From a virus, in the IMG/VR virus record IMGVR_UViG_3300046538_000194, positions 1 to 42,748 of that record: a stretch of DNA of 42,748 nt; one strand, 5' to 3'. The position numbers and the translations under genes were made by a program. This document shows, one piece after another, positions 1-42,748 of this stretch. Under the pieces are notes generated by a model, which worked only from the letters and a program-made list of their open reading frames with translations, had not been told where the DNA came from and made no database searches. Position 1 is the stretch's first letter; each line of letters begins with the position of its first letter.

Positions 1-53
1 TGGGGTCACCCGGCCCCCCGATCCGCGATGACCCAAGGCCCCCCTCCGTCCCG

Positions 54-536
54 TCACCATGCACGGGACGTGACCGCCGAGGCCGAGCCGTCTTCACTCG
101 GCGTCACGATGGGTGATGAGCCTCTGACCTGCGCCTTTGCCTGTGCCGAGTACCAGCGCCCCACTGCCGTGAGTGACCCGGGCGCCCGTAGCGCTCTGCA
201 ACGCTCCTCGACCACGTCACGGCCGGGGTCCACGGTGACGACCTCGGCGCCGGCCTTGCGGTAGCGCGCGAGCGTCGCATCGCTCGGCTGCGTATGGATC
301 AGCCACACCGCGTGGCCACGCTCAGCGAGCTTGAGCGCGGCAGTGACGGCACCAGACCGTGCACTCCACGTGACATCCTTCAGGTGCTTCGGATGCTGGT
401 GACTGTCCGCACCCGGACCGGCCAGGGCGACGGCCAGACGGTCGAAGTCGATGACGATGTCCTCGGGCTTGGCCCTGTCCATGACCCATGTGGTCTTGCC
501 TGCGGCTGGTGGCCCGGTGACCACGGTGAGGCTCAC
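54..536 (-). CDS. P-loop NTPase / kinase-like protein
   Basis: A 160-residue protein opening with a Walker A motif (GPPAAGKTT, residues 8-16) right after a first beta strand, and an early 'IDFDRLA' segment, as in small nucleotide or polynucleotide kinase-like AAA proteins. No second domain is evident, and the last 25 residues look disordered. The GTG start overlaps the stop of the HNH gene (GTGA), so the two are translationally coupled. Small P-loop proteins beside an HNH nuclease and the terminase genes are common in actinophages; the role may be in DNA end processing or packaging, but the substrate is unknown. It is the last gene before the left end of the window. Confidence 0.75.
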   Translation of the reverse strand: MSLTVVTGPPAAGKTTWVMDRAKPEDIVIDFDRLAVALAGPGADSHQHPKHLKDVTWSARSGAVTAALKLAERGHAVWLIHTQPSDATLARYRKAGAEVVTVDPGRDVVEERCRALRAPGSLTAVGRWYSAQAKAQVRGSSPIVTPSEDGSASAVTSRAW

Positions 537-808
537 CAGGGCCTGCTGGTGGGGGCGTTGAGCTGAGCTTCCCCGGCGCCCTTGCGGCTGTTGCAGCGGC
601 GGTGTGCGGGCTTCAAGTTCTCCGCCCCCCGGGGATCGCCGCCGGCCGCCAGCGAGACGACGTGGTCGACGGTCGCTGACATGGCGTGCGTGGCCGGCAG
701 GGTGAGGTCAATGGGGTGCCCGCACAGCCAGCACACGCTGTTACTGGCGAGGACTTCGGCACGGATGCGGCGCCACGGGCGTCCGCTGCGGCCCTTACTC
801 CTGGTCAT
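533..808 (-). CDS. HNH endonuclease
   Basis: A compact HNH nuclease of 91 residues: CWLCG (first Cys pair), then VDHVVSLAAGGD with the catalytic DH, then ENLKPAHRRCNSRKG supplying the second His, the final Cys and the basic tail. HNH proteins encoded next to terminase genes assist packaging-site cutting in many cos-type phages (established for HK97-like phages). I chose the ATG at 808 over the GTG at 835 because AGAGGG lies 5 nt upstream. If the ends of the window are joined, this gene and the kinase-like gene directly precede TerS, the canonical order for HNH-assisted cos cleavage. Confidence 0.85.
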   Translation of the reverse strand: MTRSKGRSGRPWRRIRAEVLASNSVCWLCGHPIDLTLPATHAMSATVDHVVSLAAGGDPRGAENLKPAHRRCNSRKGAGEAQLNAPTSRPW

Positions 809-856
809 ATCAGCCCTCTGACATGGGCTTATCACTACCCGTGGCGGCCTTGGGTT

Positions 857-1105
857 CTAGGCATCAGCCGGGCCGATCAGCCTGGGGTCTGTGTACTGGT
901 CGGTGAGGCTCTGACGTTCGGCCTTGGGGTGGCACCACTTGCACAGGCAGTGCTCCCAATGCCCACCGGGGTTGGGGTCGAAGTCTCGCCCGGCAACGGG
1001 CTCGCTATCGGGAGGCGTCCAGCCGAGGGCGAGCAGTGCAGCAGCGGTCCGTTCATCCACCTTGAGCTCTGCCTTGATGGTGATGCGGACGTCTGCGGCA
1101 GCCAT
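857..1105 (-). CDS. Small Cys-motif hypothetical protein
   Basis: An 82-residue protein with a CLCKWCH motif in its C-terminal half (two CxxC-like pairs close together) that could bind one metal ion. The N-terminal half 'VRITIKAELKVDERTAAALLALGW' looks like a small beta-alpha fold. I do not recognise the family. The ATG at 1105 is preferred to the GTG at 1111 because AGGA lies 9 nt upstream of it. It sits between a double terminator and the HNH gene, so it is probably the first gene of the short HNH/kinase operon. Confidence 0.6.
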   Translation of the reverse strand: MAAADVRITIKAELKVDERTAAALLALGWTPPDSEPVAGRDFDPNPGGHWEHCLCKWCHPKAERQSLTDQYTDPRLIGPADA

Positions 1106-1155
1106 GGTCACCAGTCCTGTGATGTCTTCAGCGGTCGTTGATCGCGTGGTGGTGC

Positions 1156-1187
1156 GCCGCCCCGGGCGCCCTCACACCCGGGGCGGC
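1156..1187 (-). terminator. Hairpin 1 of a double terminator after the lipoprotein gene
   Basis: Perfect 11-bp stem (1156-1166 with 1177-1187) and a 10-nt loop, GC-rich and without a U-tract. It lies 3' of the lipoprotein gene and upstream of the next leftward gene. Confidence 0.65.
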
Positions 1188-1217
1188 ATCCCCATCCACC
1201 CGACAGGTGGTATGCGG

Positions 1218-1252
1218 CGGCCCCGCCACCCGGGGGATCAGTGGCGGGGCCG
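1218..1252 (-). terminator. Hairpin 2 of a double terminator after the lipoprotein gene
   Basis: Perfect 12-bp stem (1218-1229 with 1241-1252) and an 11-nt loop, just 3' of the lipoprotein stop codon. With the hairpin at 1156-1187 it forms a tandem terminator that separates the lipoprotein gene from the HNH operon. Confidence 0.7.
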
Positions 1253-1265
1253 GTCTTGTGCGCGG

Positions 1266-1742
1266 TCAGCAGGCGTCGTACCGCCAGGAGCCGCCCTCGC
1301 GCACCCAGGGCTGGCCGTTCTGGTCGAGCTTGGGCACGGCGTAGGTGTAGGACACGCGGGCCATGCTGCCGGAGAGCTGGTCCACGGTCAGGGTCTTGAT
1401 GGCCTGCTGGCCGTAGTCCTTGGCCGCGCCCTTGACGACCGCGGCGTACACGGCCTGGCTGACGGCGCCAGCGCAACGCTTGGACAGCAGCGCGTAGGCG
1501 GCGTCCGGGTCGGGCTTGAAGTAGGCCGTGGAGTAGGCCCTGACGGCGGTCTCCAGGGCGGCCCTGGCGGGGTCCATCTTCGGGGCGGCGCTGCTGGGTG
1601 CCGGGGCGCTTGGCTGCGGACTGCTGAGCGCCGAGGAGGCCTGCGTGGACGGCTGCGCGGCTGCGGTGGTGCCGCTGCTGCTGCATGCGGTGAGCGCCAG
1701 GGCTGCGGCGGCGAGGGTGAGTGCGATGGTGGGTGTGCGCAT
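1266..1742 (-). CDS. Secreted lipoprotein, possible exclusion moron
   Basis: A 158-residue lipoprotein: a short basic n-region, a hydrophobic stretch and a lipobox LTAC (modified Cys at residue 20), then a Ser/Ala/Pro-rich linker (about 21-57) and a folded C-terminal domain of about 100 residues. The end of that domain (VSYTYAVPKL...NGQPWVREGGSWRYDAC) resembles NTF2-like/DUF4878-type domains of actinobacterial lipoproteins. An in-frame ATG at 1760 is possible but neither start has a convincing Shine-Dalgarno. A tandem terminator directly downstream makes it a self-contained unit, typical of lysogenic-conversion genes. Phage lipoproteins of Gram-positive hosts include superinfection-exclusion factors; that role is inference only. 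Confidence 0.75.
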   Translation of the reverse strand: MRTPTIALTLAAAALALTACSSSGTTAAAQPSTQASSALSSPQPSAPAPSSAAPKMDPARAALETAVRAYSTAYFKPDPDAAYALLSKRCAGAVSQAVYAAVVKGAAKDYGQQAIKTLTVDQLSGSMARVSYTYAVPKLDQNGQPWVREGGSWRYDAC

Positions 1743-1799
1743 CGCGCCAGCGTGCCGCATGTGTGCGAGCTGCGCGCGGGGTGTGACAGGTCTGTGACG

Positions 1800-2090
1800 T
1801 CAGGCGGCGCGCTGGCCGGTGCTGGCGCGGTAGGTGGCGCTGCGGTGGTCTCCGCCGCCGCGGCGGTCGCCGTGGTCGCGTATCCACTTCTCGGCCTGGG
1901 CGACGTCGATGTGGTGGTAGAGCCGGCCGCGTCCGTCGCCGAGGTCGATGGGTGTGATCTTCCCGCGCTTGGCCCACTGCTTGATGGTGCCGGGCTGCCG
2001 GTCGACGACTTCCGCGGCTTGGTCGGCGGTGAGGAGGTGTTCGGGGTCGATCTGGTCGAGGGGCGGGAGCTGGTAGGGCTGGTAGCGCAC
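1800..2090 (-). CDS. MerR/excisionase-type helix-turn-helix protein
   Basis: A 96-residue protein with an HTH of the MerR/AlpA type: 'LLTADQAAEVVDRQPGTIKQWAKRGKI' followed by 'GDGRGRLYHHIDVAQAEKWIRDH', the usual recognition helix plus wing found in small excisionase-like and plasmid DNA-binding proteins. The C-terminus is basic and Gly/Arg-rich. The GTG start has GGAGG 7 nt upstream. It follows the TraB-like gene and the repeat array, so it may bind the array, control the packaging-side genes, or act as the recombination directionality factor for the integrase. I cannot choose between these. Confidence 0.75.
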   Translation of the reverse strand: MRYQPYQLPPLDQIDPEHLLTADQAAEVVDRQPGTIKQWAKRGKITPIDLGDGRGRLYHHIDVAQAEKWIRDHGDRRGGGDHRSATYRASTGQRAA

Positions 2091-2111
2091 CTGGTGTCCT
2101 CCCGCCTACGA

Positions 2112-2144
2112 CGAAGGCCCCCGACGTGGTGTCAGGGGCCTTCG
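2112..2144 (-). terminator. Hairpin upstream of the HTH gene
   Basis: Perfect 10-bp stem (2112-2121 with 2135-2144), 13-nt loop, no U-tract. It lies just before the start of the leftward HTH gene and could stop read-through from the transfer module or structure the leader. Confidence 0.5.
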
Positions 2145-2325
2145 GTGTGCATGTGGGCAGAGTTGTTCTGCTGGTAACGGAGGGTACAGTCCGCCGGTGA
2201 CGCGGGCAAGCGACCTCGGTGTGGGCGTGGTGCGGCCCCGACGCACGGGGTGGACGTCGGGGCCGCGGAGGTGCGCACAGCACCACCAGCAGGGTGGCAC
2301 AGGGCACTGACAGCCGAACGGGGAT

Positions 2326-2481
2326 CTGTCGCCTTCGCCTGTCGCCCATCCTGTCGTCTGTCGTGTCGCTGTCGCTGTCTGTCGCCTGTCGCCTTCCAGG
2401 TCGGATGGGGTGCGACAGGTGTCCCGACAGCTTGCAGCCCCTCCCGAAGGAGGGGCTGACAGGCGATGCGACAGGCGACAG
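2326..2481. repeat. Heptamer array CTGTCGC / GCGACAG
   Basis: Exact CTGTCGC copies start at 2326, 2339, 2369, 2379 and 2386. Near copies start at 2351, 2358 and 2363. Inverted exact copies (GCGACAG) start at 2412, 2468 and 2475, with near copies at 2424 and 2456. The left cluster is in one orientation, the right cluster in the other, with the terminator hairpin between them. The last copy ends 2 nt before the traB-like stop codon. The heptamer occurs singly elsewhere in this GC-rich genome, but nowhere did I see such a cluster. Confidence 0.85.
2435..2458 (-). terminator. Terminator of the traB-like gene
   Basis: Perfect 10-bp stem (2435-2444 with 2449-2458). Read on the minus strand it closes with a C(UUCG)G tetraloop, among the most stable RNA loops. 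It lies about 25 nt after the translocase stop codon, inside the heptamer array. Confidence 0.8.
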
Positions 2482-2483
2482 GG

Positions 2484-4586
2484 TCAGCCCTCTGTGGGCG
2501 GCTCGGGCGCGTGCCGGCGGTGAACGTACCTGGCCTTGCTGCCCTCCCCGACCCGGACGACCTCGCCCATCTCCGCCCACTGCTTGAGCCACCCGACGAT
2601 GGTCTGTCGGGTCGTGCCGAAGTCAGGCTTGAGCTCGCGCTCCAGGGCCGACGCGCCGGTGCCCTCGGGGCCGGCCACCAGGATCAGCATGAGGGCGGCC
2701 TGCCGGGCGTCGGGCTGCTCGGGTTGGGGCGTCTCGCGGCCGGTCCGCCAGGTCGACGGGTCCGCCCAGTCGACGCCTTCGGGCCTGTCCTGGTCGTTGC
2801 CGGGCTCGGCCTCCCACATGGCTTCCAGCTCGGCGACGCTCGGCGTCCTCGGCTTGTCCCATCCGGCGGTGGCCTTCCACTCGCGGGGCGTGTTCGCCTC
2901 GCTGACATCGGTGTTCGCCGTGTTCGCCGTGTTCGCCGCCCACAGATGCCCGCACCGCTCCAGCAGCCATCGGTCGGCGTAGGCGTCGCCTGCGGCCTCC
3001 AGGGACGGCTTGTCGAGGGTCGGCCGGCGGGCGGATGTCTCGGCGGTGATCTCCTCGATCATGGTGGGCAGGATCCGCCACTGCTGAGCCTTGTTGGGCT
3101 GCTTGCCCTCGACACCAACCAGCAGCGACCCGGGCCCGGCGAAGGAGTCCTCGGCCTTGAGCGCGCGCCAGCCGAAGAGGTGCCCCAGCTCGGAGTCCTC
3201 GTTGGCGCCCGTGGCGACCCGGTTGGACGCCATCTTCCGCAGGACCGGGTCGCTCAGGATGTCCTGGGTGACCCGCAGCATGGACAGAATCGTGCGGATC
3301 GCCATCGCGCGGGCGATGCGTGTCACCTCGGACACGCCCGCCATCACGGCCCGCGCTTCCCTGGTCAGGGTCACCTCGGCGCCCTCGTCCATGATGATGA
3401 CGATCTCCGGGACGTCGGGGCCGACCGGCAGGATGTCGGTGTTCGCGGCACGCATGCGGTCCTGGTAGACGACCTTGCGGCGCTTGGCGATCCGCACGGC
3501 GGCCTTGACCATCAGGGTGGCCTCCGCCGGGGTCGACGCGACCCAGTCGACGCCGGGCACGGGGATGTCGGCGCCCGCCCACCTGCTGCCCTCGCTGCCC
3601 TGCTGAGCCTCGCGCCAGGCGTGCAGCCACGGCAGGCCGATCGAGCCGCCGTTGAGGTCGATGACCCAGACCAGGGTGTCGGTGGTGCGGGCGAGGTGCG
3701 CGATCACGGTGTGCAGCCAGTTGGTCTTTCCGGTGCCGGTGGGCCCGGTGACGATGGTGGACGCCTGACGCAGGTCGATGCCTGCGACGTCACCAGCCGA
3801 CAGCAGCCCGGCCGGGACCAGGTTGTTGACGGTCAGGTCGGACAGGTCATCCATCGGGAAGGGGATCTCCAGGCCAGCGGTGCTGGCGGTCTGCACCTGA
3901 ATCAGGACCCGCCTGCGGGAGACACCGGGCATGACCTGCACGCCACCCCCGAGGGGAACGTCCAGGTCGGAGGCGAGAGCATCAGCGTGGTCGGCGACGG
4001 ACCGACGAGTGATGCCGCCGGGGAGCTCCACCTCCACGGTGTACCCGAACCCGGACTTCCACTGCTCGATGGCGGGGATGGCGGCGCCCTCGATGCGGCA
4101 GATCCGGTGCAGGCGGTCAATCCATTCCTCGGCGAGTTGGCGGCGTGCGCCGATCAGCAGCATGGTGCGGCGCCTCTCCTGTTCGACCTCCTCGTGGGCG
4201 GCGAAGCCAGCGGCAGCGGTGCCAGCCACCAGGCCAGCGACGGCGAGGGCGCCGCCGTTCTCCCAGGTCCAGGGCCCGCCGTGGGACAGGGCCCAGGAGG
4301 TCCAGCCGCCGGCGGCCATCCAGCAGGAGGCGCGGAAGGTCAGGGTGGCGGACGTCAGGCGGCGCTTGAGGCCTGCGGCGATGGTGCCCATGGCTCCGGC
4401 GGCGCCAGCGGCGAGGGCCCATCCGGCGGGCATTCCGGCGGCGTGGCCGACGGCAGCGCAGGTCAGGGCGCCGCCGACGCCGTTGATGGTGCCGGTGAGC
4501 ACGCCGTGTCCGGCCTTCCAGTCCACCGGTGGCGTGGTCTTCTTGGTGCTCGCACGGCTGCGGCCGGCGGTCTCGGTCATGCTCAT
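2484..4586 (-). CDS. FtsK/SpoIIIE-like DNA translocase, TraB type
   Basis: A 700-residue translocase. Residues 25-135 hold hydrophobic segments that could insert in the membrane. The motor has Walker A GPTGTGKT (281-288) and Walker B EIVIIMDE (394-401), followed by the arginine-rich segment typical of FtsK motors. An acidic/Pro-rich linker with an ANTANTANT stretch follows. The last 80 residues form a winged helix (TTRQTIVGWLKQWAEMGEVVR), as in the DNA-recognition gamma domain of FtsK and TraB. In Streptomyces plasmids TraB alone moves double-stranded DNA between hyphae, recognising short clt repeats. Neighbouring Spd-like genes and a repeat array directly 3' support a conjugative role over cell-division FtsK. 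The start has AGGAG 9 nt upstream. A phage-specific DNA-pumping role is the alternative. Confidence 0.88.
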   Translation of the reverse strand: MSMTETAGRSRASTKKTTPPVDWKAGHGVLTGTINGVGGALTCAAVGHAAGMPAGWALAAGAAGAMGTIAAGLKRRLTSATLTFRASCWMAAGGWTSWALSHGGPWTWENGGALAVAGLVAGTAAAGFAAHEEVEQERRRTMLLIGARRQLAEEWIDRLHRICRIEGAAIPAIEQWKSGFGYTVEVELPGGITRRSVADHADALASDLDVPLGGGVQVMPGVSRRRVLIQVQTASTAGLEIPFPMDDLSDLTVNNLVPAGLLSAGDVAGIDLRQASTIVTGPTGTGKTNWLHTVIAHLARTTDTLVWVIDLNGGSIGLPWLHAWREAQQGSEGSRWAGADIPVPGVDWVASTPAEATLMVKAAVRIAKRRKVVYQDRMRAANTDILPVGPDVPEIVIIMDEGAEVTLTREARAVMAGVSEVTRIARAMAIRTILSMLRVTQDILSDPVLRKMASNRVATGANEDSELGHLFGWRALKAEDSFAGPGSLLVGVEGKQPNKAQQWRILPTMIEEITAETSARRPTLDKPSLEAAGDAYADRWLLERCGHLWAANTANTANTDVSEANTPREWKATAGWDKPRTPSVAELEAMWEAEPGNDQDRPEGVDWADPSTWRTGRETPQPEQPDARQAALMLILVAGPEGTGASALERELKPDFGTTRQTIVGWLKQWAEMGEVVRVGEGSKARYVHRRHAPEPPTEG

Positions 4587-4633
4587 CAGGGTGTCTCCTC
4601 AGTCACACAGCGTCGATAGGGCGGGGCCAGGCC

Positions 4634-4663
4634 CGGCAGGTGACACGGGCGTGTCACCTGCCG
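4634..4663 (-). terminator. Hairpin between the two transfer genes
   Basis: Perfect 13-bp stem (4634-4646 with 4651-4663) with a GGGC loop, 9 nt after the stop codon of the upstream Spd-like gene and before the traB-like gene. It may attenuate expression of the translocase. Confidence 0.75.
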
Positions 4664-4671
4664 CGAACTGG

Positions 4672-5031
4672 TCAGACGTTCCACTTGCGCTCGGACTCCA
4701 GGCCGTTGCGCGGGTTCTCGACGCGCTCGATGTCCTCGGAGTGGGCCCGGCGGTAGGTGTGGCCGACCTGCTCCAGTGCGGCGACCACGCGGTTCATCGC
4801 CACGTAGCCCTCGCCGATCTCCTCGACGACGGTGGGGTCAACGGGCAGGGTCTCGGCGGACTTCTCCGCGAGGACCCGCAGCACGTCCTGGATGGTCTGG
4901 AAGGCCACCGGCAGGTCGTCGACCAGGGTCTGGAACTCGGCCATCACCTCGGGGTCGAAGGTGGTGGCGGCCTGCAGCATCACGTCGGCGGCGGCGGACA
5001 GGGAGAACGCGGGGGTGGTGGTGTCGCTCAT
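4672..5031 (-). CDS. Possible internal in-frame gene (119 aa)
   Basis: An in-frame ATG at 5031 inside the Spd-like gene is preceded by GGAG with 5-nt spacing, a near ideal ribosome binding site that is unnecessary within a coding region. The product would be an acidic helical 119-residue protein starting MSDTTTPAF, echoing the MSDT start of the full protein. This suggests that two formerly separate genes have fused, or that both products are made. Confidence 0.45.
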   Translation of the reverse strand: MSDTTTPAFSLSAAADVMLQAATTFDPEVMAEFQTLVDDLPVAFQTIQDVLRVLAEKSAETLPVDPTVVEEIGEGYVAMNRVVAALEQVGHTYRRAHSEDIERVENPRNGLESERKWNV

Positions 5032-6105
5032 GGCTTCTCCAGTGACGGGGTTGTGGCGGCGGCCGATCAGGGTGCTGATGGCGCGTCGGAGTGCGGGCGA
5101 GGTGGGGGCGGTGACCTGCTCGGACGCCCGGTTGGGGTCGTGGACGACCTCGGCGGGGACGGGCACGGTGCCCGGGGCGGCCTTGCCGAGGATCGCCGCG
5201 TCGCGCTTGTCGCGGACCTTGCGCGCGCGATCGGTCAGCCGCTGCCAGGTGCGGCGCATGTGGGAGCCGACCTTGCCGGGGTGACGCCAGTTGCCGACCA
5301 GGGCGGAGCCCAGGCCGACCGCTGCGGTCAGCAGTCCGGCGGTGGCCAGGCGGGCACGATGCCGCAGGGCGGAGCGCCGCAGGGCCTTGCCCTGCGGCTT
5401 GGACAGGCTGCTCGGCGAGGTGGGGGGACGCTCGACGGCGGGGCTGACGCCAGCCTCCCGCTGGGCCTTGGCACGGCCCTTCTCCCGGCGCTGCTCGGTC
5501 TTCTGCAGCCGACTGTTCGCGGCCTTGTTCGCGAGGTGGCGAACACGGCCGAGCGGACCATGAACACCCTGATCACCAGCTGTTCGCCGAGCGGCGGCCG
5601 GGGCGTCCTGGCTCTTGCTCGCGGAGGCCTTTGTCGGGCGGGTGTTCGCGCGCTTGTGGAGGCTGTTCGCGCGCGGCGCCTCCGCCGACCTGGCGGACGC
5701 GTTCGGGGTGCCGCCCTGCGCGGTCGAGCGGTGGCCGGCGGCGCGGGTGGCAGCTCGCAGCCCGCTGGCGGCACCTTGCCGCGGCACCGCACCGACCGAA
5801 CCGTGACGGGCGGGGGCCTGGGCAGCAGCCTTCCCCTTCCCCGGCTTGGCCGCAGACCTACGGCGGCGCACGGCCGCCCCCAGGGCGACAGCCCCGGCGG
5901 TGCCCGCGACGGCCGCGAGCGCCACCGGGCCGCCCAGTGTGGCCAGTCCGCCGGCGGCCGTGCCGACGACGTTGACGCCGGCGATGGCGAGCGGGATGCC
6001 GGGAAGCGCTGCGTTGGTCGGAGCCTGAGCCGCAGGCGCCTTCGGGGACTGCGGTGCCTGCAGCTCAGGCTCGGCCTGGACGGCGACAGTGATCGTGTCG
6101 GACAT
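4672..6105 (-). CDS. Spd-like membrane/basic protein of the transfer module
   Basis: A 477-residue protein in three parts. Residues 33-80 are a hydrophobic hairpin (two likely membrane spans). A long Lys/Arg/Ala/Pro-rich region follows, then a third hydrophobic segment (LATAGLLTAAVGLGSALVG, about 265-285). The C-terminal 119 residues are acidic and helical (FDPEVMAEF...NPRNGLESERKWNV). That C-terminal part begins with MSDTTT and has its own Shine-Dalgarno, so it may also be made separately. Membrane proteins of this kind accompany TraB in Streptomyces plasmids as Spd 'spread' proteins, thought to move DNA across septa. I assign it by context and topology, not by a diagnostic motif. The start has AGGAG 7 nt upstream. 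Confidence 0.65.
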   Translation of the reverse strand: MSDTITVAVQAEPELQAPQSPKAPAAQAPTNAALPGIPLAIAGVNVVGTAAGGLATLGGPVALAAVAGTAGAVALGAAVRRRRSAAKPGKGKAAAQAPARHGSVGAVPRQGAASGLRAATRAAGHRSTAQGGTPNASARSAEAPRANSLHKRANTRPTKASASKSQDAPAAARRTAGDQGVHGPLGRVRHLANKAANSRLQKTEQRREKGRAKAQREAGVSPAVERPPTSPSSLSKPQGKALRRSALRHRARLATAGLLTAAVGLGSALVGNWRHPGKVGSHMRRTWQRLTDRARKVRDKRDAAILGKAAPGTVPVPAEVVHDPNRASEQVTAPTSPALRRAISTLIGRRHNPVTGEAMSDTTTPAFSLSAAADVMLQAATTFDPEVMAEFQTLVDDLPVAFQTIQDVLRVLAEKSAETLPVDPTVVEEIGEGYVAMNRVVAALEQVGHTYRRAHSEDIERVENPRNGLESERKWNV

Positions 6106-6130
6106 GCGGAGACTCCTGTCTTGGGAGAAG

Positions 6131-6158
6131 GCCGGGCCGCCCGGTGGGGCGGCCCGGC
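6131..6158 (-). terminator. Hairpin after the SpdB-like gene
   Basis: Perfect 12-bp stem (6131-6142 with 6147-6158) and a 4-nt loop, 11 nt after the SpdB-like stop. It is the third gene-separating hairpin of the transfer module. Confidence 0.75.
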
Positions 6159-6169
6159 TGCTGGGCGGC

Positions 6170-7135
6170 CTACAGGTAGCCCTGCGTGCCCTGGAGGTTC
6201 TTGCGCTCCCTGCGGACCGTTGCCGCCACGGAGTCCTTGTTCGCCGTCGGCACCCGCCGGAGGATGCTGGCGACCACCTCCGGGTTGCTGGCGCCCTGGG
6301 ACAGGTGCTGCCGGGCCAGATCGGCGATGCTCGGGCCTGTTCGGACGAGTTCCCGATCGGTGTTCGCGCCGCTCACCGGCACCGTGTTCGGGCGCTCGGG
6401 CTCGGCCTCCGGCTCGTCGTCGATGACGTCGATCGGCTGCTCGGTGTTCGCCGAGGCCTGGACGGCGATGGTTCGCACGGCCTGGTTGGGCATGAGCTCG
6501 GAGATCTGGGACCGGATCTGCTCGGCTGCCAGGAGCTCGGCTGCGGCGCGCTGCTCGGACCGTGCGACCTGGCGGCGGACGCTGGCGACGGCAAGCTGGG
6601 CGTTGGCCTTGGACACCTCGGCTGCGACCCACGCGGCGTCAGCCTCGGACAGGTCGCGGTCGACGAACCGCATGATCCCCATCCACAGCACCTTCGCGAA
6701 CAGGGACACGAAGGCGCCGACGACACCCAGAGCCACTCCGCTGCTGCCGCCACCGAGCATGCCGTGCCAGAAGATGGCGCCCATCGTGCAGACCAGCAGG
6801 GCCCACCCGAGCCGCTTGGAGAACGCCCGCTTCGGCGGGTCGTTGCGGGCGAGCCACTCCAGCACGATGTTCACCAGCCACGCGGCGTCGAAGACGATGG
6901 CGGCGGCGAAGCCGATCCCGCCGTGGAGGAGGCTGCCGATGCTGTAGGTCGACCAGACGATGGCTGCCACGGTGAGGCCCATGACCAGGGCGCTGGCGAA
7001 GCGGAGGCCGATGACATCCCAGTCGGCGGGCACCTGCGGGGTGCGGACGGTGTAGCTCTGCGGGACCTGGTTGGTGTGGCCGTCGATGGTGTGCGACACC
7101 ATCCGCGTGCGGCGCTCGGTGCGGAACTTGATCAC
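6170..7135 (-). CDS. SpdB-like conjugative transfer membrane protein
   Basis: A 321-residue membrane protein. From residue 35 it has four to five hydrophobic spans (FASALVMGLTVAAIVWSTY, GIGFAAAIVFDAAWLVNIVL, RLGWALLVCTMGAIFWHG, GVALGVVGAFVSLFAKVLWM), then an Ala/Glu/Arg-rich coiled region and a C-terminal HTH-like segment (SIADLARQHLSQGASNPEVVASILRRVP). This combination of clustered spans plus a cytoplasmic helical tail matches SpdB-type proteins of Streptomyces AICEs and plasmids, which are membrane partners of TraB. The GTG start has AGGAGG 6 nt upstream. In-frame sequence further upstream is ignored because it lacks an SD and a membrane-protein composition. Confidence 0.72.
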   Translation of the reverse strand: MIKFRTERRTRMVSHTIDGHTNQVPQSYTVRTPQVPADWDVIGLRFASALVMGLTVAAIVWSTYSIGSLLHGGIGFAAAIVFDAAWLVNIVLEWLARNDPPKRAFSKRLGWALLVCTMGAIFWHGMLGGGSSGVALGVVGAFVSLFAKVLWMGIMRFVDRDLSEADAAWVAAEVSKANAQLAVASVRRQVARSEQRAAAELLAAEQIRSQISELMPNQAVRTIAVQASANTEQPIDVIDDEPEAEPERPNTVPVSGANTDRELVRTGPSIADLARQHLSQGASNPEVVASILRRVPTANKDSVAATVRRERKNLQGTQGYL

Positions 7136-7199
7136 GGTGCCCTCCTGGGCGAGTGCGGGTTGCCGAAGTCGATGTCCAAGGCCTGAGTGCCTGCGGCTT

Positions 7200-7222
7200 C
7201 CGCACCGCGGTGGGCGGTGCGG
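7200..7222 (-). other. Hairpin in the leader of the SpdB-like gene
   Basis: 9-bp stem (7200-7208 with 7214-7222), 5-nt loop, between the 36-aa gene and the SpdB-like start. Possible attenuator or mRNA stability element. Confidence 0.4.
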
Positions 7223-7264
7223 CACCGTCCGGCCGTCAGCGGCCGAGATGGGTGGTGGGTTGGG

Positions 7265-7375
7265 TCATCCGCGTCGGCTGCAGATGCGGCAGACCGGCGC
7301 TTCGGGGTAGTTCTCGATCTGGCAGCTGTTGCAGCGCCAGGCCAGGCGGGCGAGCGCTTCCACAAGGGCTCGCAT
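7265..7375 (-). CDS. 36-aa zinc-ribbon miniprotein
   Basis: A very short gene starting at ATG 7375 and ending TGA at 7265. The product has two CxxC pairs, CNSC (residues 15-18) and CRIC (29-32), spaced like a rubredoxin-type zinc knuckle and preceded by an amphipathic helix (MRALVEALARLAW). It begins 5 nt after the stop of the 55-aa gene, which implies translational coupling; its own SD is weak. Tiny proteins in this position are common in Streptomyces transfer operons; the role is unknown. Confidence 0.65.
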   Translation of the reverse strand: MRALVEALARLAWRCNSCQIENYPEAPVCRICSRRG

Positions 7376-7380
7376 GGCGG

Positions 7381-7548
7381 CTACCGACCGAGAAGCGCGT
7401 CGGCGGCGCGTCGGCCGCGGGGGATGAGGGGCTGCGGCGAGTCGGACGTCTCCGTGAAGGCGCGGTGCGCCTCGATCTCGAACTGGACGTCGGTCTCGTT
7501 GCGTGCCTGGTGGTGCTCGTGGCTTGCCGTGTGGCTACTCTGGTCCAT
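7381..7548 (-). CDS. Small hypothetical protein heading the transfer operon
   Basis: A 55-residue hydrophilic protein (MDQSSHTASHEHHQARNETD..., ending IPRGRRAADALLGR), with a His-rich start and an acidic 'DVQFEIEAHRAF' core. GAGAGGG about 5 nt upstream fixes the ATG at 7548; the longer upstream reading has no SD. It is the first gene after the divergent promoter region at 7549-7683 and is followed by the zinc-ribbon miniprotein. Function not recognised. Confidence 0.6.
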   Translation of the reverse strand: MDQSSHTASHEHHQARNETDVQFEIEAHRAFTETSDSPQPLIPRGRRAADALLGR

Positions 7549-7587
7549 GACCTGCCCTCTCTGGCTTAGCGGCATGAGGGTGGGGCT

Positions 7588-7620
7588 GCCCCGGCCGGTG
7601 TGTGAGAGCCCGGCCGGGGC
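7588..7620. other. Strong hairpin in the transfer-operon leader
   Basis: Perfect 11-bp stem (7588-7598 with 7610-7620), 11-nt loop, followed by GTTTTG on the plus strand. It is oriented like an intrinsic terminator for rightward transcription, but lies in the 5' leader of the leftward operon. Either it blocks antisense entry or it acts as a leader attenuator. Confidence 0.5.
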
Positions 7621-7655
7621 GTTTTGCTGTCCCGGTTTCAAAGCTAGCCCGTGGG

Positions 7656-7669
7656 TTGCCATATGGCAA
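7656..7669. promoter_or_regulatory. Perfect 14-bp palindrome, operator candidate
   Basis: TTGCCATATGGCAA is a perfect palindrome in the intergenic region between the leftward transfer operon and the rightward HTH gene, 15 nt upstream of that gene's start. Its position suits an operator for the HTH protein or another dimeric repressor controlling both directions. Confidence 0.65.
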
Positions 7670-7683
7670 GGCGGGCGGAGAGA

Positions 7684-7938
7684 ATGGTGGCCATGACCGA
7701 CGGAGGAGGGCCTGATTTGGTGACGTTCAGGGAGTGCGCCCGCCGAGTCGTAGCCGAAGGCATCGCCCCGTCGATGACCCATCAGCGCGTCTCGCAGCTA
7801 CACAAGGCCGACCCGGAGTTCCCGCCGACCCAGGTGATCGGACGATCGCGGGTGGTGGACTGGGTCGCGGCGAAGCCGTACTTCGCCGCACATGCAGAGA
7901 GGGCTGCGGCTCGGGACCGGCGCCGCCGGTCGGAGTAG
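7684..7938 (+). CDS. AlpA-like helix-turn-helix protein
   Basis: An 84-residue DNA-binding protein on the opposite strand to the transfer operon. 'VTFRECARRVVAEGIAPSMTHQRVSQLHKADPEFPP' is an HTH of the AlpA/excisionase type, followed by 'QVIGRSRVVDWVAAKPYF', the typical wing and C-terminal helix. The end is Arg-rich. The ATG at 7684 is chosen (GGAG close upstream); the ATG at 7693 is possible. Likely regulator of the divergent transfer operon, acting through the palindrome at 7656-7669; alternatively an excisionase. Confidence 0.7.
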   Translation: MVAMTDGGGPDLVTFRECARRVVAEGIAPSMTHQRVSQLHKADPEFPPTQVIGRSRVVDWVAAKPYFAAHAERAAARDRRRRSE

Positions 7939-7954
7939 CCCCAGACACGTCGAG

Positions 7955-7983
7955 GCGCCCCGCACCAGCACGGTGCGGGGCGC
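7955..7983. terminator. Bidirectional terminator between convergent genes
   Basis: Perfect 12-bp stem (7955-7966 with 7972-7983) and a 5-nt loop, between the rightward HTH gene and the end of the leftward early operon. It probably ends both, separating the transfer module from the early genes. Confidence 0.85.
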
Positions 7984-7996
7984 TCGTCATGTGCGG

Positions 7997-8275
7997 TCAG
8001 GTGCGCGGCACCGCCGAATAGTCCTCCCCGTCGATCCGCTCGACCGCGGCGGCCGGCGCCCACATGTACACCTCGGTGGGGGCAAGCTCCTCGACGCCGG
8101 GCCGGCCGGGGACGTCCCACCTGCCCCAGCTGGGTACGGCGACGTGGGTCCACCACTGGCCGTCGGGGCGGTGTTCGAGGGCGAGGGCGCTGGCGATGAC
8201 GACGCCCGCGTCGTCCGGCAGGGTGAGCCGGACGCGCGGGCGTGGTCCGAGGTCGAGGTCTGGCAGGCGGGTCAC
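7997..8275 (-). CDS. Hypothetical early protein
   Basis: A 92-residue protein rich in beta-strand patterns (VRLTLPDDAGVVIASALALEHRP... WWTHVAVPSWGRWDVPG... VYMWAPAAAVERIDGEDYSAVPRT). No motif recognised. The GTG start lies 8 nt after the stop of the preceding gene. It is the last gene of the leftward early operon. Confidence 0.6.
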   Translation of the reverse strand: MTRLPDLDLGPRPRVRLTLPDDAGVVIASALALEHRPDGQWWTHVAVPSWGRWDVPGRPGVEELAPTEVYMWAPAAAVERIDGEDYSAVPRT

Positions 8276-8282
8276 GGGTCCA

Positions 8283-8876
8283 TCATGCGGCTTCGAGTTC
8301 GTCGAGCATCTGCTCTGCCCGCCGGTCGTAGTCGGCCGGCTCCAGGAGCGCGCGGCAGCCGGGGTTGGTGCACTCAACGTCCCGCCCGTCCTGCCGGACC
8401 AGGGTCAGCAGCTCGCAGCGGGGGCAGGGCAGCTGCATGGGCCGGCGGCGGGGGCGGGTGTGGGCGTGGCGGGCGAGCTGGTGGTGGAGGTCGGCGATGT
8501 CGTCGGCGTAATCGGCGGCCAGGGCGTGGCGGCAGGCGTCGTCGTGGACGCGGAGGAGGAAGTCCACCGCGGTGGTGAGGTGGCGGCAGGGCTGGCCGGA
8601 GAACACCTGGCACCAGGCGGACAGCACCGCGGCTGCGGGCATGGGGCCGTGCTGATCGGTCTCGGTGCCGGGTGTCGCGCGGTCGACGTAGTCGCCGGGG
8701 CCGAGCAGCGACAGGACGTCGAGGCGGAGCGGCAGGGGTGGGGTGCGGGTGGCGCCGGTGACGCGGGGGCCGGCGGGGCCGCTGCCGGGGGCGAGGCTGA
8801 GGTGTGCCCAGGTGTACAGCTCGGGCAGGTCTGCGAGCTGGCGGCGGAGGCGGGCGGCGGCAGTGGTGGTCAGCAC
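8283..8876 (-). CDS. Hypothetical protein with C-terminal zinc ribbon
   Basis: A 197-residue, mostly helical protein ending with a CPRC ... CTNPGC zinc ribbon (about residues 150-175) and a short acidic helix. The GTG at 8876 has GGAG 5 nt upstream; the longer upstream reading is Pro/Arg-rich and lacks an SD. Similar helical/zinc-ribbon proteins occur in actinophage early regions. The ribbon suggests nucleic-acid or partner binding; the function is unknown. Confidence 0.65.
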   Translation of the reverse strand: MLTTTAAARLRRQLADLPELYTWAHLSLAPGSGPAGPRVTGATRTPPLPLRLDVLSLLGPGDYVDRATPGTETDQHGPMPAAAVLSAWCQVFSGQPCRHLTTAVDFLLRVHDDACRHALAADYADDIADLHHQLARHAHTRPRRRPMQLPCPRCELLTLVRQDGRDVECTNPGCRALLEPADYDRRAEQMLDELEAA

Positions 8877-8923
8877 GGCGGCTCCAGGTCGGTGCGGCGG
8901 GGCAAGGAAGTGCAGGTGAGCAG

Positions 8924-8973
8924 GGTTCCCGGCGCCGGGAACCGCGGTGGCCCCGCGCGGTGGGCGCGGGGCC
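8924..8973 (-). terminator. Tandem hairpins between early genes
   Basis: A 20-bp perfect palindrome (8924-8943) followed by a 10-bp stem (8949-8958 with 8964-8973). They lie between the stop of the 333-aa gene and the SD of the next gene, and are likely an attenuator or terminator inside the early operon. Confidence 0.65.
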
Positions 8974-8979
8974 GGGCGG

Positions 8980-9981
8980 TCAGAAGTAGGTGGCTGGCGC
9001 GTTGCGCAGGTTGTAGGCGTGGAGCAGAGCGGCCTCGTCGGCTGGCGCGAGGACGGTGGGGGCGGGCGTGGCAACGGTGAGCCGGACCTCAGCGGGCGCG
9101 GCCGGGGTTGCCCGCGGGCTGGTCGATCCCTGCTGCGGGTAGCAGATCGTGTAGCCGCCCGGCACGTGGACCCACTGCATCTGGTGGTTGCCGTCCATGT
9201 TCGGGTGGATCATCTTGTGCTCGATCTCCTGCTCGCAGTGGGCGCAGGTGGGGATCGGCCGGTGCAGGTCCGGGCGGTCGCAGCAGGTGTCGAACCCGCC
9301 GTGGCAGTCGGATTCGACCTCGCCGGCGGTCGGGCAGTAGTACAGGCCCGCGCCGGGCTTGCACACGTGCTCCTCGGCGCGCGGTGGCTGCCGAGGGTTC
9401 CCCAGCCCCAGCTCACGTTCCGGCCCGCAGGCGTCGAACAGCGCCCGCGCCTCAGCATCAGACGGGTAGGCGGCGCCCTGAGGACGCATCCCACGGAGCC
9501 GAGCGGCGAAGAGGTCCACCGTGTACGCCGCCGCCGCCCCGCTGATAGCCGAGAGGTCCGCGTAGGCCCGCTCCAGGAGCAGCACCCGGTCAGGGCTGAG
9601 CTCCTCGGCGTCCGCCCCACCCCAGGCGAAGACGTCACTCACGTCGACCGCCAGGTGCACGCGTCCGTCTTCGAGGCGCCACAGGAGGTCACCGCCGAGG
9701 TCCGCCTTGGCAGCGAGGGCGAGCACCGCGTGCAGAAAGTCCCTCTCCGCGCGCAGCTGCTCCAGCTCGGTGGCGAACTCGGCACGCTCGGCGCGGAGCC
9801 ACTCCAGTGCGTCGATCTCGGGCTGCATCACGTCCATGACGGTGTCCACAAGCGTGGCCATTTCGGCGCGGACCCGGTCGTGGTCGAACGTCGGGTTGTC
9901 CTCGGCGTAGTCGGCGGTCTCGCGCATCAGGGAGAAGAGACGGTCAGCGATGCGCTGGCGGAGGTCGGTCTGGTCGGTCAT
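8980..9981 (-). CDS. Hypothetical coiled-coil / Cys-rich early protein
   Basis: A 333-residue protein. Residues 1-85 are helical and heptad-like (RQRIADRLFSLMRETADYAED..., LEWLRAERAEFATELEQLRAERDF). The middle is alpha/beta. A Cys/His-rich segment follows (HVCKPGAGLYYCPTAGEVESDCHGGFDTCCDRPDLHRPIPTCAHC, split here by residues of unknown role), plausibly binding two zinc ions. The start overlaps the stop of the upstream gene (ATGA). Large and expressed with replication genes, but I do not recognise the family. Confidence 0.65.
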   Translation of the reverse strand: MTDQTDLRQRIADRLFSLMRETADYAEDNPTFDHDRVRAEMATLVDTVMDVMQPEIDALEWLRAERAEFATELEQLRAERDFLHAVLALAAKADLGGDLLWRLEDGRVHLAVDVSDVFAWGGADAEELSPDRVLLLERAYADLSAISGAAAAYTVDLFAARLRGMRPQGAAYPSDAEARALFDACGPERELGLGNPRQPPRAEEHVCKPGAGLYYCPTAGEVESDCHGGFDTCCDRPDLHRPIPTCAHCEQEIEHKMIHPNMDGNHQMQWVHVPGGYTICYPQQGSTSPRATPAAPAEVRLTVATPAPTVLAPADEAALLHAYNLRNAPATYF

Positions 9982-10226
9982 GGGGTCTGCTCCAGTCGGC
10001 GGGCGATGGTGCGGGCGTCGTCGGCGGTGGCGCCGGGCTTCGTGGTGAGCGGATGGTGGTCGTGGGCGGGGCGGCGGCGGTGGGTGCCGGTGCCGGTGAG
10101 CAGTTCGTCGAGGGCGGCGCGGGCGAGGCGGCGGGCGTCTCCGGGGTGGAGGTGGATGCCGTTTGCACGGGCAGCGGTGTCGATGGCGGTGCGGGCCCGC
10201 TCTTCGAGGTCGGTCGGGCGGGCCAT
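9978..10226 (-). CDS. Small hypothetical early protein
   Basis: An 82-residue, basic, helical protein (MARPTDLEERARTAIDTAARANGIHLHPGDARRLARAALDELL). ATG 10226 overlaps the upstream stop (TGATG) and has GAGGAG in the end of that gene. Its own stop overlaps the next start (ATGA). Function unknown. Confidence 0.6.
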   Translation of the reverse strand: MARPTDLEERARTAIDTAARANGIHLHPGDARRLARAALDELLTGTGTHRRRPAHDHHPLTTKPGATADDARTIARRLEQTP

Positions 10227-10471
10227 CAGCGGGTCTCCTCGTGTGTGGGTGTCACGGCGGGCAGCAGGTACCAGAGTTCGAGGGCGTCCACGGCCGTCTG
10301 CCGGGCGATCTCGGCGTGGCGCGGGCATCGGGCCGTTCCGGGGGCTGCGGGGGCGCTGGCGGCCTGCTGGCGGGCCTCGGCGGCCTTGACCCGCTGCCAC
10401 CGCCACCCGCACCACACCATCGCGGCCAGCAGGCCCGTCCAGGAGGCGGCGGCGAACCAGACGGCGGTCAC
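10226..10471 (-). CDS. Small membrane protein
   Basis: 81 residues with one N-terminal membrane span (VTAVWFAAASWTGLLAAMVW) and a helical cytoplasmic tail containing a lone Cys. The GTG start overlaps the upstream stop (GTGA). Function unknown. Confidence 0.6.
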   Translation of the reverse strand: MTAVWFAAASWTGLLAAMVWCGWRWQRVKAAEARQQAASAPAAPGTARCPRHAEIARQTAVDALELWYLLPAVTPTHEETR

Positions 10472-10758
10472 CGGGATGCCTCGGCGGCGATGGGGACAGC
10501 GAGGGTGTCGGGTGCGTTGTCGCAGATGGCTATCCGGCGGCCGGCGTCGGTCCGGGCGATCACGCCCGTCGGTCGGTGGCAGGTCAGGCCCGCGGCGTAC
10601 AGGTCGGCGGCGGTGCGTGCGGTGGGCCTGGCGGCCTGCCAGCAGGCGGAGCAGGGGATGAGCGCTATGACGGTGGCGTCGCCGGTGAACATCTCGCGGT
10701 CGACGAAGGCGTTCGCGGCCTGGGCGACCCAGATGCGGGAGCCGAGGGGGAGTGTCAT
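10468..10758 (-). CDS. Small hypothetical early protein
   Basis: 96 residues (MTLPLGSRIWVAQAANAFVDREMFTG...), with Cys residues in 'IPCSACW' and two more near the middle and C-terminus that could form one metal site. The start overlaps the helicase stop (ATGA) and the end overlaps the next start (GTGA). Function unknown. Confidence 0.6.
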   Translation of the reverse strand: MTLPLGSRIWVAQAANAFVDREMFTGDATVIALIPCSACWQAARPTARTAADLYAAGLTCHRPTGVIARTDAGRRIAICDNAPDTLAVPIAAEASR

Positions 10759-12026
10759 CGCGCACCTGCCGACGGCGCGGGCACGTAGCTGACCCACGGC
10801 CAGTCGGTGCCCTGCTTGATGTGGGTGGGCCAGGACCGCTCGTCTCGGGCGCCGCGCCAGGGGACGACCACGCGGGCGCGCTCATTGACGGCGGACACCT
10901 CGTCATCGACGGGGCGGATGCCGTAGCCGAACTCGGGCCAGCGCATCCAGAGCGAGCTGCCGAGCGGGCGCAGGTTGCGGTGCTGGCCGAAGCCGTTGTG
11001 GTGCGGGGCGTGGGCCTCCATGATCACGGCGCATCCGGCGGCGGCACGCGCCTCGTCCACCACGGCGGAGACCTTGCGGGCCAGCTCCTCACTGTTCGGG
11101 TCACCGGCGTGCAGCCGGTACACGGGGCCGATGACGAGCATGTCGGGCTTGATGCGCTCGACCCGGCGGAGCATCCAGGCCCGATCCTTCGGCCGGGTCA
11201 GGTCGACACCCGCGGGCTGGCACTCGACGAACAGCCGGCCGCGGGGCACCGGGCGGCCGGCGCGGGCTGCGGCACCGGTGAGCGGCGACAGCTTGCGCCG
11301 GGTCATGGACTCGCCGTTCTCGCAGTCGAGGATCAGCACCTTGAAGGGGTCGACCGGGCGGTGGGTGAACGGGTGCAGACCGGCGGCGCCGCAGATGGCC
11401 ATCTGGCGGATCAGCGTCGACTTGCCGCCGCCCTCCGAGGCGGTGAGGATCAGCCGGTCGCCGCGCTCCAGCAGGCCGGGCACCAGCCAGTCGTAGTGGT
11501 CCTCGACGGCGAGGAAGTCGTGCAGGTCCATAACGGGCAGGTCGGAGTTCTCCTGGCCGCGGTCGCGGACCTCGCGGGCCCAGGCGACGGCATGCTCGGC
11601 GAGCTCGGAGGCGTCGCCCTCGCCTGCCTGGTAGCCGGCCTGGGCGATGCGGGTCCCTAGCGTCACCAGGTCGCGGCGCTGGGCGCGGTCGCGGACGATC
11701 TCGGCGTACCACTCGGCGTTCGCCGCGGTGGGCACGGCCTCCAGCAGCTGGGAGATGTAGACGGGGCCGCCGACGCGGGCCAGGTTTCCGGCCTTCTCCA
11801 GGTAGTCGACCATCGTGCGGGCGTCGACCGGCTGGCTGGCGGCGGCCATGGCGGCCACGGCGCCGAGGATCAGTCCGTGGCCGGGTCGGTAGAAGTCGTT
11901 CGGGCCGAGCATGTCGAGGACGTCGCGGGCTGCATCGGCGGACAGGAGGCAGGCGCCGAGGACGGCCTGCTCTGCCTGGATGTCGTGCGGGGCCATCCGC
12001 TCCAGGGCGGTCATGTCGTCGGTCAC
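10755..12026 (-). CDS. DnaB-like replicative helicase / RepA-type ATPase
   Basis: A 423-residue protein. Residues 10-115 match the DnaB N-terminal domain (PHDIQAEQAVLGACLLSADAARDVLDML...FYRPGHGLILGAVAAM). The rest is a RecA-like ATPase with Walker A ASEGGGKST (about 196-204), KVLILDCENGES, and a Walker B-like DMLVIGP. The motor resembles the RepA/AAA_25 class more than canonical DnaB. It probably unwinds phage DNA, loaded by the initiator encoded just upstream; the two genes overlap (GTGA). An ATG 12 nt downstream of the chosen GTG is an alternative start. Confidence 0.85.
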   Translation of the reverse strand: MTDDMTALERMAPHDIQAEQAVLGACLLSADAARDVLDMLGPNDFYRPGHGLILGAVAAMAAASQPVDARTMVDYLEKAGNLARVGGPVYISQLLEAVPTAANAEWYAEIVRDRAQRRDLVTLGTRIAQAGYQAGEGDASELAEHAVAWAREVRDRGQENSDLPVMDLHDFLAVEDHYDWLVPGLLERGDRLILTASEGGGKSTLIRQMAICGAAGLHPFTHRPVDPFKVLILDCENGESMTRRKLSPLTGAAARAGRPVPRGRLFVECQPAGVDLTRPKDRAWMLRRVERIKPDMLVIGPVYRLHAGDPNSEELARKVSAVVDEARAAAGCAVIMEAHAPHHNGFGQHRNLRPLGSSLWMRWPEFGYGIRPVDDEVSAVNERARVVVPWRGARDERSWPTHIKQGTDWPWVSYVPAPSAGAR

Positions 12027-12814
12027 TGGTACATCCATTCGTTCTGCGGGTCGGTGCCGGTGGGCGCCTGGGGCCTGCGGGCAGGTGCGTAGTCCTGCGC
12101 GCGGCTCACCCAGGTGCGCCAAGCGGCGGTCCAGTCCTTGAAGGTCGAGCCCTTGGCCCGGTGGAAGTCGAGGAAGCGCTCGGTCTCAGCCGCGACGCGG
12201 TCCCTCTGGATGCCCTTTTCGGCGGCCCACTCGTACATGCGGTCGGTCACGGCGATGTGGTCCGGGGCACCGGTGGCGCGCGGGCGGGGAGGCTTCGCCG
12301 ACCCCTCTCTAAGAGGGTTGGGGTTGGGGTTGGGAGCACTCGTTACGGGGGCGTTAGTAACGCTGTTACGCGAGACGTTACGTTCCGAGCCCTCTTCAGC
12401 CTCGCGCCGGCGGTCCCGAAACGCCTTCTGACGTGCAGCGTTCTTGTCGCGCTCGGCGGTGATCTGGGCGGCCGACTTCTGGTAGTCGAGGTAGTCGTGG
12501 ACCCGGTAGCCGCCCTCGACCTCGTCCCACAGGCCCGCCTTGACGAGTCGTTCGGCGACGAATCGCGCTACAGCCGGGGTGACGTCCGTGTTACTCGGGG
12601 CGTTAGTAACGCCGTTACGGTCCGCGTGGGCTACGGCCTCGGCGGCGTCCTCGAAGTCGAGCAGCCGCATGGCCGCCTTGCGCGGGATGAATCCGTCGCT
12701 GAGGTTGCGGTTGCACCACGCCAGCCCGGCCACCCAGAGCGCGATGCCCAGCGATCCGGCGGCGTCGAACTTGGGGTGATCGTAGAAGTCGTCACTGATG
12801 CGAACCCAGGCCAT
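12023..12814 (-). CDS. Phage replication initiator (lambda O / DnaD-like role)
   Basis: A 263-residue protein. Its N-terminus (MAWVRISDDFYDHPKFDAAG...CNRNLSDGFIPRKAA) is the winged-helix start typical of actinophage and prophage replication proteins. A basic helical middle follows (AERDKNAARQKAFRDRRREAEE), then a Pro/Asn-rich linker and a helical C-terminal part that probably contacts the helicase encoded next. The coding sequence contains two nearly identical about 30-bp DNA repeats with internal dyads, as in lambda O, where the origin lies inside the initiator gene. The repeats encode the peptide VTNAP twice in the same frame. Confidence 0.78.
   Translation of the reverse strand: MAWVRISDDFYDHPKFDAAGSLGIALWVAGLAWCNRNLSDGFIPRKAAMRLLDFEDAAEAVAHADRNGVTNAPSNTDVTPAVARFVAERLVKAGLWDEVEGGYRVHDYLDYQKSAAQITAERDKNAARQKAFRDRRREAEEGSERNVSRNSVTNAPVTSAPNPNPNPLREGSAKPPRPRATGAPDHIAVTDRMYEWAAEKGIQRDRVAAETERFLDFHRAKGSTFKDWTAAWRTWVSRAQDYAPARRPQAPTGTDPQNEWMYQ
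12315..12334 (+). repeat. (GGGGTT)n telomere-like microrepeat
   Basis: Three to four G-runs (GGGTTGGGGTTGGGGTTGGG) on the plus strand inside the initiator gene, encoding NPNPNP on the minus strand, directly beside the first origin-type repeat. The pattern can form a G-quadruplex. Confidence 0.6.
12341..12382. repeat. Origin-type repeat A inside the initiator gene
   Basis: Contains GTTACG at 12342, 12365 and 12377 and a perfect palindrome GCGTTA-G-TAACGC (12351-12363). The 23-nt core starting at 12348 is repeated with one mismatch at 12597, exactly 249 nt away. Iteron-like; likely binding site of the initiator itself. Confidence 0.65.
12589..12619. repeat. Origin-type repeat B inside the initiator gene
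   Basis: Second copy of the GTTAC ... GGGGCGTTAGTAACGC . GTTACG unit, with the same 13-bp palindrome (12600-12612). Only one core position differs from repeat A. Confidence 0.65.
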
Positions 12815-12842
12815 GTGTGGCTTCTCTCGGTCAGTCGGTGGT

Positions 12843-12883
12843 CACCCGGGGCGGAGGAGCAGGGCCCACCCCGCCCCGGGGTG
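12843..12883 (-). terminator. Hairpin upstream of the initiator gene
   Basis: Arms at 12843-12854 and 12871-12883 pair over 12 bp with one bulged G. It lies in the only sizeable gap (76 bp) of the replication operon, after the 125-aa gene and before the initiator gene; possible attenuator. Confidence 0.55.
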
Positions 12884-12890
12884 CTGATGG

Positions 12891-13268
12891 TTAGGCGCGG
12901 CCGGTCTCGGGCTGCGCGGTGCGGCCGGGCTGGATGGCCTCGATCTCGAACAGCGGATCCATGTCCAGCGGTGCGGCCTTGAGCTCGCGGGCCTTGCCGC
13001 GGCGGGCGCCGTCGTAGCAGGGCGGGCACCAGGCGATCAGGTCGGCCGGCGGCGGGAAGGCGTCGGAGACGTCCCTGGAGGCCGCCAGCAGTTTGATGTG
13101 GCCCTTCTTGTTGGCCAGGTAGCCGCCGTGGACGTGGCCGCAGCGGCCCTCGGTCTTGGTGTGCTTCTGGCCGCACTCGCCCTCGCACTGGCACCGGTGG
13201 CCAGCCGAAGCCATGACGGGCTCCCAGATCTCGGCGCCGACCATCGGCGCGCGCTCGGTGACGGTCAT
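12891..13268 (-). CDS. Cys/His-rich zinc protein, HNH-like
   Basis: A 125-residue protein: HRCQCEGECGQKH, then CGHVHGG, then WCPPCYDGAR, i.e. at least six Cys and several His placed as in a degenerate HNH or treble-clef zinc fold. No clear DH catalytic pair is visible, so nuclease activity is doubtful. This type of protein is common in actinophage replication regions. The ATG overlaps the upstream stop (ATGA); the TAA stop is unusual for this genome. Confidence 0.6.
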   Translation of the reverse strand: MTVTERAPMVGAEIWEPVMASAGHRCQCEGECGQKHTKTEGRCGHVHGGYLANKKGHIKLLAASRDVSDAFPPPADLIAWCPPCYDGARRGKARELKAAPLDMDPLFEIEAIQPGRTAQPETGRA

Positions 13269-13621
13269 CGCGGTACCTCCGCATACTCCGTGGTGGTGGG
13301 CTTGACGCTGCCGAACCGGGGCCGCCTCTCAGGCCAGCCGTAGGTGGACCAGCGGAAGATGGTTCGCTCGTTGACGCCGGTGCGGCGTCCGATCTCCCGG
13401 TGGCCCAGCTCGCCGCGCAGGCCGAGGATCCGGGCGGCCTGGTACTGCTCCTGCCAGGCGAGCTGCTGCGGGAGGCCGTTGACGGCCCGGTCGACGGCGG
13501 TCCAGTCGACGGTCTCGCCGTCGATGAAGGCCGACGTGTCGGTGGTCGAGGCGTAGACCCACGAGCGGTCAGTGACGATCGGCCGAGCGCTGTAGGTGAT
13601 GCTCCCGGTGAGCCTGGTCAT
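13265..13621 (-). CDS. Helix-turn-helix early protein
   Basis: 118 residues, with an HTH near the C-terminus (ELGHREIGRRTGVNERTIFRWSTYGWP) resembling sigma-70 region 4-like or resolvase-like DNA-binding helices. The N-terminal part carries 'GETVDWTAVDRAVNGLPQ', seen in actinobacterial plasmid/phage regulators. ATG 13621 overlaps the upstream stop (ATGA). Likely a DNA-binding accessory of replication or an early regulator. Confidence 0.65.
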   Translation of the reverse strand: MTRLTGSITYSARPIVTDRSWVYASTTDTSAFIDGETVDWTAVDRAVNGLPQQLAWQEQYQAARILGLRGELGHREIGRRTGVNERTIFRWSTYGWPERRPRFGSVKPTTTEYAEVPR

Positions 13622-13950
13622 GCTGCGCTCCTGGCGGGGACGGTGCCGATCCACTGGCGGCACAGGGAGCTGTGGACGGTGGCGCGCTTGGAGGCGACGG
13701 CGCCGGCCTGGGCGATGAGCCCGGCGCGGGAGGCCGCGAGGAACCGCGGTCCCCACTGGGCGGACCGGTCGGGCTCGCCGACCAGCTGCTGCTCGATCAG
13801 GTCGGCGGCCTGGAGGGGCTGGCCGCGGCGGGCCATCTCCTCTATCGCGGCGTCGCAGCGGGTCGCCCAGTCGGCGTCCGTGGCGGCGTCGGCGGCGCCC
13901 ATGCCGTCCTGCTTGGCGCGGCGGCCGGCGGCCGGGTCGATGGCGGTCAC
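13618..13950 (-). CDS. Conserved-looking phage replication-region protein
   Basis: 110 residues. The pattern WATRCDAAIEEMARRGQPLQAADLI ... EPDRSAQWGPRFLAASRAGLIAQAGAVASKR ... SLCRQWIGT resembles a winged-helix family seen in actinophage replication modules, where 'WG..F..A...GLI' and 'W.G' are fixed. The GTG overlaps the upstream stop. DNA binding is plausible; exact role unknown. Confidence 0.6.
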   Translation of the reverse strand: MTAIDPAAGRRAKQDGMGAADAATDADWATRCDAAIEEMARRGQPLQAADLIEQQLVGEPDRSAQWGPRFLAASRAGLIAQAGAVASKRATVHSSLCRQWIGTVPARSAA

Positions 13951-14069
13951 CGGGTCACCTCCCAGGCGTCTCGGGCGGCGAGGTAGGCGGCGCGGAAGCA
14001 CAGGGCGGCCAGGCCGAAGCCGAGGCCCATCGCGGCGACCGCCGACGGCAGGTGCAGACGCGGGGTCAC
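13947..14069 (-). CDS. 40-aa single-span membrane protein
   Basis: A very short gene: GTG at 14069 overlaps the Sak4 stop (GTGA) and its TGA overlaps the next GTG, so it is fully embedded in the overlapping operon. The product has one hydrophobic segment (AVAAMGLGFGLAALCFRAAYL) and an amphipathic end. Its exact fit between two coupled genes argues that it is real. Function unknown. Confidence 0.6.
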   Translation of the reverse strand: MTPRLHLPSAVAAMGLGFGLAALCFRAAYLAARDAWEVTR

Positions 14070-15043
14070 TGGGCACCCCCGGCGAGCTTCAGCGCGGAGC
14101 CGCGGGTGCGGATGTAGTCGCCGAGGGTGGTGGGCTTGCCGTCCTCGGGCGCGAGCATCGGCGTGGCCAGCAGGCCCCGGGACTCCACGTCGCCGTACAG
14201 GTCCAGCAGCCCCTCATAGGTGGCGCTGGCGGCGGTGGCCTCGTTGATGAAGTCGGCCGGGTCGGCGGCCTCGGCGCCGTCGTTCAGCCAGACCAGCAAC
14301 TCCTTGGCGAGGGCCCCGCCGTCGGGCTGCTCGATGACGCGCTGGTGCAGCGCCGGGCAGCGGGACTTGAGGATCCGCAGGGTGTTGGTGACGTCCATGG
14401 CGCCGACGACGTCGAACTCGTATTCCATGCCCTTGCGCTGCTCGGCGCGAGTGCCGACGGCGACGGGCTCCTTGCGGCCCCGGTCGTTCTCCTGCAGCAC
14501 CCACTCGGTGTGGGACCGCATCGTGACGACGACGTGCCCGGGGTAGGACAACAGGGCGTCGATCATGGAGTTCTGGAGGGGCGTGCCCTCCTTCCAGCCG
14601 CCGAAGCTGTTGCCGCCGTAGCGGGCCCTGGCTGCCTTGTCGACCTGCTCCAAGGTGCCCTCGGTGCCGGTCCAGAAGTGGCTGAGGGAGTCGACCAGGA
14701 CGGCCCCGTACCCGGCGCCGGCCGCCGCGGCGAGTGCCTTGATCAGGTCGCGGGGGTCGAAGCGGGACAGCTGCAGGACGTCGAAGGCGAGGCCGTTGAT
14801 CCCGACGTACTTGGAGGCGGCGCCGCGCTCGGTGTCGATGACGGCGATCCGGTCGGACAGGCCGCGGGCGAGGGCGAGACCGGTCCAGGTCTTGCCGGAG
14901 CCGGACACGCCCTGGAAGGCTACTCGGGCCTTGGACTGCTCCTTGGTGGCGGGCTTGAAGGTGAACTCGGCGGCGTCGCCGAAGGTGTCGGCGGGCTTGC
15001 CCTGTCGGGCGGTAAGTGCCTGGTCGATGCGCTGGCCGGCCAT
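14066..15043 (-). CDS. Sak4-like RecA-family ATPase (phage recombinase)
   Basis: A 325-residue RecA-fold ATPase: Walker A GVSGSGKT (45-52), 'IAVIDTERG' (66-74), Walker B GAVLVDS (about 113-119), and a later 'VVVTMRSHTEWV' strand. This is the Sak4/AAA_24 class of phage nucleotide-binding proteins, which promote single-strand annealing with an SSB and usually sit beside an exonuclease. The adjacent upstream gene is such an exonuclease and the two overlap (TGATG), forming a two-component recombination pair. Confidence 0.85.
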   Translation of the reverse strand: MAGQRIDQALTARQGKPADTFGDAAEFTFKPATKEQSKARVAFQGVSGSGKTWTGLALARGLSDRIAVIDTERGAASKYVGINGLAFDVLQLSRFDPRDLIKALAAAAGAGYGAVLVDSLSHFWTGTEGTLEQVDKAARARYGGNSFGGWKEGTPLQNSMIDALLSYPGHVVVTMRSHTEWVLQENDRGRKEPVAVGTRAEQRKGMEYEFDVVGAMDVTNTLRILKSRCPALHQRVIEQPDGGALAKELLVWLNDGAEAADPADFINEATAASATYEGLLDLYGDVESRGLLATPMLAPEDGKPTTLGDYIRTRGSALKLAGGAQ

Positions 15044-15957
15044 CAGTTGGCCTTCTTTCCGGTGCGGGCGGGCATGAGGGCGTGGGTGGATCCGTCGGCC
15101 TTGGTGGCGCGGACCGCGATGAGTTCGCCGAGGGCTTCGGCGCGGGTGGCGGGCCCGAGGCGGTCGAGGATGAGGGCGGCGACCTGGCGGCGCTCCACCT
15201 CAAGGGCCTTGGCGTTCTCCAGTGCGTCGCGGTATCGGTCGGCGAGCCGCGGGCCGATGTCTACGCTGACGCGCTCCACGCCGGGCTTCTGGGCGCGGGC
15301 GGTCTGGTAGGTGGACTCGCTGCCGTCGATGTCAGGCCGTTCGCCGTGGCGCACGTCCTCGAGGAACCGCTGCGCGGCGTCACGGAGGATCGCGGCCTCG
15401 GCCGGGTCGTATCGCACGGTGTACTCGCGGTAGTCCCATCCGCTGATCAGGACGGCGACGTGGCACAGGTCGAGGCCGAGGGTGTCGAGCTGCCACAGCA
15501 CCTGGGCGCGGTAGTAGATCGGCACCTCGTCCGTGCCCGGCTCGCCCCACTCCTCACCGATGGGTGAGGTCTTCACCTCCAGCAGCGCGGTGCGGGTGCT
15601 GTCGGCAGTCCAGAGGACCCGGTCGGGGGTGGCGCGCTGCCACTCCCGGTCGCGGTGCCGCCAGGTGCCGGTCTCCTCGACCAGGTACTCGGGGTGCTCG
15701 TCCGCGAACTTCGCGGCCACGGACGGTTCGAGGCGGCGGCCCCACTCGATGGCCGGGGCGTCGATGAACGGGGCGAACGGCCGGCCGGACTTCTTGTGCC
15801 ACAGGGTGAAGCGGGACTGGAACGGCGACAGGCCGACGACGGCGGGTGCCTCGGTGGCGGTGATGGTCAGGCCGGCTCGGGCGGCGTCCCAGCCCGGGGT
15901 GCCGGGGGCGAAGCGCCCCAGCAGCACCCCGGCGGGCACGGTGGCGGTGGCGGTCAT
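15043..15957 (-). CDS. YqaJ/lambda-exo-type recombination exonuclease
   Basis: A 304-residue PD-(D/E)XK nuclease. 'VVGLSPFQSRFTLWHKKSGR' is the family's opening motif; 'IEWGRRLEPSVAAKF' gives E77, 'ATPDRVL' gives D112, 'ALLEVKTS' gives the E127-x-K129 catalytic pair, and 'YYRAQVLWQLDTLG' the Q-rich helix. It should resect double-stranded DNA ends for the Sak4-like ATPase. The ATG shares its A with the upstream TGA. The long upstream in-frame extension is rejected because another coupled gene occupies it. Confidence 0.88.
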   Translation of the reverse strand: MTATATVPAGVLLGRFAPGTPGWDAARAGLTITATEAPAVVGLSPFQSRFTLWHKKSGRPFAPFIDAPAIEWGRRLEPSVAAKFADEHPEYLVEETGTWRHRDREWQRATPDRVLWTADSTRTALLEVKTSPIGEEWGEPGTDEVPIYYRAQVLWQLDTLGLDLCHVAVLISGWDYREYTVRYDPAEAAILRDAAQRFLEDVRHGERPDIDGSESTYQTARAQKPGVERVSVDIGPRLADRYRDALENAKALEVERRQVAALILDRLGPATRAEALGELIAVRATKADGSTHALMPARTGKKAN

Positions 15958-16199
15958 CAGAACGGTGCCTCCGTGTCGCTGTAGGCGTTCCAGCGGCGCC
16001 AGGCCATGCGGTGGGCCAGCCGCATCGGCACCCAGGCGAGGAGCCAGGACTTCTCGGGGGACCAGCAGGGGCAGCAGCCGCGCCAGTCCGGCAGGTCGGT
16101 GATGCCGGAGCCGTGGCAGTCGGGGCACTTCGGCTTCGGGGTGTCGGTGAGGACCAGCGCCGGGCGGGGCCAGTCGTCCAGACGGATACGGAGGCGCAT
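15957..16199 (-). CDS. Zinc-ribbon protein, DnaJ-type Cys motif
   Basis: 80 residues with CPDCHGSGI (a CxxCxGxG motif) paired with CCPC about 14 residues later, one probable zinc site, and a Trp/Arg-rich C-terminus. The ATG shares its A with the preceding stop. Function unknown; small zinc proteins of this type are frequent in phage early operons. Confidence 0.6.
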   Translation of the reverse strand: MRLRIRLDDWPRPALVLTDTPKPKCPDCHGSGITDLPDWRGCCPCWSPEKSWLLAWVPMRLAHRMAWRRWNAYSDTEAPF

Positions 16200-16498
16200 C
16201 ACTGGCCCCACCTCGGCTGGTGCTCGGCGACCATCGCGACCGCCCAGTCGGGGGCATCCTCCGAGGCGTGACCGTCCGGCAGGCTCCACCCGGTGCTGTT
16301 GCGCTTCCGGGTGCTGATCTCGCCGGACTTGAGCCGGAGCCAGCCCTCGGTGGAGACGGAGGTGCGGCGGCCGGACTTGTAGGTGAGGGTGACCGTGTCC
16401 GGGACGATGGTCATCGTGGTGTGCCGGATCGGGAGGTCGGGGACGTCCTCGATCCCGAAGACCATCACGCGGGTCTCGTCGGTGAGCGTGGTCTTCAT
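16199..16498 (-). CDS. Hypothetical early protein
   Basis: 99 residues, beta-rich (RHTTMTIVPDTVTLTYKSGRRTSVSTEGWLRLKSGEIS) and ending in a Trp-containing helix. No motif recognised. Flanking genes overlap its ends. Confidence 0.6.
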   Translation of the reverse strand: MKTTLTDETRVMVFGIEDVPDLPIRHTTMTIVPDTVTLTYKSGRRTSVSTEGWLRLKSGEISTRKRNSTGWSLPDGHASEDAPDWAVAMVAEHQPRWGQ

Positions 16499-16719
16499 CA
16501 GATCCCCCAGTACAGGCGCGCGCAGGCGGCGCGGTAGCGGATGGTGCGGTAGGCGTGGCGGGTGCGGCGCCAGCGGGCCCAGGACGGGCGGTGGTTGCGG
16601 CGGGCGCGGTTGCGGGCGGCGTCCCAGGTGAGGGAGGCGAGCAGCGTCACGGCGACCACGGCGAAGCCGAAGACGGTCCAGGCGATGGCGGGGCCAGCGG
16701 CTGCGACGATGGCGGTCAC
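16498..16719 (-). CDS. Small membrane protein
   Basis: 73 residues: one membrane span (IAWTVFGFAVVAVTLLASLTW) followed by a very Arg-rich cytoplasmic tail. The GTG overlaps the upstream stop (GTGA). Function unknown. Confidence 0.6.
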   Translation of the reverse strand: MTAIVAAAGPAIAWTVFGFAVVAVTLLASLTWDAARNRARRNHRPSWARWRRTRHAYRTIRYRAACARLYWGI

Positions 16720-17012
16720 TCGGTCACCGCCTCGCAGGCGAGGAGGATCTCGCTGGCGACCTCGCAGCGGCAGGTGTCGCGCATGGTGTCGCGGGTCCCG
16801 TGGTCGGGGCAGTACGACACGATGTCCGCGGCACGCTCGCGCAGCGTGTCGTTGCGGGTGGTGCGCACCTGCTGGCGCAACCGCTCGATTTCGGCGGCGG
16901 CCGCGGCGCGGGTCGGGACGGAGGTCACGAGGAAGTCCGTCAGCAGCTGCTCGGCCTGGGCGCGGCCGATCTCCGGCGACAGCAGCGTCAGAAGGTAGTC
17001 GCGGGCGCTCAT
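16716..17012 (-). CDS. Hypothetical early protein
   Basis: 98 residues: an N-terminal helical part (MSARDYLLTLLSPEIGRAQAEQLLTDF), a coiled segment (AAAEIERLRQQVRTTRNDTLRERAADIV) and a Cys/His tail (YCPDHG...CRCEVASEILLAC). ATGA coupling on both sides. Function unknown. Confidence 0.6.
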   Translation of the reverse strand: MSARDYLLTLLSPEIGRAQAEQLLTDFLVTSVPTRAAAAAEIERLRQQVRTTRNDTLRERAADIVSYCPDHGTRDTMRDTCRCEVASEILLACEAVTE

Positions 17013-17218
17013 CGCGCACCGCCCTTGGCCTTCTGCAGCGTCAGCACGGGCACGGTGGTGGCGCGGCAGGCGGCGATGCCGGCCTGGTAGGCGGTCCACG
17101 TGTCGGCGGCCCAGTCGGCGGGGTCGCCGTGCTCGGCGACCATGCGGGACGCGAACCGGCACTCGACCGGACTGGCGACCGGCGCGGCCACCGCGGGGCG
17201 GGACAGGATGACGGTCAT
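17009..17218 (-). CDS. Small hypothetical early protein
   Basis: 69 residues (MTVILSRPAVAAPVASPVECRFASRMVAEHGDPADWAADTW...). No motif recognised. Coupled to both neighbours through ATGA overlaps. Confidence 0.58.
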   Translation of the reverse strand: MTVILSRPAVAAPVASPVECRFASRMVAEHGDPADWAADTWTAYQAGIAACRATTVPVLTLQKAKGGAR

Positions 17219-17508
17219 CGCGCACCCGCCTGGGTGGCGGCGTGGCAGCGGCGGCAGAGGTACTTGCGGTCCGGCGACAGCGGGTTGGTGGTGACACTGG
17301 TGCCCACCGGGGTCAACTCGTCGCAGCTCTCGCACCGGGCACCGAGCATGTCGCGCAGCCTGTCCAACTGCTCAGCGAAGACGGCGCGCTCGCTGGGGAA
17401 CATCTCGGCGACGATTCGACGGGCGTCGGCCAAGTCGTCGTTCAGCACGTGGAAGAGGGCGGCGGTCTCCGCGAACGCGGTGACCGGGGTCTGGGTACTC
17501 TGGGACAT
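17215..17508 (-). CDS. First early-operon gene, zinc-binding hypothetical
   Basis: 97 residues: a helical N-terminal half (FHVLNDDLADARRIVAEMFPSERAVFAEQLDRLRDML) followed by CESC ... CRRC, a zinc ribbon. AGGGA lies upstream of ATG 17508. It opens the long overlapping early operon that runs to 8.0 kb; the promoter must lie in or upstream of 17509-17593. Confidence 0.62.
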   Translation of the reverse strand: MSQSTQTPVTAFAETAALFHVLNDDLADARRIVAEMFPSERAVFAEQLDRLRDMLGARCESCDELTPVGTSVTTNPLSPDRKYLCRRCHAATQAGAR

Positions 17509-17563
17509 CACGGTCCCTTTCTCTGAGTTGGGTGTAGGGGCCAGGAGCCGTTCCGGGTGCCAC

Positions 17564-17580
17564 CGGGGCGGCTCGCCCCG
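17564..17580 (-). terminator. Terminator between the regulator operon and the early operon
   Basis: 7-bp perfect stem (17564-17570 with 17574-17580), 3-nt loop. It lies 13 nt after the stop of the 52-aa gene, in front of the first early gene. Suggests controlled read-through from the regulator promoter. Confidence 0.6.
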
Positions 17581-17593
17581 TTTCAGGGGTGGA

Positions 17594-17752
17594 TCAGGCG
17601 CTTTCGGCCAACTCCGGGTCGGCCGTGTCCGGCTCGGACGCGGTCTCCGCCGCGCGACGCGGTCCGGCGGCAAGCCCCAGAAGCTGCACCAGGCGTCGCG
17701 CTTGTTCGGGGCTCGGCGGTCCGATCAGCTCGTAGAGCGAGGTCGCGCTCAT
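17594..17752 (-). CDS. 52-aa protein coupled to the XRE regulator
   Basis: A short gene: ATG 17752 overlaps the stop of the XRE gene (ATGA) and runs to TGA 17594. Product starts MSATSLYELIGPPSPEQARRLVQLLGL and has an acidic, Ala/Thr/Glu-rich tail. Translational coupling to a regulator suggests a small partner or antagonist. Function unknown. Confidence 0.6.
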   Translation of the reverse strand: MSATSLYELIGPPSPEQARRLVQLLGLAAGPRRAAETASEPDTADPELAESA

Positions 17753-18039
17753 ACGACGGCTGCGAGCTCGGCGTCGCGGGTGATGCCGTCGGTGCGCTCA
17801 GCCGGCACCCAGAGGACCAAGAGGTCGACCCCGATGCGGGCCGCGATGGCGGCTGCGCGCTCGGCGTTGGCGGTCTCCTGAGCCCCGGTCATCAGCTCGC
17901 TGATGTAGCTGGCGTGGCAGCTGGCAGAGGCGGCGAGGGTGCGGACGGTGACGCGGCTTCCGTCGCCCGTGTGCTGCATCAGCATGCGGAGCAGGTTCGG
18001 GTTGCGGAGCCGGAAGCGGGGTGTGGGTGCGCTGGGCAC
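17749..18039 (-). CDS. XRE-family regulator of the leftward early promoter (Cro-like position)
   Basis: 96 residues with an HTH (VRTLAASASCHASYISELMTGAQETANAERAAAIAARIGVDLLVLW), where 'ASASCHASYISELMTG' is the helix-turn-helix core. GTG 18039 has an ideal AGGAGG 4 nt upstream; longer upstream readings run into the intergenic control region. Divergent from the repressor gene at 18333, it is the first gene of the leftward transcript and occupies the Cro position of a genetic switch. Confidence 0.75.
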   Translation of the reverse strand: MPSAPTPRFRLRNPNLLRMLMQHTGDGSRVTVRTLAASASCHASYISELMTGAQETANAERAAAIAARIGVDLLVLWVPAERTDGITRDAELAAVV

Positions 18040-18332
18040 TCTTCCTCCTGTGCAGTGGATTGCTGCTCGGCGGGAACACATGAAGCATTGCACCACGGGA
18101 ACGCTTTGTCTACTGCACTGCGGGGATGAACTTGCCGATGCACAAGGAGGACGTCCGTGCGGCTGCACGGTCGCCGTGGCGTGAACATGCGGGCGTTGAA
18201 CCAGACCCCTAGCGCGCGCGTTCCTGTGGGATGGACAATCCGTTCCCGGCGTGCGACGCCCGCCATTGATGACCAGCGCGTCCCCACTGATGCGTGAGCC
18301 ACCAGGTAGACACGTGCGCAAGGAGTAGAGAG
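18040..18332. promoter_or_regulatory. Divergent immunity control region
   Basis: A 293-bp non-coding region between two divergent XRE genes. It contains four copies or near copies of CGGGAAC/CGTTCC (18071-18077, 18096-18103, 18219-18224, 18241-18248). GTAGACA lies inverted at 18107-18113 and direct at 18306-18312. A leftward promoter candidate has TAGACA (-35) with a weak -10 17 nt further. These are the best operator candidates for the lysogeny switch. Confidence 0.55.
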
Positions 18333-18734
18333 ATGATGACCTCTATGGCCAACCAGACACGACGTGACCAGCTGTCCCAACTGGTGCGAGAGCGACGCGA
18401 GGAGCTTGGGCTCTCCATGTCCCAGCTCGTTGCCGCGTGCGGCGACCCCACTCTGAACAGCAGCTGGATCAGCCGCCTGGAGACAGGTCAGGTGAAGGAC
18501 ATCCCCCGGGAGAGCCGGCTGGCGGCCATCGCCCAGGGCCTGCGCCTGAGCTATCAGACCGTGGCCCGGTCGGCCGCAGCGCAGTTCCTCGGGGTGGAGG
18601 AAGAGGCGGTCTGGTCAGAGGACGGGACGGTCCGCGCGGTGGTGGATCGCATGGGTGAGCTGTCCGATCAGGACCGCCGCGAGCTGGCCGCCATTGCAGA
18701 GCTGTTCTCGCGTCGTCACAACTCCGACACATAG
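18333..18734 (+). CDS. XRE-family phage repressor candidate
   Basis: 133 residues. The N-terminal HTH is 'LSQLVRERREELGLSMSQLVAACGDPTLNSSWISRLETGQVKDIPRESRLAAIAQGL', a HTH_31-type domain common in Streptomyces. The C-terminal half is helical and acidic. AAGGAG 7 nt upstream sets ATG 18333, with a second ATG immediately after it. It is transcribed toward the integrase and away from the early genes, the position of a lysogeny repressor. It lacks a peptidase (LexA/CI-type) domain, so induction would need another mechanism. Confidence 0.75.
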   Translation: MMTSMANQTRRDQLSQLVRERREELGLSMSQLVAACGDPTLNSSWISRLETGQVKDIPRESRLAAIAQGLRLSYQTVARSAAAQFLGVEEEAVWSEDGTVRAVVDRMGELSDQDRRELAAIAELFSRRHNSDT

Positions 18735-18878
18735 AGAACGATCATCTTCCACATCTTCCCGTAACCGTTCGGACACGGCATGATGTCCTGACCGCCTGGG
18801 AGCGACCGTTGTAGCCTGACTCCGCCGAGTAGTTCGTTCATGCGTTCGACTGGCGGGGCCTTGACCGAAGGGGGTCGT

Positions 18879-19112
18879 GTGTCGGGACCAGACCAGATAG
18901 AGGACGTCGCTCCACGCGTGCGGATCGAGATGGTCGACAGCCTTCCGTGCGGTCGGAAGGTCGCCCGCTTCGAGGCCGACCACGAGACGGTCATCGCGGT
19001 GGCAGGCCACCTGGAGGAGGGCGTCCGGCGAGAGCTGGAAAGGACCCTCCAGGAGGCCGTGGCCAGCGGGATGTGGGAGCGGCATTGGAGCGGCCCCCAC
19101 CAGGGGGAGTAA
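18879..19112 (+). CDS. Hypothetical protein upstream of attP
   Basis: 77 residues from GTG 18879 (GGGGG 4-5 nt upstream); ATG 18840 would give 90 residues but has no SD. Sequence 'VRIEMVDSLPCGRKVARFEADHETVIAVAGHLEEGVRRELERTLQEAV' suggests a compact beta-alpha protein. It lies between repressor and integrase, where some phages encode recombination accessory factors. Function unknown. Confidence 0.58.
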   Translation: MSGPDQIEDVAPRVRIEMVDSLPCGRKVARFEADHETVIAVAGHLEEGVRRELERTLQEAVASGMWERHWSGPHQGE

Positions 19113-19128
19113 CGGCAGATCAGAAGGG

Positions 19129-19162
19129 GCCCCGTCGCTGCGGTAGCGCAGAGTGACGGGGC
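19129..19162 (+). terminator. Terminator in front of attP
   Basis: Outer stem 19129-19136 with 19155-19162 (8 bp) plus inner stem 19138-19142 with 19147-19151 around a GTAG loop. It ends the repressor-side transcript before attP and the integrase gene. Confidence 0.8.
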
Positions 19163-19184
19163 TCCTCTGCGTCTTCAGGTGGTC

Positions 19185-19244
19185 TGACGTTAGGTTCTAT
19201 GTGACATGTCGGAGATCCGACACCGCAGTAGTAACCTAACGTCA
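19185..19244. other. attP candidate: concentric dyads abutting the integrase
   Basis: A 60-bp element with perfect 12-bp outer arms (19185-19196 and 19233-19244) and perfect 7-bp inner arms (19207-19213 and 19216-19222). Both share one centre, the dinucleotide GA at 19214-19215. Large serine integrases (phiC31, TG1, R4) use attP sites of about 50 bp lying next to int, with inverted arms around a non-palindromic central dinucleotide. The geometry fits well. The last base of the right arm is the first base of the integrase ATG. Confidence 0.8.
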
Positions 19245-20680
19245 TGCGCCCAGAGAGAGCCGTGGTCCTCGTCCGGATTTCGGACGACCGTGAAGGTGAA
19301 GCGAAAGGCGTGGCGCGCCAGCAGCAGGACTGCCGACGCCACGCACACACTCTGAGCTGGGAAATCGGCGAGATCGTGGTCGAGAACGACACGTCCGCCT
19401 TCAAGCGCCGCAAGGTTCGGCTCCCCGATGGCAGCACCGGCCTGCGAGTCATCCGCCCAGGGTTCCGCCGCGTCCTGGACATGCTGGCCTCCGGTGAGGC
19501 CGATGGCCTCATCGCCTACGACCTCGACCGCACCTGCCGCGACCCACGCGACCTCGAAGACCTCATCGACGTCGTGGAGGCGCGCCGAGTGCCCGTCACG
19601 TCCGTGTCCGGCTCCCTGCGGCTGGCCAACGACGCGGACATCACGATGGCCCGCGTCATGGTCGCCGTGGCCAACAAGAGCTCCCGAGACACGTCCCGCC
19701 GTGTCGCCCGGAAGCACGAAGAACTCGCCGAGTCCGGCAAGCCCGGAGGCGGCGGCCGGCGGCCCTACGGCTACGACCAGAACGGCATGACGGTCCGGGA
19801 GGACGAGGCCGCCATCGTCCGGGAGATGCTCGCCTGGGCGCTCGACGGCTGGTCACTCAGGCAGATCATCGGCGAGCTCAACGCCCGTCTGGATGCCGAC
19901 CCGGATGCGCCGGGGTTGCGACCGGCCTACTCGGAGCGATGGTCCACCCGATCGGTGTCCGCCATCTTGCGGGGGCCGCGCATCGCTGGCCTCCGGCGCT
20001 TCCGTGGCGAGGTCGTCGGCGAGGCCGCATGGCCGGCCATCGTCGACCGCGACGACTGGGAACGGGTGCAGTCGGGCCTGGAGTCTCGCGCGGCCGGCAC
20101 GAAGAACCAGTTGGCCAGGTGGCTTACCGGGGTACTCCAATGCGGCCTATGCGGGCATCAGATGTACGGATGGACTGGTCACGGTGGCCCGCGGTACTGG
20201 TGTGCAACGCCACGTGGCGGCTGCGGGAAGATCGCCGTCAATGTGGGGCACGTCGAGGCGGAGATCGAGCGCCAAGTGCTGGAGTACCTGTCCAAGCCGG
20301 GTGTCCTCGCTGGACTGCGTGGCGCCTACTCCAGTGAGACTGTGGCGGATGCCCGTGCTGGCCTTGCAGCAGACGAGCAGCAGCTGAAGGAGCTCGCGAC
20401 GATGTGGGCTCAGCGTCAGATCTCCTTCGCGGAGTACGGCGAGGCGCGCCGCATCATCTCGGACCGCATCGCTGCGTCCCGAGGGCTGGTGCGGTCATCC
20501 CTGCCCCAGACAGTGCGGATGCTGCTCGATGGGGATGTGCGGGCCGGGTGGGACAGGCTGACGCCGGCCGGGCGGCGCGACGTAGTACTGACGATCGTTG
20601 GCGGCTACCGGGTGGATCCGGCAAAAACGGGACGCCGTGTCTTCAACCCGGATCGCCTCGTACCACTGCCGCTCCAATAA
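19244..20680 (+). CDS. int: Large serine integrase
   Basis: A 478-residue large serine recombinase. The resolvase domain starts VVLVRIS with catalytic S13, and includes the acidic/Arg motif 'AYDLDRTCRDPRDLEDLID' (about 90-110). The recombinase domain starts at 'GRRPYGYD' (about 172). A zinc ribbon follows (CGLCG ... C ... C, about 305-330), then a helical coiled-coil region. Length and layout match R4/TG1-type Streptomyces integrases, which recombine attP with a chromosomal attB without host factors. No SD precedes ATG 19244, so the message may be leaderless or start elsewhere; GTG 19262 with GAGAGAG upstream is an alternative that would trim the first strand. Confidence 0.95.
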   Translation: MRPERAVVLVRISDDREGEAKGVARQQQDCRRHAHTLSWEIGEIVVENDTSAFKRRKVRLPDGSTGLRVIRPGFRRVLDMLASGEADGLIAYDLDRTCRDPRDLEDLIDVVEARRVPVTSVSGSLRLANDADITMARVMVAVANKSSRDTSRRVARKHEELAESGKPGGGGRRPYGYDQNGMTVREDEAAIVREMLAWALDGWSLRQIIGELNARLDADPDAPGLRPAYSERWSTRSVSAILRGPRIAGLRRFRGEVVGEAAWPAIVDRDDWERVQSGLESRAAGTKNQLARWLTGVLQCGLCGHQMYGWTGHGGPRYWCATPRGGCGKIAVNVGHVEAEIERQVLEYLSKPGVLAGLRGAYSSETVADARAGLAADEQQLKELATMWAQRQISFAEYGEARRIISDRIAASRGLVRSSLPQTVRMLLDGDVRAGWDRLTPAGRRDVVLTIVGGYRVDPAKTGRRVFNPDRLVPLPLQ

Positions 20681-20683
20681 GCA

Positions 20684-20717
20684 CGGACCCCAGGTCGCCG
20701 TGGCGGCCCGGGGTCCG
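20684..20717 (+). terminator. Integrase terminator
   Basis: 8-bp outer stem (20684-20691 with 20710-20717) and an inner GC-rich stem, 3 nt after the integrase stop codon. Confidence 0.85.
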
Positions 20718-20840
20718 GCTCTACCCCGCCGCTCGCCTGGGAGCGTCGCAACGGGGAGTCTGCTCTCTTCTTACCCAGAAGTAGACAGCTGCCTCATTTC
20801 TGATGCAGACATTTGATCATGGCGCGGCCAGCGTAAGCGA
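20718..20840 (+). promoter_or_regulatory. Leader of the third XRE gene
   Basis: A relatively AT-rich stretch between the integrase terminator and the XRE start. It contains GTAGACA at 20781-20787, the same heptamer as in the immunity region. A promoter here is likely but no clear -10 is visible. Confidence 0.35.
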
Positions 20841-21086
20841 GTGCCCGCCGAACAACCACCTGACTGGCTGCTTCAACAGCGCCGCGACATCGGTCGGCGC
20901 ATTCGGCAGGCGCGCGAACAGCGTGGGCTCTCGCAGGAGCAGCTCGCCCATACGGCGGGTATCTCCCGTCAGACCATGTACCGAGCCGAGCTCGGGACAC
21001 ACTCCACCGGCATCGATGCGCTGCTGAAGATCGCCCGGGTCCTGGGCGTCTCGGTGGCCGAGCTCATGCCCAATGGCGAGGCTTGA
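20841..21086 (+). CDS. Small XRE-family regulator
   Basis: 81 residues that are nearly all HTH: 'IGRRIRQAREQRGLSQEQLAHTAGISRQTMYRAELGTHSTGIDALLKIARVLGVSVAELM', a textbook Cro/CI-type domain. GTG start with a weak SD. It is the second strong XRE regulator on this strand and lies after the integrase; its target may be its own leader or the immunity region, with which it shares GTAGACA. Confidence 0.78.
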   Translation: MPAEQPPDWLLQQRRDIGRRIRQAREQRGLSQEQLAHTAGISRQTMYRAELGTHSTGIDALLKIARVLGVSVAELMPNGEA

Positions 21087-21100
21087 GTCTCGCACCCCTG

Positions 21101-21123
21101 TACGCAGGCCAGGGGTCCTGCGG
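21101..21123. terminator. Terminator between convergent genes
   Basis: 7-bp stem (21101-21107 with 21117-21123) between the XRE gene and the leftward Cys-motif gene pair. Confidence 0.5.
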
Positions 21124-21125
21124 TT

Positions 21126-21320
21126 TCACCTCGACCGACGACGCCAGGTGTACGGCTCCAGGGCCGCGGTGATCGCCGCCTGGTAGTGGGCCGCCCAGCA
21201 GGCGGAGTCGGATATGCCGGCCTGGCAGTCCGCGCACTCGCCGCAGGGCTCGAAGTTGGCCAGGGTGGGCCGCGGCGGGCGGGCGCCTTCGGTCGGCTCG
21301 GCGCCGGCTGCCGCGGTCAT
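21126..21320 (-). CDS. Small Cys-motif protein 2
   Basis: 64 residues with 'FEPCGECADCQAGISDSACWAAHYQA', i.e. C-x2-C-x2-C plus a further Cys. ATG 21320 overlaps the stop of the gene before it (ATGA). The motif is a clear relative of that in the preceding gene, so the pair probably arose by duplication. Function unknown; a zinc-binding regulator or toxin-antitoxin-like pair are possibilities without further support. Confidence 0.58.
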   Translation of the reverse strand: MTAAAGAEPTEGARPPRPTLANFEPCGECADCQAGISDSACWAAHYQAAITAALEPYTWRRRSR

Positions 21321-21475
21321 CGCGGCGTCCTCGAGGACGAGCGGTCCAGGAAGTCCGAGTAGCAGTCGCCGGGCGCCGGGGTCTGGCCGGTTCCGGCCAC
21401 GCACCTCGAGCACCGGCCGCACGGCTGAGGCCACTTGGGTGCCAGTCTCGGTGGCTGCTGGGTACGGTGGTCCAT
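21317..21475 (-). CDS. Small Cys-motif protein 1
   Basis: 52 residues (MDHRTQQPPRLAPKWPQ, then PCGRCSRCVAGTGQTPAPGDCYSDFLD): C-x2-C-x2-C followed by a distant Cys, like the next gene. AAGGGG 5 nt upstream selects ATG 21475 over 21499. Divergent from the GntR gene and probably under its control through the repeats at 21552-21569. Confidence 0.58.
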   Translation of the reverse strand: MDHRTQQPPRLAPKWPQPCGRCSRCVAGTGQTPAPGDCYSDFLDRSSSRTPR

Positions 21476-21551
21476 GTCGACCCCTTTGCGGTCGTCCACG
21501 CCCCCGAGCTGCCGCCAGCGGCTGCGGGGGCTTTCCGCTGGCCAGAGTACT

Positions 21552-21569
21552 GCTATACAGCGCTATACA
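21552..21569. promoter_or_regulatory. Tandem GCTATACA, GntR operator candidate
   Basis: Two GCTATACA octamers, start to start 10 bp (21552 and 21562), one helical turn apart, in the AT-richer divergent region between the GntR gene and the Cys-motif pair. Spacing suits cooperative binding on one face of the helix. Confidence 0.6.
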
Positions 21570-21627
21570 CAGCAACGTGCAGCTATCCGGTCCTGCGTGC
21601 CGCCGTACAGCGCCGCACGCTGGAGGT

Positions 21628-21888
21628 ATGGACTCGGACCGCTCTGACCGCATCGACCCCGCGCGGCCCGTCTATGTCTACGTGCAGCTGGCCGACGACA
21701 TCGCCGATCAGATCGAGGCGGGCCGGCTGGCGCCCGGGGCGATGCTGCCGGCGGAGCGGGACCTTGCCGCCCAGTACGGCGTGGCGTACCTGACCGCGCG
21801 GCGTGCGGTGCGGGAGCTGCGCGGGCGGGGTCTGGTTGTGACGCTGCCCGGCAAAGGCACCTACGTGGCTGAGCTCCCCCAGGAATGA
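21628..21888 (+). CDS. GntR-family regulator, KorSA-like
   Basis: 86 residues comprising a GntR winged helix and little else: 'PVYVYVQLADDIADQIEAGRLAPGAMLPAERDLAAQYGVAYLTARRAVRELRGRGLVVTLPGKGTYVAE'. The missing effector domain is atypical for HutC/YtrA regulators, but the fold matches Streptomyces plasmid repressors such as KorSA and TraR that restrain transfer genes. GGAGG lies only 1 nt before ATG 21628, unusually close. It could repress the transfer module from a distance, though its candidate operator is only visible at its own promoter. Confidence 0.78.
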   Translation: MDSDRSDRIDPARPVYVYVQLADDIADQIEAGRLAPGAMLPAERDLAAQYGVAYLTARRAVRELRGRGLVVTLPGKGTYVAELPQE

Positions 21889-21894
21889 CGAAAT

Positions 21895-21926
21895 CGCCCC
21901 CTCCGGCCCGTAGGCCGGAGGGGGCG
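21895..21926. terminator. Bidirectional terminator
   Basis: Perfect 14-bp stem (21895-21908 with 21913-21926) with a CGTA loop between the rightward GntR gene and the end of the leftward late operon. Confidence 0.9.
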
Positions 21927-21932
21927 AGCGTG

Positions 21933-22592
21933 TCAGTGGCGGAGTCCGAGTAGGCCGCCGCCGTCGCTGGGGGACGGCTGGAGTGCGCCGTCGCGGCGGC
22001 AGATGAGCGCGTCAGGGTCGGCGGCGGGCGTCTCGAGGTGGTAGCCGTCCGGACAGGCCGGCCCGGGCGAGCCGTCCTTGCCATCGGCGCCGTTCTTCCC
22101 GTCGGCCCCGGCGGGTCCCTGCGGGCCGGGCGGCCCTGAGGGCCCGGCCTGGCCGTCCTGCCCGGCGGACCCCGGCTCGCCGGACGGTCCGGGGCTGCCC
22201 GCCTGGCCGGACGGTCCGGGAGACCCCGAAGCGCCCGGCTGGCCAGGACTACCGGTCCGCCCGGGCGGCCCAGCTGTGCCCGACGGGCCGGGACTCCCAG
22301 GCTCCCCCGGCCAGCCCTGCGGCCCCGGCGGGCCGGACGGTCCGGACGGCCCGGGGAGGCCGGCCACGCCCGGAGCCCCGGACGGACCCGCCACCGGCGT
22401 GCCTCCCAGCTGCCGCACCTGCTGAGCCAGGGCGTCCCGGGCGGCATTGGACTGCTGCAGCGACCCGCTCAGGCCGTGCAGGGTGGAGATCACCCACACC
22501 AGCAGGAGCACGATCATCGTCACCGTGAAGACGTACAGCGCCCCCTCTCGCCTGCGGCGCCGACGCACGGGCGCGTGTCTACTGGCGCTCAC
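21933..22592 (-). CDS. Membrane-anchored collagen-like protein
   Basis: 219 residues: Arg-rich cytoplasmic start, one membrane span (about 19-39), a short coiled-coil ([19 protein letters not shown]), then 37 uninterrupted Gly-X-Y triplets (69-179), and a C-terminal knob with two Cys (CPDGYH ... LICRRDG). The coiled coil can register a trimer, as in collagen-like phage proteins. Collagen repeats in phages are normally tail-fibre spacers; a membrane anchor and a position at the end of the lysis genes are unusual. Its start overlaps the preceding stop (GTGA). Confidence 0.8.
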
Positions 22593-22936
22593 CCACTCGC
22601 CCCCTTGGCTGACAGATAGACCTGTAGCAGGACCAGCACCACCGGGACGATCAGCCCGGTCAGGATCAGCCGTCGGTCGGCCGCTCGCTGAGCCTCACGC
22701 TCGCGCTGCTCGCGCTGCTTCTGCTCGGCTTCCTTCTCCCTGGCCTGCTCGATGGCCGTGATGCGCTCGTCCCGACGGGCTTCCCGCTCGTTCTGCGCCT
22801 TCTCCTGCAGCGCCAGGTAGCTGGCGTCGACCTTGCCGTCGAGCCGCTTACCCAGGTCCCGCATGTCGTCCTTGAGGTCGAGGAACCCGGCCTCCAGGCG
22901 GCGGGCGAGTTCCCCATTCGACGGCTCATCGGGCAC
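22589..22936 (-). CDS. Coiled-coil protein with C-terminal membrane anchor (lysis region)
   Basis: 115 residues: a long charged coiled coil (about 8-85, with [20 protein letters not shown]) and one C-terminal span ([19 protein letters not shown]). Such proteins lie beside holins in many actinophages and are annotated as holin-like or lysis accessory proteins. It may tether to the membrane or tune holin timing. Overlaps the collagen-like gene. Confidence 0.65.
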
Positions 22937-22971
22937 GCCCGTTCTCCGATCAGTGGTTCAGGTGCGGGGCG

Positions 22972-23253
22972 TCAGACGCCCGGGGCTGACGACGCGCTGT
23001 TCCTCGCCCCGATCGACCGGGCCAGGATGCCCTTGATCAGGGAACCCGCGGCGGCCAGGCCGGCGGCGCCCATGGTCTCCCAGAAGGAGGCATGGAACAT
23101 GTCGGCCGGTCCGGCGGCGATGCCCACGCCGCACGCGGCGACGACGAACGTGGCGGTGACCCGCTCGCCGAGGTCGATGGCGTAGGTCGTCGCGGTCTTG
23201 ACGATGGTCTGCACGTCGGGCAGGGAGGGAAGCTCAGGGGTCATGGTGGTCAC
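22972..23253 (-). CDS. Holin candidate
   Basis: 93 residues with two membrane spans (about 32-48, ATFVVAACGVGIAAG; and 60-78, TMGAAGLAAAGSLIKGILA) and a short basic tail (ARSIGARN). Size, topology and location directly after the endolysin fit a small class II-like holin. GTG 23253 overlaps the endolysin stop (GTGA); ATG 23244 is the alternative start. Confidence 0.7.
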   Translation of the reverse strand: MTTMTPELPSLPDVQTIVKTATTYAIDLGERVTATFVVAACGVGIAAGPADMFHASFWETMGAAGLAAAGSLIKGILARSIGARNSASSAPGV

Positions 23254-24245
23254 CAGGTTTCGATGGAGTAGGACACGCCCGCGGTGGGCGTCTGGAGGGA
23301 GACCTTGACGTCGTTCTTGGTGAGCGTGACGTCGACGGTCGATCCGGCGGCGGTGACCTTGACGGTCTTCACGCGCCAGGCCTTGCCGTCGTGGATGGCC
23401 ACGCGGACCTGCGCGGTCGCTTCCGGCGTGCCGGCCTGGTCCATGCCGAGGTGCAGGGCACGGTTGGGGGTGGCGGCCCACGCAGCGCCATGGGGGACGA
23501 GAGCGACGGTCGGCTGTACGCCGGGCGTCACCTGGCCGGGGGTCCACTGGGGCATGTCGTTCTCCGGGGTCGGTGTCGGGGTGGGCTTGGGTGTGGGTGT
23601 CGGCTTGGTGTCGCCGGGGCTCCAGCTCGCCGGGTGGGCGAGGCGCGCAGCGACGTCGGCCCGGAAGCGGGTCATGTCGATGCCGGCCGGGTCGGGCTTC
23701 CAGTCGGACCACTCGCGGTGTGCGATGCAGCTCTTGTCGGACCAGCCGTGGGCCCGGCATATCGCGGCGGCCCACCGCACCGCGGCGTCGTACTGCACGG
23801 CAGGCCACGCCTCGCCGTTGCCGAGGTTGCTCATCTCCAGCCCGTAGAAGCGGGCGTTCCCGTCGACCGCACCGGCCGAGCCTTCGTGCTGGTGCGGCGC
23901 CGGAGGCCGGTCACCGTAGGACTCGGCGGTGACCGCGGCCAGGACGGCCGGGTCGCCGCCCCCGGCGTGGTTGGCCCGGCCCGCCGAGGTCAGGGTGAGC
24001 GTGCCGTTCTTCGCCAGGTAGCCGTGTGCGCACGGGCCGGGCAGGTCGGAGCGGCCGGACCACACGATCTCGCCGTCGGACGGCGGGGTGCCGCCCGTGT
24101 GGTGGACGATCACGCCGTGGACGGGTCCCCAGCCGTCGCCGCGGTCGCCGCGGTCGTGGGTGCGCCAGCCCGGGTGCTCGATCACGTCGATGCCTTCGGC
24201 GATGAGCGCGGTCAGCATCTGGGTGGCGGTCAGGGGGGTGGCCAT
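23250..24245 (-). CDS. Endolysin, N-acetylmuramoyl-L-alanine amidase
   Basis: 331 residues. The Amidase_2/PGRP domain (about 15-210) has VIVHHTGG (H48/H49), FYGLEMSN (E137), and CIAHREWSDWKPDP (H176, K183, D185), the usual zinc and catalytic positions for cutting the MurNAc-L-Ala bond. A Pro-Thr linker of tandem PT/KPT units follows, then a beta-rich C-terminal domain of about 100 residues likely to bind the cell wall. The start is 1 nt from the upstream peptidase stop. Confidence 0.92.
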   Translation of the reverse strand: MATPLTATQMLTALIAEGIDVIEHPGWRTHDRGDRGDGWGPVHGVIVHHTGGTPPSDGEIVWSGRSDLPGPCAHGYLAKNGTLTLTSAGRANHAGGGDPAVLAAVTAESYGDRPPAPHQHEGSAGAVDGNARFYGLEMSNLGNGEAWPAVQYDAAVRWAAAICRAHGWSDKSCIAHREWSDWKPDPAGIDMTRFRADVAARLAHPASWSPGDTKPTPTPKPTPTPTPENDMPQWTPGQVTPGVQPTVALVPHGAAWAATPNRALHLGMDQAGTPEATAQVRVAIHDGKAWRVKTVKVTAAGSTVDVTLTKNDVKVSLQTPTAGVSYSIETW

Positions 24246-24246
24246 G

Positions 24247-25095
24247 TCACAGCCCCTTCGAGGTGAGCCAGGTGTGGGCGGCGGAGGCGAACGCTGCGTC
24301 GGCGTCGACCGGCACCGGTGTGGGCGTGGGGGTCGGTGCGGCGGTGAGCACGGGCACGGTGACGTCGCCCTGCTGGGAGAGCAGCCATGCGAGGTCGGCG
24401 GCCGTGAGGTAGCCCCAGCCGTTCTGGCCCCAGGAGGTGTTCCAGCTGTTGGGCACCCAGTACTCGCCGGTGGTCGCGTCGAACTTCGACAGCTCCAGCT
24501 CATGGCCCCCGGCGACGCCCGAGGTGTGGTCGACGACGATGCGGCCGTCGGCGGCGGGGTCGAACATGCTGTTCAGCCACTCGATGCCGATCAGCACCGG
24601 GCCCGCCTGGAGGGCACTGTTCAGCGCGGCGAGGGAGAACGCGTGGGTGTAGCTCGCGGCCAGGCCGAGGGCCTGCAGTGCCTTCGCCACGCCCAGGCCA
24701 GACGACCCGGTGTCGGTCGGTGGGTACTGGCCCTTGAACTCGTCCAGCACGGTGGCCAACGAGTACAGCCGCACGGCGAACGCCTCATCCAGCGGGTAGG
24801 TCCCAGCGGTGAACACGCCGTGCGAGGCAGTCGCCCCGGCTGAGGTGATGGTCACGCTGGTGGCCGCGGTGCGGCCGGCCGAGTCGGTGCCGAGCAGGCC
24901 CGTGGCGGCGTTGCCCGTGCAGGATCCGAGCTGGCCCTGGTCGAGGATCGGGATCCGGCGGGTCCACTCGACGGTCTTGATCGCCGACTTGGGCAGGACG
25001 CCGTGGGCGTAGGCGAGGGATCGCGGGTCGTGGTGGACGTGCCGGCCGAGCGGCCTGCCGGGGCGGCGATGCTCGGGGATGAGGCGGATCGTCAC
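24247..25095 (-). CDS. Papain-like (C1) cysteine peptidase in the lysis cassette
   Basis: 282 residues with a full papain triad: '[12 protein letters not shown]' (oxyanion Q53, catalytic C59), 'VAGGHELEL' (H198) and '[15 protein letters not shown]' (N216). No propeptide is evident, and no signal peptide. A PT-rich linker and a short C-terminal domain ([22 protein letters not shown]) follow. It is coupled to the amidase, so it may attack peptidoglycan cross-bridges or surface protein during lysis, or act as a tail-associated entry enzyme. Location supports lysis; substrate is unknown. Confidence 0.8.
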
Positions 25096-25116
25096 GGTGC
25101 TCCTTGGGCATGACGA

Positions 25117-25143
25117 AGCCCCCGGCCGGGCGGCGCGGGGGCT
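25117..25143 (-). terminator. Terminator between tail and lysis genes
   Basis: 8-bp stem (25117-25124 with 25136-25143) between the 86-aa gene and the peptidase gene, separating tail-tip and lysis transcripts. Confidence 0.6.
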
Positions 25144-25157
25144 GGGGTTGCAGTGAG

Positions 25158-25418
25158 TCAGGGTGCGGACTGCACGGTCGGAGTGACCGGTGTACTGACC
25201 TCACGATCGCGATGCGCCCACTGGACCGTAAGGTTCGGCAGGGTCGCCAGATCGTCGACGAACGCCTGCAGGATGTCGACCATCCTTGGGTCGCCGGGCG
25301 TGTCGACAGTGAGGGTCATATCCCACTGCACCGGGTAGCCCTCGACGATCTCATAGGTGCTGGTCCCGTGGATGGTGTGGGTGCAGACGCTGGACTCGGT
25401 GTCGGGCTGTACGGGCAT
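25158..25418 (-). CDS. Small tail-region hypothetical protein
   Basis: 86 residues: '[53 protein letters not shown]', a compact alpha/beta protein; 'AAAGGG' lies upstream of ATG 25418. No motif recognised. Expressed with tail genes, so it is possibly a minor tail or tail-tip component. Confidence 0.6.
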
Positions 25419-25436
25419 GCGGGGAGGCCCTTTCGG

Positions 25437-25955
25437 TCAGGCGGCTTCGTACATGAACTGGCCCTGGCACACCGTGCCGGACGCGGGGGTGCCGGGGGCG
25501 CTGCTTGTCCAGGTGCCGATGCCGCCGTTGGCGACGGTGGTCATGTCGGAGAAGCGGAAGCGGGCGGCCGAGGTGTAGTTCCCGGAGCCGGAGGCAACGA
25601 CCAGCGCTCCGTTGAAGGTGTTGGTGAGGTTCAGCTGGCAGGTGCCGATGGTGACCTCCACGTTGCTGGTCAGTCGGCGTCCGGCTACCGGCAGGGTGAA
25701 GCCCTGATAGGTGCCCGAGCCGGCCGTGCTGCTGGCGTTCCAGCCGATGGAGAACTGGCCGAGCACGGATTTGCCGACCTGCTTGTAGCGGCCGAACAGG
25801 TCCAGGTTCGTAGGCGCGGTGGTGGACGCGCCCAGTGTCGGCGTCCATGAGGTCCAGGCGGCGAAGAGGTCGCTGAACTGGTCACGGATCTCGGTGTTCA
25901 TCTCTGCCGCGGTGACGACCTCGCCGACGACCCAGGTGCGGGGTGTGGTGCTCAC
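25437..25955 (-). CDS. Minor tail / receptor-contact protein
   Basis: 172 residues. 'TWVVGEVVTAAEMNTEIRDQFSDLFAAW' is a frequent opening of phage tail-fibre-like proteins. The rest is a beta-sandwich rich in Thr, Ser and Gly, with 'RYKQVGKSVLGQFSIGWNASSTAGSGTYQGFTLPV' typical of host-interaction modules. The GTG overlaps the upstream stop. Probably at the tail tip. Confidence 0.72.
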   Translation of the reverse strand: MSTTPRTWVVGEVVTAAEMNTEIRDQFSDLFAAWTSWTPTLGASTTAPTNLDLFGRYKQVGKSVLGQFSIGWNASSTAGSGTYQGFTLPVAGRRLTSNVEVTIGTCQLNLTNTFNGALVVASGSGNYTSAARFRFSDMTTVANGGIGTWTSSAPGTPASGTVCQGQFMYEAA

Positions 25956-26419
25956 AGCAGCTTTCCCTTCGCCAGCTGAGCAGCGGCGGCTTGGGCGACG
26001 CCAGGCTCGGCGGCCGGCCGGTCCTCGGGCTGGTTCCAGGCGGTGTCGTCGTCCGGGTGCCACCAGAAGCGATCGGCAGGGAGCAGGTCGGCGACCGCGG
26101 TCTCTGCTGCTGCGACGTCGTCCGGGAAGGTGATGGCGAACCATCCGGCGAGGCACTCGACGCACATCATGCGCGGGTCATCAGGAGAGACGACCTGCGC
26201 GGATCGGCATGGGCACTCGGCGACCCACCGGCTGGCGTCGATGCGGGCGTAGACCCGCACGCCCAGCAGGATGCCGGAGGGGCGGGGCAGGCGCCGCTGG
26301 GCGCGTTCCTCGTACCAACGCACCGCTCGCTCGCTGGGCGGCAGCAGGGTCCATGCGTCGGCGGGCAGAGCGGGGGGCGGGAGGTAGAAGTCCTCCGCCC
26401 TCACCACGGGGATGGGCAC
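25952..26419 (-). CDS. Tail-region hypothetical protein with Cys motif
   Basis: 155 residues with CPC ... MMCVEC in the middle (a possible zinc site) and an Ala-rich helical C-terminus. GTG 26419 has GGAGG 4 nt upstream. It lies among tail genes; role unknown. Confidence 0.62.
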   Translation of the reverse strand: MPIPVVRAEDFYLPPPALPADAWTLLPPSERAVRWYEERAQRRLPRPSGILLGVRVYARIDASRWVAECPCRSAQVVSPDDPRMMCVECLAGWFAITFPDDVAAAETAVADLLPADRFWWHPDDDTAWNQPEDRPAAEPGVAQAAAAQLAKGKLL

Positions 26420-26430
26420 GGGCCCTCCGA

Positions 26431-28731
26431 TCAGTAGGCGAGGCGGGTGGTGGAGCCGAGGACGCTGTAGGCGCCGGAGTCCAGCACCCACACGGTGTCG
26501 GTCTGCGCGGCCGAGACGTGGAACGCAAGGACGTGCTGCCGATGCTTGATCGTCTCCGTGTAGCCCTCGACAGCCACGGTCGCGGTGCTGGCCGGCGCCT
26601 CGGTGGGCAGGCCGGTGATGGTGACGACGCTGGAGACGTCGGCGGCCAGCAGGGCCCGGTAGGCGGTCAGTCCCAGGCTGTAGGCCTCGACGGTGAAGTC
26701 CCTGATCTCTGGCGCCGGATCGGCATAGCGGGACACGGTCCAGTTGGCCGCGTCCAGCGTCTCGGTGTCCGTGGTCTTGAGCAGGTCAAGGGTCTTCTCG
26801 TAGGGGCCGTTCGCTGTGCGGCTGGTCTTGTTGACGACGCGCTGGGTGGCGCCGCCCGGCCTGCTGGCCGTGACGGTGTTGACCATCTTCTGATCGTCGT
26901 CGGACAGCTCGACGCTGCCGGGCTCCAGGTCTGCATAGTCGAGCGACAGCGACGGGGTGGGGTTGTAGCGCAGGGCCCGCGACTGGAAGATCAGGCCTGC
27001 CTGGTCGCGGGAGGCGATCAGGTGGCCGGACTCGCACAGCTCCACGTCCTGTAGGTGCTCCAGCAGGCTGCTACCCAGCTCGCCCTGGGAGGCGATCAGG
27101 GAGAAGGGGCTCCCCTGGGTGGTGACGGCGGTGATGCCGGCGTAGGAGGCCAAGCGGCTGATGCGGGCGCTGGTGGTCTCTCCCGCGCATCCTGTCGTCC
27201 CGGCCGTGTAGTGGGCCGTGTCCGCAGCCGGGTTGCTGCTGCCGCCGGGGATTGCGTACACGGCGACGTGGCTGATGCTGCCGGACCACAGGCGGGCCGA
27301 GGCGAAGCCGCCGACGGACAGGGTCCGCAGGGCACTGACGGTGGTGCTGAACACCGGGTAGGACGCGCCGTCGACCCACACGGTTTGCGAGGCGTGGTCG
27401 TACAGCAGGTGGTGGATGGCGCTGTTGGCCAGGTTGCCGGTGGCCACCGACGACGGCGACAGGCTGCCCGAGGTTGTCGACTCCACCTGCAGGGCGCCTG
27501 AGCCGTCCAGGGAGAAGACCAGCTGGTTGGTCTGGTCTGTGCTGGACAGGCCGAGGATCACCCGGCCGGTGGTGGCCGTTGAGAACCAGCACTCGACGTA
27601 CAGCAGGGCGTAGAAGCCAGCCGCGACGGTGGTGCCGCTCTCCACGGTGGAGCCCAGGTTGCCAGTCAGATACTTACCCGCGCTCGCGGACGCCGGGGTG
27701 AACAGGGGCGCGGCCTGTCCCGTGGCCGCGGGACCGGAGCCTCCAGCGAAGACGAGGGTTCCGCCGCTGCTGACCTGGGTGATGGTCAGGGCCGCGGCGG
27801 TGGTGCCGGACACGTCACCGGCGGTCAAGGAGTCGCCCAGCTCGGTCAGCGGGTAGTAGGCGACCGCGCCGTCGGCAAGGATTTCCTCCCCCAGCATCGG
27901 CAGGGTGTCGGTACGGCGGGCGACCCATTTGAAGGTGTCAGTGCAGGTGACGGTGACGGTGGAGTACAGGCCGTCCCAGGAGGTCGGCCACTCCCCGACG
28001 ACACCTACGAAGCGGCCAATCATCTGCACGTCGGCACTGAAGCTGCTGGCGGTGGCGCCTGCTTCGACCTGGACGGTGTCGAGCCACGCGAGCTGGCTGA
28101 CCGCCGGGGTGGTGCAGTAGAGCTGCAGGCGGTGGCTGGTCGAGGTGGCGGTGAACGTGTAGGTGATCTGCTGCCAGGCGCCGGTGAGAGTGGAGGCGCC
28201 GCCGGTGGCGAGGCCGGCCACGGCCAGCCGTACCGGGTTGGATCCGGCGTTCACCCACACCCAGGCGGACGCGGTGTAGGTGACGCCGACGTCCAGGCCG
28301 AAGACGGTGATCTCCGCGCCCGGCCCGGCGCTGGTGTCGGGCCAGTGCGCCTCGTAGCTGAAGGTGCCGTCCTGGGCGCGCAGGCTGGTGCGGGTCGAGT
28401 CGGCCGAGGGAGAGGTCCAGCCGGCGGCGTTCGTCTCAAAGCTGGGGTTGGTGACGTAGTTCTTTGCAGTGCTGAGCAGGCGCACCCGGATGGGGGTGTT
28501 GCGCTTGACGTTGGGGTAGTAGGGCGAGCTGGCCCGCCCCGGGGTGAAGCGGCCGTCGCTGTTGTCCAGCCGCACGGTGAGGGTCCCAGGCTGGGCCTGG
28601 GACAGTTCGTCGGAGGCGCCGCGACTGATCGACAGCCCGGTGGCCATGTCGACGTAGTTGGTGATGTCGGTCCAGGTGGAGGCGGTGGGCAGTGCCTGCC
28701 CGAATGCCGCCTCCACCACGACGCGTGTCAC
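26431..28731 (-). CDS. Large minor tail protein with LamG-like domain
   Basis: 766 residues. The N-terminus (WTDITNYVDMATGLSISRGASDELSQAQPGTLTVRLDNSDGRFTPG) matches the distal-tail/baseplate opening of actinophage minor tail proteins. Carbohydrate-binding-like beta sandwiches follow (NYVTNPSFETNAAGWTSPSADSTRTSL, about 90-215), then a LamG/concanavalin-like domain (FYALLYVECWFSTATTGRVILGLSS ... HHLLYDHASQTVWVDG, about 370-480), and a C-terminal baseplate-like region. Likely a tail-tip adhesin recognising wall glycopolymers. The GTG overlaps the tape-measure stop. Confidence 0.82.
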   Translation of the reverse strand: MTRVVVEAAFGQALPTASTWTDITNYVDMATGLSISRGASDELSQAQPGTLTVRLDNSDGRFTPGRASSPYYPNVKRNTPIRVRLLSTAKNYVTNPSFETNAAGWTSPSADSTRTSLRAQDGTFSYEAHWPDTSAGPGAEITVFGLDVGVTYTASAWVWVNAGSNPVRLAVAGLATGGASTLTGAWQQITYTFTATSTSHRLQLYCTTPAVSQLAWLDTVQVEAGATASSFSADVQMIGRFVGVVGEWPTSWDGLYSTVTVTCTDTFKWVARRTDTLPMLGEEILADGAVAYYPLTELGDSLTAGDVSGTTAAALTITQVSSGGTLVFAGGSGPAATGQAAPLFTPASASAGKYLTGNLGSTVESGTTVAAGFYALLYVECWFSTATTGRVILGLSSTDQTNQLVFSLDGSGALQVESTTSGSLSPSSVATGNLANSAIHHLLYDHASQTVWVDGASYPVFSTTVSALRTLSVGGFASARLWSGSISHVAVYAIPGGSSNPAADTAHYTAGTTGCAGETTSARISRLASYAGITAVTTQGSPFSLIASQGELGSSLLEHLQDVELCESGHLIASRDQAGLIFQSRALRYNPTPSLSLDYADLEPGSVELSDDDQKMVNTVTASRPGGATQRVVNKTSRTANGPYEKTLDLLKTTDTETLDAANWTVSRYADPAPEIRDFTVEAYSLGLTAYRALLAADVSSVVTITGLPTEAPASTATVAVEGYTETIKHRQHVLAFHVSAAQTDTVWVLDSGAYSVLGSTTRLAY

Positions 28732-31700
28732 AGAGCGCCCCCCAGTCCGAGGTTGATGTCGCCGAGCTGCCGCTTGAGGCCGAGCAGCACCTTGCGGATC
28801 TCCCGCGCGGTAGCCACGGGGTCGATGGACCCGTGGACGTGGATCTCCACCGGAGCCGGTGCGGCGGTCCTGGCGGCCAGGGTGCGACCGGCGGTCACCT
28901 GCGGCTGGGCGAATTCCGGCGAAACGCTGGACACGGCGCCTGCGACCTTGCCGACCGCGGCGTGGAGCTGTGGCAGCCTGGACAGCAGACCACCGATCAG
29001 CCCGTCGGTGGAGAAGCGTCCGATCGGTGCCATGACCCGACTCGGCGACTTGATGCCGAGCGCCTTCTTGATCGCCTTCTCCATGCCCTTGGCGATCGTT
29101 ACCATCTGGGCTTCGATGGCCTTCTGCTGGCTGGCCAAGCCAGTCAAGAAGCCCTTCCCAGCGTTGGCCCCAGCGTCGTACAGGGCGTCCGCGCCGTACA
29201 TGCCGATGTTCGTCGACGTCTTGTCGACCGTCGCCTGGATGGCGTTGATCTGCGCGAACGTCGACTTGTCCGCGCCGGCCAGAGCGCTGGCATAGGACAG
29301 CCCCTGCTCCGGCCCCATCTGCAGCACCTGCTGCAGGAGCGACTTGTTGAGCCCCCGCTTGGCCAGCGTCTGCACGTAGCTCGCGAACTGCCGGATGCGA
29401 GCCAGCTTGGCCTGCAGCTGAGCCTTCAGGTCGCCGCTGCTGCTGACCTCACCCAGGCTGGACAGCGACGCGGACTGCCGCACGGTATCGCCGAAGGACG
29501 CCGCAGCCTCCTTGGCCTGCGTGATCTTCGCCGCGATGGCGTCGCGCTGGGAGGTGAGGCCGGTCAGCCTCTTGTTGTCGGACGCCAGTCTTGCCGCCAG
29601 CGCGGCGTTCGCCTTGGCCGCGGCCTTGGCGGTGCCCATCTCCCTGAGGATCGCCGACCGGTCCTTGCCCAGGTCCCGCAACTTCTTGTTCTCCGCCGCG
29701 ATCTCATCGGAGATGCGGCCGCGAGCGCTCTTGGACTTGGCGTGCTTCTTCTCCTCCCTGAGCTGAGAGATCCGCCCCAGTGTGGACTTGCGCTGCTTGG
29801 CCAGGGACTCCAGCTTGCTGGTGTCCTTGTTCACGACGGACTGCAGCTGCTTGCCCTGGTCGGTGATCAGGCCGAGGGAGGTCTTGTAGGCGGTCTGGAT
29901 GCTGGAGGCGTCACCGGTGGACAGGGCCTTGGACATGCGGCCGTGCACCCAGGAGCTGATGTCGCGGGTGGTCTTGGCCAGCGACGACCGCAGCTCGGGC
30001 GTGGTGGCGGTGATGCCCTTGATGAGGCCGCGGATCAGCAGGCGTCCGGCCGGGGTCAGCAGTGTGGCGTCGCGCTTCGGCGGGCCCTTCCAGGAGGTGA
30101 GCTGGTCGGTCAGGTTGCCGAGGGTCGACTTCACCGAGTCGAATTGGGAGACGATGCCGTCGATGAAGCCGCCGATCAGCTGAGACCCGGCAGAGAACAG
30201 CTTGCCGCCGAGCGCCCCGAGCGCGGACACGGCCTTGCCGGGCAACTGGCTGATCCACGTGATGGCGGTGCTGATCCCCTCGTTGATCTTGCCCTGAAGC
30301 TGCGAGGCCGCTTCGTAAGCCCGGAGCCCGACCTTGGCTCCGAACTGCCCGAGGGCAGTGAAGACCTGGGCGGGCAGGCGCACGAAGACGTCGACGATGT
30401 AGCCCGCGACGCCCTTGACGGTCACCTTGGCGTTGGAGAGCGCGCCGGAGAAGTTGCCGGACAGAAGGTCGCTGATCGTCGTCAGCGCTGGCACGACGAT
30501 CGTCTGGATCTGCTTGGCCAGCTCCCCGGCGAGGATGCCCGCCAGCTGCCCGATCAGGCCGATCAGCGGCGTCAGGAGCGGCGTCAGCTGCGTCAGCACC
30601 TGGCCGGCCAGCGTCGCGAACTGGTCCAAGACCGGGCCGAGGGCGACGGCGACCTGCCCGAGCGCGGTGCCGATCGTGGTGAAGGCCGGCTGGAGCGCGG
30701 TCAGCAGCTGCACGGCGATCCCGCCGAGGGTCGTCGTCAGCGTCCCTGCAATCGTGACCAGCGGCCCGATCAGGGAGGGCAGCTGAGCCAGCACCGGGGA
30801 CAGCAGCGACAGCAGGGCGGTACCGACCTGGACGACGATCTGCCCCAGCTGCGTCAGCACCGGCGCCAGCGCCGTGCCCACCTGGGAGATGATCGTGGCG
30901 AGGGGCGGGACGAGCATCACCAAGATCTGGCTCAGCACGCCCAGCACAGGCGTCAGGGCGCCCGCCAGGGCGGAGACCAGGACGCCGACCACCGGGGCGA
31001 TCTGCGCCAAGCCCAGCGCGACCGCGGCGACGACCGGCTGCAGGGCTCCGCCCAGGGTGCCGACCAGGCCGGTCAACACAGGGGTGAGCGTGGCGACCAG
31101 GGACTGGATGGGTCCGGACAGGGTCGTCACCAGCGTGGACAGCAGCGGCATCACCGCGCGCAGGGCAGCGCCGAGGACGCTGTTCACCAGCTTGCCGATG
31201 GAGGCCAGGGTGGTGAACAGCTCAGTGAACGTCTGCTGTGCCGCCGGGGTGGCGGTGATCTTCGCTGCGGTGGCGGCGATGCTGGAGAGGATCGGAATGA
31301 ACCCGGACCCTGCGGCGGCTGCCGGTCCGAAGATGTTGCCGACGGTTTTACCGATGTTGACCAGGGCGCCGAACAGCTGCTTCACCTGGCTGACGGCGCC
31401 CTCGATCGTCGACTTCAGGCTGCCGGACTTGAATGCCGCGGTGAGCTTCCCAGAGACGGTGTCGGCGACCGAGCCGATGCCCTGGGTCAGCTTGGCGAAG
31501 GAGGGCTCGGCGGCGGATCCGATTTGCACCAGCCCGGTGATCAGCTGCCCCGGGATCCGCGCGAGGTCGGCCAGGTCGTCGCCCACGCCGGACAGCACCG
31601 ATCGCAGGGTGCCGGTCTTGCCCAACTGGGTGACGGCGCCGGCGGCGTTGCGGGCCATGAGGTTCAGGCTCGCGGCGGTCGTACCCAGGCCCTCTCGCAG

Positions 31701-32288
31701 TGCAGGCAGGGTCGCGCTGGCGACCTGCTTGATGGACCTGTCCAGGCCGTAGAACAGGCCGTCCTGCACCGACTTCTTGAGGCCGTCCAGCTCGGGCTTG
31801 ATGCCGTGCAGGGCCAGGACGAACGCGCGGGCGCGGGGGCTGAGCTGGTCGAGGGCCTTTTCCAGATCCTTGGCCTTGGTGCCGGGGGTGAACGCCGCCG
31901 TGATCGCGTCCCCAACTCCCGTCATGCCGATCTTCAGGACCGCTGCGGCGGACCCTGCGGCGATCAGCCCGGTGGCTGCCACCCCTGCGGCGGGCAGGAG
32001 GTTCGCCAGGGAGCTGGCCAGGGAGGCGACCTGCGGCAGCTCGGCCGCGGCGCCCAGCATCTTCAGGCTGCGCACGCCCGGGGTGACCGCGCCGCCGATG
32101 CGGCCGAGTGCGCCGCGCAGCCCCGTAGCGGACCGGTCCCCCGAGGTGGACATGCGCCGCAGGGCCGCGTCGGACTCGGCCGCGTCGATGACGATGCGGC
32201 GCCGCATGCGGTCCGCCGAGTCTCCGGCGCGGTCCAGGACGATGGACAGCCGGTCCCGGCCGATCAGCTCGAACGCCAGCGTGGTCAT
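28728..32288 (-). CDS. Tape measure protein
   Basis: 1186 residues from ATG 32288, which overlaps the tail chaperone frameshift stop (ATGA). Long helical protein with Ala/Leu-rich hydrophobic runs (about 60-145 and 380-620, repeated 'LTPVL.GL...L...LAP' patterns), a coiled-coil section (about 800-960) and a C-terminal region. Position after the G/GT chaperone genes and before the distal tail gene is diagnostic. Length implies a siphovirus tail of roughly 180 nm by the usual 1.5 angstrom per residue rule. Confidence 0.95.
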   Translation of the reverse strand: MTTLAFELIGRDRLSIVLDRAGDSADRMRRRIVIDAAESDAALRRMSTSGDRSATGLRGALGRIGGAVTPGVRSLKMLGAAAELPQVASLASSLANLLPAAGVAATGLIAAGSAAAVLKIGMTGVGDAITAAFTPGTKAKDLEKALDQLSPRARAFVLALHGIKPELDGLKKSVQDGLFYGLDRSIKQVASATLPALREGLGTTAASLNLMARNAAGAVTQLGKTGTLRSVLSGVGDDLADLARIPGQLITGLVQIGSAAEPSFAKLTQGIGSVADTVSGKLTAAFKSGSLKSTIEGAVSQVKQLFGALVNIGKTVGNIFGPAAAAGSGFIPILSSIAATAAKITATPAAQQTFTELFTTLASIGKLVNSVLGAALRAVMPLLSTLVTTLSGPIQSLVATLTPVLTGLVGTLGGALQPVVAAVALGLAQIAPVVGVLVSALAGALTPVLGVLSQILVMLVPPLATIISQVGTALAPVLTQLGQIVVQVGTALLSLLSPVLAQLPSLIGPLVTIAGTLTTTLGGIAVQLLTALQPAFTTIGTALGQVAVALGPVLDQFATLAGQVLTQLTPLLTPLIGLIGQLAGILAGELAKQIQTIVVPALTTISDLLSGNFSGALSNAKVTVKGVAGYIVDVFVRLPAQVFTALGQFGAKVGLRAYEAASQLQGKINEGISTAITWISQLPGKAVSALGALGGKLFSAGSQLIGGFIDGIVSQFDSVKSTLGNLTDQLTSWKGPPKRDATLLTPAGRLLIRGLIKGITATTPELRSSLAKTTRDISSWVHGRMSKALSTGDASSIQTAYKTSLGLITDQGKQLQSVVNKDTSKLESLAKQRKSTLGRISQLREEKKHAKSKSARGRISDEIAAENKKLRDLGKDRSAILREMGTAKAAAKANAALAARLASDNKRLTGLTSQRDAIAAKITQAKEAAASFGDTVRQSASLSSLGEVSSSGDLKAQLQAKLARIRQFASYVQTLAKRGLNKSLLQQVLQMGPEQGLSYASALAGADKSTFAQINAIQATVDKTSTNIGMYGADALYDAGANAGKGFLTGLASQQKAIEAQMVTIAKGMEKAIKKALGIKSPSRVMAPIGRFSTDGLIGGLLSRLPQLHAAVGKVAGAVSSVSPEFAQPQVTAGRTLAARTAAPAPVEIHVHGSIDPVATAREIRKVLLGLKRQLGDINLGLGGAL

Positions 32289-32853
32289 CCCTCCACCCCC
32301 TTCTCCAGCTCGGCCTGGTAGGCGTCGATCCAAGCGATGGCCGACTCCAGCTCGTCAGCGGTGAGCCGGCCGATCTCCCAGGGACGGATGTGCAGCAGGT
32401 GCGCCAGCAGCCAGCGGTAGGTCAGCCGCTGGTGGGTGAGGCTGCGGCGTCCGAGGCTTTTGGGACCGTGTCCGGGTCGGGCTCTCCGGCATCCTCGGAC
32501 GCCGGGTCGGCCAGAGCCTCCAGCAGCTGTTCACGCTGGGCATCGGTCAGGTCGGGGTTGGACTCGGCCTCCTCGCGCAGGAGGGCCCGCTCCTCGGCGT
32601 CGAAGTCGATGTCCAGCTCGTCCTCCGGCGGGTCGAACTGCCCATACCGCAGGGTGGGCGCCTCGCGCTTGGCAAGGACCCAGCCCACGGCCCGCAGGGC
32701 CCGGGCGGACCCCTTGGACAGCTGGTCCTTGACCTGGGCGTATGTCAGGTCGGTGGCGCGCTCTACGGCCTCAGCCTCGGAGGACAGGATGCGGACCTTC
32801 TTCAGGTCCCAGGCGCGGGCTTCGCCGTCCTGCGGGCTGTACGTGATGATCAC
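32285..32853 (-). CDS. Tail assembly chaperone frameshift product, gpGT-like (-1 frameshift)
   Basis: A -1 shift on CCCAAAA (32464 to 32458, read GTC CCA AAA in frame) continues 57 codons in the new frame to TGA 32287-32285. The extension contains 'LTYRWLLAHLLHIRPWEIGRLTADELESAIAWIDAYQAELEKG' (split here as helix-forming sequence), typical of the T part of lambda-like GT proteins. Its stop overlaps the tape-measure start (ATGA), confirming the frame. No obvious downstream structure was evaluated. Confidence 0.88.
32422..32853 (-). CDS. Tail assembly chaperone, gpG-like
   Basis: 143 residues from GTG 32853 (AGGAA 8 nt upstream): 'VIITYSPQDGEARAWDLKKVRILSSEAEAVERATDLTYAQVKDQLSKG...' with an acidic helical C-terminal half. 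Position immediately before the tape measure, together with the slippery site in its 3' end, identifies it as the short chaperone. Confidence 0.85.
   Translation of the reverse strand: MIITYSPQDGEARAWDLKKVRILSSEAEAVERATDLTYAQVKDQLSKGSARALRAVGWVLAKREAPTLRYGQFDPPEDELDIDFDAEERALLREEAESNPDLTDAQREQLLEALADPASEDAGEPDPDTVPKASDAAASPTSG
32458..32464 (-). promoter_or_regulatory. -1 ribosomal slippery site
   Basis: C CCA AAA (X XXY YYZ pattern) at the end of the chaperone gene, 34 nt before its stop codon. Confidence 0.88.
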
Positions 32854-32876
32854 TTCTCGGTTCCTTCCGGAAGGCG

Positions 32877-33386
32877 TCAGATGCGCCGGGCGATGTCGTC
32901 CAGGACGCGCCGGATCTGGGCTTGCATGCGGGGGGTGTGGCGGCGCACGGTCGGCGTCCACCACGGTCGGGAGTACTGGGCGACCCACGGCCGATGGCCG
33001 AAGGTCGGGTGCCGCCACCTGCCGGAGTCGAGGTGACCGGGCAGGGTGCGCTGGGAAGGCGGAAGCTGCTGGCGGTCCACACGGATGCGGACGCCGCCAA
33101 AGCGGCCGGTGGCCCGGACTTGCATGGTGATGGCGCGGGCGATGGACTCCCGCAGCCCTACTGGGTTGTCGCTCGCCTGGTGCCGTGCCCGCTGCCGGCC
33201 GCCGCCGCCCCGCGCTCCCGTGACGGGGGTGGTGCGCACGGCCTGGCGGAGGTCGTTGACCAGGGGTCGGGCGGCGGACCGCAGGCGGGAGTCGAGCTGC
33301 CTGCGCAGGTCGCCTCGCCCGGCGTCTTTGAGGCGCCGGGCGAGGGCGGCGAGCTCGGCCTGCCCGACCATCTGCAGGCTCACCAT
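32877..33386 (-). CDS. HK97 gp10-like head-tail connector / tail component
   Basis: 169 residues: 'VGQAELAALARRLKDAGRGDLRRQLDSRLRSAARPLVNDLRQAVRTTPV' resembles the N-terminus of HK97-gp10-type connector proteins, followed by 'GLRESIARAITMQVRATGRFGGVRIRVD' and a basic C-terminal region. It is displaced to between the major tail protein and the chaperones. ATG 33386 has no clear SD; ATG 33371 is possible. Confidence 0.65.
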   Translation of the reverse strand: MVSLQMVGQAELAALARRLKDAGRGDLRRQLDSRLRSAARPLVNDLRQAVRTTPVTGARGGGGRQRARHQASDNPVGLRESIARAITMQVRATGRFGGVRIRVDRQQLPPSQRTLPGHLDSGRWRHPTFGHRPWVAQYSRPWWTPTVRRHTPRMQAQIRRVLDDIARRI

Positions 33387-33393
33387 GGTGGGC

Positions 33394-34383
33394 TCACAGG
33401 GTCTGGTCGGTGGACATGTACTCGATCTTCGGCTGGTTGGTGCCGTCGAAGAGGCTGGTGAAGCTGAACGTGGTGCGGATGATCTCGTTGCCGTCGATCG
33501 TCGGGGGCTCGTCATCGATGAAGATCGCGGGCAGCGTGATGCGGAAGGTGTAGTTGTAGGTGCTGGCGATGATCGGCCCGAGGAACTCCAGCACGAAGCT
33601 GGTGGCGGTGTCGTCGCGGAACATGTCGGCGAGCGTGGTGGCGGTGAAGTCGGCTTCGATGCTGCCGGTGATCTTCACCTTGTCGTTGGTGATCGGCTCC
33701 TTCTTCAGGCCCGACTGGCCGGCGTAGAACCGGTCCACGGCCATCGGCCGCTCGATCTTCACGCTGACCTTGCGGATGCCGTCCAGCGCGGTCTCCGTGC
33801 CGAACGTGCCGGTCTTCACCGCCATCTGCCCGAAGTGGAACGGGGCCAGCCCGGTCGGGTAGGACGGCGCGGCGAGGACCGGTGTCTCATCCACGGTCTT
33901 GCCGTCGATCTCCCAGGACGACGTCAGCATGGCGCCGGCCTCGCAGGAGAACTCGCAGGAGGTCACCTTGCAGCCGATCGCGCTGTACTTCGACACCGTG
34001 CCCGAGGTCTGCGGCACGCCCTTCTGGATGGTCAGGGACTTGCCTGCCGTGTCCGCCAGGGTGTGCGTCTGCAGGTAGGCGGTGGAGGTGGCCTGCTGCA
34101 CCGGGGTCACGTTGGTGCCCATCAGGGCCTGCAGCAGGATGCCCATCTTGGAGTTGGTGACCTCCTGCTCCCAGCCGCCGGTGGCCTCCTTCTGGGTGAC
34201 CACGCGGCGGGAGCCGACGTCCAGCAGCCGCCCGGAGGCGATGCCGCTGGACTGCGCGGTGGTCTTCTTGAGCTTGATGCTCTCCTTGGAGAACTCAGGG
34301 AAGATCGTCGGCGCGACGAACGTCCCGTAGGTCGACTCCGCGGCGATGCCCAGCTGGCCGCCGATACCGGCTCCGATGGCCAT
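33394..34383 (-). CDS. Major tail tube protein
   Basis: 329 residues, beta-rich: 'GIAAESTYGTFVAPTIFPEFSKESIKLKKTTAQSSGIASGR' is a common start of actinophage major tail proteins, with 'GSIEADFTATTLADMFRDD' and 'IFIDDEPPTIDGNEIIRTTFSFTSLFDG' near the end. ATG 34383 shares its A with the previous stop. Position before the chaperone and tape-measure genes is canonical. Confidence 0.88.
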   Translation of the reverse strand: MAIGAGIGGQLGIAAESTYGTFVAPTIFPEFSKESIKLKKTTAQSSGIASGRLLDVGSRRVVTQKEATGGWEQEVTNSKMGILLQALMGTNVTPVQQATSTAYLQTHTLADTAGKSLTIQKGVPQTSGTVSKYSAIGCKVTSCEFSCEAGAMLTSSWEIDGKTVDETPVLAAPSYPTGLAPFHFGQMAVKTGTFGTETALDGIRKVSVKIERPMAVDRFYAGQSGLKKEPITNDKVKITGSIEADFTATTLADMFRDDTATSFVLEFLGPIIASTYNYTFRITLPAIFIDDEPPTIDGNEIIRTTFSFTSLFDGTNQPKIEYMSTDQTL

Positions 34384-34589
34384 CACTCACCGTCCTTCTC
34401 GGCGCGCGGCGCCGGGCGCTTGGAGGCCTTGGCCTCGGTGGTGGACTCCACCAGCTCCCATACGGCGGGCTGGCAGGTGTAGGACTCGACGTGCTCGTCC
34501 GGGATCGTGACGACCTCGTCCGGCTGGACGATCCGGTCGATCCACGGCACGAGCCGCTCCTCAGGCGCGAGCAGGCGCACCTTGGCCAT
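34383..34589 (-). CDS. Small tail-region protein
   Basis: 68 residues with AGGAGG 5 nt before ATG 34589: 'MAKVRLLAPEERLVPWIDRIVQPDEVVTIPDEHVESYTCQPAVWELVESTTEA', a short beta protein with a charged tail. Similar small proteins precede major tail genes in actinophages. Function unknown. Confidence 0.65.
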   Translation of the reverse strand: MAKVRLLAPEERLVPWIDRIVQPDEVVTIPDEHVESYTCQPAVWELVESTTEAKASKRPAPRAEKDGE

Positions 34590-34609
34590 GGGGCCCTCCT
34601 GGGCATGCG

Positions 34610-34633
34610 AAAGGGCCCGCGCGCGGGCCGGTC
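34610..34633 (-). other. GC palindrome between connector and tail genes
   Basis: A self-complementary run of GGGCCCG/CGGGCC type between the tail terminator gene and the small tail-region gene; possible transcript-trimming or attenuation hairpin. Confidence 0.35.
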
Positions 34634-34648
34634 GGGGGTTGTGCGGGG

Positions 34649-35119
34649 TCAGATGCGGGCGCGGCAGGTGACGGTGAAGTCCACGCCGGCCAGGGCCCCG
34701 TCCGCGGACTGGACCTGCCGCAGGTCGCCGGCTGTCAGGTGGGACCACAGCACTGCGCCGCCCAGCGAGGCGGCGTCCGGATTGGCCTCCGTCCCGCGGA
34801 GCACCTGCTCGACGACCGCCACCAGGCCGAACACCCGGTCGCGGCGAGCCTTCATGTCGGTGTCGCCGGAGCGGGACTCGACGTAGCAGCCGATCTCGAA
34901 GCTCTCATCCCGGATCCGGGTGGAGGCGCCGGCGAAGTCCTGGGTCAGCTGGACGCCGACCATGTTCTCCGGCTGCCAGCCGACGAAGAGCTGATCCAGC
35001 TTGGTCAGGTCGGTGGTAGGCGGCCCATCGACGATCGCCACGCCGTCCAGTTCGGGTGCGGCTTCCAGCACGGCGAGCAGCGCGTCGATGGCGGCAGGGA
35101 CGCGGGAGGTCGTAGCCAT
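34649..35119 (-). CDS. Tail terminator / tail completion protein
   Basis: 156 residues: 'PAAIDALLAVLEAAPELDGVAIVDGPPTTDLTKLDQLFVGWQPE', 'RIRDESFEIGCYVESRSGDTDMKARRDRVFGLVAVVEQVL', 'LWSHLTAGDLRQVQSADGALAGVDFTVTCRARI'. This is the common actinophage tail terminator layout (helix, strands ending in a final 'VTC.ARI' strand). The ATG overlaps the connector stop (TGATG). Confidence 0.75.
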   Translation of the reverse strand: MATTSRVPAAIDALLAVLEAAPELDGVAIVDGPPTTDLTKLDQLFVGWQPENMVGVQLTQDFAGASTRIRDESFEIGCYVESRSGDTDMKARRDRVFGLVAVVEQVLRGTEANPDAASLGGAVLWSHLTAGDLRQVQSADGALAGVDFTVTCRARI

Positions 35120-35952
35120 CAGCCCACCGCCGGTGGCAGGCGGTGCGGCTCCAGGAGCTGCAGCGCCCGGTTGGGGATGGCGTACCCGAATCCGGCTGAC
35201 GGCTCGGTCACGGCGAAGTCATCGCCGCCTCCGACCGCCGGGACGCCCCGGGACGAGCCGTACTTGGTGCGCCACAGGTGCTGGAGGATGATCATTGCTG
35301 CGGCGCGGATGGACGCCGGGACGTCCATGCGGCCAGCCGTGTAGGTGACGCGGAGCGGGCCCCGGAGGGATCCTCCGTCCCGCCGGGTGACGATCCCCGT
35401 GGGGCCGTCCAGGTCCAGCTCATCCACGGCGTAGCCGGTGCCGCCCGTCCGGATCGCCTCCACCGAGGTCAGCTCCAGCGCTGGTGTGCGGTACAGCACC
35501 AGCGCGGGATAGCCCGACGGGGGGATGTCGTGGCGCTCGGAGAACGACCTGGTCACGACCGGCCCGCAGAGCGCCTCCACACCCTCGGTGACCGACTCGA
35601 TCCACCCACGCAGCTCGTCATCGGATGACGTCGAGGACAGGCCGAGCTGCCGCCGCGCGTCCGCCAGCGACAGCAGCTGCTGAGGGGACGCCGGCCGGAC
35701 GTCCAGGATGTCCGTGTACGCGCAGGCCGGGTCCGTGAAGACCCAGCGGACGGTGTGCCGGCCAGCCTGGCTGGTGACGTAGTCGCAGGTGTACTGGCCG
35801 GCGGCCGCCGGAGGGTTGGTCACGGCCAGGGTGACGGTGGTCCCGTCGGGCAGCGTGACGGTCAGGGTCACACCGGTGGCGTTGGTGGCCGTGCCGCCCG
35901 GGTCGGTGCAGGTCGCGGTCAGGCGCGCGGTGTCGCCGAGGTCGAGCGGCAC
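35119..35952 (-). CDS. Head-tail connector with N-terminal Ig-like domain
   Basis: 277 residues in two parts. Residues 1-85 are an Ig-like beta sandwich (LTATCTDPGGTATNATGVTLTVTLPDG..., AGRHTVRWVFTDPACAYTDILDV). Residues 90-277 are a gp6-like connector (LLSLADARRQLGLSSTSSDDELRGWIESVTEGVEALCG, later ASIRAAAMIILQHLWRTKYG). The GTG start has GGAGGTG 4 nt upstream. The connector docks under the portal; the Ig-like part probably decorates the neck. Confidence 0.8.
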   Translation of the reverse strand: MPLDLGDTARLTATCTDPGGTATNATGVTLTVTLPDGTTVTLAVTNPPAAAGQYTCDYVTSQAGRHTVRWVFTDPACAYTDILDVRPASPQQLLSLADARRQLGLSSTSSDDELRGWIESVTEGVEALCGPVVTRSFSERHDIPPSGYPALVLYRTPALELTSVEAIRTGGTGYAVDELDLDGPTGIVTRRDGGSLRGPLRVTYTAGRMDVPASIRAAAMIILQHLWRTKYGSSRGVPAVGGGDDFAVTEPSAGFGYAIPNRALQLLEPHRLPPAVG

Positions 35953-35963
35953 GGGTCACCTCC

Positions 35964-36368
35964 CTACTGGCCGCGGGCCAGGATGCCCGCGCGGGCCTTG
36001 CCTGCGGTCTCGGCGGCCACCACCCTGGCGGCCTCGTCCTCGTCAGCGCCGTCGAGGTAGGCCAGCACGTCCTTGACGCTGTGCTCGCCCGGGTCGAAAG
36101 CCGCCGTCGCCGGGCTGGGCGGGGTGACGCTGCGGGCCTCGCCCGGGTCGGCGGTGGCCTGCTCCGCCTTGGCGCCCTTGCCGGCGGCGGCCAGCCGGTC
36201 GGCCCGCGCGGTGACGTGCGCCTCGATGTCCTCGAAGTGGGCGGCGGTGCTGCGGGTGTAGACGGGGTCGTCGGTCGCCACCAGCGTGCCCACGGCGATG
36301 ACGCGGGTGATCCCGTCGACCTCCGTCGCGAACGGCTCGCGGCAGCGCTTGATCTGCGGCTGTGCCAT
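35964..36368 (-). CDS. Structural-region protein with SAP/Rho-N-like C-terminus
   Basis: 134 residues. The N-terminal part is 'RCREPFATEVDGITRVIAVGTLVATDDPVYTRSTAAHFEDIEAHV'; the C-terminal 'HSVKDVLAYLDGADEDEAARVVAAETAGKARAGIL' has the helix-loop-helix of Rho-N/SAP-like motifs found beside phage connector genes. GAGGAGGA 7 nt upstream of ATG 36368. Probably a minor head protein. Confidence 0.65.
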   Translation of the reverse strand: MAQPQIKRCREPFATEVDGITRVIAVGTLVATDDPVYTRSTAAHFEDIEAHVTARADRLAAAGKGAKAEQATADPGEARSVTPPSPATAAFDPGEHSVKDVLAYLDGADEDEAARVVAAETAGKARAGILARGQ

Positions 36369-36381
36369 GTCTGCGTCCTCC

Positions 36382-36789
36382 TCAGTGGGCAGCCGGACGG
36401 CGCCGGGCACCGGACAGGACGCAGGTGGCCCCGAAGGTGCCGCCGGTGGTGGCGCCCGAGGTGGTGGCGACGATCCGCACGTACCGCTGCGGGCCGATGT
36501 AGCCGATCTCGAACGTCTTGTCGTCGTCGGTGCTGGCGATGGTCGGCAGGGAGCCCTGGATGTAGGAGGCGTCCACCGCGGTCCAGGTGGAGTTGTCCGG
36601 GCTGTCCTGCATGGTGACGGCCACCGAGCCGTCGGTCATCGTCCCGGACTGCACGACGAACATCGCCGACCGGAACGCGTTGTTGTTGTAGTGCCGATCC
36701 ACGGTGATCCCGTTGACGGCGCCGTTCGTGCGGGCGGCCACCGCCAGGGCAGGCCGGGCCACGCACTCGCCGTACACGCTTCTGCGCAT
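36382..36789 (-). CDS. Head decoration-like / minor structural protein
   Basis: 135 residues, beta-rich: 'GITVDRHYNNNAFRSAMFVVQSGTMTDGSVAVTMQDSPDNSTWTAVDASYIQGSLP', 'YIGPQRYVRIVATTSGATTGGTFGATCVLSGARR'. Proteins with this 'MQDSPDNSTWT...YVR' pattern follow capsid genes in many actinophages. It lies directly after the capsid terminator, in the usual place of decoration proteins. Confidence 0.68.
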   Translation of the reverse strand: MRRSVYGECVARPALAVAARTNGAVNGITVDRHYNNNAFRSAMFVVQSGTMTDGSVAVTMQDSPDNSTWTAVDASYIQGSLPTIASTDDDKTFEIGYIGPQRYVRIVATTSGATTGGTFGATCVLSGARRRPAAH

Positions 36790-36810
36790 GGGCTGGGTCC
36801 CTTCCAGGTG

Positions 36811-36846
36811 GCGCTCCGGCCCTCCACTGCGGGAGGGCCGGAGCGC
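36811..36846 (-). terminator. Strong terminator after the major capsid gene
   Basis: Perfect 15-bp stem (36811-36825 with 36832-36846), 6-nt loop, 13 nt after the capsid stop codon. It would give more capsid message than downstream message, and may stabilise the 3' end. Confidence 0.88.
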
Positions 36847-36859
36847 TGAGCGTGGTGTG

Positions 36860-38323
36860 TCAGCCGACCTTGTTCATGCGGAACGCGCCGTCGTTCACAG
36901 AGTCGGCGCCGACGCGGTAGTAGGCGTACCAGCCGCGCTGACCGGTCGGCCGGCGGTTGGAGCCCACCAGGTGCGGGATGAACTCGATGGTCATGCCGAC
37001 GCGGTCGGCGATGACGTAGTTGGAGAAGTCGCCGTAGATCAGGTTCCGGCTGCCGGTGGTGACCGTGCTGGTCATCGCCTCGGCCTCGTAGGCCGGGCGG
37101 CCGAGCAGCTGGGCGGGGGTGTCGCTGGGGAGCTGCACCCACATGCCGGCGCCGCCCGCGGTGTCGAACTGGCGGACCACGTTGTAGATGGCCCGGTGGC
37201 CCAGCCAGGAGGCGTTCATCCGGTAGCGGGCCGGCAGGCCGTTGTCGAGGCCGTACACGGAGGCCAGCGGCAGGGTGTTGGTGCCCTGCGTCAGCTCCGC
37301 CGAGGTGCCGGTCAGCGCGGTGACGATGCCGAACGGCTCGCCGGAGCCGGTGCCGGAGATGAACTTGCTGGCCTCCAGCTCCTCACGGCCGAAGGCGAGC
37401 AGGCGCGCCACCTCCTGGGTGACGTTGGCCTCGTCCTCCAGGGCCTCGATGGAGATCGGCACGAAGCCCTGTGCCTTGTAGAGCTGCACGGTGGGCTGTG
37501 CGAAGGTCGGCGCGTTGTCGCTGGCCTCGGTGGCCTCCGCGGTGAAGCCCCAGGAGACGGAGCCGGCGGAGACGCCGTTCCACACGTCGCCGGTGGCGAC
37601 GACCTGGCGGGCGACCCGTCGGATCTGGTTCAGGGACCCGTTGGCGGTGATGATGACCGTCGGGTCGAGCTGGAACGGCACCAGGTAGCCACCGGCGGAG
37701 TCGGTGAGCGACATGGCCCGCTCCAGGGCCTGGCGCTCCTCAGGGCCCATCAGGTGGCCGCGGCCGGTGGCGACCTTGGACCATGCCCGCAGGTACTCGG
37801 GGCTGGAGGTGGCCAGGCACATCCGGGCGATCCGCGAGTCGGAGTCGTCGAACCGCTCGACGATGTCCGTGGCGGCCGACCTGACGCGGTCGTTGGCGCC
37901 GCCCATCTTCTCGATGGCGGACAGGGCGCGGGACCGCAGCTCCTGGGCCAGTTCACCCTTGGAGCGGCCGAAGGTGCGGACCTCGCCCAGGTCCCAGGGG
38001 TTGCGGAAGCGGTGGTCCTCGATGCTGTCCGGGTTGAGGATCGGGTCGCGGTCGTAGCTGTCCCGTCCGCCGCTGGAGGTGCCCCGCTCGACGGCGAGGG
38101 CGGCCGGGCCGCGGTCGGTGGCCTGGGTGGCCGCGCGGACCCGCTCCAGGGCGGAGCGGCGCTCCAGCTGGCGGCGGTGGTCGTCGACCTCGGCGAACTC
38201 GCGGGTGAGCTCGTCGAAGTTCTTCTCGTCCTCGGCGGTGAGGTCGTCGCGCTGCTCCAGCTCCTCCAGCTGGGCGCGGATGTCCTTCAGCCGGATGACC
38301 GACTGTCCGTGAGAGAGGTTCAT
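36860..38323 (-). CDS. Major capsid protein, HK97 fold
   Basis: 487 residues. Residues 10-75 are a coiled-coil delta/scaffold-like domain (IRLKDIRAQLEELEQRDDLTAEDEKNFDELTREFAEVD). The HK97 body starts around 'LTDSAGGYLVPFQLDPTVI' and includes 'FTAEATEASDNAPTFAQPTVQLYKAQGFVPISIEALEDEANVTQEVARLLAFG', 'FISGTGSGEPFGIVTAL', and the terminal 'GWYAYYRVGADSVNDGAFRMNKVG'. The start overlaps the protease stop (ATGA). The N-terminal domain is probably removed by the protease during maturation. Confidence 0.93.
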   Translation of the reverse strand: MNLSHGQSVIRLKDIRAQLEELEQRDDLTAEDEKNFDELTREFAEVDDHRRQLERRSALERVRAATQATDRGPAALAVERGTSSGGRDSYDRDPILNPDSIEDHRFRNPWDLGEVRTFGRSKGELAQELRSRALSAIEKMGGANDRVRSAATDIVERFDDSDSRIARMCLATSSPEYLRAWSKVATGRGHLMGPEERQALERAMSLTDSAGGYLVPFQLDPTVIITANGSLNQIRRVARQVVATGDVWNGVSAGSVSWGFTAEATEASDNAPTFAQPTVQLYKAQGFVPISIEALEDEANVTQEVARLLAFGREELEASKFISGTGSGEPFGIVTALTGTSAELTQGTNTLPLASVYGLDNGLPARYRMNASWLGHRAIYNVVRQFDTAGGAGMWVQLPSDTPAQLLGRPAYEAEAMTSTVTTGSRNLIYGDFSNYVIADRVGMTIEFIPHLVGSNRRPTGQRGWYAYYRVGADSVNDGAFRMNKVG

Positions 38324-39363
38324 GAGCCGTGCTCCTGTGTGTCGATGGACGCCAGTGCGCCGTCCATCAGCTGGCCGATCTCGGCGAGCTGCTGGCGCAT
38401 GCGGACTGTGCGGGGAGATGGCGACGGGTGCCCATCGGCGGGCGGCGCGTCGGCGTGCTGCGGCGGGTGCCCCTGCTCGGGCGGCGCGCCGGGTGTGCTG
38501 CGGACGGCGGCCGGGTGCCCTGTGGCGGGCGGCGCGGTCGCCTCCTGAAGACTGCGAAGGGTGTCACGGACCTGGCGGCCCAGCTCATCCGGGTCCATGC
38601 GGCTGTTCACGTCGATGACGACGTGCTCGCCGCGGGTCTCGCTGCCCGGCCGCTGGAACAGCAGGGAGACGGCCACCTCGCGGCGCAGGGCCGGATCGTC
38701 GGGCACTTGGGGCAGCGCGGCGTCCCGGGCCAGTGAGCGGCGGATCTCGCGGGCCATCTGGTCGTCGTGGGCCAGCCCATCGGCCATGCCTCGGGCCCGC
38801 ACCGACACTGAGGTGCCGGCATAGGCGGGGAAGACGACCGGGCCGAGCTCGCGGCACTTCAGCTCGATCAGCTCGCGCTGCAGGGGCCCGCGGTCGCCGG
38901 GCATCCACAGGAGGTCCATGACGTCCTGGGGCTGCACCACCTTGCCCTGTGCGTCCCGCCATTCCTCGCGGACGACCTCGAACCGGAAGCTCATGCCGTT
39001 GACGGAGCCCTCGGCGATGGCGTCGCGGACCGGCTGCATCAGCCAGTTGTCGGTGATGCGGGCCTCGACGTACAGGCCCTGGTCGTCCTCGTGCAGGTCG
39101 TCGATGGACCCGATCGGGATGGACCCGATCAGCGGGTGGCGGCCGTGGTCGAACTGCATGACCGGGGTGCTCTCGCGGATGGACTTCTTGAAGGCGCCCT
39201 GGCGGATCGTCTCCGTGAAGCAGCCCTCCCAGGAGTCGATCTCCGTGGGCTGGCCGAAGACGGCGGCGTAGCCGGACAGAGACCGGCCGTCGCCCTCGGC
39301 AGCAGACGCCGCCTGGAACGGTGCGGCGCGCAGCAGTTCGCGCGGCGCAGGGTGGATGCCCAT
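38320..39363 (-). CDS. Prohead protease (S78 family)
   Basis: 347 residues. The protease domain (about 25-195) has 'PVMQFDHGRHPLIGSIPIGS' (H73) and 'EGSVNGMSFRFEV' (S125), the His/Ser pair of HK97-type prohead proteases. A C-terminal extension of 150 residues with acidic, Pro/His/Ala-rich low complexity (PPATGHPAAVRSTPGAPPEQGHPP) and a final helix may serve as an internal scaffold. The start overlaps the portal stop (TGATG). Confidence 0.9.
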   Translation of the reverse strand: MGIHPAPRELLRAAPFQAASAAEGDGRSLSGYAAVFGQPTEIDSWEGCFTETIRQGAFKKSIRESTPVMQFDHGRHPLIGSIPIGSIDDLHEDDQGLYVEARITDNWLMQPVRDAIAEGSVNGMSFRFEVVREEWRDAQGKVVQPQDVMDLLWMPGDRGPLQRELIELKCRELGPVVFPAYAGTSVSVRARGMADGLAHDDQMAREIRRSLARDAALPQVPDDPALRREVAVSLLFQRPGSETRGEHVVIDVNSRMDPDELGRQVRDTLRSLQEATAPPATGHPAAVRSTPGAPPEQGHPPQHADAPPADGHPSPSPRTVRMRQQLAEIGQLMDGALASIDTQEHGS

Positions 39364-40706
39364 CAGGTTCCCTCCTGGGGTAGCGCGGGCGGGGTGGGCC
39401 CGGCCGTTCCGGGCGGCTGGAGCTGGACGGAGTACAGGCCGGTGTGGACCAGCAGGGACCAGTCCTCGGCGTCGACCGCGCGCTGCACCGAGTCCGGGGT
39501 GTATCCGGCGTCGACCAGGGTGCGGATGCTGCGGGACTGGACGCCCTGGATCTCGGCGGCGTCCTTGCGGTCCTCCCGCAGGAACGGGACGTCCCGGGCG
39601 TCATACCACAGGCGGATCGCTCCGGATCCCGCGGACGGCTGCCTGACCAGGTGGGCGAAGCTCCCGGCCGCGTTGGCCCACAGTGGGTGGATCGTGCCGT
39701 CGGCGAACCGGCGGCGGGCCTGCGAGTAGTTCGAGTAGGTGGCGGCCTTCAGTCCCTCCGACAGGCCCACGATGATCGGCGGCACGCCGGCGGCCGCAGC
39801 GATGCGGGTCTCCCCGGCCCCCTGCACCTGGGAGAAGTCGAGCTGCTTGAAGTCCTTGCCCACTACGGTCACGTCGGCGCCGCCGCCCAGGTACAGCGTC
39901 TTGTAGGCGTTGTCGACGCCGCGGTGCGAGCTGTCCATCTTGGTCTTGAACTTCTCGAAGGCCTCGGGCGTGACCGTGCGGTCCATCCGCACCACCAGGT
40001 TCGGTGTCGCGGCGTTCTCCATGAACCGCGTCTTGTGCGCCGCCATCAGGTCGTCGTTGCGGGTCTCCCGGATCACGGGCGTCAGCCAGGACATGCCCCG
40101 GAACGTGGCCAGGGGGTCCGGGATCGGGGCGTAGTGCGCCACCTCGTCCGGCAGCAGCGGCACCGGCTCGCAGCCCGGCTCCTGGTACAGGTAGCCGAAG
40201 CGGCGCCAGCCCAGCTCCCCTCCCCGCAGCATCCGCCGCTGCAGCACGATCTGCACCCAGTCCGGGCGCAACCGCACCAGTTCACCCTCCACCAGCGTCC
40301 AGTAGGAGTTGCCCGCCAGGTCGGCATCCTGGATGACGCGCGACAGGAGATCCTGCGTGGTGCCGCCGACCCACGGCGTCTCAAGAATCCGCAGGTCAGA
40401 GCTGCCGAACATCTCCGACGGACGGCCGTTGTTCAACCGCTGCCACTGGAACCGCACCGCGGAGAACACCAGCTGCCGGGACGTCATGCACGACCAGATC
40501 ACCGGGTTGGTGGCGAACAGCGTCGCGTAGCCCGGCATGTTGGTCGGTGTCGGCTCGGCCGGCTGGCCGTTCATCGTCTGCTGCACCCCGTAGGGTGCCC
40601 AGCCGCCCAGCCCCAGCGACTCCTGAATGGCCAGCGCGTAGTCATCGATCGTCGCGATCGACCGCTCCCCGCCGCGGTGTCTGGCGGCCCTCCACAGGCT
40701 CGTCAC
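39363..40706 (-). CDS. Portal protein (HK97/SPP1-like)
   Basis: 447 residues from GTG 40706, which overlaps the upstream stop (GTGA). Features: 'NPVIWSCMTSRQLVFSAVRFQWQRL', 'RVIQDADLAGNSYWTLVEGELVRLRPDWVQIVL', 'FMENAATPNLVVRMDRTVTPEAFEKFK', 'GLSEGLKAATYSNYSQARRRFADGTIHPLW', all in order for phage portal family 4 (HK97-like). It forms the dodecameric packaging channel with TerL and the protease as neighbours. Confidence 0.92.
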   Translation of the reverse strand: MTSLWRAARHRGGERSIATIDDYALAIQESLGLGGWAPYGVQQTMNGQPAEPTPTNMPGYATLFATNPVIWSCMTSRQLVFSAVRFQWQRLNNGRPSEMFGSSDLRILETPWVGGTTQDLLSRVIQDADLAGNSYWTLVEGELVRLRPDWVQIVLQRRMLRGGELGWRRFGYLYQEPGCEPVPLLPDEVAHYAPIPDPLATFRGMSWLTPVIRETRNDDLMAAHKTRFMENAATPNLVVRMDRTVTPEAFEKFKTKMDSSHRGVDNAYKTLYLGGGADVTVVGKDFKQLDFSQVQGAGETRIAAAAGVPPIIVGLSEGLKAATYSNYSQARRRFADGTIHPLWANAAGSFAHLVRQPSAGSGAIRLWYDARDVPFLREDRKDAAEIQGVQSRSIRTLVDAGYTPDSVQRAVDAEDWSLLVHTGLYSVQLQPPGTAGPTPPALPQEGT

Positions 40707-40882
40707 GGGCTGCCCCCGTCCACGTCCATCAGCAGCAGGCAGTACGCCACCAGGAGCACGCCAGCGGCCACCAGGCCGGCTGCCAGGCCGAAGCCGAGGC
40801 CGACGCCCGCAGACGCCGACGACCCGCCGGCCAGGACCCCGGCGCGGGCCCGCAGTGCCCTGCTCACCCGAAGGCGGCCCAT
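40703..40882 (-). CDS. 59-aa membrane protein between TerL and portal
   Basis: A short gene starting at ATG 40882 inside the terminase end and stopping at 40703, overlapping the portal start (GTGA). Basic start (MGRLRVSRALRARAG) then a Gly/Ala-rich membrane span (GLGFGLAAGLVAAGVLLVAYCLLLM). Overlaps on both sides support translation. Function unknown; small membrane proteins are sometimes found here in actinophages. Confidence 0.62.
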   Translation of the reverse strand: MGRLRVSRALRARAGVLAGGSSASAGVGLGFGLAAGLVAAGVLLVAYCLLLMDVDGGSP

Positions 40883-42375
40883 GGCTCCACCTCCTCTTCC
40901 GGCTCGATGTGCGCATGTGTGGCATGGCCCCACAGGGCGTTCGTTGCCGCCACCAGCGGGCTCAGGTCCACGCTGGTGGCCTTTCTGGCCCACGCCCAGG
41001 CGTCGCCCAGGGAGCGCTTCTTGGCACCCGCCAGGGCGGCGTTCAGGGTGGCCGCGTCCGGGTGCCGGACCTGGTCCTCGACGACTGCGTCGTAGAACTG
41101 CCCGCATGCCTGTGCGACTTGTCGGCCGGTCGGCGACACGATCTCGATGCCGTCGGCGTCCAAGGCGGCGATCAGTGACCCGGCCGGGCCGGCGGCGTCG
41201 ATGACGACCGCGCACGGCCGCCACTTCTCGATCAGCTCCCGGATCCGGGGACCGACCCAGCCGGTGCCCGACCGGTGGTCCACGATCTCGACCTGCATGC
41301 GCCCGTCCGCCCGGCGCCCCGCCACGGCGATAGCCGACGCGGACCGCTCCGGGGTCATGTCGACCGCGAACGCCACCGGGTCCGACATGTCCGCCACCGG
41401 GGCCGCCAGGGCGTCCCAGGAGCCCTTGGAGATGACCTCCCAGGTGGCGATGTCGTCCGACGGATAGTCGCCCACTGACAGCCGCTCCTGGGCGAAGCCG
41501 GCCGCGCCCATCGACAACCGCTCGCGTGCGATGTGCTCGGGCGTGATGCGGATGCCCAGCGCCGGGTTGGCCTTCGCCCACGACTCCACCGCGCCCGGGT
41601 CGTCATGCTCGGTGCAGCCCTCCCGGCATTCCGGCAGGTGCGCGTCGATCGACCACTCGAAGAACGCCAGCGACGGATCGGGGACGCCGCTGGCCTGCGC
41701 TTTCTCGGCGCGGCGCCGGAGGCGGGCGAGCTGCACGCTCGGCGGGCCGATGCCCGCAGACCCTAGGTACCAGATCTGCGGGTTGCGGACGGCCGACATG
41801 GTGGGCATGAGCGCCGACATGGCGTCGTCACCCAGGATCATCGACTCGTCCAGCACATTGCAGTCCCCGGTGAAGCCGCGGCCGGAGCCGCCCGAGCGGG
41901 CCAGGAACCGGAGCACCTGCCCCGTGCGCAGCTCGATGGCCTCTTCGCCGGTGGTCCGCCGCACCCGCGCCACGCGTTTCCGCAGGTTGTCGCAGTTGCT
42001 GATCAGGGACTCGATGCGCTTGAAGGCGACGATCGACGTCTTGAACTCATGCGCCGAGTGGAGGATCAACCTCTCGCCCAGCAAGAACAGGCCGGCCAGC
42101 TCGCGGGCCTCGATGATGGCGCCCTTGCCGTTCTGCCTGGCCACGATCACCGCGACCTCGAACGCGCTCCAGGAGCCGTCCTCCCGCTCACCCAGGCCCT
42201 GGTCCAGCACCAACTGTTGCCACGGGTCCAGCTGCAGGCCCGCCAGCGCGGCGAGCTCCACCGCCTCCTGACCGGAGGACGACAGGAAGCAGTCCGGCAC
42301 CGTGGTCAGCCGCGGCGTCTGCGCGCCGAGCAGCTCAGGCCCGGCGGCGCTCGGCCCTTCGAGCAGCGAGGTCAT
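40864..42375 (-). CDS. Terminase large subunit
   Basis: 503 residues. ATPase: 'FEVAVIVARQNGKG' (Walker A-like ARQNGKG, 79-85), 'GDCNVLDES' (Walker B with D176/E177), 'YLGSAG' coupling motif. Nuclease: 'PVAFAVDMTPERSASAIAVAG', 'CAVVIDAAGPAGSLIAALD', and 'FYDAVVEDQVRH' supply the RNase-H-like acidic residues. ATG 42375 overlaps the small-subunit gene by 41 nt. The longer in-frame reading to 42582 is antisense-like and Arg/Pro-rich, so it is rejected. Confidence 0.92.
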   Translation of the reverse strand: MTSLLEGPSAAGPELLGAQTPRLTTVPDCFLSSSGQEAVELAALAGLQLDPWQQLVLDQGLGEREDGSWSAFEVAVIVARQNGKGAIIEARELAGLFLLGERLILHSAHEFKTSIVAFKRIESLISNCDNLRKRVARVRRTTGEEAIELRTGQVLRFLARSGGSGRGFTGDCNVLDESMILGDDAMSALMPTMSAVRNPQIWYLGSAGIGPPSVQLARLRRRAEKAQASGVPDPSLAFFEWSIDAHLPECREGCTEHDDPGAVESWAKANPALGIRITPEHIARERLSMGAAGFAQERLSVGDYPSDDIATWEVISKGSWDALAAPVADMSDPVAFAVDMTPERSASAIAVAGRRADGRMQVEIVDHRSGTGWVGPRIRELIEKWRPCAVVIDAAGPAGSLIAALDADGIEIVSPTGRQVAQACGQFYDAVVEDQVRHPDAATLNAALAGAKKRSLGDAWAWARKATSVDLSPLVAATNALWGHATHAHIEPEEEVEPWAAFG

Positions 42376-42586
42376 CGAGCGCGTCCTCCTCCTGTGCCTC
42401 CGGCGTCGATCGGTGGATGTCAGCGAGGACGGCCCGCAGCTCACGGCCCAGCGCGGCGACGTCCCGGGGTGACTGCGCCGCGTCCAGCTCGGCGGCCAGC
42501 GCCAGCGCTGTTGCAGCGAGTCCTGAGACTTCGGGGTCAAGGTCCAGGCGCCGCAGTTCATTGCGCACGGCGGGCTCGACACTCAC
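42335..42586 (-). CDS. Terminase small subunit candidate
   Basis: 83 residues from GTG 42586, with GGAGG 6 nt upstream (the SD lies inside the longer in-frame reading from ATG 42601). 'VSVEPAVRNELRRLDLDPEVSGLAATALALAAELDAAQSPRDVAALGRELRAVLADI' matches the helical layout of actinophage TerS-type proteins, with an acidic/Arg-rich end. It directly precedes TerL. Short for a TerS, so identity rests mainly on position. Confidence 0.68.
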   Translation of the reverse strand: MSVEPAVRNELRRLDLDPEVSGLAATALALAAELDAAQSPRDVAALGRELRAVLADIHRSTPEAQEEDALDDLAARRAERRRA

Positions 42587-42611
42587 GGTGACCCTCCGCA
42601 TCTGACGTACC

Positions 42612-42650
42612 GTCACTATCCGTGACGCCCGCAATGTCACTGAATGTGAC
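42612..42650. promoter_or_regulatory. Two GTCAC-N5-GTGAC inverted repeats near the genome end
   Basis: GTCACTATCCGTGAC (42612-42626) and GTCACTGAATGTGAC (42636-42650), start to start 24 bp, i.e. on nearly the same helix face. They lie between the terminase small-subunit gene and the right end. Candidate terminase (cosB-like) or regulator binding sites. Confidence 0.6.
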
Positions 42651-42748
42651 GACTGGGATGGCTACGGAGAGTCGCTATTTGTGTTAGTCGTTGGACCCGG
42701 GGCCCTAACGAAATCGCTCACGCAAAAATGCGGGCTACAAGGGCGTCT
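42651..42748. other. Right-end non-coding region
   Basis: About 100 bp with no gene. It is AT-richer than the genome average (GCTATTTGTGTTAG, CAAAAATGC). Likely contains the late promoter for leftward packaging genes and one side of the cohesive end, but neither can be fixed from sequence alone. Confidence 0.4.

Follow-up and report, generated by a model that had tools for sequence, protein, structure and literature searches.

Gene content of the locus

The window analyzed here, 42,748 bases long, is the entire IMG/VR virus record IMGVR_UViG_3300046538_000194. We characterized it as a complete temperate phage genome, its host probably being a Streptomyces-like soil bacterium. Integrase, repressor-type, terminase, portal, capsid, tail and lysis genes, as expected of a temperate tailed phage, were present in the gene list and profiles; a full siphophage set (TerL, portal, protease, capsid, tail, tape measure, endolysin and a RecE-like gene) surrounds the block under study. 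As the order HNH (g2)–g1–g61–TerL (g60) is unbroken in relatives, the two ends of the window connect, making the contig a circular permutation rather than a truncated genome; with the siphophage set and the serine integrase in place, the complete temperate genome claimed in an earlier sequence-only reading was borne out. No plasmid Rep or partition genes were recognized in the gene list (part of the ORFs were profiled), and the genome carries a serine integrase. The first 25 kb had no Megablast match among isolated phages, and Rfam gave nothing in the window.

The block (Table 1) sits where that reading had placed it, between replication and packaging genes, with the helicase on one side and the HNH and terminase genes on the other; it shares its direction of transcription with both flanks. 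All block genes that had been listed were found (translocase g6, g7, g8, two small ORFs, one of them weak, and the divergent HTH gene g11). The distinct gene style was seen as well: the block has gaps of 64–129 bp with perfect hairpins, whereas genes of the replication operon overlap by 4 bp.

Table 1. Features of the block and two further phage genes (positions in the window)
Feature	Position	Strand	Basis or remark
g5, MerR/excisionase-like HTH	1800-2090	-	PF13411, PHROG 2474; just beyond array
Candidate clt array	2301-2484		Directly 3′ of g6; repeats in both orientations around a hairpin
g6, TraB/FtsK-type DNA translocase, 700 aa	2484-4586	-	PHROG, PDB profiles, structure model, motifs, tree
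Perfect 14-bp inverted repeat	4634-4663		Between g7 and g6
g7, translocase partner, 477 aa	4672-6105	-	Constant position beside translocase
Perfect 12-bp inverted repeat	6131-6158		Between g8 and g7
g8, Spd-like multi-pass membrane protein, 321 aa	6170-7135	-	Alignment, hydropathy, position
g9, possible 32-aa CxxC...CxxC zinc-ribbon-like ORF	7265-7363	-	Weak call
g10, small protein, 55 aa, first gene of block	7381-7548	-	ORF call
Palindrome, probable operator	7656-7669		Overlaps -35-like hexamer of g11
g11, divergent small HTH-like regulator	7720-7938	+	Homologues with same operator upstream
DnaB-like helicase	10755-12026		Replication gene
Serine integrase	19310-20680		Profile match

Neither g10 nor g11 matched a Pfam or PHROG family. 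The palindrome TTGCCATATGGCAA is the probable operator of g11: loci with the exact palindrome yielded 7 other g11 homologues, each with this sequence upstream, and a diverged homologue (locus L022) has TTGCCAATTGGCAA in its place. Small HTH genes like g5 occupy the same position in related phages.

Translocase g6

The motor motifs of g6 are intact, with Walker A (GPTGTGKT) at residue 281 and Walker B (IVIIMDE) at residue 395. Matches were obtained to PHROG 31069 (E 8e-82) and to PDB profiles of FtsK (2iuu) and TcpA (6o1x); those to Pfam PF01580 were sub-threshold only, as for most relatives. Foldseek on the AF2 model put the conjugation ATPase TcpA of pCW3 first and the FtsK motor, solved on dsDNA, next; TcpA differs from g6 in being a coupling protein in a T4SS-type conjugation system of Clostridium. 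A C-terminal winged helix is predicted at residues 627–689 (H-H-H-E-E, pLDDT about 83–90), with the recognition helix at ∼658–673. The N-terminal region has one clear hydrophobic segment (112–130) and helices predicted at low to moderate confidence. PADLOC returned only a weak P-loop match to mads_8, which we did not take as a sign of defence.

The nearest relatives of g6, 63–69% identical, are transfer genes of ten actinomycete integrative conjugative elements (AICEs; Streptomyces/Kitasatospora-type; L011, L012, L182–L189). In the tree g6 is grouped with their Tra proteins (support 100/100) as a sister to them, not nested among them, inside a 28-row plasmid/AICE/phage clade (100/99) whose join to pIJ101 Tra itself is not settled by the tree; chromosomal FtsK and EccC fall outside the clade. 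The sequence-only reading, which had named a phylogeny as able to refute its AICE/plasmid-type assignment, was right on this point. Each of the ten relatives belongs to an element that combines Tra, g7 and prim-pol genes; RepAM is present in 9 of 10, Xis and tyrosine integrase in those with the right end covered. While these elements lack virion genes, the window carries a full set, along with phage replication genes (a phage-type helicase among them) and a serine integrase; it is thus outside the AICE definition (Int/Xis plus RepSA or RepAM/Prim-Pol plus Tra, without virion genes).

Some viruses package DNA with FtsK/HerA-type motors, and g6 could in principle be a DNA-packaging ATPase. We give this almost no credence, as the phage has standard TerL, portal and terminase-associated genes and g6 groups with conjugation proteins.

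Partner protein g7 and membrane protein g8

A g7-type gene lies directly upstream of the window-type translocase in 10 of 10 aligned loci and in each of 17 additional genomic loci that were inspected; judged by this gene order, g7 is a dedicated constant partner of the translocase family of g6. The protein has hydrophobic N-terminal segments, a long basic low-complexity middle and a conserved helical C-terminal domain ending in H..D..R...PR...E..W (residues invariant in the alignment); it is this domain whose coding sequence precedes the pump gene in all relatives inspected. It has no Pfam family and no convincing PDB family, the C-terminal domain giving coiled-coil-like PDB matches only. By homology g7 is not the second Spd protein of the earlier reading; a partner specific to g6-type translocases takes its place.

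No Pfam model, DUF2637 included, matched g8, which by sequence is outside the SpdB/DUF2637 family and differs from the DUF2637 type of the AICEs. Similar architecture and position (that of the DUF2637 protein in AICE L012) suggest an Spd-like protein, so that the SpdB-like label given to g8 earlier stands for architecture and position and fails for family. Conserved segments are an N-terminal MK.RTE.RTR..HTIDG and one at the C-terminus. The profile and structure check proposed for the three proteins gave an FtsK/TcpA-type motor for g6 and no Pfam match for g8 and g7.

The closest relatives of g8 are in a prophage (60%) and a plasmid-like contig (66–68%), and relatives adjoin translocases on a prophage (L219) and plasmids (L195, L221). 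Acquisition of the block as a unit, proposed from its gene style, accordingly fits g6, g7 and the array, which are AICE-type, but not g8.

A candidate clt array and its pairing with the recognition helix

In known systems, TraB of pSVH1 and TraA of pWTY27, the FtsK-like motor has, like g6, a C-terminal DNA-binding domain, which binds clt repeats; the pWTY27 clt site overlaps the 3′ end of tra and continues past it (PMC3583192). These proteins belong to a subfamily different from that of g6, and binding and transfer were shown for them, while g6 is known from sequence and model.

Directly 3′ of g6, TGTCG/CGACA occurs 12 times in a 165-bp stretch; the next best value elsewhere in the genome was 5, and the maximum in 300 Markov genomes was 6. 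Among the genome's short-repeat clusters the array ranks first in strength; its score was reached by 0 of 56 other gene 3′ ends, and as a single strand it has a strong fold (z -6.8). The sequence-only reading, which had named clt as a requirement for transfer, had passed over this candidate clt, the predicted docking site of g6.

The AICE relatives carry equivalent arrays 3′ of their translocases, with a related motif and a related recognition helix. The helix class is paired with the repeat motif, TTRQ with CGACA and TRRP with TGACA, in 9 of 9 elements belonging to the two main classes (exact p 0.008); across the tree ∼4 switches of helix class are seen, and the motif switches along. As array and helix are adjacent, linked recombination alone could yield part of this covariation. 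No array was detected directly 3′ of the translocases of Galactica, NBC_01177 and pZL12, or at the 3′ ends of chromosomal FtsK and EccC.

Two further repeat statistics were set aside. Outside the array, CTGTCGC has a 12:0 polarity on the coding strand (rank 8 of 2875 heptamers); we do not claim it as a signal because it is mostly the codon pair CTG-TCG and is unseen for other phages' own motifs. Slot-wide repeat maxima did not separate related phages with a translocase from those without (p 0.74); repeats also occur inside coding linkers, so only the 3′-end comparison is informative.

One could think that g6 segregates or positions phage or prophage DNA, or manipulates host septation or development; actinophage ftsK, parB and ssgA have been suggested to manipulate Streptomyces development (PMC10117723), and the PHROGs category of the g6 family is host takeover. 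We consider this unlikely: it would leave unexplained the AICE-type clade, the constant g7, the Spd-like gene and the cognate 3′ array, a feature that the 3′ ends of chromosomal FtsK and EccC lack.

IMG/VR pattern scans found no other contig with the close translocase type of g6. Such a single occurrence would fit an AICE fragment that was captured recently and has no function, or an assembly chimera; still, either is very improbable, given that (i) Walker motifs and all reading frames are intact, (ii) in the tree g6 stands beside the ten AICE genes as their sister rather than within them, (iii) the flanks match related phages in position and order and g8 is of phage/plasmid type, and (iv) no short-repeat cluster in the genome is stronger than the array.

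The slot in related phages

Among 26 adequately covered phages sharing the window's terminase, 14 have other FtsK/TraB-type pumps in the same slot. Such translocases or Spd-like membrane cassettes are common there, the membrane genes being present even in phages where no translocase was found; as compared here, such a slot is nothing out of the ordinary in this phage group. As a group, slot translocases have their own 3′ repeats (p=1e-11). We tentatively suggest that an exchangeable conjugation slot is maintained by an actinobacterial temperate phage group, seen here only as prophages and metagenome contigs, whose genomes would spread through or between hyphae as naked duplex DNA alongside virions. 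Each phage would then carry one of several distantly related pumps, matching docking repeats and Spd-like membrane proteins. In isolated phages, two types of slot translocase had no match, and the third had one weak match (Gilgamesh).

A phage with transfer genes has a published precedent, the conjugative Streptomyces plasmid-phage pZL12 (phage ZL12), so that the combination of phage and conjugation is not new in kind. Like the window, it is a phage genome with a homologous series of membrane gene, g7 and translocase (73c-72c-71c), pZL12.71c and pZL12.72c being homologues of g6 and g7. Unlike the window, it is a 90-kb plasmid prophage with ParAB, and its translocase is ∼27% identical. FtsK-like genes of Hiyaavirus (Galactica, Hiyaa, Keanu) and Thermobifida phage P1312 belong to the same translocase superclade as g6, and a g7-like gene lies upstream in Galactica and P1312, the two examined; these are, however, phages of other types with much larger genomes, 31–35% identity and a weak or absent 3′ array. 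New here are the AICE-type capture, the array–helix covariation and the group-wide slot.

Proposed function

We lean towards reading the block as an AICE/Streptomyces-plasmid-type cassette for conjugation of double-stranded DNA, resident in a temperate phage. Homology, intact motifs, a conserved partner, the array, the helix–motif covariation and synteny are observed here, whereas DNA binding, pore formation, transfer and regulation by the block are inferred. The winged helix of g6 would bind the circular phage genome, excised or replicating, at the 3′ array; anchored in the membrane, g6 would assemble into a hexameric pump that requires g7 as its partner; g8 would aid passage of DNA across the membrane and cross-walls. 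A neighbouring hypha would receive the pumped duplex intact, and there the serine integrase could install it; g11, via its palindrome, probably controls the block.

The main competing explanation is that the cassette moves replicating phage DNA through cross-walls within the same infected mycelium before lysis. The same machine and array would serve, the block is co-directional with the replication and packaging genes that enclose it, the slot is kept in related phages, and Spd-like genes persist there without a detected translocase. We find this explanation plausible but rather less probable than not, because descent from AICEs, together with a divergently transcribed regulator that has an operator to itself, suggests that the block is controlled separately, in the manner of conjugative elements. 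With conjugation as the preferred function, the presence of other pump versions at the same place in related phages suggests that cell-to-cell spread without host lysis may occur.

If the cassette works, virions and conjugation would be two routes of horizontal spread open to these phages, and a specific function could be offered for actinophage FtsK genes. The 3′ array is a concrete clt candidate, and the helix–motif pairing a simple, testable binding code. Pumps missed by Pfam PF01580 may be undercounted in surveys of AICEs and phages. If the conjugative role is true, the border between phages and conjugative elements of actinomycetes would be a boundary of modules, not of classes.

Gene content and phylogeny

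Gene calling on the window, a complete IMG/VR virus record, gave 61 genes, and outside the integrase/immunity region almost all of them lie on the minus strand; terminase, portal, protease, capsid, tail, tape measure, endolysin, DnaB-like helicase, RecE-like and serine integrase genes were recognisable. As the order HNH(g2)-g1-g61-TerL(g60) is unbroken in related contigs, one end of the window continues into the other, which places the block between replication and packaging genes. No TerL of >60% identity was found among isolated phages; the closest among the matches listed was that of Rhodococcus REQ1 (42%). Near the integrase lies g38, a stand-alone GntR-type HTH gene, 37-46% identical over part to GntR regulators beside tra regions of actinomycete integrative conjugative elements (AICEs).

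The translocase g6 has intact Walker motifs and matches PHROG 31069 ‘FtsK/SpoIIIE-like’ (8e-82); its PF01580 match falls under the Pfam cut-off. PDB matches of its family profile were FtsK and the conjugation ATPase TcpA, and TcpA and the FtsK motor ranked top in Foldseek for an AF2 model made from 16 sequences (mean pLDDT 62.8), in which the C-terminal winged helix is confident (627-689, pLDDT about 83-90). Its relatives include proteins encoded on plasmids (Frankia pFQ12 and several of Streptomyces) and by a few phages (Hiyaavirus, P1312, pZL12). The nearest, 63-69% identical, came from 10 of 70 genomes (genus of Streptomyces sp. NRRL S-350), and all ten sit in AICE-type loci with GntR, DUF2637-like membrane, g7-homologous, translocase and prim-pol genes, usually RepAM and, wherever the locus extends far enough, Xis and tyrosine integrase.

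The sequence-only reading had seen an AICE/plasmid-type conjugation module in a phage; the conjugation-type block is confirmed, and phylogeny, the conservation of its partner gene and a clt-like site support its AICE-type character. In the maximum likelihood tree g6 groups with the ten AICE relatives (100/100), inside a plasmid/AICE/phage clade (100/99) apart from chromosomal FtsK, EccC and most other phage translocases. Phage translocases occupy about three or four separate positions within this clade, which suggests repeated capture. Plasmid pDSM40587 (L006, Streptomyces mobaraensis) encodes a pair of dissimilar TraB/FtsK-type translocases, and repeats follow both of them (CTGACA x6 after one, GCAACA x5 after the other).

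Partner genes and regulator

The g7 protein matches no known family; its C-terminal domain has invariant P83, H117, D120, R123, P127, R128, E134 and W137 (fragment numbering). Its coding sequence lies just upstream of the translocase gene in each of the 10 loci first aligned and in 17/17 further genomic loci; the domain is doubled in pDSM40587, L195 and L196, and is present again in pZL12. Such constant placement is the best argument that g7 may act with the pump. The multi-pass membrane protein g8 is conserved in its N- and C-terminal segments. Its closest relatives come from a prophage (60%), where the neighbouring translocase is a different one, and from a plasmid-like contig (66-68%) that also encodes ParA, so that the block is a mosaic, g6-g7-array being AICE-type and g8 phage/plasmid-type; on two plasmid contigs, L195 and L221, a g8 relative is accompanied by g7 and g6 homologues. 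All genome copies of a second motif, the 8-mer GCGAACAC, fall within these three genes, 8 of 9 on one strand, partly encoding Ala-Asn-Thr repeats.

The divergently transcribed g11 is probably an autoregulated control switch. Upstream of it lies the palindrome TTGCCATATGGCAA. Among loci containing this exact palindrome, 7/7 other g11 homologues have it upstream, and a diverged homologue has TTGCCAATTGGCAA instead; the pair, probably regulator and operator, recurs in several viral contigs. A g11-like gene adjoins membrane cassettes in three loci (L060, L022, L336).

Coordinates and motifs of features in the window and compared loci
Feature	Element	Position	Detail
Candidate clt array	window	2301-2484	directly 3′ of g6; TGTCG/CGACA x12, both orientations, around hairpin
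GCGAACAC, 9 copies	window	2890-6444	g6 (linker and body), g7, g8
Palindrome TTGCCATATGGCAA	window	7656-7669	upstream of g11; overlaps -35-like hexamer
g38	window	21628-21888	
g11-like HTH, upstream TTGCCATATGGCAA	viral contig L060	3916-3929 (palindrome)	
g11-like HTH, upstream TTGCCATATGGCAA	viral contigs L254, L261, L282, L299, L315, L336		
TTRQTI helix	window, L189, L184, L012		CGACA repeats
TRRPV[LI]QN helix	five elements		TGACA repeats
TTRPTI helix	L011, L183		ACAGGC-rich arrays
Translocases	pDSM40587	11172-13280; 20013-22193	
Spd-like gene, linker repeats	L055	5620-6414	
Spd-like gene, linker repeats	L060	4442-5353	
Spd-like gene, linker repeats	L032	5733-6692	
Spd-like gene, linker repeats	L081	1076-1927	
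Spd-like gene, linker repeats	L015	3950-5173	
ACACTGA/TCAGTGT array	phage L075	7003-7223	intergenic, upstream of HNH

Repeat arrays and recognition helices

The array 3′ of g6 is the highest-scoring repeat cluster in the genome; the best 165-bp stretch elsewhere holds 5 TGTCG/CGACA copies, and the maximum over 300 Markov genomes was 6. Arrays occupy the equivalent place in the ten AICE relatives. When translocase 3′ ends were compared with other gene 3′ ends within the same loci, arrays were enriched at the former in AICEs (p=9e-8) and at 24 phage-slot translocases (p=1e-11); none was found at chromosomal FtsK and EccC 3′ ends. The experimentally defined clt of pWTY27, whose short direct repeats are bound by TraA, overlaps the tra 3′ end and the next 159 bp (PMC3583192), a placement like that in the window. 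The 3′ repeat unit of two phages, CCGCACA, equals the core of the pJV1 clt repeat, CCGCACA[C/G][C/G] (PMC3583192). In the AICE relatives L182-L188 the translocase is followed, about 4-7 kb further downstream, by a CCGCTAC-type repeat in 10-14 copies (in L184 its form is CGCTACC), perhaps replication iterons.

In pSVH1 TraB, helix 3 of the C-terminal winged helix is reported to recognise 8-bp repeats (PMC3583192). The predicted recognition helix falls into three classes in the window and ten AICEs, with complete separation of TTRQTI/CGACA from TRRPV[LI]QN/TGACA (exact p 0.008). These classes do not track relationship in the translocase tree, built from a stretch largely without this helix: there are about four switches, the motif changing each time. 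The pattern shows helix and array travelling as a unit, as binding would predict, without proving binding; because the two adjoin, recombination moving them together could also yield part of the covariation.

An exchangeable slot

The slot was compared across 26 viral contigs with a related TerL, each reaching 9 kb or more upstream of that gene. In 14 of them an FtsK/TraB-type translocase precedes the HNH gene; most of those examined among the other 12 carry Spd-like membrane genes there. The slot translocases span several subfamilies in the tree, most with their own 3′ motif (CTAGCA, CGAAACC, CAGTGA, AGGTCTG, CCGTGA), which points to exchange of a pump-plus-repeats cassette at a fixed place as a property of this phage group; by these comparisons the window carries the AICE version. 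Searches of isolated phages for three slot-translocase types found nothing or a single weak match. In phage L075, an array was seen with no translocase detected.

Spd-like slot genes contain dense short DNA repeats within coding linkers (37 genes versus 310 others, p=1.5e-9), and several of the genes have them on both strands or in several frames. The arrangement is reminiscent of the sps sites that were reported within spdA genes (PMC4170104).

The best explanation of the block, which we favour by a modest degree, is that it would serve intercellular DNA transfer; its main rival, spread of phage DNA inside infected mycelium, seems to us rather unlikely. As pZL12 has already been reported as a conjugative plasmid-phage, the combination of phage and conjugation is not new in kind; the added interest of the present case lies in the group-wide slot and in a testable helix-array code.
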